Positions 1 through 46,448 of a DNA stretch of 46,448 nucleotides are shown in pieces (the first letter of the stretch is position 1; every line of letters starts with the position of its first letter). Location: positions 1 to 46,448 of the IMG/VR virus record IMGVR_UViG_3300047564_003831; one strand, given 5' to 3'. The notes under the pieces are model-generated. The model had not been told where the DNA came from. It saw only the letters and a list, made by a program, of their open reading frames with translations, and made no database searches. The DNA comes from a virus. Made by a program: the position numbers and the translations under genes.

Positions 1-1421
1 CCACCTTCGTCAATAACTGCGATGTGGAATTCATCAAATCTTCCACCTCTAGAACCAGTCGCAACTGAAGTTCCTGGTTGTGGAGCAAGAGATACCCATC
101 TTCTGTTTGGAGCGTACTCTAGAGTTGCATATACGTCATCTTCTAGAACTGCAGAAACTGTTGAAAGAACAGTACCAGCAGAATCATAGAGAACGTTACC
201 AGCAGTAAATCTCTTTGAAGTATCCCAGAGACTGATATAGAAGTTTGCACCATCAATCTTGTAGATATTTCCGTAGACCCAAGTTGAACCAACCTGTCTC
301 TTGATTAGGTCTCCAGCAACTAGACCAGAAACTGCACCCGAGAAAGTTACAGATGGAACTGCAGCACCAAGGGAAGTTGTTACTGTTGGTGATGCTTGAG
401 CAAAGTCAAGTTTTTGAACAGTGATGGTTGGAGCACCTGTCTCGTCATCATCTGGATCAACGTTACCAGTGATTGCATCATCGTTAAAGGTGATTGCAGT
501 GGTTCCGAGTTGACCTCTGGAAACTAGAACAGTTGAAGTGTCTGCGTCAACTACTTCTACCTTTACGATTTCTTGAGTAGTACCTAGAGTTCCACCAACT
601 GGGACTCTTCTGATTCTTAGGTAATCACCAGCAACCAAACCAGTTACGTTGTTTAATGTGATTGTTACCTCAGAAGTTTCAATCTCATTGATTGTATTTG
701 GTTCAGCGAGTGATTTTGATGCAAGTACGTTATCAGCAAATGTCCACTTGGTTACGATAGCGCCAGTTGAGTGAACAGCCTGGGTTGAACCAAGTTGAGC
801 ATTGTCTACGCTGTACTGATAAACTGTGCTGTTACCAACGGTTACTGAAGTTGCACCAGATGTGATCTTGAAGTACTCATTGTCAATCTTTACATAATCG
901 CCATTTGAGAATGAATCAGTAGCGACTTTGATTTGTGAGTAGTCCGAAGTTGCACCTGCGAGAGTGATGATCTGGTCAGCACCATGATCAATTACTGCAA
1001 CTTTAATTCCATTGTTGAACTTACCAGCAGTTCTTGCAGCAAACAAGAATTGCTTTTGACCTTCCTCTAGGGTTTGGAATTGGTCTTTGTTTTTAATTAG
1101 AAGATTGTTTCTTACAGTTCCGTCCTTACGGATGTTAGCGTTGTTAAGACCAAGGGCAACGTTTCCTCCAGTTGGTCTGATTACCGCGACAACTCCACCA
1201 TACTGAATGATGGTATTTGCAGCGAACCATGACTCAAAGTTATAATCATTTGGAAGTCCAAAGATTTCTACGAGTTCCTTTTCGCTTGAGATGTAGGTTA
1301 CGGTATCAGTAGGGCCCTTTTCAGCGTCAATAGCAACAACACCAATATTTTGATCAGCTACCTGTACTGTAGCTGTAAGATCAACTTCTTTAATCTGTAC
1401 TCCAGGTGAAGCTAAAGCCAT
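1..1421 (-). CDS. 18: Tail sheath protein gp18 (N-terminal part, runs off the window)
   Basis: The frame opens at the ATG at 1421 and stays open to the window edge (about 473 codons), so the C-terminus is missing. The product begins MALASPGVQIKEVDL, the typical start of T4-like contractile sheath subunits, and continues with a sheath-like alpha/beta stretch (VAVIRPTGG around residue 85). In the family this protein polymerises around the tail tube and contracts during injection. Residues about 160-420 look like inserted beta-rich modules (for example GDYLRIRRVPVGG), similar in style to modules in the baseplate proteins upstream. A late-promoter octamer and an AGAGGTAA ribosome-binding site precede the ATG. 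Its position just after the large terminase gene matches T4. The family call is confident; the module boundaries are my inference. Confidence 0.9.
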   Translation of the reverse strand, partial: MALASPGVQIKEVDLTATVQVADQNIGVVAIDAEKGPTDTVTYISSEKELVEIFGLPNDYNFESWFAANTIIQYGGVVAVIRPTGGNVALGLNNANIRKDGTVRNNLLIKNKDQFQTLEEGQKQFLFAARTAGKFNNGIKVAVIDHGADQIITLAGATSDYSQIKVATDSFSNGDYVKIDNEYFKITSGATSVTVGNSTVYQYSVDNAQLGSTQAVHSTGAIVTKWTFADNVLASKSLAEPNTINEIETSEVTITLNNVTGLVAGDYLRIRRVPVGGTLGTTQEIVKVEVVDADTSTVLVSRGQLGTTAITFNDDAITGNVDPDDDETGAPTITVQKLDFAQASPTVTTSLGAAVPSVTFSGAVSGLVAGDLIKRQVGSTWVYGNIYKIDGANFYISLWDTSKRFTAGNVLYDSAGTVLSTVSAVLEDDVYATLEYAPNRRWVSLAPQPGTSVATGSRGGRFDEFHIAVIDEG

Positions 1422-1455
1422 GTTTTATTACCTCTATGAGATTTTTTCTCAAAAC

Positions 1456-1463
1456 TATTTATT
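1456..1463 (-). promoter_or_regulatory. Late promoter AATAAATA upstream of tail sheath gene
   Basis: The minus strand reads AATAAATA about 35 bases before the gp18 start. It matches the T4/cyanophage late promoter octamer and lies in the 81-base gap between genes. Confidence 0.6.
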
Positions 1464-1502
1464 ATTTGCTGTTTTTTCAGTGGGGAAATCGTGCATGAAC
1501 AC

Positions 1503-1733
1503 TTACCAGTCAGGATACTCACACTCAGTTGACTTCTTTGGTTTTTTTCTAGTTGATTTAATTCTGTCTATGGTGCATTGTTTACATTCATATGAGTATG
1601 AAGATGGATATGCACCTCTACCCTTCCTAGTCATATAAAAATCACTTAGTAAGTCTTTCTCAATTCCACATACACGACATCTTCTAACGGAGAAAAGTAA
1701 ATGCTCTAATGCAAACTGATCTCCAACATCCAT
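1503..1733 (-). CDS. Small Cys4 zinc-ribbon / HNH-like protein
   Basis: A 76-residue basic protein. It carries CRVCG near residue 20 and ECKQC near residue 51, i.e. two CxxC knuckles about 28 residues apart, with an aromatic/basic stretch between them and a Lys/Arg-rich tail (STRKKPKKS). This spacing resembles the zinc knuckles of small HNH-type or zinc-ribbon phage proteins, but I see no clear HNH catalytic triad. Its ATG overlaps the terminase stop by one base (TAATG), indicating translational coupling to gp17. A role in DNA binding during packaging is an inference from position and charge only. Confidence 0.7.
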   Translation of the reverse strand: MDVGDQFALEHLLFSVRRCRVCGIEKDLLSDFYMTRKGRGAYPSSYSYECKQCTIDRIKSTRKKPKKSTECEYPDW

Positions 1734-3409
1734 TATCTATACTCCCACATATATTGCATATCACCATATTCATCAACTCTCCAGGAGTCTTCTTTATTTG
1801 CATTTTGCCAAACATCGCCCTGGGAGTCAACAAAAGTATCTTCATCTGTAATTCCATTTAGAATGAAACCAAATGGAGCCATATCTTCTTCAATAGACTC
1901 ACGTTGATCTTCAAAGATTCTCTTTCTAATATCATCTGATGTAAGTTCTTTGAAGTATGGTTGAACAGCTAACCATGAGAATATAACTAGACACATTGCA
2001 AGGTCATCATTACATCCTTCTTCCGCTTCAAATGAATTGTGTTTTTGAATGAAGGTTGTTAATTCTGCAATGATATCATAATCAGGAATCAATAATTTAT
2101 CATCTTCAATAAGTGCCTTTAAGTTTGAACAACCAGTCTTCTTAACAGTTGAAGTCATCTTTAATCCCAACTGTGACTTATGGGAGAAACCCTGTCCAAC
2201 AATTTGACCAGCACGACCTCTCATCGCACACATTAAAAGGTTTTCGTATTCAAGATCAAATTGCATAATATCTGCAACCTGTCCTCCAATATCATTAACT
2301 TCTACCAGTACATAAGCCTTATTATAATTTCTTGCAACCGTATCAATAATATTTGGGAACAAGATCGGTTTGATCATATTGTTCTTGTATTTTGCAACTA
2401 TTTTGTATGGAATAGTTGTTATATCATAGACAATAAAAGCTGAGTAGTCGTTGTTCGTACCCCTAGATACGTCAACAGTCATCACGTATTCGTGATCTTT
2501 CTCTGGAGCAACATATACATCCAATCCATTTCTTCTTTCAATTGGATCCTCATACACTAGTGATCTTAATTTAGATGCTGTGATCAGAGTATCAACAGAT
2601 CCTAGGAACTCACATTCAAACTCCTGAGTGAACTGACGTTCGGATGTGTTTTTGATCGTCTGCTCCTTCCAGGCAGCGTCTCTACCAGGGACTTGAGACC
2701 AATGGACCTCTGTAGTCACATATTCGTTCTTACCCCTCTCAGCGTCGTGCCAGAGTTTGTAGAACATGTTCATCCCGTTGGGGGTGGAGATGATAATAAC
2801 TTTGGTTGATTTACCAGAAGAAATAGTAGGATATACAGAACTAAAGAACTGTTCTGCAATATGATTTGGAACGAACGCAAATTCGTCCAAGAAGATGATG
2901 TTGAATGACATTCCTCGCACAGCAGAACTAGAGGTTGATGCTGCAAGGATCTTAGATCCGTTCTCTAGTTCTACGTTACCTTTGTTCCATGATAAGATAC
3001 CATGTTGCATCCACTTTGGTAAGTTCTCATAAGCAAGTTGCAAACGAGAAAGAAGTTCCCTAGAAGTAGATGCTTTGTTTGCCAGAATACCGATGTTCAC
3101 ATTCTGGTTAAATATGATATAATGTAGAAGATATGAAACCACAGTGGTAGATTTACCAGTCTGTCGTGGTAGTTTAGCAATATTAAATCTATTCTCATGG
3201 AATCTTTGTACCATCTCCTCCTGGAAATCGTACATAGAGAATGGTACTAGACCTTCATCCAGAGAAACAATTTTGATATAGTTTTTTGCAAAATAAACAG
3301 GATCTTGGCTACACTTAACGAACTCCTCAATTTGTTCTTTAGTCCAATCGTGAGGAGTATTAGCTTTCTTTAGATTCGGGTTGCCAAGATAAACATTATT
3401 ATCACTCAT
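1733..3409 (-). CDS. 17: Terminase large subunit gp17 (DNA-packaging ATPase/nuclease)
   Basis: 558 residues, close to the T4 gp17 length. The ATPase domain shows a Walker A PRQTGKST (residues 81-88) and a Walker B IIFLDE (171-176, Asp175/Glu176), followed by a coupling-motif-like ISTPNG (208-212). The RNase H-like nuclease domain shows Asp313 in TVDVSRG, Glu370 in VLVEVND and the pair Asp468-Asp469 in CNDDLA. These match the usual acidic metal-binding residues of the family. The protein powers DNA translocation into the prohead and cuts the concatemer. Its start overlaps the upstream 77-residue gene by 8 bases, so the two are co-transcribed from the consensus promoter at 3662-3689. Confidence 0.97.
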   Translation of the reverse strand: MSDNNVYLGNPNLKKANTPHDWTKEQIEEFVKCSQDPVYFAKNYIKIVSLDEGLVPFSMYDFQEEMVQRFHENRFNIAKLPRQTGKSTTVVSYLLHYIIFNQNVNIGILANKASTSRELLSRLQLAYENLPKWMQHGILSWNKGNVELENGSKILAASTSSSAVRGMSFNIIFLDEFAFVPNHIAEQFFSSVYPTISSGKSTKVIIISTPNGMNMFYKLWHDAERGKNEYVTTEVHWSQVPGRDAAWKEQTIKNTSERQFTQEFECEFLGSVDTLITASKLRSLVYEDPIERRNGLDVYVAPEKDHEYVMTVDVSRGTNNDYSAFIVYDITTIPYKIVAKYKNNMIKPILFPNIIDTVARNYNKAYVLVEVNDIGGQVADIMQFDLEYENLLMCAMRGRAGQIVGQGFSHKSQLGLKMTSTVKKTGCSNLKALIEDDKLLIPDYDIIAELTTFIQKHNSFEAEEGCNDDLAMCLVIFSWLAVQPYFKELTSDDIRKRIFEDQRESIEEDMAPFGFILNGITDEDTFVDSQGDVWQNANKEDSWRVDEYGDMQYMWEYR

Positions 3410-3635
3410 TTGCTCGTTTGATATCCTTTTCTATATCATTCATACTATTTAATCTTTTTTCCCACCCATCACCCTTTGTGGTTCCTTTTGCTGGATTTAC
3501 GCAAGTATCATCTCCAAATCTATCGCATACTAGACTAGCAAGTTCAGTCTCATTGCCCTTCTTATTTGAGCCAGTCCAGTAGTGTTGCCCACCGATCCAG
3601 CATGCCCCACATTTAGGGCAGGTTTTAGTGTCCAT
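3402..3635 (-). CDS. Small cysteine-rich (zinc-binding?) protein preceding gp17
   Basis: 77 residues with CPKCGACW (residues 6-13) and a second Cys pair in CDRFGDDTC (37-45), a plausible Cys4 zinc site. The C-terminal third is charged and helical. The ATG at 3635 has an AAGGTAA ribosome-binding sequence upstream, and the gene overlaps the gp17 start by 8 bases. It is the first gene after the strong promoter at 3662-3689. Family not recognised; the metal-binding role is inferred from the cysteine pattern. Confidence 0.7.
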   Translation of the reverse strand: MDTKTCPKCGACWIGGQHYWTGSNKKGNETELASLVCDRFGDDTCVNPAKGTTKGDGWEKRLNSMNDIEKDIKRANE

Positions 3636-3661
3636 GTGTCTTACCTTGAGACGGTAATGTT

Positions 3662-3689
3662 ATTATATAGGTAAGAAAGTGTTTGTCAA
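3662..3689 (-). promoter_or_regulatory. Perfect sigma-70-type promoter (TTGACA-16-TATAAT)
   Basis: On the minus strand TTGACA occupies 3689-3684 and TATAAT 3667-3662, separated by 16 bases. Both hexamers are exact bacterial consensus. The -10 lies 27 bases before the ATG of the 77-residue gene and would drive it together with the large terminase. It contrasts with the late octamers used elsewhere in the morphogenesis region. Confidence 0.75.
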
Positions 3690-3718
3690 GTAACAATTAC
3701 AACAATCGGGAATAAAGA

Positions 3719-3976
3719 TTAAGCACTTACAATATTATTATCTTTGTCGTATCTTTGATATGTTCCTGGTGTTCTTGCGGTATTATCCGAGTTTCTTGCT
3801 TGATATGTTCCTGGTGTCCTAGTTGTGTTATCGGACTTGCGGGCAACGTAGTCTGCATTCCAATCATCATATGTAATTGTTGACCATCCTTCAGTACCAT
3901 CAAATCTTGTAACTGGTGTACTAGATGGTTGTGGACTTACCACATTATTGTCTTTATCGTGTCTTACGTAAGCCAT
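3719..3976 (-). CDS. Repeat-containing small protein, function unknown
   Basis: Read from the ATG at 3976, which overlaps the upstream stop by one base (TGATG), this gives 85 residues starting MAYVRHDKDN. A longer in-frame start is possible but less likely. The C-terminal half has an internal repeat: TRTPGTYQARNSDN is followed by TARTPGTYQRYDKDN, and the KDNN(I/V)VS phrase occurs at both ends. The composition (Asn, Thr, Asp, Tyr) suggests an extended, surface-exposed polypeptide. It is coupled to the DUF5661/DUF6321-like gene. No function is proposed. Confidence 0.65.
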   Translation of the reverse strand: MAYVRHDKDNNVVSPQPSSTPVTRFDGTEGWSTITYDDWNADYVARKSDNTTRTPGTYQARNSDNTARTPGTYQRYDKDNNIVSA

Positions 3977-4833
3977 CAGCAGTTCCAAGCTCTAAGTGAT
4001 TTATTGATTCTGCTGTCTGGATCAGATGCAGTTTTCTTTGAAGTTAGTTTGGACTTCATTCCCTTCATTCTATCACAGAACGATTTCCTGCGGGGATTTC
4101 CAACCTCTTTGCTTGGTGCTTTAAGGTCGCTTCCTGGATTTTCTGCCTCGTAACTTTTTCTTCCTTTTTCGTTGAGTCCGCCATTTTTGTTCTTACCCTC
4201 CTTTTTTGTCCATGCTGCTGATTCACTCATAAACTTTTCAAAGGATTTATTGACTTCTTCGGAAGTTGTCTCATCGGAAGAGAGATATTCTGCTGCAGTG
4301 TCAATGAAATCTGCAGCTCTTGTAATCTTAGACTGTACCCATGCAGGTAGTTGCTGATCTGGTTTTGTGATTAATTTGCGAAGCATTTGAACAGATCTCT
4401 CAATTTGATCTAGTTCAAGGTTTGCCATGTAACCTTCATCATCTTTGATCTTTCCAGATGCTACTTCCTTGTGGTCTTCAGTTACCCCAATCTTAGTAGA
4501 TGCCATTTCCCATGCAGATGGTCCGTAAGAACACTGTGATTTAGTTTCTTCTTTCTTGCACAATGGGCAGTATCTCTTCTCTTCAGATTCTTCCTTAACA
4601 GTTCTCTTACTGTCGTTCCACTTTTTCTTTAATTGTTTTTCCATGGATAGTAAGTGTTTATAGTAATCAGGAAATTCTGCAATATGTTGAAGAGCAATAC
4701 CATAAGCCTCATCGTGACTAGTGGTATGTTCACGTTCAACGGTAGAACCAATCTCCGCTTGACGAATAACATATTTTACAGAAACGCCATGTTTACTAGC
4801 AATTTCTTTTTCAGAAGGAACTCTTTTCTTCAT
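3976..4833 (-). CDS. Multi-domain cyanophage protein with DUF5661- and DUF6321-like parts
   Basis: 285 residues that appear to join three parts. Residues 1-75 (EYxx-type helix with HTTSHDEAYGIALQHIAE and FPDYYKHL) resemble DUF5661. The middle (about 105-200) begins MASTKIGVTEDHKEVASGKI and is helical. The C-terminus (about 225-285) has RRKSFCDRMKGMKSK and INKSLRAWNC, which resemble DUF6321. A Cys-x2-Cys element (CPLCKKEE) sits near residue 93. I recall these parts from many cyanophage genomes, where their functions are unknown. A late octamer overlapping the gp16 stop precedes the gene. The basic Cys-terminated tail could bind nucleic acid, but this is speculation. Confidence 0.75.
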   Translation of the reverse strand: MKKRVPSEKEIASKHGVSVKYVIRQAEIGSTVEREHTTSHDEAYGIALQHIAEFPDYYKHLLSMEKQLKKKWNDSKRTVKEESEEKRYCPLCKKEETKSQCSYGPSAWEMASTKIGVTEDHKEVASGKIKDDEGYMANLELDQIERSVQMLRKLITKPDQQLPAWVQSKITRAADFIDTAAEYLSSDETTSEEVNKSFEKFMSESAAWTKKEGKNKNGGLNEKGRKSYEAENPGSDLKAPSKEVGNPRRKSFCDRMKGMKSKLTSKKTASDPDSRINKSLRAWNC

Positions 4834-4853
4834 ATCAATAGATTGCAGTATTA

Positions 4854-5264
4854 CTATTTATCCGAACTGATTTGTTTGAGCATCTTCTGCAAATCTGAAG
4901 TTGACCCAACGAACAATGAGTTGTTAACTACATTTGGTCCTTTTGGTTTCTCTTCACTAATTTCTTTTAACTTTCTTTGAGACTCAAGTAGTTTGTCTGT
5001 GATATCAGCAACGTTCTTGATCAGGTTTCCTGCGACCTCATATGCTCTTGGGTGATTGGTCTGTTTAGCAACATCTAAGATATCATTGATTGCTTCCTGA
5101 CCCTTTTCAATTAAATTGTATAAATTACCTCTTGCATACTCATGATCATCTCTGATTTGATTATCGGTAGATGCAACCTTGATTTCTTTTGCAGTTTCTT
5201 CAGCCTTCATAATCTCACCATCAATGTTAAATTCTTTGTTTAAATTTTCAAAAGGATCTATCAT
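4854..5264 (-). CDS. 16: Terminase small subunit gp16
   Basis: 136 residues from the ATG at 5264, which overlaps the gp15 stop as ATGA. A longer reading would need a TTG start at 5276 and is less convincing. The sequence is almost all helical and charged. The central region (DDHEYARGNLYNLIEKGQEA and AYEVAGNLIKNVADITDKL) matches the coiled-coil oligomerisation core of T4-like gp16. The family forms a ring that recognises DNA and stimulates the gp17 ATPase. It lies, as in T4, between gp15 and gp17, although three small genes now separate it from gp17. Confidence 0.9.
   Translation of the reverse strand: MIDPFENLNKEFNIDGEIMKAEETAKEIKVASTDNQIRDDHEYARGNLYNLIEKGQEAINDILDVAKQTNHPRAYEVAGNLIKNVADITDKLLESQRKLKEISEEKPKGPNVVNNSLFVGSTSDLQKMLKQISSDK
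4855..4862 (-). promoter_or_regulatory. Late promoter GATAAATA overlapping the gp16 stop
   Basis: The octamer is formed by the last codons of gp16 (GAT AAA TAG) plus flanking bases, about 21 bases before the start of the 285-residue gene. Confidence 0.55.
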
Positions 5265-6325
5265 AATTCTGTCCAAGACTCATTAAATCCAAAGTTGTCA
5301 TCTGGTTCTACAAATTGATCATCAATAGTATTAATTACAGAGAACTTGTGTGGACCAGTGCCCTGTGAAGTTAGATCAACAAAAATTCCTCTTTGTGCAT
5401 TATACTTTGTAGTAGCAATTCTAAAATTATCATTATCAATTTTTACAATATAGTATTCGGTGCCAACTTCAAGTCCACCGATAGGTTCACCACCAGTAAC
5501 TGTTACTCTGTAGGTAACAAAGTCTCCAGTAATAAATCCATGATTTGTCAGTGTAATTGTGTTGCTGTCTGGATTTACACTGGTAAACAGAATATCTGTT
5601 CCATCATTAGTATAATCCTGTAGTGCCTCTGGTGTTGCACTATATCTAACATATCTAGAACCAGTGTTGATTGCAGTTCCGATGTCAACATTCACAGTCT
5701 TGATAACATCTTGAGTTGCAACTGGACCATATAGATAAGTTTTTGCTACAAAATTTAGGGTATGAATAAGTGATCTTCTCTTTCTGAAATCACCTTCATA
5801 GTCATCTTGAATACCTACATTTTGTAATACGATTGGAATATCTTTAGTTTCGTTTGTCTGTTCAATAAGATTAATAGTGATATTGAACATTGGTTGGAAG
5901 TATGGAAGAATCTGTTCAAGAATTTGAACCGAGTCATCATTATTCTTACTGATAATACTTAATTCAAATTCTAGATTGTATGGTACTGGAGTATATTGTG
6001 TAAATACTGCCTTAGTATTTCCAGACTGTGGAGTTTTACAAATTTGTACGGGAGCAAGCTTTCTTGTTGGATCATATGTAATTCCTTTCAGTTCAAATGC
6101 AATTCTCGGCAATTGAATCTGCATCGGAGCGCCAGGATTTAGATCTGGTTCTGCTTCAATTCTCGCAAGAAATTTTTCTCTTGGTCCATATGCAAGAGGA
6201 ACTTTAACAGTTTGTACAATATTGCCATTATTATCAACTCTTCTCAATTCAATGTTATTGAAAAGAGTTCCAAATCCAACAATAGTTTTACGAATAATTT
6301 CGTGATAAAAATGTTTTCCTAACAT
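5261..6325 (-). CDS. 15: Proximal tail sheath stabilization protein gp15
   Basis: 354 residues, against about 270 in T4. Residues 1-230 carry gp15 features: HFYHEIIRKTIVGFGTLFN at the N-terminus, VKVPLAYGPREKFLARIE, and DDYEGDFRKRRSLIHTLNF. The extra length is a beta-rich module at about 238-330 (LTNHGFITGDFVTYRV, then GLEVGTEYYIVKIDNDNF). This type is common in bacterial and cyanophage surface proteins, and it is followed by a short native-like tail. In T4, gp15 caps the tail and joins it to the neck. The start overlaps the gp14 stop by one base. Confidence 0.9.
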   Translation of the reverse strand: MLGKHFYHEIIRKTIVGFGTLFNNIELRRVDNNGNIVQTVKVPLAYGPREKFLARIEAEPDLNPGAPMQIQLPRIAFELKGITYDPTRKLAPVQICKTPQSGNTKAVFTQYTPVPYNLEFELSIISKNNDDSVQILEQILPYFQPMFNITINLIEQTNETKDIPIVLQNVGIQDDYEGDFRKRRSLIHTLNFVAKTYLYGPVATQDVIKTVNVDIGTAINTGSRYVRYSATPEALQDYTNDGTDILFTSVNPDSNTITLTNHGFITGDFVTYRVTVTGGEPIGGLEVGTEYYIVKIDNDNFRIATTKYNAQRGIFVDLTSQGTGPHKFSVINTIDDQFVEPDDNFGFNESWTEL

Positions 6326-7656
6326 CAGAATACTCCCATATTTCCATATTCACCGAATGGATTTGATTCATTCCAATCAATGATTTTATCTCCCTCAGAT
6401 TCAAACCATTCATTTTCAGCTGAAGGATCATTTTCTTTTTCAATAGAACTGAATGAAGTTATAGTCCATTCAGCGCCACTGTCTTCACCAACTAGTGTGT
6501 CGTTATCTACAAAAGTTCCAACAATATCAATTAGTTCTAGTTCTTTATTCGTACCATCATATCTCGTAACTTTACCTTTTGGTTCAATTGGAGATCTTTG
6601 AATTGTGATAGTAGGGGCAGATACATACCCAGAACCTGGGTTCGTAATATTTATAGAAGTTACTTTTCCCTGAGTTAGAACTGCAGTTGCTGTTGCTTGA
6701 GTTCCACCACTTGGAGGAGCAGATATTGTGACAGTTGGTGCAGTTGTATAACCGTCACCCAACTTTTGAACAGTTAGTGAAGTTACAGACCCTAGAGTTA
6801 TTTTAGATGTTGCTGTTGCAGAATTGGAAGATCCATAAACAATTTCTCCAGTGTTGAAGGATTGTCTATTTGCAATAATAGCGACTGCTGTTGCTCCGAT
6901 TCCACTACCAACTATAGAAACATTAGGAACATTTATATAACCAGCCCCTGGTTCGGTGAGATTAATAGAACTTATGGTTCCATTCGTATCAACACTCACT
7001 GTTGCTTTAGCTCCTGCACCAGGAGTTCCAAATGTTACTGTAGTATTTCTTCCATAACCAGAACCAACATTTGTTAAAAATACTGATTTAATACCATCAA
7101 TGAGTTTGAATACCATTGAGTATCCAGAGTCTCTGGTGACGTTATCAATTTCTGGTATGCCAGTTTCAAATCTCTCATCGGAGAACTCCATAGTCTCTGC
7201 GATGAGTTGATAAGTTTGAATTGCATCCAGTTGTCTGAATGGTTTTTCGTGTTCTACAAATTTAATCTGGAAGAATTGTCCCGTTAGAGGGAAGTAAATT
7301 ACATCTCCTTCATTTGGTCTCTTAGACGAAACCAAATTATTTGATGAAGAAATTAAATCTTCCCATCTTCTCTTAGAAATTATAAACGTTGCTTCGTCAG
7401 ATATTCTTACACCAAATTTAGATAGAAGTGTTCCATCTCCCTCAAACCCTTCAAAGTTTGATAGATACATTTCTATCATGTAATTTTCATCAAACTTGGA
7501 TAGAATATCTTCTCTAAAAATTCTATCTTCTTTTACTATTTCTCTTGGGAGATAATAAACGTCATGTCCATATATCTTCAAAGACTCTATGATTAGGTCT
7601 TCATAAAGTCTTTGTTCGGATGATGTTCCGTTTGAGAAATAGACATTCTTAGCCAT
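6325..7656 (-). CDS. 14: Neck protein gp14 with an inserted beta-repeat domain
   Basis: 443 residues, much longer than T4 gp14 (256). Residues 1-180 are clearly gp14-like (SSEQRLYEDLIIESLKIYG and DVYYLPRE near the start). The C-terminal 85 residues (RYDGTNKELELIDIVGTF to the NPFGEYGNMG end) are also family-like. Between them, about 185-355, lie three repeats containing GSGYG, GAGYINVPNVSIVG, GDGYTTAPTVTI and GSGYVSAPTITI, each followed by a Gly/Ala strand. The repeats look inserted without disturbing the flanks. In the family, gp13 and gp14 form the collar joining head and tail. Confidence 0.9.
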   Translation of the reverse strand: MAKNVYFSNGTSSEQRLYEDLIIESLKIYGHDVYYLPREIVKEDRIFREDILSKFDENYMIEMYLSNFEGFEGDGTLLSKFGVRISDEATFIISKRRWEDLISSSNNLVSSKRPNEGDVIYFPLTGQFFQIKFVEHEKPFRQLDAIQTYQLIAETMEFSDERFETGIPEIDNVTRDSGYSMVFKLIDGIKSVFLTNVGSGYGRNTTVTFGTPGAGAKATVSVDTNGTISSINLTEPGAGYINVPNVSIVGSGIGATAVAIIANRQSFNTGEIVYGSSNSATATSKITLGSVTSLTVQKLGDGYTTAPTVTISAPPSGGTQATATAVLTQGKVTSINITNPGSGYVSAPTITIQRSPIEPKGKVTRYDGTNKELELIDIVGTFVDNDTLVGEDSGAEWTITSFSSIEKENDPSAENEWFESEGDKIIDWNESNPFGEYGNMGVF

Positions 7657-7657
7657 A

Positions 7658-8479
7658 TCAACCTACAAAATCTAGTGGAGGTAATTCATATGTGGAAGAC
7701 ATTTGTTCCATCAATTTATCTAATTCTTGAACTGCATCATCATATAATTGTCTTCCATTAAATTCTACACCTCCAGGCATTTTAATACCTTGGAACTTCA
7801 TTAAATTTTGACCCCACTGTTTTTTAATTAGTGAAGTCAGATACTTCTTAACAAAAATATCATTGTAAATTTTGGGCCAAGTATTTGGATCTAACGCCCT
7901 GTAGCATTCAATTACCATATAATCAGTTGCAGCTACTCTTTGCCAGTCAACGTCAACATAAAGTCTATTTTGTACTTTATTATATCTGATTACCTTTTTA
8001 CCTTCTAGTAGAAACTCCAAAGTTTCCAAGTATTGCATAGTCATCTCAAGATTGAGAACATCATATGCATAGAAGTTATAGAAATCATTTAAGAAAAATT
8101 GATATCTAAAACCAAACATACTGTTAACATATGTATTGGCAATAGGCATGATGTTCTCAACACCAATGATGTGATCCGGCAAAGTAAAATATCCCCTACC
8201 CTCGTCAAACTCCAATGATCTTGGTGGGGTAGTGGTATTTTGATCGGTGGTTGTTGTTGTCGTATTTCTCTTTCTGCCGTTTTGAATATCTTCGTCAGTA
8301 AATTGATACTTTAGCATGACTCTTTCAACACCATTATAAACTCTCTCATTGTAGAGTTGAATGGTGTCATCAATCAGATCTTCTATTTGATCATCATCAA
8401 CGTTTACTTCAATTACCGGCTTACCTAACTGTCTAAGACAGTATTCTTTAAGTTGCGCCCTGCTGCTTGGTTTTGACAT
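7658..8479 (-). CDS. 13: Neck protein gp13
   Basis: 273 residues, similar to other T4-like gp13. The N-terminus (RAQLKEYCLRQLGKPVIEVN, DDQIEDLIDDTIQLYNERV) and the DPNTWPKIYNDIFVKKYLT block are characteristic. A Thr/Asn-rich linker (about residues 70-86) is unusual but short. It forms the neck with gp14. The gene overlaps the upstream 73-residue gene by 32 bases and is separated from gp14 by one base, so the three are likely translated together. Confidence 0.92.
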   Translation of the reverse strand: MSKPSSRAQLKEYCLRQLGKPVIEVNVDDDQIEDLIDDTIQLYNERVYNGVERVMLKYQFTDEDIQNGRKRNTTTTTTDQNTTTPPRSLEFDEGRGYFTLPDHIIGVENIMPIANTYVNSMFGFRYQFFLNDFYNFYAYDVLNLEMTMQYLETLEFLLEGKKVIRYNKVQNRLYVDVDWQRVAATDYMVIECYRALDPNTWPKIYNDIFVKKYLTSLIKKQWGQNLMKFQGIKMPGGVEFNGRQLYDDAVQELDKLMEQMSSTYELPPLDFVG

Positions 8480-8669
8480 TATTTTGCTTTACTGGTGAGG
8501 GTTCATCAAATGTTCCACCATCATTTACTGGTTCAGCTGAACTCTGCAACTTTTGAATTACAGAGTTCAGATATGTAACCTTTGACTCCAACATAATATT
8601 TTGTTGAGTCAGTTGATTAATTTTGGTGCTCATGACGTTCATGAGCACATTCGCTTCATCAGGATTCAT
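8448..8669 (-). CDS. Short coiled-coil protein upstream of gp13
   Basis: 73 residues beginning MNPDEANVLMNVMSTKINQL. Residues 10-45 show a heptad pattern (KINQL, NIMLESKV, YLNSVIQKL), a likely parallel coiled coil, followed by an acidic then a basic disordered tail. It is preceded by an AGGTAA ribosome-binding site and a late octamer. The reading frame overlaps gp13. Its position, next to the fibre and neck genes where T4 has wac (fibritin), suggests a neck or assembly factor, but it is far too short to be fibritin. Function unknown. Confidence 0.7.
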   Translation of the reverse strand: MNPDEANVLMNVMSTKINQLTQQNIMLESKVTYLNSVIQKLQSSAEPVNDGGTFDEPSPVKQNNVKTKQQGAT

Positions 8670-8689
8670 AATTACCTCAGAATTTTAAT

Positions 8690-8697
8690 TATTTATC
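8690..8697 (-). promoter_or_regulatory. Late promoter GATAAATA overlapping the fibre gene stop
   Basis: The octamer spans the stop codon of the 963-residue gene and lies about 21 bases before the 73-residue/gp13/gp14 operon. Confidence 0.55.
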
Positions 8698-11587
8698 AGT
8701 AGGTGCCACCATCAATTGTAGTTGTCCAAACTGGAGTTCCAGTAGCATCAACAGTTAGAATCTGATACGAAGTGGTAGCATCAGAAGTTCCAGCAGCAAC
8801 AGTTGTTGTTAGTCTCTTGTACTGATCAAAGAATGGGATACCTTTGTTGATACCAATTTCTAGTTTGGTTGTGTTGAAGTATGCACTACCAACAGTTCCA
8901 GTAAATACTTGTGAAGTATTAGTTGCATCTGGAATGTATGTGAAGTAGTAAGTAGTTCCTGCACCTTCCGAAGTACCAGATTCATCGTAACCGAAGAAAC
9001 CAGTCTTTAGACCACCGTTGTAGTATTTGAACTCAATACCACGATCCTTGTTGTCATCTGCACCTTGGGTGAATGTAAGGATTTGTGGAGCAGTATTTGT
9101 ACTTGCTGCGATACCAGCAGTTAGGTTAGCACTTAATGTGATAGTGGTTCCATTGATTGCATCAATAGTAGCACCATTAGGAATCGCTGCATTACCAGAA
9201 ACAATATCACCAACATTTAGACCATCTACACTATCAAGAGTAATATCTGGTTGTCCACTTGCTGCGGCAGATACTACAGTTTTTTCACTGATGCTATCTC
9301 CAAGAGTGAAGACAGGATCGTTAATGGTCATCTGAGTTGAGTTGACCGTTGTGGTAGTACCAGAAACTTGTAGGTTACCACGAATTACAACGTTACCTCC
9401 CTGATCACCACCAGATGGATATGGGTCAATGGTGATAGTTTGTGCATTGGAGTTGTCACTATAAATTGTTGAACCGACGATTCTTAGATCACCGAAGTCA
9501 ACTTCAGTTGATGCATTACCGATATTTAAGTTTTGAGCAGCACCTGCAAAGTTTACAGTAGTTGCGTTGGTATTTACGAGATTGAATGATGCAGTTGATG
9601 CAATCAGATCTCCACCGTCAATAGTTACATCGCCGTCTACCTCAAGATTGTTGTTAATATTGGTAGTACCAGTAGAAGCACCAATCTCTAGAGTTGTTGC
9701 AGCACCAGCAAAATTAACAGTAGTAGCGTTCGCATTAGCGAGGTTAAATGTAGATGTAGAAACCGTTAGATCTCCACCATCAATATTTAAATCTCCGTCA
9801 ACATCAAGATTATTATTGACGTTAGTTGTACCAGTTGCAGAACCAATTTCAATTGTAGTTGCAGCACCACCAAAGTTAATGGTTGTTGCAGTTCCATTTA
9901 GTAAATTAAATGTAGTTTGATCGGTAGTAATATCACCACCTTTAACTTCTAGATCAAGATCAACTACTAAATTGTTATTAACATTAGTTGTACCAGTTGC
10001 GGCACCAATTTCAATAGTAGTACCAGCGCCAGCAAAGTTTACTGTAGTCGCATTAGCATTCGCAAGATTAAATGTTGACGTTGAGACTGTTAAATCACCT
10101 CCGTCAATATTTACATCACCATCTACATCAAGGTTGTTATTAACGTTGGTAGTGCCAGTTGCAGCACCAATCTCAATGGTAGTAGCTGCGCCAGCAAAGT
10201 TTACTGTAGTAGCGTTGGTATTTGCAAGATTGAAAGTTGAAGTGGAAACTGTGAGGTCACCACCATCAATATTGACATCTCCATCAACGTCAAGATTATT
10301 GTTAATGTTTGTGGTTCCAGTGGCAGCACCAATTTCTAGAGTTGTCGCTGCACCAGCAAAATTAACAGTGGTAGCAGTTGCGTTTACTAGATTGAATGTT
10401 GTTTGACTGGTAGTTAAATCATTACCGTCAATATTAAGATCCCCACCTAAATCAGTATTACCAGTAGAATCTACGTAGAAGTTACCTGCAGAATTACCAA
10501 TAACTAATGTAGTTGCAGCACCAGCAAAGTTTACTGAAGTAGCATTGGTATTAAGTAGATTAAATGATGATTGATTTGTTGTTAGATCTCCACCATCAAT
10601 GTTTAGATCTCTATCAATATCAACATTGGCAGTACTGATAGTTAAAAGTTCTGCACCATCTGTTGTGTCAATTGCAATATATTCATTTGCACCTTCTTTT
10701 ACAGTAAATGCGTTGGTTGTATCATCTTCAACCAGGATATCTACTGATGCGAGATTATTACCAAGAGTTAGTTTTTCTGCATTATTTGTGGTATCAATGT
10801 CAATATAGTGATTTGTACCCTCTTGTACAACATATGCATCGGCGGTGTTATCTAGAATATTTGTAGTTGCACCAGAACCATAGCTGATGATACCACCAGC
10901 AACATACACATTACCATCTAGATCAACATTAAACTTGTCGGTGCCACCAACAGAGAGATTGAGTAGTCTTGAAGTTGATGCAGAAGCGGTATTGGTAACA
11001 TCTAAGTCAATACCATAGAATGTTGCACCAGCATTATTCCAAGTGGATGAGATATTGAGGAGAGTATCTGCAGCACTGAGAGTTGGTGAAGTGATGTCAA
11101 TAGCACCAGAGAAGCTATCAACGATAAATCTATCTACAGAACCATCATTGATCTTGAATAGATTATCTCCAACTGTACTTGAACCGCTAAGAATTACATC
11201 ACCAGTTCCATTCGTATCAATTACAAAATTACCATTTGCGTTGGTTGTTGATAGAGTATTACCGTTTAGGGTAATATTATCTACGTTCCACTCATCTACT
11301 TTTTTAGCGGAGTCAACAATTACAGCAGAGTTTGCGGTAACTGATCCATGTCCGTGGTCAAGGAGATCGGTAAAATATCTACCACCAATGATATCAATGT
11401 TTGCCGCGACACCATTGGTTTCCGTTCCTCTACCTACGAAAAGTTTACCGTAGGATACTACTGTTGCGCCCTGGGCGTCTGTATATGTACTAGTACCTTC
11501 ACCATAAGCTAGTTCACCCTGACCTAAACCAGAAGGTGTTGCTGTTGGGTTTGTACTAGATCTTTTGATCTTTAAAATTGTTGCCAT
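8696..11587 (-). CDS. Fibre-like structural protein with tandem 54-residue repeats
   Basis: 963 residues. The N-terminus (MATILKIKRSSTNPTATPSG, then GELAYGEGT) is the standard start of cyanophage fibre/appendage proteins. Residues about 330-680 hold roughly seven repeats of a 54-residue unit (DVNIDGGDLT..FNL..TNATTVNFAGAATT). The C-terminal third has the conserved DDNKDRGIEFKYYNGG and KTGFFGYDESGT block. Low Cys, high Thr/Asn/Gly/Asp and the repeat period fit a trimeric beta-helical shaft. Placement before gp13 corresponds to the T4 fibre/whisker region (genes 9-12, wac). An AGGTAAAAAGAC ribosome-binding stretch precedes the ATG. Receptor-binding is plausible but not shown by the sequence. 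Confidence 0.85.
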   Translation of the reverse strand: MATILKIKRSSTNPTATPSGLGQGELAYGEGTSTYTDAQGATVVSYGKLFVGRGTETNGVAANIDIIGGRYFTDLLDHGHGSVTANSAVIVDSAKKVDEWNVDNITLNGNTLSTTNANGNFVIDTNGTGDVILSGSSTVGDNLFKINDGSVDRFIVDSFSGAIDITSPTLSAADTLLNISSTWNNAGATFYGIDLDVTNTASASTSRLLNLSVGGTDKFNVDLDGNVYVAGGIISYGSGATTNILDNTADAYVVQEGTNHYIDIDTTNNAEKLTLGNNLASVDILVEDDTTNAFTVKEGANEYIAIDTTDGAELLTISTANVDIDRDLNIDGGDLTTNQSSFNLLNTNATSVNFAGAATTLVIGNSAGNFYVDSTGNTDLGGDLNIDGNDLTTSQTTFNLVNATATTVNFAGAATTLEIGAATGTTNINNNLDVDGDVNIDGGDLTVSTSTFNLANTNATTVNFAGAATTIEIGAATGTTNVNNNLDVDGDVNIDGGDLTVSTSTFNLANANATTVNFAGAGTTIEIGAATGTTNVNNNLVVDLDLEVKGGDITTDQTTFNLLNGTATTINFGGAATTIEIGSATGTTNVNNNLDVDGDLNIDGGDLTVSTSTFNLANANATTVNFAGAATTLEIGASTGTTNINNNLEVDGDVTIDGGDLIASTASFNLVNTNATTVNFAGAAQNLNIGNASTEVDFGDLRIVGSTIYSDNSNAQTITIDPYPSGGDQGGNVVIRGNLQVSGTTTTVNSTQMTINDPVFTLGDSISEKTVVSAAASGQPDITLDSVDGLNVGDIVSGNAAIPNGATIDAINGTTITLSANLTAGIAASTNTAPQILTFTQGADDNKDRGIEFKYYNGGLKTGFFGYDESGTSEGAGTTYYFTYIPDATNTSQVFTGTVGSAYFNTTKLEIGINKGIPFFDQYKRLTTTVAAGTSDATTSYQILTVDATGTPVWTTTIDGGTY
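9540..10605 (-). repeat. Tandem ~162-bp coding repeats in the fibre gene
   Basis: About seven units; two well-aligned ones are 162 bases apart (10101 and 10263 for the same codon). The central units are near-identical at protein level but differ at many third positions. One unit (near 10441-10500) is degenerate, with a shorter GNSAGNFYVDSTGNTD variant. Confidence 0.85.
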
Positions 11588-11607
11588 GTCTTTTTACCTT
11601 TTGTGGA

Positions 11608-11814
11608 TTAGAAATTACCGCAGTTAATCTGTAAACCAGATTTCTCTAAAACATTCTCTGCAATCCAAGATTGACTTGCAGCGTCATATTGAAGTACAGC
11701 GCCGTCTGATGCGCCATTCATGTTTACATCAGATAAACCTGAAAGTCTTCCGCCACCTGCTGTATTTACAGTGATGACCTGGGGTACTCTTGATACTGTT
11801 ACTTTTGTGTTCAT
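11608..11814 (-). CDS. Short fibre-associated protein
   Basis: 68 residues. The core SGLSDVNMNGASDGAVLQYD followed by SQSWIAENVL is a phrase found widely in phage tail fibre and structural proteins (LSDV...DGxVLxYDxxxxxWxA). Its ATG overlaps the stop of the upstream 109-residue gene as ATGA, and the 963-residue fibre gene starts 20 bases after its stop. It may be a small virion subunit or a detached fibre module. Confidence 0.75.
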   Translation of the reverse strand: MNTKVTVSRVPQVITVNTAGGGRLSGLSDVNMNGASDGAVLQYDAASQSWIAENVLEKSGLQINCGNF

Positions 11815-12140
11815 GTTGTTACTCCTGGGTTAATTGTAACTATACCCTCAATAACTCTTGTTTTCACACCACCATTTGAAGTAATCACCACATCATAAAG
11901 GTATCTTCCTTGCTCCATATCTATGGTAGTGGAAGAAGGCAAAGACAAAGAAACAGTTCCATTATTGGTATTTACCGTCACAGTAAAATCAACCGAAGTT
12001 GAGCTATAATATGATTTTTTGATTTTGGCAGAACCAGTATATCCGTTTAAATCCCAAGGTAGATTGCCATCATCATAGATGCCAATCTCCGCAGAAAAAT
12101 CTGCTCCTTGATCAATGTACAGGTTGTGTACCGCTGCCAT
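11811..12140 (-). CDS. Small beta-sandwich (BppU-like) structural protein
   Basis: 109 residues. The pattern LYIDQGADFSAEIGIYDDGN, PWDLNGYTGSAKIKKSYYSS, GTVSLSLPSST, MEQGRYLYDVVITSNGG resembles the N-terminal immunoglobulin-like domain of phage baseplate upper proteins. These bind a baseplate and carry receptor-binding partners. It begins after a perfect TATAAATA late promoter and is coupled to the 68-residue gene and probably the fibre gene. This suggests a three-gene adhesion unit. The fold assignment is by pattern only. Confidence 0.7.
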   Translation of the reverse strand: MAAVHNLYIDQGADFSAEIGIYDDGNLPWDLNGYTGSAKIKKSYYSSTSVDFTVTVNTNNGTVSLSLPSSTTIDMEQGRYLYDVVITSNGGVKTRVIEGIVTINPGVTT

Positions 12141-12160
12141 AAGAGTTTACCACTTATTTT

Positions 12161-12168
12161 TATTTATA
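12161..12168 (-). promoter_or_regulatory. Late promoter TATAAATA (exact T4 consensus)
   Basis: Exact T4 late octamer on the minus strand, about 21 bases before the 109-residue gene that opens the fibre operon. It lies between that gene and the stop at 12173. Confidence 0.7.
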
Positions 12169-12172
12169 CTAC

Positions 12173-12394
12173 TTAATGTTTGGCAATCTGTTTCAGTAAA
12201 GTTTTAATCTCATTAATTTCATCTCGTAAGGTTTTCAGGTCAGATTCCATATTTACCATTTTCTCTTTCTCGGACATACGAGACCTATGTGTTTTAATGT
12301 AGGCCTCGTATTCACTTGAGTTACTATTAACTATTGCTCCATTTTTTGGATCCCTATAGAGGTCTGGATGACCATCAACAATTAATTTATCCAT
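12173..12394 (-). CDS. Small conserved coiled-coil protein
   Basis: 73 residues from the ATG at 12394, which follows the stop of the large upstream gene by one base (TGATATG). A longer start inside that gene is possible but would add an unrelated 20-residue segment. The N-terminal MDKLIVDGHPDLYRDPKNGA phrase and SSEYEAYI are followed by a helical heptad tail (MESDLKTLRDEINEIKTLL). I recall similar proteins next to cyanophage baseplate genes. Function unknown; the tail suggests oligomerisation. Confidence 0.75.
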   Translation of the reverse strand: MDKLIVDGHPDLYRDPKNGAIVNSNSSEYEAYIKTHRSRMSEKEKMVNMESDLKTLRDEINEIKTLLKQIAKH

Positions 12395-12395
12395 A

Positions 12396-15300
12396 TCAGA
12401 TAGCAAGTGCAATCGCCCTAAAGTTTTTAATTTTTGGAATGTTACTCTGATCATTACTGATTAGAACAACTTTTATACTCCACTCTTTAAATTCCTGTAG
12501 ACCCTTGATTTCATATTCAAATGCTCTATATTCATTTTCAGTTTGAGATACTGGATATGATTCTGCAGGAATTTCTATGTAATTCATATCACTGAAACTT
12601 CCAAGTGCAGAATCACTTCTTATCTTAGCAAACACTTTGATGTCAACCTCTTGTCTTCTAATCGCATCAAATAGAACTCTGATGGAAGTTGAAGTATTTT
12701 CCAGGGTTACTTTTTTAGTAACGTAGGAAGAATGTAGACCACCAATTGGAGTTAGTTCAGAACTTAGATCAAGATTTCCATTACCATCAACTTCTTTGTT
12801 AATTCTGTTACTAATGGTGATTATTGAAGATCCAGCAAGATCAAGGATAGGACTTACATTATCATTTGTAGTTGACATATTAATATTCAACTTCATGGTT
12901 CCTTTTGATGCGGCAAAATATCTGAGTCTATTAACTTCAGAAGCAACCAATCTTGGAGTGGTGAGATTATTTTCAGACTGATTCTCCAATGATTCTGCAA
13001 ATGAAGACAAGAAAGAAACTTGCTGACCGTTTCCAATACTTGTTCCAGTGATGGATGTTAGTGCTAGATTTGATTCTGTATAAGGAAGATTTAGGATATT
13101 GATCTCTGGATTGATTATTTCATATGCAATATTTCTAGAAGATTGAATTTGAGGACCACCAGAAACAATACTAGAGTTTGCCTTGTATAGTGTGATGATT
13201 TCATATTCATCTAGACTGATGACTCTATGTACTTTATGAGTTTTGTTAACTTCGGAAAGAACAACACCATTTACACTGAAACATTGAACGACTGATCCTC
13301 TTGGGTGTTGAGTTGCAGTAGTTCCAAGAGCACCTCTCTCAAGAACTCTGAATGTATTATTGTTGATAATCTCAGAATATGAAATTACTTCATTTTCAAT
13401 CTTAATGTATCCAGGATTTGCTTCAGAAATATTTTCATTGTTAATTTTTGTCCAACTCATATCTGACTGGAAGTTATATGAGTTATCTGTTAGATCATTT
13501 ACAGTTATATTTTCGGTAGTATTTGAAATAGCAGATCCTAGAATACCATTTGTTGCCTCGGACACAACACCACTCAAAGAAACATAATTCTGCAAACTAT
13601 GCATACCATGATTAGGTTGGAATATTTTGATAACTGCAGAATCTTGTACAAATGTTAGAGGATCTGTAATTAATTTTACGTTTGGAATTGGGTTATTGTA
13701 TAGAGTTGTTGGGTAAGATGTATTCGTCTTGAACTTTGCTCTATTCAGGTTGAACTTAATATCTTCATATTGGTCTGGAGTCCATGTTGAAATATTTGCT
13801 GATTTGAATAGAACTCCAACTGCTGGTTGTTTGTCAATGGAGAAGTTTGTCGTTACATCATTCTCTCCCAGTCTTGATACCCATAGATAATAGTTTGTAG
13901 AAATTGACCTAACAACAAAACAGTAGTCCGTCTTATCAGAAAGATATACTGGTGAGGGGAAGGTGAATCTGGTTGCAACCGATGCGTTTGTTGATGTATT
14001 GATCTCACTAGCTTGTAGAGTTGATATGCCATAAGGAACTACAATTTCAGTTGGAGTTCCATTTTCTACTGTCCTAATATCAACAGTTACTGGAGCTGTA
14101 TCATCCTTTGTATAGAAATACAGATCAATTGAAGTTAAGAATATTCCACCTTCAGTATCAACAAAGAATGATTGTGCTAGAGGGTCAATACCACCAGCTG
14201 GAGGCGCTGGAGGTGGATCTGCAATGAAGATTGTTCTATTATCAGAGATTGGTGTTGTAACAACTTCTGGTACACTTACAGATACAATTGATGATGTTAC
14301 GTTTAATTGAGCTCCCTGAGCAAAGAACTGTGTGGTAGCGTTTGAAGTTACAAGACCAATAACATTTGCATCTTCAGATTTATCTGATACTGAGAAGTTT
14401 AAAATACCAGTTTCAAATGTTTCTGGTGGAATCAACACAAAAGCATGCAGTTCACCGATAGTGTTTGATGAAACAACGGGTCTAGTAAAACAAGTTCCTA
14501 GTGCGCCCGAAGTTTCTCCAAGAATTGTAAATTGATCTCCAATCATTGTTGGGTTCAAGATACTTCCATCAATTGATCTTATCCCATCAATTGCAAGAAG
14601 TGTGGTATTTTGAGAATACTCAATCTGTTGAGTCGTTTGATTGAGTGCAAAGTTATTTCCAATAAATTGCGTGTTTGATGTAAATTTATATGGATCAACT
14701 ACAGTTGCTCTAATTCCAGTTACTACTGCTGGTCTCCATAAATTGTCATCAAATACTGGGGAGATAACAACTGTCTCGCCAACAATAAACTTTCTATTAA
14801 CACCAGAAATACCAGTGATAATCTTTGGATAGAAATACTCGGTTGAGCCAACTTTGTTGATGAATAAATTAAAATTGGTGTTTGGTTTTAATGAATTTCC
14901 ACTAATATCAATTATACTGGATCTTACAAATTTAACATCAACTACACTATTAATCGTGTCACCAGTTTCAATAGTTTGTTGTGTTACATCAAGTCTATTG
15001 TTAACTCCAGTTCTTGACTGGAATATATTAGTTCCGCCTCCAGTTCTTGCAGAACCAGTGTTTGTCCAAGCACCCCACTGATCTCCTGATGCACCACTTC
15101 TATCAAATAAGAATCTAATTGGTCCTTCAATATCAATTGTTTGAGCTTCTCCTAGAGTTCTTACTGTATCATACCAAACATCTTTCTTTGGTTCCAGTGC
15201 AAGGTTTCCAACCCAGTCAACTACCAAGAATGGGTTTAGGTTTTCAACTCTACTTGCATATGGTTGAGAAACATAATTAACTTCTTCATATGGAAGAGTG

Positions 15301-18300
15301 ATTACATCCCCAGTTTTTCTCGTTCCACTCTCAGATGCATCATAACTGAATGAAATATTATTTACATAAGGATATGGTCTTAGTAGATACTCTTCTGTAT
15401 CAATTGAAGCACTATAATCTGGGTTTGTTAGATCCGCAATACTTACTGTATTGAACTTATCAACAACGAAACCATTTTTAAATCTGTTTCTACCTTCTTC
15501 GTCAAGAATATTTAAGTTATTAGTGTTAATTTCAAGTAGATTCAATGATGTATATGTTTCAACGTTAGATAGTCTGTCTTCCAACAGACCAATATCTTTC
15601 ATTGTATATCCTCTAGTCCTCTCTGGGGTTATCTTTGCATCAGATACTTTCTTCAAATATGCTGGTAGATTTACAGTTGCAAGTAAAAGTCCTGTTCCAT
15701 TGTCTAGAGGAACTCTTGGAGTTAAGGAATCGGAACCTTTAATTGCAGTTACTAGACCAGTTTCATTTAGGAATACTTTATCAATTCTACCCAAATAAAA
15801 CTCGTAGTCAACAGTTAATAATGTTTTTGGATATGCAAAAACTGTAGATGTCTGAATTTGATTTTGTTTGTAATCTAGAGCAGAAACAGTCTCTTTGTGT
15901 GGAGACGCCAAAGTTCCAGATCCATTTGTTGAAGGAGAAATGTAGTATCTGAAATCAATTAGGTCTGCATATGAAATTTTGTTATATGCAAAAGGAATTT
16001 CGGAATACTTCATATCAACATATGAATCAACCGTATAGAAATTATTTGAAAGATCTTCGTGAGATAGGTAATCAAATACAACGATGATTTTATTTTGTGG
16101 AGCTGGTTTATTAATCTTTCTGACTAACTTAGATACTCTATAAAACTCTTCAGTGTCATTTTTTACCAGAGTATAATTTTCAGTTATGTTCTTATATCTT
16201 CCATATACAGACTCTCTCACAAAACGACCAATAATGATTGCATTTGTTGAAATTTCTATGGAGATTGCTAGATTTCTTCCTTGTGGGAATCTATTCTCAC
16301 TGAGATAAATTACTTTTAATTGGTTTGAATAAACATGAATAACTTTTGCTCTAATACTTCCAGATACAATAATATCTCCAGGAACTACATCATCAAGATT
16401 ATTCAACACCAATGTGTCAAACATATCATCTGTTGAATCTGAAGGATTCAATGCCTCATGAATAGTATGAATCTTATAAACATCTGGGAATTTTAGTGAT
16501 AGTTCTTTATCACCAAGTCTGGTTCCGTATATTGTATTTGATGAATTTTTGAAAGCATCAACAATTAACTTCTGATATGTTACCTTATTCTTTGTTCTTG
16601 GAGATGGATTTCCAACTCTTACCTTATAGTATACGTTTACAGAAGTTCCATTTAAACTTTGATCAATTCCAGTTACTAGCAAGGTATTATTATTGACTCT
16701 TGTAACTGTTGGAGTAAGAATTGCTGTACCAGATGTGACAATCAATGTAGTTTCATCAATAAACTCGTTTAGTGGTCTTACGATATTAAATTGACCACCA
16801 CCTACTTGTTGAGACTGAGAAACAACAATATCATACGAATAATCGGATGTAGACTTAATTGGATTTGATGCAACTCTTGTTGTCAATCCATTATTTGAAG
16901 TGTATAACTTACATACAAGCTTAAATACATTATAATAAGTTCCGGCACTAACAGATGGAGATGACTCCAATGTGATGGAAGACGAAGATACTGATGATAC
17001 TTCAACCGATGTGTTACCTATCAATAACTTTGATTTTGCAGTTATTTCTGCATCAAAATTGGTATTGATACCAGTTAGAGTAGTTCCAGAAACATTGAAT
17101 GAAGATCCAGATACTGTTACTGAATCTAATTTAATTGATGCCGAGAAATTAGTGGTTTGACCAGTTACCTTCTGTACCTTTCTTAGATTTTCTAATCTAT
17201 AAGAGAGGATACTTGTGATGAGTGGTGCGGTAGGAGCATAATCTACTCTGCTACTTGAAATTGGCTCACTTGACAAGAAAGACCCAGTAACTTGTCTGAG
17301 AGTAATTAAATTACCATTAAATGATTCAACAATTCCAGTCGCTCCAGAATTTACACCAGTTACAAAGTCTCCAGCGAGTAATCCATGACTAGCGGTTGAT
17401 AACTGAAGTCTAGTGTAGATGGTAACTTCAGTTACATATAAGAAATAACCAAATGTAAGTCCTAGACACTTCGCTTCACCAATAATAACATCATCTGCAT
17501 CTTTGAGCGTAAGAGTATCACCGAAATTTACTCTGCCATAGAAACTCTGATCATTATCTAACTTAAAGTAAGATCCGACATCCAAGAATATTCCTTGGTT
17601 GTTTAATTCCGATGACTTTCTTGGTTTTTCAACAACTATAAACTGTTTTATTGCATTAGTTACTTCAAAACCTTTTACATATGCTTTTCCTTCAGAAATC
17701 TCTAACGCATAGTAATCATTTCCATTAATTGCATTTGGTTCATCTTCGGTTGGATCTCTATCTAAAATCTGCCTTCCATCTGGCAAGACTTGATTTGGTG
17801 AGTAAATTCCATCATTCTCACCATTAAATAAAGCTTCTCTAATTTTTACTGAATATGGTCTTGTTGTATAACTACCAGATTCATCAAAAGTTCTTCTTGC
17901 GAGATTTTTTTCTAATTCGTTATACGCAGAAAATTCTACTAGTTTTACTACTTCTCCATCCTGTAGTCTTAGTAGCTCAATGAAATTGGAATCGTTTGTG
18001 ATTAACAGATTTTGTTTTGATAATTCAAGATTAATTTTCAATCTATCTGCGCCTGGAGCAGAGTAGTTTGTTGAACCTAGTGCATTATCATATAAACTTT
18101 CATCATCTTCTGAAGTTACAATACTTTCATTTATTAACAAACCAACCTTATATGAAGGTTGTGTACCATACTGATCCAGAATAATTTTTTGGAAACCTAC
18201 TTCTACAAAAAATCCTCTAACAAAATAGACACCAGGATTAATATAAGCTACGGATCCAGTATATGAAGTTGAGTTCTGTACGGTAGTGACCGCAATTGGA

Positions 18301-18770
18301 GTATTATCTACATCTACCAGAACTTCGTTATTTTTGAATCTGTTATATTGAACACCATCTTCAACGAAACCACCTGAAGTGTACTTTACATATAAAGTAA
18401 TAGTATTTTTTTCGGACTGAACTACACTTAACGTATCTACAATTAAAGCCTTTACACCAGATGCCAATCCAGTAATGGTTTTTCCAATCAAAGATTCTCT
18501 GTATGTTTCAACTGAAACACCATTTACTAGATTTTGTACCAATACTGCACTATAATCAAGATTAAGTCCAACGTTGCCGGGAATTACTACAGAACCCTCT
18601 TTGAATATATGCTGACCAAATCTTTCAACTTGGTTCTGCAGTATAGATTGAACTGTATTTAATTCTCTGGTTTGTACAGAGTATCCTGGTTTAAACAGTA
18701 CCTTTTGATAATTTTTTGAACGATCAAAATCGTCAAAATATGGTGCTACTCTAAGATTGGTGTCCTGCAT
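12396..18770 (-). CDS. Large baseplate protein with DUF4815-type N-terminus (gp9/gp10 position)
   Basis: 2,124 residues. The N-terminal region (NLRVAPYFDDFDRSKNYQKV, KPGYSVQTRELNTVQSILQN, FKEGSVVIPG) is characteristic of DUF4815 cyanophage virion proteins. A further conserved block near residue 1040 (RTRGYTMKDIGLLEDRLSNV) is typical too. Near residue 1530 a Pro-rich linker leads to IDPLAQSFFVDTEGGIFLTS, then a lectin-like beta domain. Near residue 1800 a short module reads NPGYIKIENEVISYSE then RVLERGALGTT, similar to modules in two other large proteins here. Located after gp8 and before the fibre genes, it likely builds the periphery of the baseplate. The exact T4 counterpart is uncertain. 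Confidence 0.85.
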   Translation of the reverse strand: MQDTNLRVAPYFDDFDRSKNYQKVLFKPGYSVQTRELNTVQSILQNQVERFGQHIFKEGSVVIPGNVGLNLDYSAVLVQNLVNGVSVETYRESLIGKTITGLASGVKALIVDTLSVVQSEKNTITLYVKYTSGGFVEDGVQYNRFKNNEVLVDVDNTPIAVTTVQNSTSYTGSVAYINPGVYFVRGFFVEVGFQKIILDQYGTQPSYKVGLLINESIVTSEDDESLYDNALGSTNYSAPGADRLKINLELSKQNLLITNDSNFIELLRLQDGEVVKLVEFSAYNELEKNLARRTFDESGSYTTRPYSVKIREALFNGENDGIYSPNQVLPDGRQILDRDPTEDEPNAINGNDYYALEISEGKAYVKGFEVTNAIKQFIVVEKPRKSSELNNQGIFLDVGSYFKLDNDQSFYGRVNFGDTLTLKDADDVIIGEAKCLGLTFGYFLYVTEVTIYTRLQLSTASHGLLAGDFVTGVNSGATGIVESFNGNLITLRQVTGSFLSSEPISSSRVDYAPTAPLITSILSYRLENLRKVQKVTGQTTNFSASIKLDSVTVSGSSFNVSGTTLTGINTNFDAEITAKSKLLIGNTSVEVSSVSSSSITLESSPSVSAGTYYNVFKLVCKLYTSNNGLTTRVASNPIKSTSDYSYDIVVSQSQQVGGGQFNIVRPLNEFIDETTLIVTSGTAILTPTVTRVNNNTLLVTGIDQSLNGTSVNVYYKVRVGNPSPRTKNKVTYQKLIVDAFKNSSNTIYGTRLGDKELSLKFPDVYKIHTIHEALNPSDSTDDMFDTLVLNNLDDVVPGDIIVSGSIRAKVIHVYSNQLKVIYLSENRFPQGRNLAISIEISTNAIIIGRFVRESVYGRYKNITENYTLVKNDTEEFYRVSKLVRKINKPAPQNKIIVVFDYLSHEDLSNNFYTVDSYVDMKYSEIPFAYNKISYADLIDFRYYISPSTNGSGTLASPHKETVSALDYKQNQIQTSTVFAYPKTLLTVDYEFYLGRIDKVFLNETGLVTAIKGSDSLTPRVPLDNGTGLLLATVNLPAYLKKVSDAKITPERTRGYTMKDIGLLEDRLSNVETYTSLNLLEINTNNLNILDEEGRNRFKNGFVVDKFNTVSIADLTNPDYSASIDTEEYLLRPYPYVNNISFSYDASESGTRKTGDVITLPYEEVNYVSQPYASRVENLNPFLVVDWVGNLALEPKKDVWYDTVRTLGEAQTIDIEGPIRFLFDRSGASGDQWGAWTNTGSARTGGGTNIFQSRTGVNNRLDVTQQTIETGDTINSVVDVKFVRSSIIDISGNSLKPNTNFNLFINKVGSTEYFYPKIITGISGVNRKFIVGETVVISPVFDDNLWRPAVVTGIRATVVDPYKFTSNTQFIGNNFALNQTTQQIEYSQNTTLLAIDGIRSIDGSILNPTMIGDQFTILGETSGALGTCFTRPVVSSNTIGELHAFVLIPPETFETGILNFSVSDKSEDANVIGLVTSNATTQFFAQGAQLNVTSSIVSVSVPEVVTTPISDNRTIFIADPPPAPPAGGIDPLAQSFFVDTEGGIFLTSIDLYFYTKDDTAPVTVDIRTVENGTPTEIVVPYGISTLQASEINTSTNASVATRFTFPSPVYLSDKTDYCFVVRSISTNYYLWVSRLGENDVTTNFSIDKQPAVGVLFKSANISTWTPDQYEDIKFNLNRAKFKTNTSYPTTLYNNPIPNVKLITDPLTFVQDSAVIKIFQPNHGMHSLQNYVSLSGVVSEATNGILGSAISNTTENITVNDLTDNSYNFQSDMSWTKINNENISEANPGYIKIENEVISYSEIINNNTFRVLERGALGTTATQHPRGSVVQCFSVNGVVLSEVNKTHKVHRVISLDEYEIITLYKANSSIVSGGPQIQSSRNIAYEIINPEINILNLPYTESNLALTSITGTSIGNGQQVSFLSSFAESLENQSENNLTTPRLVASEVNRLRYFAASKGTMKLNINMSTTNDNVSPILDLAGSSIITISNRINKEVDGNGNLDLSSELTPIGGLHSSYVTKKVTLENTSTSIRVLFDAIRRQEVDIKVFAKIRSDSALGSFSDMNYIEIPAESYPVSQTENEYRAFEYEIKGLQEFKEWSIKVVLISNDQSNIPKIKNFRAIALAI

Positions 18771-18800
18771 TTATTAAGCCTTTCAGGGATATCTTTTGAC

Positions 18801-18808
18801 TATTTATT
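18801..18808 (-). promoter_or_regulatory. Late promoter AATAAATA
   Basis: Minus-strand AATAAATA in the gap between gp8 and the DUF4815-type gene, about 31 bases before its ATG. Confidence 0.55.
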
Positions 18809-20365
18809 TTAAAATTCAATAACTAGTTTGATGTCTTCAATCTGGTCATTTGATCTATTTACTGCCTTTCTATTCTCAACATAGATGACTTTTCCACTGT
18901 GCTTTTTGACTTCTGGAGTTGCGTATCCATTTGAGAAATTAATACCAAAAAACCCACCACTCGCATTTGTATCTGGTGTCAATGTAGTGTTGCTAGTTGA
19001 ACCAACAATTGCGTTTGAACCACTGAATGGAACAAACTTATACTGTCTAACTCCAGTCTGGAGAGAAGCAGTATATTCATTTTGATAGTATCTTAATACC
19101 TTAGTCACACTATCCCAGTGGATAACTCTTCCTACAGCACCAGTTGACAATTGAGTAATAATTTCACCTGGAGTAAAGTTTGTGCTGGTTGCAGTCGGGA
19201 ACTTAATTGCGTAACATGCAGTAGCAGTGGTAGTTGTCAAATCAACTCCAGATGGTGTTGTTGGATCTGAGAGTAGACCAAATCTTCTAAATTGAGAGTC
19301 AACTGGAATATCTCCATCTCCATCTAGAAAGTCTAGACTCTTATTTACCATTACACGATATCCACCTAGTTCCAATGAACTATCAGAACCATGACCGCCT
19401 GGGGGAGAAATTATCGCCTCAACATTTGCAGTGGTCCCAAGAGTTAATGAGTTAGTATTTCTGTTGATTGCGTCATTTGCAGTCAGATATACTTCAGTCA
19501 GTAGAACTTTTGCGTTGGTATATCCAGAACCTACTCTATCAAGTTCAACAGTATCAATTGAACCAGCATTACTTCCAGTATTTGGAACTACTATTCTAGC
19601 AACTGCAGGATCTCCACTATCACCAACAATTGGAGCATAGTAAACATTTGGTGTTAGATTTGAACCTCTATTGGTAATCAATAGTTGGTCAATTGATCCA
19701 TTAACTGCGGCTGCTTTAACAGCGATATCATCTTTGATGGGAATAAAATCACTAGAAACAAATTTGATGTAATCGGAAATATTGATGGTATACATATACT
19801 TCCAACGATATCCATCAAGTGGTGACTCAATAATAGAAGTTGAGTTTCCAGTTGGTTCAACAGTTGATGGTCTGCCGTTTGGATAGGTTGGACTCTGACC
19901 ATTATAGATGCACTTATAAACTTGATAGTTACTATTCATTACATAAAATTGTGCATCATATAATTTTGATTGACCATTAACAGACAACTTATCTGGAGTA
20001 TAATCATTCTTATACATGTCGTAAATAACTTGCGACTTCCAGATTCTTTTTCTGATTACTTTTGAAACATCACTTCTAGTTACTCTTTTCACCGCAATCA
20101 TATCATCATAGACTTCATTCATATCATTAAATGAGTCATAAGGATCTGGTGGATCAAATTCAGTTACATCTGTTTGACCAGCGTATCTTTCAAGAGACCA
20201 TTCTTGTGGTCTCCCAACAAACAAATAAATTTTGCTTCTGTAGTTATAAGCCGCTGTAGTATTATCTGCTACGGGATTGTCTAGGTTATCATATGGTTCT
20301 TCTAGGGATTCAATAAACTGCTCTGCAGCAAACACCCTAAAATTATCAGCAACTAGTGATGGCAT
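18809..20365 (-). CDS. 8: Baseplate wedge subunit gp8
   Basis: 518 residues. The N-terminus (LVADNFRVFAAEQFIESL), KIYLFVGRPQEWSLERYA and the central DGYRWKYMYTINISDYIKF block match cyanophage gp8 proteins, which are longer than T4 gp8 (334). A GxGY module (VELDRVGSGYTNAKVLLTE, near residue 280) is present, and the C-terminus (KVIYVENRKAVNRS..DIKLVIEF) is a family-like ending. gp8 is part of the wedge that joins gp7 and gp10 in T4. It lies between the gp7-position gene and the DUF4815-type gene as expected. Confidence 0.88.
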   Translation of the reverse strand: MPSLVADNFRVFAAEQFIESLEEPYDNLDNPVADNTTAAYNYRSKIYLFVGRPQEWSLERYAGQTDVTEFDPPDPYDSFNDMNEVYDDMIAVKRVTRSDVSKVIRKRIWKSQVIYDMYKNDYTPDKLSVNGQSKLYDAQFYVMNSNYQVYKCIYNGQSPTYPNGRPSTVEPTGNSTSIIESPLDGYRWKYMYTINISDYIKFVSSDFIPIKDDIAVKAAAVNGSIDQLLITNRGSNLTPNVYYAPIVGDSGDPAVARIVVPNTGSNAGSIDTVELDRVGSGYTNAKVLLTEVYLTANDAINRNTNSLTLGTTANVEAIISPPGGHGSDSSLELGGYRVMVNKSLDFLDGDGDIPVDSQFRRFGLLSDPTTPSGVDLTTTTATACYAIKFPTATSTNFTPGEIITQLSTGAVGRVIHWDSVTKVLRYYQNEYTASLQTGVRQYKFVPFSGSNAIVGSTSNTTLTPDTNASGGFFGINFSNGYATPEVKKHSGKVIYVENRKAVNRSNDQIEDIKLVIEF

Positions 20366-20393
20366 TATTCTATGTCTTGTTGTTTTGTACTTT

Positions 20394-20401
20394 TATTTAT
20401 T
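20394..20401 (-). promoter_or_regulatory. Late promoter AATAAATA overlapping the giant gene stop
   Basis: The TAA stop of the giant gene forms part of TAATAAATA, 29 bases before the gp8 start. Confidence 0.55.
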
Positions 20402-23400
20402 AAAGATATCCGTCAGAATATACTCTGTCATTTTGTTTGTGACCAATTGCACAGGTACTAGTGTTAACCCAGCGAGAAATTCTGATGTCATCTAAAATTC
20501 TATAATCAAGAGAACTAAAGTCAACTACACTCACGGTACTACCCTCATAGATTGCATCAAATGTTATAGTATTTCCAGAAACTGTATATGACTTAATAGG
20601 TTCCTGTACAACACCATCTACAATAACCATAATTGATTCTGCGGATGTAACGGAAGAAGACAATGTGTAAGTATTATCTTCTGTCATAACAAATGGTGTA
20701 AGTACATTAACTGGTGAAGTTATATTGTAAATCAACACTTGTTGAGTAGAAATATTAACAGGTTGATCAAAAATTACAGTATTGTTAACGGTATTAATAC
20801 CCCAAGAATCTGACATTTGAACAACACCATCAATGACTACCATTAAATATTGTGAAGATAAAACTCCATTGTATTGAATGGTTGTCTGATTTACCTGAGT
20901 GAAATCGGAAGAAATATCTTGGAAATCATCTGCAGAATTGAAGTGCGTGATAAAGATGTTATCTTCCTGGAGATTTACAGCAGTTGCAAAATAAATCTTT
21001 CTGCAATCACTATCCATTTCAGATGTGTAGTAATCAACACCAGGAGTTTGATGAACACCGTTTCTGAAGACTTGTAAGTGACTATCAGAATGTACTGTAA
21101 TGAACGTAGCGTTCTTTACAAGTGGGAACTCACTTGGGTTTAGACCATAATTTAATATGTTTCTGGTAACTCCAATTAGTTCAGTTTCTGTCTTGTCTGT
21201 GTATTCAATTGCTTCAGAGTTTATAAATGCACGGAAACTATCATAACCAATTCCAGGATTTCTGATGATTAGATCCGTAATAGTACCAAATGCATCCAGT
21301 ACTGGTTCTAGGACTGCACCAGAACCACCGCCACCAATTACACTGACCTGAATATATCTTTCATCATAACCAATACCACCACTGACAATCTCAAGTTTTC
21401 TTAAGTACCCATCAATGACATATGGAATGAATGATGCACCACTTCCAGTTGGAGAATCTATTTGAATTTGTAGTGCATTTGTTGGGAAGATATCAGTTTT
21501 AATTACTGGAATTACTTCAGCAGTATCTGAGATATCAGATGTCAGTGCAGTCGCTTTTGATATATTTGAAGTTGTTAGTTGAGACTTTCTGTAAGCAAAT
21601 GCTCTTACGGCAGGAACAACAACCTGAGGCATGTAGATATTATATCCAGGGAATTGGATATCAACTTTATTAAATTCTAATTCGCCGTACTCAATAAAAT
21701 CACGAATGTCTCTTTGTAGGAATAGATTGGTTGTGAATGCGGCGTGGCCACCTGACTGATAATACTTAAATGTAACTTTCTTGCAATCACTACATGAATC
21801 CAAAGCCGCTTCAACTATATTCTGAAGATTTTCTGCTTGTGGAACATTTGAAGAATTGCCAGTAGTATCATCCAATGATTGAGTAAACAATATTGGTGAT
21901 AGCATTCCACTCAAGTAACTTGTTAGAGATACCTGATCATATCTTTCTGGATTTGTAATTGCAGAACCATATCTACTTCTCAACTTGGCACACGTTACAT
22001 TACCATCAACAGTTTCTTCAGAGAATACACATCTTGTAGTTAGATCAATTGGACCTGGAGCATTCGCAATTACACCATCAACTTCATGCATAGTGTTCAA
22101 TTTCTGAACGAGACTACCACCCTGAGAATGACCGAATGTGTAAATTCTATCAATAGTCTTTCCGTACCCACCGTTGATTAGTGCTGCACCAAGTGCTTCC
22201 TTGACCCACAAGAGAGCAGCTTCTGCATATTCAAGATTATCTCCAAAGAAGAATTGAGTGAGATCAAGACCAGGGAACTGATCAGCAGCTGCTTGTGGAG
22301 TCCATCCAGGAATTGCATCTTGTGGATATGCAACAGAGAAAATAATTTTGTTTCCTAGGTTTAATCCATTTGGATCCGTTGCAATGTTCAAGAAGTTGGT
22401 TGCAGCATCTAGTGGAGTAATACCATCAAATACGATTGTTCCATGATATAGAACAATGACATCTAGGGAAACATCACTGATATTAGGAATATACAATGCA
22501 CCTCTAACTGGTAGGTTGTTGTGTGTCACCGCAATTGGTATAGCAGTTCCACTATAAGAACCAGTAGAAACTAGTGGTGAACTGGTCAATACTTTTCCAC
22601 CAGCATATTGATCAATATTAGCGATACCGATTGCAGTTGCACCAGAACCTTTGGTAACTAGTGCTGTTGGATAAACATATCCAGTTCCACCAGAAGTTGT
22701 GATTAGATCAACAACTTTACCATTTTCATATACTGCACTTCCAGAGAATCCGCTGAATAGGTTCTGTGAGACTGGTGTAGTCTTCATTACGGTTGGGGAC
22801 AAGATTTCACTAACTGTTCTTTCAAATACAAATGTTCTCTCCTCGTCAATTGAACAATCAAGATGTACAGTATCTCCAACTTTGACTTGATATAGTCTGT
22901 TGTCAACATGAACATCATCTGCAGTACCTCTATAGTCTAGAAGAACTATCTTTGAAGTATTTTGTGCAACTGGTTGATTGAAGATTAGTTTATTATTATC
23001 AATGTAGTAATCAAAAACTGGACTTTGGATATAACCATCTTTAATTACAAGAATTTGATTCTCATGATTTCTTGGTCTTTCAATTTCAGCATTTGGATAA
23101 TAAGGTTGTCCCGATAGAGTGAGATCAAATACTTTATTTGATCCGTTAAATCCAGAAGTCAATGTTTGTAGTTTGATCATTGAACCAACTGCTTTAATCA
23201 TGATAATGTCTTCTGGAGTTGGTGCGACATCAAATACAATTTGCGATCTGATATCACCAGAAAGAATATAATCAACCTTAGGATCTAATACTCTGTTGTT
23301 TTTAATTACGAGAATACTAGTTTCATCTGGGATAGTATCATTTTCAACCGTTGCAAGTGGAACAAAGTTCTCTTCGGTTAAGAATAGATTAAATCTATCT

Positions 23401-26400
23401 CTTGTTGAATCGTATGGAGTATGAATTTCATCAAGTAACTTAACAATACCAGTAAATTCAATAGCGAATACATCAACGGAAGGAACCTGTAGGGTTATTA
23501 CATTATTTGCAATTGTATAGTCTTTAGTTGGTAACATCCAGTTTCCATTTGCAAAAACGTATAGGTTATCATAGTCAAGAATTTGACTTGTGATCTGGAA
23601 CTGAGTTGATGATACTGGGTTTAGAGAAGCAGAAATATTTTCATACATTCTGACAAAGAACGTATTGTGTTCTTTTTCCAGAGGAGACACAAAATTAATC
23701 CACTTTGCGAGAGAGACACCATTTCTAACTTCAAGATCCACAGTATAATCTACATCTGGATTTTGAATAATTCCGTCTCTACTCGTTAGAATATCTGCAG
23801 AAGAAAGTGCTCTAATATTAAGACCCTTATAAAGGAGTTTGAATTTGGTTCTTACTCCATCTGGGCAATTCTCAAGATCATCAATGAATGTTAGATTTAC
23901 ATACTTGACTATGAATGGAGTCGCACCATCATCCACAAACGCGCCGCCAAGGAACGAAAGAATATTTCCATTAATTACAAAATCTCTTCCATGGAAATTT
24001 GGAACTCCATTCAAGTACAATATAATTCTTGACTTCTCATCTTCAGTTAGTACATAAGGTAGAGTATAAGTATCTTCTGTGGTGCAGATAGTAAATGGAA
24101 TTGGAGTTATAGGAATGATCTCTTCAGAACTATGAGTATACAAAATGAATAGATCAGTGTTTCTCTCAAGATTTGAAGTGAATGTGATATAACCAGATCC
24201 AGCGGTGTAATCATCTACTGGATTCTGTAGAACAGAATCTCTGAGTACAAATAGATCAATTAAATTACTTGGTGTAAATGTAGTGTAGTTCTGTTGTAAT
24301 CTGAAAGTTGGTGTTGTTTCATCTTCCGATAAGTAATCAATGAGTCTTAGATTTGATCCACGGAAATCATAAACCTTGACCACTTCATATTCATCAGAAA
24401 CAACTGTAATAGTTGAATTAACTATGCTGTAAGTGTTTGGACCCTGAACAACACCACCAACCTGAACTAGTGCTCTTTCATTATCAAGACCAGAAATAGT
24501 TTGATAATTGTGAGTTAGACGAATTGTTGCATTCTCTCCATTAATGGATACCAATGAATTGAGACTATCAATTAACTCATAACTTGTCTTTGATGCATCA
24601 AATACATGCAATTCATTGATATTAACACCATACTCAGTAATAATTTCAAATAGTTTTACACCATCATTAGTAATTACATAATCTTGATCTGGTTGTTGAA
24701 CAACCGATCCATATACGGTAAATGCTTTATCTGCGGATACTAGTTCTGAATAACTATTTCTAATGATAAATTGTGTGTGAATGAGTCCACTATTATCAAT
24801 GTACTCATCATATAGATCAGATAATACATCAACCAATCTGATTTGACAAGATGAAATATTGATAATTTCTGTCTTTGTAAAATCAATAGTTGGTGAGTTT
24901 ACTCTTAGAATAGTTCCAGTTGTATCATAACTTGTTACAGGAGACTGAACAACACCTTCAATATTGATCACCAATGATTCTGTTGATGGAGAAATAGTCC
25001 AGTAGTTATCAGTCATTACAAATTCTGTATATTCACTGGTTTGATCTCTCAATGTTCCCAGATCGTCAAGTCTAATGTATCCACTTAAAGTAGTATCAAA
25101 TGCTTCAATGAGATCCCAACCTCTTTCTGGTTGATCATTGATCTGCAATATATTATTTGAAACTGAATAGAAATTTGGATCTTGAATGATTCCATTGATT
25201 GACAATAGAATGCTTTCTGCATCCATTGTTTGGTAATTTTGGAGAGTTCTGATGTACTTAGAATCTCCAATCTCCCATGCAGATTCAATGTGATCAAGAA
25301 CTCTTAGATTTACCGAACTTGCATCAATTACTACGAGAGGAATTCCTGAGGTTAGAACGTCGTTCAAGAAAACTAGTTCAGAACCCTCAACCGAGTAAGA
25401 TTCTCCTGCTTTTTGTACAATTCCGTCTACACAAACAAATAGTGATTCAGCAGAAACTGGGAAATGTGGTTTTCTACCATTCTTAAGTTGATATCTTGTG
25501 ACAGTAGAAGAGGTTATAATTTGATTTACAACGATTGGACAATTTTGAATTTGATATACATTTACCGTTCCGTTTGGAGTTTCGGAGAATACTAACTGTT
25601 GAGTGGTGGAATTATAAGTCCATGAGTCACGAACTTGCATGATTCCAGCAACAAAAACTATGATTGGTTCAACACCAATATTTCCAGTGTACTGATATAC
25701 TGTTGGGGAAACTGCAGTGAAATCCGAAGTTAGATTTTCAAATCCACTTGTAATATCAAAGTTCTGTACAAAAACTTGCTCGTTTGAGTTTACTGGAGTT
25801 GTGAAAGTAATTCTCGTACCACCGTTAGTAGTTTGAATTGTGTAATCAGTTCCTTGATACTGATAAACACCATTTCTGTATACTAAAGAGTTTGAAGCTG
25901 TATTTGTAGCGATTGTTTGATTATTCTTAGTAAGTGGGAAAGTTGTTGTAGCACCATCAAATAGATATGGACTATCAATTCTATAAGAATTTGGTATATG
26001 ATAGAAAGCAAGACCACTAACACTTACATTTTCAGTAAATGTAAATACATTACCATTTTTGGTATATGTGTCTTTATTTTGTAGAATACCTTCTCTGAAG
26101 ATTAATACCTCACCGACACTAATATCAATTGCTCCAGTGTAAGTGATTACTTGAGCACTTGTTTCAACTAATCCAGTTTGAATCTTGACAAATTCACCTT
26201 CTGCAAAAGATGTTACAAAGATTGACTCTGTAGCAACTGGTGCGTCACTAAAGACTATTCTTGGACCACCATTAACATTGCTGGTAGTAAAACCAGTCTG
26301 TTGGAAAACACCGTTTCTGTGAACTTGAATATTTCCACTTACACCTTCTGTCCAGATATACGATGAATTATTCAAAGTTAGTGGGAATGCAGTTGTACTT

Positions 26401-29400
26401 CCATCCACCTCAAAGTATTTCTCAATAAACCCAGATGGTGTGGTAGACTGAGAATAAACTGTTTTATCAACTGCAAATATTCTAACAGAAGAATTCAATA
26501 CAAACGATTCAGTGAACTGAAGTTTATCAGTATTGTAATCATAAGTATATGAATTTCTGTTCTGAAGAATACCTTGCTTGTAAATTAATAGGGTTTTTGA
26601 AGAATCTAATGTAGTGATATTACCAAGTGTTGTTACATTATCTTGTACGAAATCATTGGTGATATCTTCAAAGTTTGAAGCATCAGATACTTGACAGATA
26701 AAAATATCATCTGTGGATGTAGGAGCGGTAGTAAATGTTATAAACTGACTACCCTTGGAATTGGTTGAAATATTGTAATCAAGAGTTGAGTACTGATATA
26801 CTCCATTTCTGTAAACTAAAATATTGTTAGCAGATGGGATATTTACTGGATTGTAGAAGTAGGTAAGTGGGAAAGTAGGATTTACACCATCAAGAACGTA
26901 GAAACGATCCAACTCTCTAACCTGATTACCAATAATGTAAATTCTCAGTGTATTTGGTTGAGTAATTGGTTCTACAAATGTAAGAACATTATTTACTTGA
27001 TTATAAGAATATGCACCAGGGAGTTGTACAATACCATCCTTAAAGATTAATAAGAAATCTGAACCTACTGTTGATGGGTATTGGAACTCTGTTGGTGAAA
27101 TTTGAGTAAATACGTTGGTTGCATCAGTAAAATCACTTGTGCTGTTGAAATTTGTAATGAAGATATTATCAGTTGGTGTTGGCGCACTAGTAAATGTTAT
27201 TCTTGGACCACCATTTGTAGTTTCAACAGAATAATCAGTTCCCGAATATTGATATAAACCATTTCTATAAACTTGAATGTGGTTGACAGAATATGGAGTT
27301 CTTGATACTACATCTTTAGTGATTGGGAATGTAGTTTGAATACCATCAAATTTATAGAATTTATCTAGTTGACCCGCAGAATTTCTAACCACAAAAATTC
27401 TAACTGCAGAGGTCAAATCAAATTCCTCATCAAACGTAACTGTTTGAGTTCCGTAGTTAACCGACCAACCATCAGAAACCAAAACTCCAGAACTATAAAT
27501 TAATAGTTCATCTGTACTAGTAATCAGTTCGTTTGATTGATTTTGAATGCTTGTTGGTGATACCTGTACGAAATCAATGGTCTTATTTACAAAATTTACA
27601 GATGTATTAAATTCAGTTACAAAAATATCATCGGTCTGTAATGGAGCCGTAGTAAATGTGATTCTTGGACCACCATTTGTAGTTTGAAGAATATAATCTT
27701 GTCCAGAGTACTGATAAACTCCATTTCTATAAACTTGAATATGATCTACAGAAGTTGGTGTAGTTGAAATATAATTTCTAGTTAGGGCAAAAGTCGTTTC
27801 AACTCCATTGAAGTATCTTAGAGGATCAATCTTAAGATTTTGATTCAGTCCATCATACGAATAGAAAACAGTAACCTCATCAGTTTCAACTGGAGCTTCT
27901 GAGAATACAATACTAGATCCATCTAATGTATAACTATCAAGTCCTGGAACTTCTCTGATATCAAGTGGTGTACCGAGTCTAAAATCAATTCCTGGTTTTT
28001 GATATACACCATTTCTGACTACAAACAGATTATGTACATTAATTGGATAGAAATTAATTCCATCTAGAGTTAGTGGGAAATCTTTTCTCTCACCATCAAA
28101 ACAGTAGAAATCATCTAGAACAACATTTTTTGTTGGTAGTGGGAGTAATTGTCTATTAAACCAAAGCAATTCTGTAGAATCAGTAAATTGTGGCGCATCA
28201 TTAAAGGTTATCTTGTTTGTAGTAACTGATTGATGTCTATTATCGGGTCTTTGAAGAACACCGTTTCTGATAGCAAACACATCACCAACATTTTTAGTAT
28301 ACTGAGGTACTCCTCTATCAGACAAGTTAAATCTTCTTCTAATTCCATCTTGTTGAACATCTAGTCTATCAAGATTAGCAGAACCAATACCAACAGTATC
28401 TGCAGTATATGTACTATTGAAATCTATGATAGTGCATTCAGATCCCGCAGCATATGTGGTGTTGAATGCGATTGTGTCACCATTAATTGAATACTCATCT
28501 TGATCAAGAGCATTGTTGTCAACATAAACCATTAGAGAATCTTCACCCTTTACTGGGGTATATGGATTTCCGTTGATTCTAGTTAATTTAAATGCTCTAT
28601 CAGTACCATTAAAATCAAATTTGTCAAGAACTTCTATAAAACTCCTTGAATACTCTGGTGTAGTATATGTAAATTTGGTATTAAAACCATATAAAGTGGT
28701 ATTATCTGGATCTGCACTAATTACACCATCAAGATATTCCTTTCTTTGTTCATATAGAGATGTTGGTGTTCTTACCGCACTGGAGTTGATAAACTGAGTA
28801 AAGTTCTTTGTATCACAACGCCAGGTTCCAGTGATTCTATTGTTTAATAGATCTTGGATTGAAACCGATTCACACTCAACCTCTTCATCAACGTACCATC
28901 CAAAAACGTTTGAAAGTTCAATTGGTTCACTGAAAGTTACTGTATTGTTAGTTACCGTATAGTCAGTGAGTAATTGAGTTTGATGAACGCCACTATAGAA
29001 AATCAATAGTTGACATGCATCAGATACCGAATAATTGATTGTGTAAGTAGTTCCAGTTGATGGACCACTGAATAACAGTCTATTGAATGACTCACTAGTT
29101 ATGCCAAACAATCTTGAGTTATACTTGGTTGTGTCAAGGAATTTTACATAGTTTTCATTATCATTTACTTGTAGGTTGATTGGATTCTGTACAGATCCAG
29201 AAATTGAAATGATAGTGTTATCTAAGAAGTTAGCACCAATATCATATGCAATTCCATTGACTGATGGATAGTAAACAGACTCCGAACCTTCTAGGTCGGC
29301 AGAATCAAATATAGTAACACCTGTGGATAGTTTATATTGAACTAATTCATCTGCGGGATCCAAATCAAATTTTGGTATTAATGACCCTACAGCTGGAACA

Positions 29401-32400
29401 ATCAAAGGATCACCAAACTCATCATAGTACTCAAAAGAAGTTTCATAACTAACTTCTGGTTCCTGCATGATTCCATTCCAGAACGCAAGAGATCTTGATG
29501 TTGCAGATTCAACACCAAAGGAGAACTCTGTAGGAACGGTAATAATTAACTCACCAATTATAAATCTAATATCATTTCTTAATGCAACCTTCAGTGAATA
29601 TTCTGTCTTTTCAACAACTTCACCGATCGCCTCGGATATGGAACCAAAAATATAGTCACCAATCTCAAAATCTTCAACATTCGGAATTGATATGACTTGA
29701 TCTTTGCATGGTGCGAGTTTTACTTTGAGTAAAATGTCGTTTACAAGATTTGTTGTAAAAATTACACTAGTCTTAAATACGTCTTCTGGACGATCAAAGA
29801 AGAATTTTCTTCTTTCAATAATCTTCTTACCGAATAGATTATTTCCAGATGGGTGAGTATTTACTTCAACTTGTTCTCTCCACTCTTTCGTATCTCTTGA
29901 TGATGAAAGAATATACGACCAATCTTGGTAAACATTACTATCTGTAAGTTTTTGCAAGAATTCACTGGAGTTTCCATTGATGTCATTTCTAGAACTCTCT
30001 AGAGTTACATATGAATTTGATTTTGCATATGCTTTTGGTCTGCGAATACTAATGATTCTTCCATACTTCTTACCATCATCGGTATAAACTAGATCATTTT
30101 CTTTGAAAGAACCTACACTCTCATCAAACTCCAGGGTTGAACTTAGATCATCAAAGTTAACTGTTTGTGCAGTAACTTGTACTGGGAATACCTGAGAATT
30201 GATGTTACCCTTAAGAATTTGTCCTGGTTGGAGTTGTTTTCTTCTAATTTTTGCTCTCAATACGCAACCAGTTCCTGTGGAACTTACAATTTCAATAGTA
30301 GGAATAGTTTCAAAGTTAGTTCCACCGTCAATAACATCAACACTAATAACTATACCTAGTTGAACATTAATTTTTAATTGGGCAAGATTTTCCTGACCAT
30401 TAACTAGAACTTTTAGTTGATCTTTATATTCTTGACCTCTTTCAACAACTTCAACTTCATAAATTTCAAAGTTATTAATAATTTTAGCAGTTGCAGGTAG
30501 ATTTAGATAATGGTTAATCGTATCGTTTGAAGTAAAACCTCCGCCAGGAGTTAAGTATCCAACGTTTCTGATTTGACCAATGGTTGACGAGTTTGCCTGG
30601 ATTATTGCTCCAGTTCCAGTTCCTCCATTTATATCAGATACAACTTCAACTGCTGGTAGTTTTCTATAATTATATCCTCTGTTTGATACAGAGATCTCTG
30701 CAACACCACCAGAAGCACCTCTGGATTTTGCCGTATAGAATAGATTTAGTGTTTCAAATTCTGTGGGATCTAGTAAAACAGGAACTGTGAAAGAATTTGT
30801 ATCTATATCAATTTCTTGTATGCGATATTCACCGAAATATTCATTACTAGTAGTGATTTCATAGATATAATTACCGATATGTAGATAAAGAATATTTGGT
30901 AGTTTTGATGCATCAAAGATAATACTTGCTGGATCTGCAGATCCTGGTTCTTCAATTACAAAGAACTCATTATTTCTGTCAATGTCTAACGTAAATGTAT
31001 ATGATTGATTTGGAATATTGAACTTATACTTATACTTTGAGTTCAACGAGAGTGTATAGAACTTCTTGTCGGAATACTTATTTACAGCATCTTCATTGAA
31101 CAATACCGATAAGTTATCAGATTTTTTAAGTTTATCACTCGCAGGAAGAAAACTGGAATCAAACAGATTTATTGTTACTGGATTTAGAGGAGTTGTATAA
31201 TCAAAATAGACATAATCTCCAACAGCTAGTCCATTACGACCATTTGTAAATACAGTGACTGTTTTTCTATCAACTGAAACAAGTACATTGGAAATGGCTT
31301 TTCCAGAAACTTTGGATACGAATGCACCAAAACCAGAACCAAATGTTAGAGTATTGTCAACTATTACAGAGTCTCCAACTCTATAACCTCGTCCAGGATT
31401 TTCAATAATGACACTATCTACAGATCCTGGTGTTAATGAAGTACTTCTGAGGATGGTTCTGTCGTAATTTGTATTCTCTGTTGGATAGAAAACATTCTCT
31501 GGTAAACCATCAAATTTAAAGACTCCTGGAATTTCAAATCCAACAACTTCTTTGTCAAATGTTCTAGCGAATGCTTTCGGAATCTTATCATTTGTTCTAC
31601 ATCCCTTGTTGACGTAGAAATCTGGTTCGGAAGAATATGTGTCTCCGATATAATATGGGAATCCGTTATAATCAACGGAAGTTTGAGAAATTATTTCGTT
31701 TGTAACAGAATCAAATGACTGTGTGGTTGCAAAATAGCAGTATCTACCATTTGGATATTCTGGTGTAACACAGAACCTTCCATTATGGATATCCAAATCA
31801 TCATCAAGTCCAGTAACAAACTCATAGTCTTCAATGAATGATCCAATTGGATAATCTTCAATAGAAGGTCCACCTTCTCTGTTCACATAATAAGTAGTTC
31901 CATTTACAGTATAGGAAACACTTCCAGCAGTTTGAGTTGTGTTATACTTTAACTTATATCTTGACTTTATTTCAGATAAAGGAGAAGTTCCATCAAATCT
32001 TACAGAATGACACATTTTTCCATATACTGGAACTCCATCATATGAAACACAAATTACTGGAGAGTGTACATTCTTTGAAAGTACATTATCAATATCTTGT
32101 TGAGTTTGATATGATAATGTTTCATTTGGATATTGAACCTGAAGATATCCATATCTTTGTTCAATCGTATACTTCGCAAGTAGTTTATCTGATGTAGATA
32201 ATAGTACGTATTGTCTGTCATCTAGAGATGGTGGTAAGTCAGTCTCTGGATCTATTGTCTGCAACTTGAGTACATTATTTGAATCTGGATTTGAAGTATC
32301 ATAATCCGACTCATTATAAACATATCCACCAAATGAATCAACTCTACCAATTTTGTTTAATCTTTCAACCATGTTGAAAGTCCACTCATTAAGTCTAGCA

Positions 32401-35400
32401 GAAATAATTCCGCCAGATCCAGAAGGTACTATCTCAATAGTTGGTGGTAATGTATAACCAGACCCTGGATTTATGATTGTAAATCCAGTAACTTCACCAT
32501 TCTCTATATTTGCTTCAACTACCGCATCTTTACCATTTCCGATAATCTTTACACTTGGTTTTGTATAGTAATTTTTACCTCTCTTAACCAATACAACAGA
32601 AGCAACCTTGCCGGAAGCTACGTAAACAGAAGCTTCTGCACCACTACCAGAATCAAGTGTAACCTTTGGAGCAATATCAAAAGTTTCTGTAATTGTTTCA
32701 AATGAATCAATCAAGAAGAAATTATCTTTGTAGTAATTGGTGAATGAGGTTAACTGACCTCTCATTTCAACAATTTTTACTCCATTGATGCTATATGGAA
32801 TAACAATATCTGGAGATTCAAGTTTACCACCACCGATAATTCTTATGGTAGGAGCTTCTACATATCCATTACCAGAATTTCTGACAATAATATTATCAAT
32901 TGCTCCAGTATCTTCATTATAACTCAAATCAAATTCTGCTTGCTGGAAGTCAGCTGGATTAACTACATCTCCAATCAATCCGAATGAAAAATTACCAAGA
33001 TCATTGATGTATTGAAGATCAATTGCATTTGATCCAATAATTGAATCACTTTCAGATGTATGCAGTGAATAAACTATTTCAGTACTTGATACTTCACTTA
33101 CTTTGCGAATATAGTACTGATTGTTATTTGTTAGTTTTGGAATAACATTCTGTAGAACATTATTGTAAGTTACCTTATCTGCAGTTTCAAATTTTGGATC
33201 ATCCTGAGAATATGTAATTGTAAATGTGTCGTTTAAGAGATTAATCGCAGACTTTAATACAGTGGATACTTTTCTTGGATTGTTATTTACTACTTCAATT
33301 ACTGGTTTTGTGGTGAATCCAACCAACTCTCCAGATGTTTGCCAAAACTCTGCTAGTTTGTTAAAATCAATATAAGTGAATTTTGAAGATAGTCTGATTA
33401 AAGATCTTTGGTTTGTTGCTTCAATTTGTGTTCCATTCTTTGTGATAACAAATGAAGGGAATTTATTGAAATCAAACCCACCGAATTGATTGATTGGGAC
33501 TTCATAATTACCACCATCACCAATTACAAAATTATTAATATAACCATAGCTTATGGTTGAACCCTTATACGAGTTTATCTGAATTGCATCTGCATTAATA
33601 CCAATTGCTTGCTTCGTTGGTACTTTATTTGTAATTACTCTTGCAGTATCTAGTAGAGTGGATTTTTTATATCTTGAAATTAACTTTTGATTGGTGAATG
33701 ATACTTTTTTAAGATCTGCATCATTCAATGTTACTTGAGAAAGATCTACAATTTCATTCCACCAACGAGGAATAGCACTAGTTGGTACATATACATACTC
33801 ATCATAATCGTATGTTGAGTTAAATCCAACAAAAGATTTGTGTGATGGTAGTCTGTTATCGGTTACAATATTTCCAGTTCTATTGAAATTTGAAGAAAGA
33901 ACAATAGCAAGTCTGTCAGAAATTTCTTTTGTTGTAAAATAATAGTTCTGAGTATTAGGTGACTTTAGATCAGCAAAAGTATATTGTTGTTTTGTGTGTA
34001 ACGAACCACCCTCAACTATGACAACATCTCCAGTCATAGCTAAAAGTTCAAATACAACATCTTCAATTAGATTACTTGAAGATTTGACATATGGAGCATG
34101 TTGGAACAGATTTGAACCTTCGTATTGCCAACTAACTGGTTCTGGATTTCCGTCAGCATAAGATCCATCTCTCTCAATACCAGAGGTATGCTTAGGACCG
34201 TTTAGTGTTCCAGTGATACCAGAGTTTACTGCTCTGTATAGATTATTTTTGTAATATCTAAATTCTCCCTCTTTGATTTCTTCATTGATCTGCCACTTGA
34301 CGGTATATCTTTGTCTACCCCATGATAGAACTCTTACACCAGCGTCAATAGTAGTTGAAGTTCCACTGTAATAGAACGAACAATCAAAAAACTGATTGAT
34401 TGATCTATGTACATAGTGGATTAACACACCATTTACAGAAAGGATACCATTTGTTACTGGGAATCTGCTAGCATCATCAACCGTGATTACAAAATTGTTT
34501 CCGAGATTTGTCTCAGATCTAATAATTTTTGTGCTTGGTGGGAGATAAAGATAATTGATATCAGAATTTGATGAAACCTCAAACTCATAAGTTTCATCTT
34601 GTAGAGAAATGATATTATCAACTTCAATATTTACACCATTGACTCCAAATAATGGATCTGGATCTTGGACAATATCAAGTACAGTTGGTAATTCACCATA
34701 AACAGACAATTGACCACTTATTAGTTTGCACTTTATAACTTTCTTCTCAACCAATAGTGAGTTGGAAGTCTTAAATGTGTATTCTCTTGGGAATTCAATA
34801 TTCTGCTCTTCTGGAATTGTTTCAACTCCACTTCTGATTGAAGTTGTTCCGATGAATGCTCTAGAGATAGTTGCTCTTGGTGATTCTCCACCAACACCGA
34901 TGATTTCATCATCAGAAGAAAAATAACCAACAACATCATATAGAACTAGTTCATTTCTATACGCATCCCAATAATCAACTCTTCCATAACCAGTACCAGA
35001 TGTATTGTAAATTCTTTGATCTTGGAAGAAAGATCTTACACGAACTCTTGATTTGATAGGTCCAATATAACCCTCCCCAGAATCAACTACCTCAATAGAA
35101 GTAATAGATCCGTTATTGTCAATACCAGTTACTTTTATAACGGCAGTATCGTTTGGTCTCAATCCGTTTTGAATTTCACCAGAACCACTACCAAGTACAT
35201 CAATAATTGGAGAGTTGATGAACTCATTCGTAGATGGATCTCTACGGTTATCATATCCAGATCCACCAGAGACAATTTCTGGTGCTGGTTCTTTAGGAAT
35301 ATACTTATTGTAATTATTGATCTTTAACTTCGCGCCCGATCCTCTTGGATTGAGTAAAATATTATACTTTTTATCATTGAATAGAATCTTAAAGATGATT

Positions 35401-36020
35401 CTGTGACCATTCAGACTTCCCTTTGCTGAATAGAAGGACTTGATATTTTTTAAGAACTGAGTATAGTCAAGATCCTCAACAACATTTTCAGTGATTAATG
35501 GAGCAATTTCAGACTTGATTCTGCTGAAAAACTCATTTGCATATGCAAAAGAAATGTTGACTACAGATGACCCATTTCTATGTTCTTCTGCTTTGCTACT
35601 AGTTAATACAACTTCCGATCTAGGAACACTTTTTAATACAAGAGCTGAAGTCCCCCTTACACAGTCAACAAATTTGTTTCCATCAATTCTCTTATAAAAA
35701 ATGATTTCATTGTTGATTTGAATGTAACCATTTTCAAATGGGAATCCAACAGTACTTTCAACCTCAATAGTAGTTGAGTCAGAGAGTAAGTTTCCAATCA
35801 ATTTGGTCTCTTCAACCAGTTGATTTGGTCTATAGTAACCAATATTATAATAATCAATTAAATTTGTAGCAATATCAAGTGGTTGATACTTATTTTCTAG
35901 AGATTCGTAATATGAAGAAAGAAACTCTAAAAATTTAGGATTATTTTGTTGAACAAAAAAAGGAAACTGATTCTCAATTAAATTTGAGATATTGGACTTC
36001 TTCTCTTCTAGGTATCTCAT
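20400..36020 (-). CDS. Giant gp7-position baseplate protein with an embedded alpha/beta hydrolase
   Basis: About 5,206 residues from the ATG at 36020, which overlaps the gp6 stop as ATGA (an upstream TTG start is less likely). The N-terminus (NQFPFFVQQNNPKFLEFLSS) is typical of large cyanophage wedge proteins. By position between gp6 and gp8 it corresponds to T4 gp7, but it is about five times longer. Residues about 240-1900 contain several GxGY beta modules. About 2580-4360 carry many repeats of the NGVYQ..TDY..ITF type. A hydrolase-like domain covers about 4500-4780: LYHG oxyanion-type strand, GHSQGG with Ser4632, Asp4717 in SLDDTT, His4759 in GGHAAF. It is flanked by more GxGY modules. Repeats resume to the end (CAIGHKQNDRVYSDGYL). 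Substrate unknown; an esterase or depolymerase acting on cell-surface polymer is an inference. Confidence 0.88.
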   Translation of the reverse strand: MRYLEEKKSNISNLIENQFPFFVQQNNPKFLEFLSSYYESLENKYQPLDIATNLIDYYNIGYYRPNQLVEETKLIGNLLSDSTTIEVESTVGFPFENGYIQINNEIIFYKRIDGNKFVDCVRGTSALVLKSVPRSEVVLTSSKAEEHRNGSSVVNISFAYANEFFSRIKSEIAPLITENVVEDLDYTQFLKNIKSFYSAKGSLNGHRIIFKILFNDKKYNILLNPRGSGAKLKINNYNKYIPKEPAPEIVSGGSGYDNRRDPSTNEFINSPIIDVLGSGSGEIQNGLRPNDTAVIKVTGIDNNGSITSIEVVDSGEGYIGPIKSRVRVRSFFQDQRIYNTSGTGYGRVDYWDAYRNELVLYDVVGYFSSDDEIIGVGGESPRATISRAFIGTTSIRSGVETIPEEQNIEFPREYTFKTSNSLLVEKKVIKCKLISGQLSVYGELPTVLDIVQDPDPLFGVNGVNIEVDNIISLQDETYEFEVSSNSDINYLYLPPSTKIIRSETNLGNNFVITVDDASRFPVTNGILSVNGVLIHYVHRSINQFFDCSFYYSGTSTTIDAGVRVLSWGRQRYTVKWQINEEIKEGEFRYYKNNLYRAVNSGITGTLNGPKHTSGIERDGSYADGNPEPVSWQYEGSNLFQHAPYVKSSSNLIEDVVFELLAMTGDVVIVEGGSLHTKQQYTFADLKSPNTQNYYFTTKEISDRLAIVLSSNFNRTGNIVTDNRLPSHKSFVGFNSTYDYDEYVYVPTSAIPRWWNEIVDLSQVTLNDADLKKVSFTNQKLISRYKKSTLLDTARVITNKVPTKQAIGINADAIQINSYKGSTISYGYINNFVIGDGGNYEVPINQFGGFDFNKFPSFVITKNGTQIEATNQRSLIRLSSKFTYIDFNKLAEFWQTSGELVGFTTKPVIEVVNNNPRKVSTVLKSAINLLNDTFTITYSQDDPKFETADKVTYNNVLQNVIPKLTNNNQYYIRKVSEVSSTEIVYSLHTSESDSIIGSNAIDLQYINDLGNFSFGLIGDVVNPADFQQAEFDLSYNEDTGAIDNIIVRNSGNGYVEAPTIRIIGGGKLESPDIVIPYSINGVKIVEMRGQLTSFTNYYKDNFFLIDSFETITETFDIAPKVTLDSGSGAEASVYVASGKVASVVLVKRGKNYYTKPSVKIIGNGKDAVVEANIENGEVTGFTIINPGSGYTLPPTIEIVPSGSGGIISARLNEWTFNMVERLNKIGRVDSFGGYVYNESDYDTSNPDSNNVLKLQTIDPETDLPPSLDDRQYVLLSTSDKLLAKYTIEQRYGYLQVQYPNETLSYQTQQDIDNVLSKNVHSPVICVSYDGVPVYGKMCHSVRFDGTSPLSEIKSRYKLKYNTTQTAGSVSYTVNGTTYYVNREGGPSIEDYPIGSFIEDYEFVTGLDDDLDIHNGRFCVTPEYPNGRYCYFATTQSFDSVTNEIISQTSVDYNGFPYYIGDTYSSEPDFYVNKGCRTNDKIPKAFARTFDKEVVGFEIPGVFKFDGLPENVFYPTENTNYDRTILRSTSLTPGSVDSVIIENPGRGYRVGDSVIVDNTLTFGSGFGAFVSKVSGKAISNVLVSVDRKTVTVFTNGRNGLAVGDYVYFDYTTPLNPVTINLFDSSFLPASDKLKKSDNLSVLFNEDAVNKYSDKKFYTLSLNSKYKYKFNIPNQSYTFTLDIDRNNEFFVIEEPGSADPASIIFDASKLPNILYLHIGNYIYEITTSNEYFGEYRIQEIDIDTNSFTVPVLLDPTEFETLNLFYTAKSRGASGGVAEISVSNRGYNYRKLPAVEVVSDINGGTGTGAIIQANSSTIGQIRNVGYLTPGGGFTSNDTINHYLNLPATAKIINNFEIYEVEVVERGQEYKDQLKVLVNGQENLAQLKINVQLGIVISVDVIDGGTNFETIPTIEIVSSTGTGCVLRAKIRRKQLQPGQILKGNINSQVFPVQVTAQTVNFDDLSSTLEFDESVGSFKENDLVYTDDGKKYGRIISIRRPKAYAKSNSYVTLESSRNDINGNSSEFLQKLTDSNVYQDWSYILSSSRDTKEWREQVEVNTHPSGNNLFGKKIIERRKFFFDRPEDVFKTSVIFTTNLVNDILLKVKLAPCKDQVISIPNVEDFEIGDYIFGSISEAIGEVVEKTEYSLKVALRNDIRFIIGELIITVPTEFSFGVESATSRSLAFWNGIMQEPEVSYETSFEYYDEFGDPLIVPAVGSLIPKFDLDPADELVQYKLSTGVTIFDSADLEGSESVYYPSVNGIAYDIGANFLDNTIISISGSVQNPINLQVNDNENYVKFLDTTKYNSRLFGITSESFNRLLFSGPSTGTTYTINYSVSDACQLLIFYSGVHQTQLLTDYTVTNNTVTFSEPIELSNVFGWYVDEEVECESVSIQDLLNNRITGTWRCDTKNFTQFINSSAVRTPTSLYEQRKEYLDGVISADPDNTTLYGFNTKFTYTTPEYSRSFIEVLDKFDFNGTDRAFKLTRINGNPYTPVKGEDSLMVYVDNNALDQDEYSINGDTIAFNTTYAAGSECTIIDFNSTYTADTVGIGSANLDRLDVQQDGIRRRFNLSDRGVPQYTKNVGDVFAIRNGVLQRPDNRHQSVTTNKITFNDAPQFTDSTELLWFNRQLLPLPTKNVVLDDFYCFDGERKDFPLTLDGINFYPINVHNLFVVRNGVYQKPGIDFRLGTPLDIREVPGLDSYTLDGSSIVFSEAPVETDEVTVFYSYDGLNQNLKIDPLRYFNGVETTFALTRNYISTTPTSVDHIQVYRNGVYQYSGQDYILQTTNGGPRITFTTAPLQTDDIFVTEFNTSVNFVNKTIDFVQVSPTSIQNQSNELITSTDELLIYSSGVLVSDGWSVNYGTQTVTFDEEFDLTSAVRIFVVRNSAGQLDKFYKFDGIQTTFPITKDVVSRTPYSVNHIQVYRNGLYQYSGTDYSVETTNGGPRITFTSAPTPTDNIFITNFNSTSDFTDATNVFTQISPTEFQYPSTVGSDFLLIFKDGIVQLPGAYSYNQVNNVLTFVEPITQPNTLRIYIIGNQVRELDRFYVLDGVNPTFPLTYFYNPVNIPSANNILVYRNGVYQYSTLDYNISTNSKGSQFITFTTAPTSTDDIFICQVSDASNFEDITNDFVQDNVTTLGNITTLDSSKTLLIYKQGILQNRNSYTYDYNTDKLQFTESFVLNSSVRIFAVDKTVYSQSTTPSGFIEKYFEVDGSTTAFPLTLNNSSYIWTEGVSGNIQVHRNGVFQQTGFTTSNVNGGPRIVFSDAPVATESIFVTSFAEGEFVKIQTGLVETSAQVITYTGAIDISVGEVLIFREGILQNKDTYTKNGNVFTFTENVSVSGLAFYHIPNSYRIDSPYLFDGATTTFPLTKNNQTIATNTASNSLVYRNGVYQYQGTDYTIQTTNGGTRITFTTPVNSNEQVFVQNFDITSGFENLTSDFTAVSPTVYQYTGNIGVEPIIVFVAGIMQVRDSWTYNSTTQQLVFSETPNGTVNVYQIQNCPIVVNQIITSSTVTRYQLKNGRKPHFPVSAESLFVCVDGIVQKAGESYSVEGSELVFLNDVLTSGIPLVVIDASSVNLRVLDHIESAWEIGDSKYIRTLQNYQTMDAESILLSINGIIQDPNFYSVSNNILQINDQPERGWDLIEAFDTTLSGYIRLDDLGTLRDQTSEYTEFVMTDNYWTISPSTESLVINIEGVVQSPVTSYDTTGTILRVNSPTIDFTKTEIINISSCQIRLVDVLSDLYDEYIDNSGLIHTQFIIRNSYSELVSADKAFTVYGSVVQQPDQDYVITNDGVKLFEIITEYGVNINELHVFDASKTSYELIDSLNSLVSINGENATIRLTHNYQTISGLDNERALVQVGGVVQGPNTYSIVNSTITVVSDEYEVVKVYDFRGSNLRLIDYLSEDETTPTFRLQQNYTTFTPSNLIDLFVLRDSVLQNPVDDYTAGSGYITFTSNLERNTDLFILYTHSSEEIIPITPIPFTICTTEDTYTLPYVLTEDEKSRIILYLNGVPNFHGRDFVINGNILSFLGGAFVDDGATPFIVKYVNLTFIDDLENCPDGVRTKFKLLYKGLNIRALSSADILTSRDGIIQNPDVDYTVDLEVRNGVSLAKWINFVSPLEKEHNTFFVRMYENISASLNPVSSTQFQITSQILDYDNLYVFANGNWMLPTKDYTIANNVITLQVPSVDVFAIEFTGIVKLLDEIHTPYDSTRDRFNLFLTEENFVPLATVENDTIPDETSILVIKNNRVLDPKVDYILSGDIRSQIVFDVAPTPEDIIMIKAVGSMIKLQTLTSGFNGSNKVFDLTLSGQPYYPNAEIERPRNHENQILVIKDGYIQSPVFDYYIDNNKLIFNQPVAQNTSKIVLLDYRGTADDVHVDNRLYQVKVGDTVHLDCSIDEERTFVFERTVSEILSPTVMKTTPVSQNLFSGFSGSAVYENGKVVDLITTSGGTGYVYPTALVTKGSGATAIGIANIDQYAGGKVLTSSPLVSTGSYSGTAIPIAVTHNNLPVRGALYIPNISDVSLDVIVLYHGTIVFDGITPLDAATNFLNIATDPNGLNLGNKIIFSVAYPQDAIPGWTPQAAADQFPGLDLTQFFFGDNLEYAEAALLWVKEALGAALINGGYGKTIDRIYTFGHSQGGSLVQKLNTMHEVDGVIANAPGPIDLTTRCVFSEETVDGNVTCAKLRSRYGSAITNPERYDQVSLTSYLSGMLSPILFTQSLDDTTGNSSNVPQAENLQNIVEAALDSCSDCKKVTFKYYQSGGHAAFTTNLFLQRDIRDFIEYGELEFNKVDIQFPGYNIYMPQVVVPAVRAFAYRKSQLTTSNISKATALTSDISDTAEVIPVIKTDIFPTNALQIQIDSPTGSGASFIPYVIDGYLRKLEIVSGGIGYDERYIQVSVIGGGGSGAVLEPVLDAFGTITDLIIRNPGIGYDSFRAFINSEAIEYTDKTETELIGVTRNILNYGLNPSEFPLVKNATFITVHSDSHLQVFRNGVHQTPGVDYYTSEMDSDCRKIYFATAVNLQEDNIFITHFNSADDFQDISSDFTQVNQTTIQYNGVLSSQYLMVVIDGVVQMSDSWGINTVNNTVIFDQPVNISTQQVLIYNITSPVNVLTPFVMTEDNTYTLSSSVTSAESIMVIVDGVVQEPIKSYTVSGNTITFDAIYEGSTVSVVDFSSLDYRILDDIRISRWVNTSTCAIGHKQNDRVYSDGYL
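21660..22510 (-). other. Alpha/beta-hydrolase (esterase-like) domain within the giant protein
   Basis: Minus-strand residues about 4500-4785. The order strand-HG, long helical segment (AEAALLWVKEALGAALINGG), IYTFGHSQGGSLVQKL, LFTQSLDD, then QSGGHAAF reproduces the nucleophile-acid-histidine order of the alpha/beta-hydrolase fold. The Ser codon is at 22125-22127, the first Asp codon at 21870-21872 and the His codon at 21744-21746. Cys pairs (CVFSEETVDGNVTC and CSDC) may form disulfides, as in secreted esterases. The layout resembles PHB depolymerase or feruloyl esterase type enzymes. Confidence 0.75.
25500..28290 (-). repeat. Tandem NGVYQ/TDY repeats in the giant gene
   Basis: Successive units recur about every 440-500 bases (the NGVYQ-type phrase lies near 25860, 26305, 26800, 27255 and 27717), with a shorter unit near 28000. 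Each contains a half with VYRNGVYQYSGTDY and GGPRITFT, then a half with a GI(L/V)Q phrase and a strand ending VRIF. Degenerate single halves continue to about 22950 and reappear near 20600-21050. Confidence 0.8.
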
Positions 36021-38119
36021 GAGCAAGCTGTTGGATCGGTTTCTGGTGTGAAATTATCTATTGTGCGGATGTCATTTGGATCAGTTCCGCCGGTAGGATC
36101 ATTTATGGTTGGATCTATGATTTGTGGTTCTTCAATAACTGGGAAAGTTACTGGTAGTCCACCTCCAATTCCTGGATCTGGTGGTGGAATCACAAATGTA
36201 TTTCCTTCTGGGTCTGATACTACTAGATCATTTTCAGCAGGAGGTGCTGAAGAAGTAGGATCTCCTGTAGTTGGAACTGATAATATCTCATCAACTGGTA
36301 ATGTATTATTATCAGGATTTAGTGAGTCATCAAGATCAGTATTGATAATGATGTCATCAACTACTAGGTTTGGAGTAGTTCCAGGACCAGAAATAATTTC
36401 TACTACATCTGGTATAACTGTAATATTTATTGGAGTCTCTTGGCACATTTCCACTGTAAAATTGAGTTCTCCAGTTGCAGGATTTACTGTGCCCACCTTA
36501 CTTTTGAGAAGTCTTCCTCCTATTGAATATAGGTTAAGATCACCTGAATAATCACAATTTCCCATCGCTCCAATGAACACTGGAGTCACATAACCAACAG
36601 CACAGAATGGTTCAGATAGAACATAAAATTCGGACTTTGTACTGGTTTTTAACTTTGTGAAAAAGTCTAGTTCATACTTTGCAAGAACACCAGTCATTGG
36701 TTGCATGGATTTCTGCAAGTAAATAAGTACGTTTACAAATTTAATAGAATTTTCAAGATCTTTAATTCTGCAAACTAGATCAGAATCTGAATACAATCCA
36801 CCAAACGAATTGAAATCAGGATCCTTAACGTAATTTAAAATTTCTCCATTTACAAGAGAAGTAATATCAGAAATAGTTTTTCTAGTTGTAGTTTGATCAT
36901 ATACAACGATAGGTCTGATACGGATATCAAGTACGTCTGGATCTACAATTTTTGCAGTGATTGAACCAACCTGATACTTCTTAAGTTCTCTGGAGATTCT
37001 ATTTTTTTCACTTTGACTTGTTCTTTCTCCAACAATTGGTTTAATTGCAATATATACTTCTCCAAATCTAGGTGGTTTTAATGATTCTCCACCAATAACA
37101 TTGACCAAATCTGCGTTAGAATATATTTGTCTTACAATTGCCTCGTAGTCAGATAGTGTGACCGCTCTTTCTTGTGAAGCATAGTATCTTGGAGCAGCAT
37201 ATTTGATTGATCTGATGCTCTCAAATTCAGAACCTCCATCAGAAAACTCAGAAACCAATTCATATCTGATATTAGTTAATCCTATTAAATTTTCATTATT
37301 ATTAATTCTACCGAAAACAGAACCAACAAAATCAAATATTCTGATACTATTTGACTCTGCACCCGAAGAAACAACGTATTGTAGTCTGATTACCTCACCA
37401 TCTCTCAATCTTCTACCAAATACATCATCTCCGAAGATAACTTCGTACTTTTGATCCTGTACTTCTTCAACGAAGAAAATTTTACTTTCTGCAGTAACAT
37501 CAACAATTGATGTCTTTCTTACATATTCGTCTTCAATATTAGTTGTTGGATCAGAGATTACAAACGCTCTGATACTTTCTGCGTCAACAAAACTATTTGG
37601 AATGAAGAATCTTTGGTGTTCGTTTGAAGTATCTACCGTGTATGTAATTGAAAAGTCAGAACCTTCTACCAATTCAACGTTAGGGAATACTACGCTGTTC
37701 TTTCCTCTAACATCTAACTCTAAAGGATCTCTAAGGATAAACTTAAAATTCTTACCATTAGCAGATGCAGCTAACAGAGTTCCTGGTGCTACCTTAATAC
37801 TATCGTAATTTTGAGTATTTTCAACAATCAGATTAAAATATACTCTTGAAGAAGTATATGAACTTGGATTATAACCGAGTCTTTTTGCAATTGAAACAAT
37901 ATTATCACGTAAAACTGCGGTATCTAAGTTTAGTTCATTTGCCGCCATATTAACGTTGTATGACGTATACAACGTATTATAAGCTAAAATATCAACCAGC
38001 ATAGACAGGTTTGATCCTTCAAAGTCATAATCTTTGAAGTCTGTCTTTGTTTTAATAAAAGTTTTTATTGAACTCTTTAACTGCTCAAATTCTAAAGCAG
38101 ATACTACTGGTAATTCCAT
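36017..38119 (-). CDS. 6: Baseplate wedge subunit gp6 with acidic Pro-rich tail
   Basis: 700 residues (T4 gp6 is 660). The N-terminus (FEQLKSSIKTFIKTKTDFKD, GSNLSMLVDILAYNTLYTSY, NMAANELNLDTAVLRDNIVS) and RYYASQERAVTLSDYEAIVR near residue 315 are hallmark gp6/J-like baseplate features. The family forms the wedge ring around the hub. The last 130 residues are unusual: low complexity, rich in Asp, Pro, Thr and Gly (for example PPPDPGIGGGLP), ending in Cys-Ser. The start lies five bases after the gp25 stop. Confidence 0.94.
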   Translation of the reverse strand: MELPVVSALEFEQLKSSIKTFIKTKTDFKDYDFEGSNLSMLVDILAYNTLYTSYNVNMAANELNLDTAVLRDNIVSIAKRLGYNPSSYTSSRVYFNLIVENTQNYDSIKVAPGTLLAASANGKNFKFILRDPLELDVRGKNSVVFPNVELVEGSDFSITYTVDTSNEHQRFFIPNSFVDAESIRAFVISDPTTNIEDEYVRKTSIVDVTAESKIFFVEEVQDQKYEVIFGDDVFGRRLRDGEVIRLQYVVSSGAESNSIRIFDFVGSVFGRINNNENLIGLTNIRYELVSEFSDGGSEFESIRSIKYAAPRYYASQERAVTLSDYEAIVRQIYSNADLVNVIGGESLKPPRFGEVYIAIKPIVGERTSQSEKNRISRELKKYQVGSITAKIVDPDVLDIRIRPIVVYDQTTTRKTISDITSLVNGEILNYVKDPDFNSFGGLYSDSDLVCRIKDLENSIKFVNVLIYLQKSMQPMTGVLAKYELDFFTKLKTSTKSEFYVLSEPFCAVGYVTPVFIGAMGNCDYSGDLNLYSIGGRLLKSKVGTVNPATGELNFTVEMCQETPINITVIPDVVEIISGPGTTPNLVVDDIIINTDLDDSLNPDNNTLPVDEILSVPTTGDPTSSAPPAENDLVVSDPEGNTFVIPPPDPGIGGGLPVTFPVIEEPQIIDPTINDPTGGTDPNDIRTIDNFTPETDPTACS

Positions 38120-38124
38120 TTAGA

Positions 38125-38565
38125 TTAACTTTCTCTGATGAGAATAAAGGATAGATTCTGAACTTCTGGTGGAAGTCCTACAATTAAATACTCAATTGTT
38201 ACTTCAAATTCATTAGTATCGTCAACTGCCTCCACATCAATTCTTTCTAATTGAATTCTGGGTTCATTTTGTATTAAAATTCTTTCAATTTCTTCAATTA
38301 AACTGTTTGCAGCAACCTCTGGACCAAGTTCAAATAAGAATGAAGTAGTATTTGTACCTAATAGTGGTCTAAAAGGTCTCTCGTTTACTTGGGTAAGAAC
38401 CAAGTTTTTTACTGACTGTTTAATTGATTCCTCGTTTTTGAGTACTACAATGTCATTTGTTATTGGATTTCTAGTAAAATTAAAGCTAAGATCCTTAAAA
38501 GATCTGGAAATCTTTCCAAGAAATTCTGAGGTTAAAGCTCTTTTTGTAGAGACGGATCCTAACAT
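38125..38565 (-). CDS. 25: Baseplate wedge subunit gp25
   Basis: 146 residues, near the T4 gp25 length (132). It contains IKQSVKNLVLTQVNERPFRP (the LLTxxGERxxxP region), LGTNTTSFLFELGPE and an NEPRIQLERIDVEA segment. These are the characteristic gp25/GPW lysozyme-like baseplate fold residues. In T4 it is the core of the wedge-hub contact and nucleates sheath assembly. It is followed immediately by gp6, which it contacts in the baseplate. Confidence 0.94.
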   Translation of the reverse strand: MLGSVSTKRALTSEFLGKISRSFKDLSFNFTRNPITNDIVVLKNEESIKQSVKNLVLTQVNERPFRPLLGTNTTSFLFELGPEVAANSLIEEIERILIQNEPRIQLERIDVEAVDDTNEFEVTIEYLIVGLPPEVQNLSFILIRES

Positions 38566-38594
38566 TAGTTATTTTAATAATTTTACCTTATATA

Positions 38595-38789
38595 TCAAGT
38601 ATCAAAACGTTCAACAAAGTCATCAAAACCATTTTTACCACCACACCATCTGCTCATTCTATCTGTTGGTGGTACTTTTTTCGCCATTTTTAAGTATTTT
38701 TCAGAAGCAGGGTCACTAATTAAAACACATGTTCCAAACTGCTCTTGCATATAGTTGTAATCATGATCAGGGATGTGAACGGTAGCCAT
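38595..38789 (-). CDS. Small protein upstream of gp25, function unknown
   Basis: 64 residues starting MATVHIPDHDYNYMQEQFGT. It has two Cys (CVLISDP and RWCGGKNGFDDFV) and an acidic end. It opens the baseplate operon after a late octamer (CATAAATA) and a GGGAGTAA ribosome-binding site. I do not recognise the family with certainty, though small proteins like this occur beside cyanophage gp25. A gp53-like wedge role is not supported by the length. Confidence 0.65.
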   Translation of the reverse strand: MATVHIPDHDYNYMQEQFGTCVLISDPASEKYLKMAKKVPPTDRMSRWCGGKNGFDDFVERFDT

Positions 38790-38849
38790 AAATTACTCCC
38801 AATTCTGTTGTTACAGAACTTTTTTGGAGGTTGCTATCTCCCACAATCC

Positions 38850-38857
38850 TATTTATG
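38850..38857 (-). promoter_or_regulatory. Late promoter CATAAATA of the baseplate operon
   Basis: The octamer lies 15 bases downstream (in transcription) of the intrinsic terminator and about 60 bases before the ATG at 38789. This marks an operon boundary. Confidence 0.55.
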
Positions 38858-38871
38858 CCACTTTTCCTCAT

Positions 38872-38894
38872 AAAAAAACCCTCCTTGCGGAGGG
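38872..38894 (-). terminator. Rho-independent terminator
   Basis: The minus strand reads CCCTCC-GCAA-GGAGGG followed directly by seven T: a six-pair GC-rich stem, stable tetraloop and U-tract. It lies eight bases after the stop of the 48-residue gene. Confidence 0.92.
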
Positions 38895-38901
38895 CGGAAG
38901 A

Positions 38902-39048
38902 TCATCCTTTTCCTTGACCACGATAACGCTTTTTGCGTCCATTTCGTGAAGAAGCTCCAAGATGTGTATTCTGACTACGACCTTGACGAGTCTTCTTAGG
39001 ATTACCAGGAACGTAACTGGTTTTATTAAAACTACCAACTTTTGCCAT
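38902..39048 (-). CDS. Very small basic protein (48 residues)
   Basis: The ATG at 39048 to the stop at 38902 gives 48 residues beginning MAKVGSFNKTSYVPGNPKK and ending RNGRKKRYRGQGKG. About a third of residues are Lys/Arg with many Gly, so it is strongly basic and probably disordered, as expected for a nucleic-acid or prohead-interior binder. It is well placed: after the PAAR gene and directly before a clear intrinsic terminator. The dense basic coding, ordered gene boundaries and terminator support it as real; function unknown. Confidence 0.75.
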   Translation of the reverse strand: MAKVGSFNKTSYVPGNPKKTRQGRSQNTHLGASSRNGRKKRYRGQGKG

Positions 39049-39097
39049 AAAACACCTATCGGTTACTTACCAAGTATACTTGAAAATACTACTGATG

Positions 39098-39373
39098 TCA
39101 AGGGCCGACAAGAACTGACGGCAATCCAGTAGCTCTTGTGTGACCACATGTATCTGGATCTCCCTGTCTATTCACAGGAATACCTTGAGCAAATACTGTT
39201 GGACTACCAGGACCAGTGACTGGACCAGCGTGAATACCAGGACCATGACCAGCAACTGGGTCTCCAGTAGTTGCAACTGGAAGTCCACCAGCAATTACAG
39301 TAACAGCTTTGCAAAAGACTACTGGGGCCCCAGCAGTATTGACATCTCCTAGTCGGTGAATCGGTCTTCCCAT
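39098..39373 (-). CDS. 5.4: PAAR-repeat spike-tip protein (gp5.4-like)
   Basis: 91 residues with the PAAR layout: MGRPIHRLGD at the start, repeated G-x-P-V and G-D-P turns (VATTGDPVAGHG, GIPVNRQGDPDTCGHT) and conserved His and Cys that could bind a metal at the cone tip. In T4, gp5.4 caps the gp5 spike and helps pierce the outer membrane. It follows the 1,101-residue virion gene by three bases. This matches T4, where gene 5 precedes 5.4. Confidence 0.9.
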   Translation of the reverse strand: MGRPIHRLGDVNTAGAPVVFCKAVTVIAGGLPVATTGDPVAGHGPGIHAGPVTGPGSPTVFAQGIPVNRQGDPDTCGHTRATGLPSVLVGP

Positions 39374-39376
39374 TTG

Positions 39377-42300
39377 TTAATCCTCCTTGATTGTGAATAT
39401 CCAGTGTTGTGAGACGCTAAATCCTGTTTCATAACTACTAATTACAGGAATTTTTGGTGGATCTTCATAAACGTCAATATTTTCACTTGAGATTTCATCA
39501 GAATTTGATCCAACTAGTTGTAGAGTTCCATCACCATCTCCATCGGCAGTTGCAGTGAAAACTGTACCAACGGTTGCATTCTTACCAGCTCCACATTTTT
39601 CCCAGTTTGTAGTACCAAGACTTGTAATTTTGTATCTCACTCCAACTTCTAGTGAATACGCTGGAATTGTAATTTCAAAGTCGGTTGTGGTTCCGAACAA
39701 AGCACGTTCACAATTTTCAAATGTTGTATTAGTTTTTGACTTGTAGTAGATAATTTCTTCACCACAATATGTAAATACAGAATCTACATTTCCAGTTTCA
39801 GTAGTATATAACTTTTTAGTATACTTTGGAATCATCAAATATCCAGAAGATAGGAATCCTTCTGTTGATTGAACGTGAATTGTTGTATCAGATGGTTCAA
39901 TTGTTTTAGTAATTTTTGCTCTAATAGGATTATCCAAGTATGGATTTCCAGTATTCATAATTGCTTCACCAAGCAACTCAGAAAGTTCATCCATTCTGAA
40001 CCATAATATTTTATGGAAGTCCATTTGGTAGTTAATGTTTGGTGACCAAAGAACTTTTGGAAAAATTGAGGCAGTAGGTGCCAGGATATCACTATTATCT
40101 GACCTGTAGATATTATCAAGATCTCTTAGATCTGGATGAACACCCCAGTTAGTTGCAGAGATATATCCAGTTTGTTCTGTGGATAATTTACTGAAATCCC
40201 ATGGTTCAGCTTTTTCACCAAAATTGATGTTCTTATTATCACCCTTGGGTTGTGGATTAGTCCATCCAGTAGTACATGTACATGGAGGAGGTGGTGGATC
40301 CCCTTCACATAGAACTGGTGGTGGTACTGTAACTGCACCAGTTGCAGAAGTAATAGTATCTAAGTATCCACCAGATTGATTAACAGTAACAGTTAATGTT
40401 GATGAGAATGCTCCACAAAGACCAGAATGGAACTTTGTATTTGACCAGGAAGACGCACCATTCCAAATCCAACGAGGTCTTGAACGAATAATAATTTTTG
40501 GTTGATTTACAGTCGTTGCAGGATCAAGATTGAAGTTTGGATCCATATCTTTATCAGTTGCAACCATAGAGTCATTGATAAAGAATTTAACTCTATCCAT
40601 TGCTGGAGGCATTGCTCTAAAGTTTGGAACCATCCAATTGATTCCAGATCCATCCTGACCCTCAATTGTTGGAGGTGCATTTGGAATTTTTGTACTAGTA
40701 GGTACTGATCTCTTAGTAATACTTGCACTATTATCAAGTCTCTTGAGAAGAGAATCTTCATTTGAAACTAGTCTTTCATAATAATCTTTAGATAGTACTG
40801 TAGAGTTTGAAACAGATCTTTCTATGATATCTTCAATATTCTTTTTGAAGTCATCAACTGTAGTAGCACTGGAGTTTGGTTGAACTCCAAGTACACAATC
40901 ATCCTGAATCGCACTAGCAACTTGAGAAACTGCACCTTGGATATCTTCAACTTCAACAATTCCATCATAAACTAGAGAATAATCTAGAGTTAGATCATCT
41001 CTACAAATATCATCAAATGTACCTGCAGCCTTTCTACCACCAAGAGTAGTACGTACATAAGTATTCAGATTATTGTAAACTTCAAGATAGTTCTGAGAAT
41101 CTGAATTGAATTGTGACAAGAATAGTTCTAGTGTATCTTTATCAATCAAACCATATGTAAATGATGCATATGTTGATGCAATTCTATATGCTTCTGTGGT
41201 CTTTGGTGATGTTAACAACCACTTACCTTCTGCTCTGGTATTATCATCCCAAACAGTGGTTCCTAAAACATATGTTCCATTATCATCTTCTAGGAATGCC
41301 TTTTCACAGTTTGGATCTGCAGAATAGAAAATAGGATCGTATTGAATTTCCTTTTTGTTTTTTGTAAAGTAAATTCCAACGATTGCAGATCTGTTTATGA
41401 TACCTTTTCCAGCTCTTGCACAAACAGTGATTCCTGTAGAAACACCATCTCTGAGTACTTCATAGTTTGTGTCTGCATCAAAACTTCCACCGCTGATTTT
41501 TGCATAACAGAGAGTATTTTTACTGACACGATTGATTTCACTATCTAAAAATCTTACACTCTTGATTTTCTTACTGGTTAGAGGTTTGTCTAGGTATACA
41601 CGACTTCTAGATTCATCTACACCAGTGACGAATGTATCCTTATCAATTCCGTTACCAGTTACTAGACTTCCCTTTACAATACCATCTGCAGTATTCAGTC
41701 TTAACCAAGATTTTGTATTTACATAATCAGTTGTAGTATAAGTTGGATCTAGTGCTAGAAATTCAGCTTGTGTGATATCTGGATCCGAAGAACCCTTATC
41801 AGAGGACTTAGATGCATTTCTCTTCAGTGAAACTTCAACAACATAGTTGACTACATTATCAACAGTTGCGCCATTGATCGTATCTCCAATGACAACTAGA
41901 TTAGTCGTACCAACTTCATTCTCATCCTCAAGATCTACAACATAGTGAAAGAACAGACAATCATCATCAGTTCCACCATGATAGATAACGGGTTGACCAA
42001 TTCTATCTGTAATGCTACCATCCGAATCCTGAATAGTTCCATCTGGATTCAGTGCTAATGGTTGATAACCCCAGTAGTCATCAATGTAATATAATTCACT
42101 ATCAACCTTATCCAGAGTCATTGTACCGCCTGGATAGGTTGCAGAATGTTCAAAGTACGTTGTAACACCGCCACAACATTCAGTTTCAAATACAAATCCA
42201 CCAACCTTCCTTTGTTGCATCGTGTGCTCGGTTGGCCAATTGAAGATATGTTGGAAGTATTCTTCGTCGTAAGTAATATAAGGTCTTACCTTCTCCTCAT

Positions 42301-42682
42301 AGAGAAAGATATTCTTTTTACCTTTATTTTCAATTTCGGTATCATGATCATATGAATACCCAGGAGCACTTAGAATTGCATTGATTTCCTGTTCTTCTGT
42401 CGTTGAATTATATGCATCCTCATAATCCGTAATGTATTCGTACCGAACCATATAAGGATCTTTGGTTCCGTATGTTAGTGCTCTAAGAGGAATACCATTT
42501 GGATCTGATCCAGGTAACTGACTAAAACGCTTATCGGCCTCATCTAGATCCCATGTACCAACTTCATTGAATACATTCTTGACGATATTATTAATCGTTA
42601 TCCCATTGCAACTGATTGTTCTGCCAGTTGATTGGTAACTAGGTTTAACGTTTTCAATTTTAGGTCTAAACTTCTTTGCCAT
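39377..42682 (-). CDS. Large virion structural protein upstream of the PAAR gene
   Basis: 1,101 residues. The start (MAKKFRPKIENVKPSYQSTG then GITINNIVKNVFNEVGTWDL) I associate with cyanophage structural proteins of unknown role. Near residue 165 is a Cys-rich FETECCGGVTTYFEH. Near 780-800 is a Pro-rich segment with PPPPCTCTTG. The last 180 residues hold two widespread beta modules: GYLMIPKYTKK..EEIIYYKSK..CERALFGTT (about 930-1000) and YKITSLGTTNWEKCG..GTVFTATADG (about 1010-1060). By position it corresponds to T4 gene 5 (hub), but I see no lysozyme-like catalytic motif, so hub identity is a hypothesis only. Confidence 0.8.
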   Translation of the reverse strand: MAKKFRPKIENVKPSYQSTGRTISCNGITINNIVKNVFNEVGTWDLDEADKRFSQLPGSDPNGIPLRALTYGTKDPYMVRYEYITDYEDAYNSTTEEQEINAILSAPGYSYDHDTEIENKGKKNIFLYEEKVRPYITYDEEYFQHIFNWPTEHTMQQRKVGGFVFETECCGGVTTYFEHSATYPGGTMTLDKVDSELYYIDDYWGYQPLALNPDGTIQDSDGSITDRIGQPVIYHGGTDDDCLFFHYVVDLEDENEVGTTNLVVIGDTINGATVDNVVNYVVEVSLKRNASKSSDKGSSDPDITQAEFLALDPTYTTTDYVNTKSWLRLNTADGIVKGSLVTGNGIDKDTFVTGVDESRSRVYLDKPLTSKKIKSVRFLDSEINRVSKNTLCYAKISGGSFDADTNYEVLRDGVSTGITVCARAGKGIINRSAIVGIYFTKNKKEIQYDPIFYSADPNCEKAFLEDDNGTYVLGTTVWDDNTRAEGKWLLTSPKTTEAYRIASTYASFTYGLIDKDTLELFLSQFNSDSQNYLEVYNNLNTYVRTTLGGRKAAGTFDDICRDDLTLDYSLVYDGIVEVEDIQGAVSQVASAIQDDCVLGVQPNSSATTVDDFKKNIEDIIERSVSNSTVLSKDYYERLVSNEDSLLKRLDNSASITKRSVPTSTKIPNAPPTIEGQDGSGINWMVPNFRAMPPAMDRVKFFINDSMVATDKDMDPNFNLDPATTVNQPKIIIRSRPRWIWNGASSWSNTKFHSGLCGAFSSTLTVTVNQSGGYLDTITSATGAVTVPPPVLCEGDPPPPPCTCTTGWTNPQPKGDNKNINFGEKAEPWDFSKLSTEQTGYISATNWGVHPDLRDLDNIYRSDNSDILAPTASIFPKVLWSPNINYQMDFHKILWFRMDELSELLGEAIMNTGNPYLDNPIRAKITKTIEPSDTTIHVQSTEGFLSSGYLMIPKYTKKLYTTETGNVDSVFTYCGEEIIYYKSKTNTTFENCERALFGTTTDFEITIPAYSLEVGVRYKITSLGTTNWEKCGAGKNATVGTVFTATADGDGDGTLQLVGSNSDEISSENIDVYEDPPKIPVISSYETGFSVSQHWIFTIKED

Positions 42683-42708
42683 AATTCAGAGGAAATACGC
42701 GCCAACAA

Positions 42709-42888
42709 CTACTCGCCTACTCTATGTAGTCTCAAACCAGGCTCGGAGTTGTAGTCATGATATTCCCATTCTACCACATCGCCTTCCCCCCAACCAAGTT
42801 CTTCCACTAGATCATATGGGATGGATATGTAGAACTCACCTGTAATTTCGTCCTGTGTGACTTCTGTTGAATAATCAAAACTTGACAT
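42709..42888 (-). CDS. AbrB/SpoVT-like small protein
   Basis: 59 residues from the ATG at 42888 (an in-frame ATG at 42897 adds three residues). The pattern EITGEFYISIPYDLVEELGWGEGDVVEWEYH fits the swapped-hairpin AbrB fold: strand, IPxxLVEELGWxxGDxVEW, then a C-terminal strand ending LRLHRVGE. Such proteins bind DNA as dimers and serve as regulators or antitoxins. No toxin partner is seen beside it, so a phage transcription regulator is likelier. The protein is quite acidic for a DNA binder. It is followed by the 1,101-residue gene. Confidence 0.75.
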   Translation of the reverse strand: MSSFDYSTEVTQDEITGEFYISIPYDLVEELGWGEGDVVEWEYHDYNSEPGLRLHRVGE

Positions 42889-42918
42889 ATGTATCATTTG
42901 ATATAACTGCAGTATATA

Positions 42919-43248
42919 TCACACTTCTTCGTCAATTAATTCTTTAAGATCATCAAAGAAGTCTTCTGTAAGAGGTATAAGTTTTTCTTCCCCTCTATCA
43001 ATACGATCACACATGTCCATTAAGTATTCTAGGAATTCCTTCGGATATGTTTCATCAAGATTAATGCTTGTCCAAAACCATTGGTAACATTCTTCGTATG
43101 GATCATCTGTACTCAGTAGTGCATAATCTGCATAGTTACCACTGAGTAAATCACGCCACATTTTAAAGTTATTCCACATCTCTCTCCAACCTGTTTGAAG
43201 ACAGTGACCAAAGTAATATTCAAACCAGTTCAGTTTATTCTTGCTCAT
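42919..43248 (-). CDS. Unknown acidic protein coupled to the HTH-like gene
   Basis: 109 residues from the ATG at 43248, overlapping the upstream stop by 14 bases; an upstream ATG at 43278 would overlap more and is less likely. It begins MSKNKLNWFEYYFGHCLQTG and is rich in Trp, Tyr and Asp/Glu (CYQWFWTSINLDETYPKEFL), ending in an acidic DDLKELIDEEV helix. Not recognised. Coupling with the preceding small gene suggests a joint function. Confidence 0.7.
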   Translation of the reverse strand: MSKNKLNWFEYYFGHCLQTGWREMWNNFKMWRDLLSGNYADYALLSTDDPYEECYQWFWTSINLDETYPKEFLEYLMDMCDRIDRGEEKLIPLTEDFFDDLKELIDEEV

Positions 43249-43444
43249 AGGTCTTCGGATGATATTTGAGATACTCAAAGAATGTAAGTTTCATTTCTTT
43301 CTGAGACATTCCACAGTGTCTTGCAGCTGCAGGGAGAGTCATCTTTGCATGAAAGAGTCCCTCGTTAGCTTCCTGCACGTTTTGTGGGGTGGTCTTCACA
43401 GGTACTTCGTAGAGAGTTGCTTTGTTGATTTTGTAGGGATTCAT
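43235..43444 (-). CDS. Small HTH-like protein
   Basis: 69 residues. Residues 25-58 (NEGLFHAKMTLPAAARHCGM then SQKEMKLTFFEYLKYHP) look like a helix-turn-helix: LPAAARHCGMSQKEMK has the AAxxxGMSxxE pattern. I recall similar small proteins in cyanophage genomes. It may act as a regulator. The upstream AT-rich segment (TATATCTACATT near 43475) could be a promoter. It is the first gene after the GC-rich boundary at 43.5-43.7 kb. Confidence 0.7.
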   Translation of the reverse strand: MNPYKINKATLYEVPVKTTPQNVQEANEGLFHAKMTLPAAARHCGMSQKEMKLTFFEYLKYHPKTYEQE

Positions 43445-43682
43445 GGATTAATCGGAGAGTTTCACGGGTGCAAATGTAGATATAGTGGAGCTCCTCGGAA
43501 AAATCTTTGAGGGGGCTCGGAGTCATTTTGTGGCTGGGAAAATTTTTTTTATTTAGAGATTTAGCGAGGTCGCTTTGTGGCCGTTATAGATTAGGGTAGT
43601 TAGAGGTTTTCAACCACGGGGGCGACCCCCGATCGCGGCGCCGGCCGGGGGAACTGGGCCAGGGACTGGCCCTCCCGTTAAC
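43445..43682 (-). other. Intergenic boundary with GC-rich hairpins
   Basis: No gene seen. On the plus strand, CGGGGG-CGA-CCCCCG (43617-43631) and GGGCCAG-GGA-CTGGCCC (43656-43672) are perfect inverted repeats, with a self-complementary GCGGCGCCGGCC stretch between them. AT-rich sequence with a run of T follows at 43541-43555. It separates the GC-richer small-gene cluster from the AT-rich region, and may be a terminator cluster. Confidence 0.65.
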
Positions 43683-43922
43683 TCAGCCGGAGGTCTTGAA
43701 ATAGGCTGCAGCGTTGCCCTCTACGATGGCGTGCTGGGCGTGAGTGGCATGCCCCTGGTATGCTTGACCGCGGCGGTTGGTGTTGGAGCGACTGCCCTTT
43801 GTCATGCTCATCGTGAGCTCACCCTTGCGAGGGCGGCGAGTGGGGAGCACGGTGTATTTGATCTCACCACGGGTGTCAGCGATGAGCAGGTCAAGCTTGG
43901 AGGCGGTTGCAGCGTTGAGCAT
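43683..43922 (-). CDS. Small basic protein, early cluster
   Basis: 79 residues. A central motif RRPRKGELTMSMTKGSRSNT then NRRGQAYQGHATHAQ is basic and Gly/Ser/Asn-rich; the N-terminus (MLNAATASKLDLLIADTRGE) is more ordered. Not confidently assigned to a family. It follows a copy of the recurring promoter-like motif (43941-43956) at 19 bases, and its codons are GC-richer than the structural genes. Confidence 0.6.
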   Translation of the reverse strand: MLNAATASKLDLLIADTRGEIKYTVLPTRRPRKGELTMSMTKGSRSNTNRRGQAYQGHATHAQHAIVEGNAAAYFKTSG

Positions 43923-43940
43923 GGTCTGTGTGTTGGTGAC

Positions 43941-43956
43941 TTGGCTATTGTACAGG
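43941..43956 (-). promoter_or_regulatory. Recurring early-gene motif, copy 1
   Basis: Minus strand CCCTGTACAATAGCCA, with a TACAAT -10-like hexamer, 19 bases before the ATG at 43922. Confidence 0.5.
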
Positions 43957-43971
43957 GTCAGGGGTGAGAGG

Positions 43972-44199
43972 TCAAGCGACCCCTAGAGCGAGGTCGGCGA
44001 TCTGATCAATCCGATCCACACTGCCACCGGCACGCATCCAGCGGTAAGCAGACCCGTTGGCGGGCACTCGCCAGATCATGCATTCCTCGCCCCAGATCTT
44101 GGCGAGCACGTTGGCATGGATCGTATCAGTGGCCCACTCGCAACCGTGAGGATCAAAGGAAGTCCAGGCGGTGGGTTGGACAGCGAAACCGAAAGTCAT
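43972..44199 (-). CDS. Small Trp-rich protein, early cluster
   Basis: 75 residues from the ATG at 44199, chosen because the promoter-like motif lies at 44215-44234. A longer in-frame start would include that motif. The sequence has many Trp (AWTSFDPHGCEW, KIWGEECMIWRVPANGSAYR, WMRAGGSV) and a short Ile/Ala-rich end. Not recognised. One of several cassette-like genes here. Confidence 0.6.
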   Translation of the reverse strand: MTFGFAVQPTAWTSFDPHGCEWATDTIHANVLAKIWGEECMIWRVPANGSAYRWMRAGGSVDRIDQIADLALGVA

Positions 44200-44214
44200 G
44201 AGGTGAGGTCGTTT

Positions 44215-44234
44215 GATCTGTAGCCATTGTAGGC
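44215..44234 (-). promoter_or_regulatory. Recurring early-gene motif, copy 2
   Basis: Minus strand GGCCTACAATGGCTACAGAT, with a TACAAT hexamer, 16 bases before the ATG at 44199. Confidence 0.5.
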
Positions 44235-44243
44235 CACTGGGCG

Positions 44244-44405
44244 TCACCAGCGGCCATCCCATGTGTCAGTTGCCCATCCGTCCCGTTCCCTCCGGCGGGC
44301 ATCGTAGGCGTCGGCATCCATGGTATCATCGTGCTCGGCATCATCTGTGAACACGTCGGCAGCATCAAGGTATGCTGCATGGGCGAAAGTTTCGTAGGTT
44401 TGCAT
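44244..44405 (-). CDS. Small acidic protein, early cluster
   Basis: 53 residues from the ATG at 44405 (a longer start would overlap the tiny upstream gene). It begins MQTYETFAHAAYLDAADVFT and is Asp-rich (DDAEHDDTMDADAYD) before a short ARRRERDGW turn and a Trp-rich end. I count about 15 acidic against 5 Arg. No family recognised. Confidence 0.55.
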   Translation of the reverse strand: MQTYETFAHAAYLDAADVFTDDAEHDDTMDADAYDARRRERDGWATDTWDGRW

Positions 44406-44410
44406 AGCGA

Positions 44411-44488
44411 TCACTTCAGCAGTTTGGAGATGAACCGTTCGCCAGATTTGATGGCGTAGACACACACAAACAAGACGACCAGTTCCAT
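44411..44488 (-). CDS. Possible 25-residue membrane peptide
   Basis: The ATG at 44488 opens 25 residues: MELVVLFVCVYAIKSGERF then ISKLLK. It has a hydrophobic first half and a basic end, like a single membrane-inserted helix. Its stop is five bases before the ATG of the next gene. No strong ribosome-binding site is visible, so this is tentative. Confidence 0.4.
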   Translation of the reverse strand: MELVVLFVCVYAIKSGERFISKLLK

Positions 44489-44523
44489 TCAGTTAGAGGT
44501 AAGATGTGCAGAGGGGTTTGTGA

Positions 44524-44679
44524 TCAGAAATCAATCCACTCCAGAGTAGGATCTGCAGTGGGCACATCTGCCACAGGGGCATCAGAAACCGTGTCGTTGG
44601 CGATGACATCCAGAATGGAGAGAATTTCATTGCCGGTGTTGCCTTGACGCAGCATGGAGATCAGAACTTGCTTGGACAT
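44524..44679 (-). CDS. Small conserved cyanophage protein (51 residues)
   Basis: 51 residues from the ATG at 44679: MSKQVLISMLRQGNTGNEIL, then an Ile/Leu helix, an acidic Val/Ala/Pro-rich linker and an ending TLEWIDF. The LRQGNTGNEIL phrase I recall in small cyanophage proteins of unknown role. No promoter-like motif was found in the 63 bases before it, so it may be read from the gene upstream (44743-45063). Confidence 0.65.
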   Translation of the reverse strand: MSKQVLISMLRQGNTGNEILSILDVIANDTVSDAPVADVPTADPTLEWIDF

Positions 44680-44742
44680 GATTTCAGTGAGTTAGGTTAA
44701 CGAAGTGTGTGGTGCTTTTAGTGTCATCACCAGGACAGATGT

Positions 44743-45063
44743 TCAGTTCAGGCGCATACCCGAGAAGAATGGAATCACAGACTGATCAGCACAACGGAAG
44801 TGCCAAACATGGTTCTTCTGAAAGACACTTTCATGACCGATTCCATGTTCACGCAGAATTGCATTCAGACGCGATTTGGTGGTGACAGTCTGCCAACCCC
44901 CATCCATGAGCACGATGAAGTTATCACCAACCTCGGCAATCTTGTTACCGTGAAGGAACACATGGGAGACACCGTTCACAGTGGAAACCATAGTGTTATC
45001 AAGTTTCCACTCACTCTTGCCCTCGGCAATTGCTTTGTTCATCAGACGTTCAATCTTACGCAT
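44743..45063 (-). CDS. Conserved cyanophage hypothetical protein (106 residues)
   Basis: 106 residues, basic at the N-terminus (MRKIERLMNKAIAEGK). It has the core VSHVFLHGNKIAEVGDNFIV then GGWQTVTTKSRLNAILREHG and an FFSGM ending. This core pattern I recall in many cyanophage small proteins; function unknown. The promoter-like motif is at 45085-45102. It reads like a compact alpha/beta domain with a phosphate- or nucleic-acid-binding loop, but that is a guess. Confidence 0.75.
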   Translation of the reverse strand: MRKIERLMNKAIAEGKSEWKLDNTMVSTVNGVSHVFLHGNKIAEVGDNFIVLMDGGWQTVTTKSRLNAILREHGIGHESVFQKNHVWHFRCADQSVIPFFSGMRLN

Positions 45064-45084
45064 GATCGTGTGGGGTTGTTTGAT

Positions 45085-45102
45085 CTGTAGCCAGTATGGG
45101 GG
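45085..45102 (-). promoter_or_regulatory. Recurring early-gene motif, copy 3
   Basis: Minus strand CCCCCATACTGGCTACAG, 22 bases before the ATG at 45063. Identical over 18 bases to the copy at 45840-45857. Confidence 0.55.
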
Positions 45103-45120
45103 ATGATGGGGTCGGAATCA

Positions 45121-45151
45121 AGTGGCCGAGTGCCACTTGTCTGACTGTCAC
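45121..45151 (-). terminator. Stem-loop at the stop of the 56-residue gene
   Basis: Minus strand GTGACA-(10)-TGGCAC with one mismatch; its first arm holds the TGA stop. An overlapping perfect alternative is AGTGGC-CGAGT-GCCACT (45121-45137). No U-tract. Confidence 0.45.
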
Positions 45152-45318
45152 ATCCCATTCAGGAAGTCGGCCAGAGCCTCCTTGTATTCTGCCTCAGTGG
45201 CAAAGGTCCGAGCACCGATCGTGCGAGGGTAGGTCGCCTTAGGGGCGGGTGCCGTGGGCAGATCACGACCCTTGGCGAGGATCTGCTGGGCGTAGGGGTT
45301 GGAAGTGGTTTTGATCAT
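45148..45318 (-). CDS. Small protein, early cluster (56 residues)
   Basis: The ATG at 45318 opens 56 residues: MIKTTSNPYAQQILAKGRDL, then a Pro/Ala-rich stretch (PTAPAPKATYP) and TEAEYKEALADFLNGM at the end. The N- and C-terminal helices joined by a Pro-rich linker look like a small binding protein. The promoter-like motif begins only two bases before the ATG, so a transcript from it would be almost leaderless. Confidence 0.65.
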   Translation of the reverse strand: MIKTTSNPYAQQILAKGRDLPTAPAPKATYPRTIGARTFATEAEYKEALADFLNGM

Positions 45319-45320
45319 GT

Positions 45321-45336
45321 GGCTACAATACAGGGT
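45321..45336 (-). promoter_or_regulatory. Recurring early-gene motif, copy 4
   Basis: Minus strand ACCCTGTATTGTAGCC, ending two bases before the ATG at 45318. Confidence 0.5.
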
Positions 45337-45352
45337 CGGCGGTCGGTTTCAA

Positions 45353-45382
45353 GGGGGCAGTGGACAGTCCCCCGATTGTCAC
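45353..45382 (-). terminator. Stem-loops after the ArdA-like gene
   Basis: Plus strand GGGGG (45353-45357) pairs CCCCC (45369-45373). Overlapping it, GTGACA pairs TGTC(C)AC with one bulge (arms 45377-45382 and 45360-45366), directly after the TGA stop. No U-tract. Confidence 0.45.
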
Positions 45383-45820
45383 TCATTCATCTTTAAAGAT
45401 GTGCCAGGCACGGTAGGTTGTGCCATCGTTGCAGGCAGTGAAATCATAGCGAAGCGATGTATCCCATGTGGCATCCCAATCAACCACAATGCCATCGGGG
45501 ATGTTGTAACCCAGTTGATCGTAGAATTCTTCAGCGAAGTCAGCAACACTGTGGTAGCAACCCTGATAGCGTTCGTCGCAATCTTCAATGTCACTCACAC
45601 ATCCCATTTCACCGATCAAAGCATCAACTGCCTCGTAACCGATTGCCTCACCAACCCGAACGTATTCCTCGTAATAGTTGATGAAATCCTTCTCATTGTA
45701 CTCATCAATGAAGGTCAACATTGCCTCCAGATCGTACAACTCATCTTTCAGTTCTTCAATCTTCTCAACAGTTGCCTCAGTGAGGAATTCAGTGTAGCTG
45801 TCGGTCAGAGTGACGGTCAT
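45383..45820 (-). CDS. ArdA-like antirestriction protein (acidic DNA mimic)
   Basis: 145 residues, with about 37 Asp/Glu against 8 Lys/Arg, so strongly acidic. The second half (residues 85-142: YQGCYHSVADFAEEFYDQLG, then IPDGIVVDWDATWDTSLRYD and RAWHIF) matches the order of the ArdA C-terminal part: Y-x-G ... S-x-x-D-F-A-E-E ... D-(Y/W) ... (H/V)-x-I-F. The first half (ELKDELYDLEAMLTFIDEYN) is a helical region. ArdA proteins mimic DNA and inhibit type I restriction enzymes, typically early in infection. The recurring motif precedes it by 20 bases and a stem-loop follows the stop. The fold call is by pattern; a search or model would settle it. Confidence 0.65.
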   Translation of the reverse strand: MTVTLTDSYTEFLTEATVEKIEELKDELYDLEAMLTFIDEYNEKDFINYYEEYVRVGEAIGYEAVDALIGEMGCVSDIEDCDERYQGCYHSVADFAEEFYDQLGYNIPDGIVVDWDATWDTSLRYDFTACNDGTTYRAWHIFKDE

Positions 45821-45839
45821 TTGGTTTCGTTTGTTTGAA

Positions 45840-45857
45840 CTGTAGCCAGTATGGGGG
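45840..45857 (-). promoter_or_regulatory. Recurring early-gene motif, copy 5
   Basis: Minus strand CCCCCATACTGGCTACAG, 20 bases before the ATG at 45820. A GGGGGA/TCCCCC hairpin (45863-45882) lies just upstream. Confidence 0.55.
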
Positions 45858-45883
45858 ATGATGGGGGACTTTGCAATCCCCCT

Positions 45884-45907
45884 TGTGACACTTCTCAGAC
45901 TGTCACA
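45884..45907 (-). terminator. Perfect stem-loop at the stop of the 63-residue gene
   Basis: Minus strand TGTGACA-GTCTGAGAAG-TGTCACA: seven pairs, ten-base loop; the TGA stop is inside the loop. No U-tract. Nearly identical to the copy at 46146-46169. Confidence 0.55.
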
Positions 45908-46086
45908 GTGTATTCTTTCACAACATCAAACAAGGGAGACATTTGCACATAGTTCCACTCACCATCATCCTCACCTTCCTGATAGAGATGATAGTTTCCA
46001 TTCTCATCCTGTTTCACATAGCAACCATCAAAATCTTCATCATCAAAAACATAACCTTCGGACAGGAGAGTTTCGGTGAAAGTCAT
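45895..46086 (-). CDS. Small very acidic protein, early cluster (63 residues)
   Basis: 63 residues beginning MTFTETLLSEGYVFDDEDFD, with about 16 acidic residues against 2 Lys. Alternating aromatic and acidic residues (NYHLYQEGEDDGEWNYVQM) suggest a small beta-sheet protein with a negative face. The ArdA-like gene is next downstream, so two acidic proteins are adjacent; a second DNA-mimic role is possible but not shown. The recurring motif is 21 bases upstream. Confidence 0.65.
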   Translation of the reverse strand: MTFTETLLSEGYVFDDEDFDGCYVKQDENGNYHLYQEGEDDGEWNYVQMSPLFDVVKEYTVTV

Positions 46087-46106
46087 CTCGTTTTTTTGAA
46101 CTGAAG

Positions 46107-46120
46107 TTACAATACCAGGG
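46107..46120 (-). promoter_or_regulatory. Recurring early-gene motif, copy 6
   Basis: Minus strand CCCTGGTATTGTAA, 21 bases before the ATG at 46086. Confidence 0.5.
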
Positions 46121-46145
46121 GATCGGGTGAGAAGTCTAGTGGCCT

Positions 46146-46169
46146 TGTGACACTTCCTAGACTGTCACA
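46146..46169 (-). terminator. Perfect stem-loop at the stop of the 59-residue gene
   Basis: Minus strand TGTGACA-GTCTAGGAAG-TGTCACA. The TGA stop lies within the first arm. A second perfect pairing, AGTCTAG (46133-46139) with CTAGACT (46157-46163), overlaps the loop. Confidence 0.55.
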
Positions 46170-46344
46170 CATCATAGCATAGGTAACCTCGTTTCTGCTG
46201 ATAATACCATGCCTGATCAGTTTCATTCTCCAGAGCAACAGCAACTGACAGACAGAAATCATAAGTTTCTGCCATGCTGTTGTTTAACCACATGTTCAGA
46301 TCATGATTCTGAATGATGTTGGTGTTGAAAAAATTGTCTTTCAT
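46165..46344 (-). CDS. Small protein, early cluster (59 residues)
   Basis: 59 residues from the ATG at 46344, chosen because the recurring motif (46368-46377) and a long hairpin lie just upstream; a longer frame would run through both. The sequence (MKDNFFNTNIIQNHDLNMWL, then AETYDFCLSVAVALENE and AWYYQQKRGYLCYDV) is polar with an amphipathic helix in the middle. Not recognised. Confidence 0.6.
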   Translation of the reverse strand: MKDNFFNTNIIQNHDLNMWLNNSMAETYDFCLSVAVALENETDQAWYYQQKRGYLCYDV

Positions 46345-46367
46345 GAACTGAATTCCTGACGACTTAA

Positions 46368-46377
46368 CTACAATACC
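46368..46377 (-). promoter_or_regulatory. Recurring early-gene motif, copy 7
   Basis: Minus strand GGTATTGTAG, 24 bases before the ATG at 46344. Confidence 0.45.
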
Positions 46378-46380
46378 ATG

Positions 46381-46427
46381 GTGCCGGATGCCTGTCATGA
46401 TGTTATGGACAGTACTACATCCGGCAC
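46381..46427 (-). terminator. Long perfect inverted repeat near the window edge
   Basis: GTGCCGGATG (46381-46390) pairs exactly with CATCCGGCAC (46418-46427). An inner CTGTC/GACAG stem (46392-46396, 46408-46412) extends it. Probably the 3' hairpin of a gene whose end is just outside or at the window edge. No U-tract. Confidence 0.55.
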
Positions 46428-46448
46428 ATGATATCATTCAGAGCGCCC

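Follow-up and report, generated by a model that had tools for sequence, protein, structure and literature searches.

Enzymes on phage tails and promiscuous display domains are both known. Ig-like domains are a display module of the second kind, found on different structural proteins of the virion; theirs is a binding fold, not an enzyme, and to our knowledge the virion-borne copies are not permuted. Judged by the title of a 2010 work by Pickard cited in PMC7029224, from which alone the likeness is drawn, an acetyl-esterase domain is said to be common to diverse Vi phages, and we know of no permuted forms of it. The Penicillium PHB depolymerase 2d80, a permuted α/β-hydrolase, is a natural precedent for permutation; it is a single fungal enzyme and no mobile cassette. 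PsEst3 and Est1E, which have a fold like that of the domain described here (VIA Z 19.5 and 18.9), are cellular enzymes with no insertion in a carrier, and among the matches listed solved esterases are 10–20% identical to it. Some α/β-hydrolases have permuted β1/β2 strands (PMC11878206, the accessible sections of which mention 2d80 and not its permutation). A literature search of titles and abstract openings, with subscription papers mostly outside its scope, returned no account of the domain in cyanophage virion proteins, which is not proof of absence, and no permuted hydrolase in a phage.

The domain lies in a 46,448-base virus record, the whole of which we call the window. Its nearest relatives in sequence outside phages are secreted or lipoprotein-like α/β-hydrolases, many of them from Bacteroidota (30–38% identity), which have the same triad, Cys pair and GDN and NAPGP motifs as the phage domain. 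The bacterial enzymes inspected, 29 of 80, are stand-alone and of conventional order. Cyanophage S-SCSM1 gp235 (QFG06499.1, 'tail fiber protein') is 37% identical to the window domain and keeps the triad and the Cys pair, but differs from the window cassette in having its own short gene and in being permuted, at a point other than that of the common permuted form described below.

The minus strand of the window holds a run of T4-like structural genes, the longest frame of which (36026..20400) has its start given as TTG, with an ATG two codons further in. The T4-like gene order gp25-gp6-gp7-gp8 is seen around its 5208-residue product:

38125..38565, minus strand, gp25-like baseplate wedge subunit (PF04965, E 2.1e-12)
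36017..38119, minus strand, gp6-like baseplate wedge subunit (PF21379, E 1.5e-17; phrog_219, E 6.9e-154)
20400..36026, minus strand, gp7-position baseplate wedge protein, the carrier of the cassette (5208 residues; phrog_2885 matches; gp6 and gp8 flanks)
18809..20365, minus strand, gp8-like baseplate wedge subunit (PF09215, E 2.1e-17; phrog_438, E 1.6e-156)

Since gp25 and gp6 lie on one side and gp8 on the other, and since phrog_2885 (baseplate wedge) matches the N-terminal and middle parts of the protein (E 2e-60 and 1.2e-93 for the two parts), gp7 is a fair name for it, and the gp7 position given in the original prediction holds. The features of its C-terminal region are as follows; L162 is a viral contig with a homologous gp7 that lacks the hydrolase domain.

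22668..22688, minus strand, GTGYVYP of the β module before the cassette (module also found before the empty site in L162)
21663..22589, minus strand, hydrolase cassette, residues 4480–4788 (downstream edge between 4780 and 4788)
22440..22451, minus strand, LYHG, oxyanion-side motif (His4528 and Gly4529 kept in 58/59 aligned domains)
22116..22133, minus strand, nucleophile elbow GHSQGG (Ser4634 at 22125–22127)
21990..22031, minus strand, pair Cys4666 to Cys4679 (invariant, 59/59)
21861..21878, minus strand, SLDDTT motif, in frame, which holds the catalytic acid
21867..21869, minus strand, catalytic acid Asp4720 (59/59 aligned domains)
21783..21794, minus strand, CxxC, Cys4745 and Cys4748 (kept in part of the phage family only)
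21735..21752, minus strand, GGHAAF motif, in frame, which holds His4761
21744..21746, minus strand, catalytic His4761 (59/59 aligned domains)
21366..21377, minus strand, first GIGY of the β module after the cassette (aligned in L162)
21243..21254, minus strand, second GIGY of the same module (aligned in L162)

An empty site was sought in viral contigs because the C-terminal 408 residues of gp7 matched nothing in the phage collection at a threshold of 1e-5. Four loci were found: L161, the contig of the window's relative L001, which has the cassette, and L162–L164, whose homologous gp7 is without the hydrolase domain. The latter differ from each other at 3–7 positions over 17.2 kb and are thus in effect one virus. 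At the protein level, window residues 4250–4479 align to L162 2374–2649 (57% identity) and residues 4781–5208 to L162 2647–3075 (71% identity), so that both flanks meet on adjoining residues. The DNA of both flanks is 77% identical to L162; the downstream match starts at residue 4789 and the upstream match ends at about residue 4419, so the upstream edge rests on the protein alignment. The flank alignments therefore put the cassette at residues 4480 to 4780–4788. By these alignments the hydrolase domain is shown to be an inserted cassette with an empty site in homologous gp7, which bears out the earlier suggestion that it had been inserted as a unit. Comparison of 63 bases at one cassette edge with 54 at the other revealed no shared direct repeat of at least 7 bases. 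A foreign base composition was also considered and rejected: the insert has a GC content of 0.39 and the remainder of gp7 one of 0.34, but the value for the insert falls inside the range of 164 same-size windows (0.306–0.401) and gives no signal.

An AlphaFold2 model of residues 4475–4800, built with 15 aligned relatives (eleven of them partial), has pLDDT 67.6 and pTM 0.75 and shows the strand-helix order of an α/β-hydrolase. The predicted nucleophile turn (strand 150–159, Ser160, helix 161–172) places the serine between β5 and helix C. Model residues 1–14, 186–228 and 310–326 are below pLDDT 50, the second of these stretches holding both the Cys pair and the point at which the common permuted form, described below, is cut. 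Foldseek matched the model to 906 PDB chains at E ≤ 1e-3, with esterases and peptidases in the top rows and acylaminoacyl peptidases leading. VIA-align, which re-examined Foldseek's own best 1000 and is not an independent search, gave PsEst3 (7v8w) as the best match (Z 19.5, 228 residues, rmsd 3.2). Model and structural search thus agree on the hydrolase core that had been predicted, and a fold without such a core, named beforehand as an outcome that would count against the prediction, was returned neither by AlphaFold2 nor by Foldseek or VIA-align. We regard the α/β-hydrolase fold predicted by the model as firm. The substrate class is not, because lipases, feruloyl esterases, carboxylesterases and acylaminoacyl peptidases lie within 1.2 Z units among the 50 VIA-align matches listed.

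In sequence-profile searches the window domain passes no Pfam gathering cut-off: the best score is for Tannase (PF07519, 19.9 bits against a cut-off of 29.8), Peptidase_S9 (PF00326) reaches 14.9 bits (cut-off 22.6, E 0.019) and BD-FAE (PF20434) gives no row at E ≤ 1. There was no row near the cut-off in NCBIfam, no PHROG match at E ≤ 0.01 and a single row, at E 0.36, in a sequence search of the PDB. A search of the window's own record with Abhydrolase_1 found nothing.

Conservation was assessed in an alignment of 59 domains, 28 bacterial and 31 from phages (29 viral contig domains, the window and S-SCSM1). The phage set is without L002 (cut by its contig end), L052 and L055 and without the copies or near copies L005, L010, L011, L019, L022 and L041; bacterial L103, whose frame crosses masked bases, is in neither the tree nor the 59-row count. 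The Ser, Asp, His triad and the Cys pair are invariant in 59/59 domains, and the loss of Ser or His in homologues, named in advance as a finding against an intact enzyme, was not seen. All motifs listed in the original prediction are present and in frame on the minus strand of the ORF 36026..20400. The triad residues it named are real, but its numbers (4632, 4717 and 4759) are those of the first residues of the motifs and are 2–3 off. SLDDTT does hold the acid, which is the invariant Asp4720 and not residue 4717; the neighbouring residue 4719 varies. Both predicted Cys clusters exist and only one is general. Cys4666 and Cys4679 probably form a disulphide, whereas the CxxC at 4745/4748 is kept in 4/11 conventional phage rows compared and was seen in none of the permuted rows inspected; a CxxC is present in 29/29 bacterial frames inspected.

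A comparison of the window with its relative L001 (96%) gives dN/dS 0.05 for the domain, from 15.7 non-synonymous and 74.3 synonymous differences. The ratio is 0.06 for the 600 codons upstream and 0.136 for the 408 downstream, so the domain is under a strong constraint that is not peculiar to it. That it is no chance pattern is confirmed by its fold match, by its homologues and by purifying selection.

Four scans of viral contigs (counted by name, repeat fetches removed) found the domain in 38 contigs besides the window. Thirteen have the conventional order, including L002, which is cut by the contig end and is classed as conventional only since no permuted half precedes the domain; 22 have a common permuted form and three are S-SCSM1-like. 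Permuted order, in two forms, is thus found in 25/38 viral contigs and in S-SCSM1. In the common form the Asp/His half is placed before the Ser half; in the S-SCSM1 gp235 type the His comes first and the cut is near β8. Among 50,697 phage records only S-SCSM1 matches (one phage, two records), so most phages do without the domain. Neither the permuted forms nor the occurrence of the domain in unrelated virion proteins, described below, was part of the original prediction, and they are the more surprising facts about it.

With the window and L024 domains as blastp queries, conventional domains were collinear (11/11), and common-type permuted domains gave two segments in swapped order with one shared place (17/17 tested). 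The match to the window query ends at 208–215 and resumes at 220–222, that to the L024 query ends at 212–216 and resumes at 221–223. S-SCSM1-type domains gave one segment only with the window as query; with L024 all three were swapped at another place, near L024 residue 267. In two of these three, L003 and L006, L024 residues 267–276 are matched at both ends. We infer that such a doubled match is what permutation via tandem duplication would be expected to leave. The common cut (∼ 214–222) falls between β6 (177–181) and β7 (238–243), in a low-confidence stretch of the conventional model. A review (PMC11878206) describes the helix that joins these two strands as the one that varies most, with the majority of caps and lids placed between β6 and that helix.

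Both halves of the permuted forms align and the triad is kept. A model of the permuted form is poor (pLDDT 46.6) and gave no PDB match in Foldseek at E ≤ 1e-3, although most of the 50 matches listed have titles that name esterases, lipases or serine peptidases. The reading of these domains as true permutants that would keep the α/β-hydrolase fold therefore rests on sequence. The gp235 gene (L003:17737-18843) encodes a free-standing permuted hydrolase, shares one base with the end of gp234 (L003:16082-17737) and is labelled '(virion protein)' in GenBank. The authors of the S-SCSM1 study report 45 virion proteins by mass spectrometry (PMC9602691), and we counted 48 'virion protein' labels in the record; because labels outnumber detected proteins, it is likely, though unconfirmed, that gp235 itself was detected in the virion.

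The carriers span at least five kinds of virion protein; gp7, a nozzle protein and tail fibres of several types are among them. A gp7 (phrog_2885) is the carrier in L012, with a permuted cassette at residue ∼ 1007 as against 4480 in the window, and the L016 carrier is gp7-like in its first part and tail-fibre-like beside the cassette. Tail fibres carry the domain in L024 (conventional) and L009 (permuted), both phrog_529, in L015 and L045 (phrog_9729) and in L068 (short tail fibre, phrog_4924). The L070 carrier matches phrog_4924 more weakly, also touches head family phrog_613 and has Ig-like domains; the Ig-like domain of the L056 carrier is below cut-off. In L018 the carrier is a virion protein of phrog_30655, with a Collar match that stops 13 residues before the cassette. 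The L013 carrier is a nozzle protein (PF25675 in its downstream part) whose phrog_457 match is interrupted by the cassette, ending at 321 and starting again at 324. Two permuted-hydrolase carriers, L017 (6898-8400) and L078 (1045-3009), contain a subtilase (Peptidase_S8) domain as well; a single virion protein may thus combine two serine hydrolases. The L039 carrier had no PHROG match. By eye, the carriers L002:3105-4259 and L039:1040-3046 are alike (GLYxSWGDI stretch); L039 holds the permuted form and the truncated L002 reads as conventional.

Homologous fibres can be compared with and without the cassette. Those of L024 and L009 share 80% identity on one side of the L024 cassette and 67% on the other. 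At the site of that cassette L009 has 12 residues; L009 has its own permuted cassette at 1673-1965, absent from L024. The same site of homologous fibres holds the conventional form in L024 and the permuted form in L030, and L069 and L018 likewise have a conventional and a permuted form at about one place. When the joined L024 flanks were searched against phage records, 94/341 covered at least 80% of the query, and among the matches listed 12/12 did so in one piece, that is, without the cassette. For the joined flanks of the L018 fibre, 2/5 matching records cover 80% of the query; for those of the L015 fibre none of 24 does, hence no clean empty site for the latter.

Relatives were sought in one scan of bacterial and archaeal genomes; 132 were confirmed and 80 of them kept (L081–L160). 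Many are Bacteroidota by title, and no cyanobacteria were seen among the 80 titles. All 29 that were inspected are short, stand-alone and of conventional order, and 24 of them have, by eye, a hydrophobic start ending in Cys. In a Pfam search of six, L082 passed BD-FAE (PF20434, 29.3 bits against 26.8) and three passed Abhydrolase_3. In the tree, 28/28 bacterial rows are on one side of a branch with 100/100 support, apart from the phage forms. On the phage side of this midpoint-rooted tree six conventional forms, including the window, branch first, followed by L056; S-SCSM1-type domains are placed among those of the common permuted type. In the best tree L039 lies outside the other permuted forms (support starred; the bootstrap had not settled), and an AU test did not reject one clade of all permuted forms (p 0.123). 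Because the root is a midpoint, the direction of transfer is one that we infer: a secreted-type bacterial α/β-hydrolase domain would have entered tailed phages and become a cassette that recombination carries from one virion protein to another, be it gp7, a long or short tail fibre or a nozzle protein.

We consider it probable, with moderate confidence, that the domain is such a recombination-spread virion esterase cassette of bacterial origin, acting on surface ester groups. It would be an active serine esterase displayed on the virion, predicted to hydrolyse ester groups, most likely acyl, on host-surface or exuded polysaccharide during adsorption; alternatively, it may free virions from unproductive binding. 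The common permuted form appears to open the chain between β6 and β7, the usual cap place, which would bring the entry and exit of the carrier chain close to the active site, away from the far edge. With its termini so moved, the same enzyme could fit into a loop and be pointed differently. The carriers are so different as to suggest a benefit independent of one exact place in the virion. More tentatively, we propose a mobile catalytic display module of marine phages, found in unrelated virion proteins of myo- and podoviruses in three topologies and perhaps selected because termini moved to the cap site allow it to nest in loops and be re-aimed relative to its carrier.

An active hydrolase need not act on glycans. 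A phospholipase or lipase helping the tail to breach the outer membrane would be well served by baseplate and nozzle carriers, proteins that act near the membrane, and the lipases TTL and Lip_vut4 are among the fold neighbours. The neighbours also include feruloyl, acetyl-xylan and carbohydrate esterases, the fold does not fix the substrate, and the one of six bacterial relatives to pass a specific cut-off, L082, does so for a feruloyl-esterase family, though three of six pass the general Abhydrolase_3; we think a lipid substrate unlikely. Less probable again is a peptidase or amidase akin to prolyl oligopeptidases, with surface protein or virion proteins as its substrate. Acylaminoacyl peptidases head the Foldseek matches, a weak Peptidase_S9 match is present and the L017 and L078 carriers have a subtilase besides. 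The S9 score is, however, below its cut-off, and peptidases of the acylaminoacyl and prolyl-oligopeptidase type carry a β-propeller, for which a cassette of ∼ 309 residues is too small.

If catalysis were irrelevant, the domain might serve for adhesion or decoration, like the Ig-like domains of virions, which have a like spread over unrelated virion proteins and occur in the L070 carrier and, below cut-off, in that of L056. A mere scaffold has no need of the triad kept in every aligned domain, and the low dN/dS argues the same way, though upstream gp7 is equally constrained; we regard this explanation as very doubtful. That errors of assembly or reading frame produced the permuted order is close to refuted: the permuted copies are metagenome-derived except for S-SCSM1 gp235, but the common form recurs in 22 contigs with different carriers and one cut place in the 17 tested, the domains lie in uninterrupted frames, and the complete genome of an isolate has the second form as a gene of its own.

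A virion esterase cassette of this kind, a catalytic domain in at least five kinds of virion protein and in three orders, would be a natural experiment in insertion and circular permutation, as it allows direct comparison of closely related carriers that have or lack the cassette and of one site filled by either topology. It is also a candidate for surface chemistry in marine virus–host contact that can be assayed with the cultured isolate S-SCSM1.

Other proteins of the window were noted in passing. Upstream of gp25, at 39377-42682, lies a 1101-residue protein for which neither Pfam nor PHROG gave a match at E ≤ 0.01. The 285-residue protein at 3976-4833 contains DUF5661 and DUF6321, both of them domains of unknown function. 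After gp8, at 12396-18770, is a 2124-residue protein with DUF4815, in the place where S-SCSM1 has a long VrlC protein. Within gp7 itself, 24837-27779 (residues ∼ 2750–3730) holds a series of related modules, five overlapping stretches of which are matched by one C-terminal piece of the L162 gp7.

Follow-up and report, generated by a model that had tools for sequence, protein, structure and literature searches.

Analysis of a 46,448-base stretch of viral DNA (hereinafter the window) identified a gene at 45383..45820 on the minus strand, coding for a short ArdA-like anti-restriction protein of 145 aa. We favor, with a probability of roughly 0.7, the reading that this is a shortened ArdA, comprising domains 2 and 3 without domain 1, which is expressed early from a sigma70 promoter and acts as a dimeric DNA mimic blocking a type I restriction enzyme. 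Under the proposed mechanism, the protein would keep the helical domain 2 and the α/β domain 3 of ArdA, having lost the N-terminal domain 1; a promoter of the host sigma70 type would probably drive transcription of the gene in the early phase of infection, the product would probably dimerize through domain 3, and the acidic surface of the dimer may mimic the DNA to which the specificity–methylase core of a type I restriction-modification enzyme binds. With the mimic occupying the enzyme, incoming phage DNA would not be cut. This reading would place the cyanomyoviruses among the phages with ArdA-type counter-defence and would mean that an ArdA lacking domain 1 has persisted stably across a large lineage of phages. 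The protein is a member of a family already annotated in RefSeq and as PHROG 36653; the present analysis contributes a statistically firm connection to ArdA domains 2 and 3, shows that domain 1 is missing, and adds the promoter class and a mismatch with the host.

Several findings show that the ORF is a genuine gene and that purifying selection acts on it: it begins with an ATG, its product matches PHROG 36653 (‘anti-restriction protein’) along its full length (E 1.1e-48; residues 1–144 on 1–151 of 152), orthologs are readily recovered, and the median dN/dS over 207 pairs of family members is 0.18. We interpret an ORF on the opposite strand (45299–45838) as a mechanical by-product. Scanning viral contigs yielded 57 relatives, and a wider scan yielded 114 stretches that encode relatives, 80 of them kept; in dozens of other contigs the protein is conserved over its full length at 57–75% identity. 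The orthologs found by tblastn in the Synechococcus phages S-PM2 (66.7% identity) and S-SZBM1 (65.3%) are both labeled ‘anti-restriction protein’ in RefSeq. Relatives were not found in bacterial genomes, PADLOC and NCBIfam searches with the protein returned nothing relevant, and a functional test of any cyanophage member of the family was not found in the literature. The strong acidity claimed by the sequence-only reading (about 37 acidic and 8 basic residues) is borne out to the residue (D+E = 37, K+R = 8; pI 4.05, net charge −29). This is a property of the entire family, as the net charge lies between −24 and −32 in 41/41 aligned members, and 28 columns of the 41-sequence alignment are at least 80% D/E.

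The same reading held that the second half of the protein follows the ArdA pattern. A search against the Pfam ArdA profile (PF07275) did retrieve a match, starting at profile position 66 of 155, albeit at 20.9 bits, which for this sequence is below the curated cut-off of 27. Across the family, 37 of the 41 members match the profile and the best ortholog scores 31.4 bits, so that the cut-off is reached at the level of the family. None of 10 scrambled or reversed copies of the protein matched ArdA; nevertheless, one scrambled copy produced a fluke match of 21.8 bits to another Pfam family, and a single sub-threshold match is hence not trustworthy by itself. Similarity to plasmid ArdA at the BLAST level did not rise above noise. 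Sequence searches of solved structures with the single protein and with profiles retrieved no ArdA, including 2W82, the structure that Tn916 ORF18 finds over its whole length.

The sub-threshold score and the fluke match count in favor of a rival reading, that of a small acidic phage protein of unrelated function, such as an inhibitor of the host RNA polymerase or a scaffold, whose likeness to ArdA is one of composition only. We compared a profile of the short proteins (the orthologs, P-TIM68-like contigs, S-TIM5/54, and the NATL2A-133 protein) with one of full-length ArdAs including Tn916 ORF18. A comparison built from narrow alignments gave a probability of 1%, and a clear match emerged once short relatives at greater distance and further full-length ArdAs were included: hhalign aligned residues 45–129 with columns 77–166 of 196 in the ArdA profile (83.7%, E 8e-6), and overall the profile-profile probability was 84–87%, with about residues 45–137 aligned. 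The score of 40.4 compares with at most 19.9 in 200 column-permuted ArdA profiles, which are identical in composition to the real one, and with 16.2 for the reversed profile. Likewise, in reciprocal HMM searches the best real proteins scored above all shuffled sequences in both directions (up to 20.7 and 22.3 bits vs maxima of 9.9 and 11.7 among 1,700 and about 2,100 shuffled sequences, respectively). A further bridge is provided by the S-TIM54 protein, which matches both phrog_36653 (1e-14) and phrog_14321 (4e-7), the latter being also matched by Tn916 ArdA (2e-5) and enterobacterial ArdAs. On the strength of the shuffles and column permutations we reject composition as the cause of the match, and the profile comparisons point to a relationship with ArdA that is remote but real. 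The agreement of the profile methods upholds the claim regarding the second half and, as judged from these alignments, the homology covers only the C-terminal half of ArdA, namely domains 2 and 3 (residues about 45–130; 45431..45688 on the minus strand, from the hhalign alignment, backed by the permutation null).

Structural predictions gave mixed results. Foldseek searches with the first AlphaFold model recovered the anti-restriction proteins of P-TIM68, Streptomyces phage BRock, and Proteus phage Myduc with a probability of 1.00; matches to predicted phage anti-restriction proteins had TMq values of 0.40–0.75. Searches of the PDB with two models returned no solved ArdA and no match to 2W82, a point on the side of a purely compositional likeness; with the permutation results, the PHROG bridge, the ortholog above the Pfam cut-off, and the Foldseek matches set against it, we regard that explanation as very improbable. 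In both models, which are of monomers (pLDDT 86 and 89), the N-terminal 40 residues are helical and lack a counterpart in ArdA domain 1. The YxxGxLxGxW stretch (as in A3) is absent from the protein, and neither Pfam nor PHROG found an ArdA-type domain-1 gene beside its gene. Given that domain 1 is absent and the match is limited to domains 2 and 3, we classify the protein within the ArdA superfamily as a short form, distinct from a standard ArdA; the label ‘ArdA-like’ proposed earlier therefore stands for the C-terminal half, and fails with respect to domain 1 and to the Pfam cut-off for this sequence. In Tn916 ArdA, antirestriction has been assigned to domains 1 and 2 and antimodification to domain 3 (PMC3906837). 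However, sArdC, a protein of 114 aa with the C-terminal region only, protects phage lambda from the type I enzymes EcoKI and EcoR124II (PMC12548430), showing that a missing domain 1 does not exclude function.

The gene neighborhood agrees with the cyanophage origin suggested from the sequence. Genes for tail sheath, terminase, neck, and baseplate form a T4-like block in the window, and one of them, which codes for a baseplate wedge subunit (36017–38119), is taken for gp6; the Kyanoviridae marker Gp96 (Pfam Kyano_Gp96; 44743–45063) adjoins the ArdA-like gene, and the region is syntenic with S-PM2. Between the baseplate genes lies a single very large ORF of 5,208 codons (20400–36026, minus strand), where the S-PM2 gene in the same place spans 9.1 kb. 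Near the baseplate genes we also observed an ORF of 1101 aa (39377–42682, minus strand) with no PHROG match at 1e-5. Directly upstream of it, a 62-aa acidic protein (42709–42897, minus strand) contains a MazE/AbrB-type domain (PF04014; 26.7 bits vs a cut-off of 24.7) and is possibly a DNA-binding regulator.

Upstream of the ArdA-like gene we detected a putative sigma70-type promoter on the minus strand, with a −35 element TTGCAA (45871..45876) and a −10 element CATACT (45848..45853) separated by a 17-base spacer (shuffled P 0.02), the latter 27 bases before the ATG. This arrangement recurs in many orthologs, where the −10 boxes are better (TATATT, TACATT, TAATCT), and some orthologs are devoid of any. 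Averaged across 35 distinct upstream regions, the promoter score was 10.07, as against a maximum of 8.98 in 200 shuffled sets, though these regions are mutually related and hence not independent in this statistic. The T4-type late motif (NATAAATA) was found within 100 bp upstream of 0/40 ArdA orthologs and of none of the genes in the small-gene cluster of the window; within the same distance, it precedes four genes of the structural block. The earlier placement of the gene in an ‘early cluster’ thus finds support, resting on the type of promoter, and the gene is probably expressed early. Several small genes of the cluster (43683–46437, minus strand) have an apparent sigma70-like promoter of their own and a short leader, which is significant for only some of them; by sequence, the cluster seems to be a string of promoters rather than one operon. 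A 90-aa ORF in this cluster (46165–46437, minus strand) is probably over-long: its homologs align only from residue 27–35, mostly from 30–31, and a sigma70-like site precedes an ATG at 46344 that would yield a 59-aa protein.

The other component of the sequence-only reading was an anti-restriction or DNA-mimic island formed with an adjacent, very acidic 63-residue protein. The neighbor is as described (45895–46086, minus strand; 16 acidic and 2 basic residues), and a stronger version of the idea is that the 145-aa and 63-aa proteins are one split anti-restriction module, in which the latter replaces ArdA domain 1. Both proteins are very acidic, and their genes lie near each other in the window and in one other locus, L132. 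Yet, the 63-aa protein belongs to no family in Pfam or PHROG (best PHROG E 0.023) and shows no match to ArdA; among ArdA loci it is present only in a near-identical contig and L132. It is also present in S-CAM9 and DSL-LC02, both without an ArdA match, and in two further contigs for which the 4.2-kb stretches contain no ArdA. Its occurrence at one ArdA locus beyond the near-identical contig, together with its presence without ArdA, rules it out as an obligate partner. The proposed island is accordingly not retained as a conserved association, and we hold the split module to be the least probable of the explanations considered.

A distinct alternative is that the protein is a divergent DNA mimic derived from ArdA, directed at another DNA-binding host protein, such as a BREX methylase, another nuclease, or a transcription regulator. 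Host genomes (G001–G068) were searched for the marker domains HsdS and the HsdR N-terminal domain (HSDR_N). Neither HsdS nor HsdR was detectable in Synechococcus WH7803 (recorded as the host of S-PM2), in RCC307, or in five Prochlorococcus genomes, whereas type I genes (HsdS, HSDR_N) were found in Cyanobium, S. lacustris, and one metagenome bin labeled Prochlorococcus. Among genomes listed without completeness values, HSDR_N occurs in only 5/24 of the WH7803 genus vs 28/33 of the Cyanobium genus, implying that phages of the latter hosts would meet type I enzymes and that the ArdA-like gene may be important chiefly on Cyanobium-like hosts. S-SZBM1 infects strain CB0101, which we take to belong to a Cyanobium-related estuarine group. 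A puzzle is that S-PM2 carries an ArdA-like gene although no type I enzyme is detectable in its host WH7803. Most simply, the gene would be of benefit on alternative hosts that possess type I systems; that the main target of the shortened ArdA is some other DNA-binding defence protein or regulator of picocyanobacteria would explain its presence in S-PM2, but we consider this rather doubtful. In addition to the host distribution and the missing domain 1, the alternative of another target draws on the inhibition of BREX by the DNA mimic Ocr (PMC7261183) and on a report that ArdA affects gene expression in E. coli (PMC13300388). Conversely, the abundance of HSDR_N in Cyanobium and the activity of the C-terminal-only sArdC on type I systems (PMC12548430) speak against it, and on balance we find it unlikely. 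We retain a type I enzyme as the probable target of the shortened ArdA.

Comparison with known systems places the window protein closest to S-PM2 gene 068 (YP_195106.1) and S-SZBM1 gp017 (PHROG 36653), full-length orthologs with 65–67% identity that differ from it by sequence divergence only; in S-PM2, as in the window, the gene is one of a run of small genes located upstream of gp25–gp6. The short anti-restriction proteins of S-TIM5, S-TIM54, and P-TIM68 and a weakly similar NATL2A-133 protein share the short architecture and acidity, with the S-TIM54 and P-TIM68 proteins falling in the same PHROG; the identity of the S-TIM5/S-TIM54/P-TIM68 group to the window protein is 25–36% (tblastn). With Tn916 ArdA (ORF18, PDB 2W82) and the plasmid ArdAs (PF07275), it shares collinear homology over domains 2 and 3 and strong acidity; unlike it, these have a domain 1 with the conserved YxxGxLxGxW, and they are separated from it by an identity of <20% and the lack of a Foldseek match to the crystal structure. 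Ocr of phage T7, an early acidic DNA mimic acting against type I enzymes, would resemble it in function, going by the literature, and Ocr was not among the matches from Pfam, PHROG, or the PDB. By architecture, the window protein is analogous to the experimentally active sArdC of Lactococcus (PMC12548430), in which the C-terminal ArdA region alone is likewise independently encoded; sArdC is a bacterial chromosomal protein of 114 aa, whereas the window protein, encoded by a phage, has 145 aa and an additional helical segment at the N-terminus. Finally, Microcystis phage MaeS (L143), a freshwater cyanophage, codes for a full-length ArdA with domain 1 that is 47% identical to Tn916 ArdA; with the short forms found elsewhere, cyanophages thus hold both long and short versions of ArdA.
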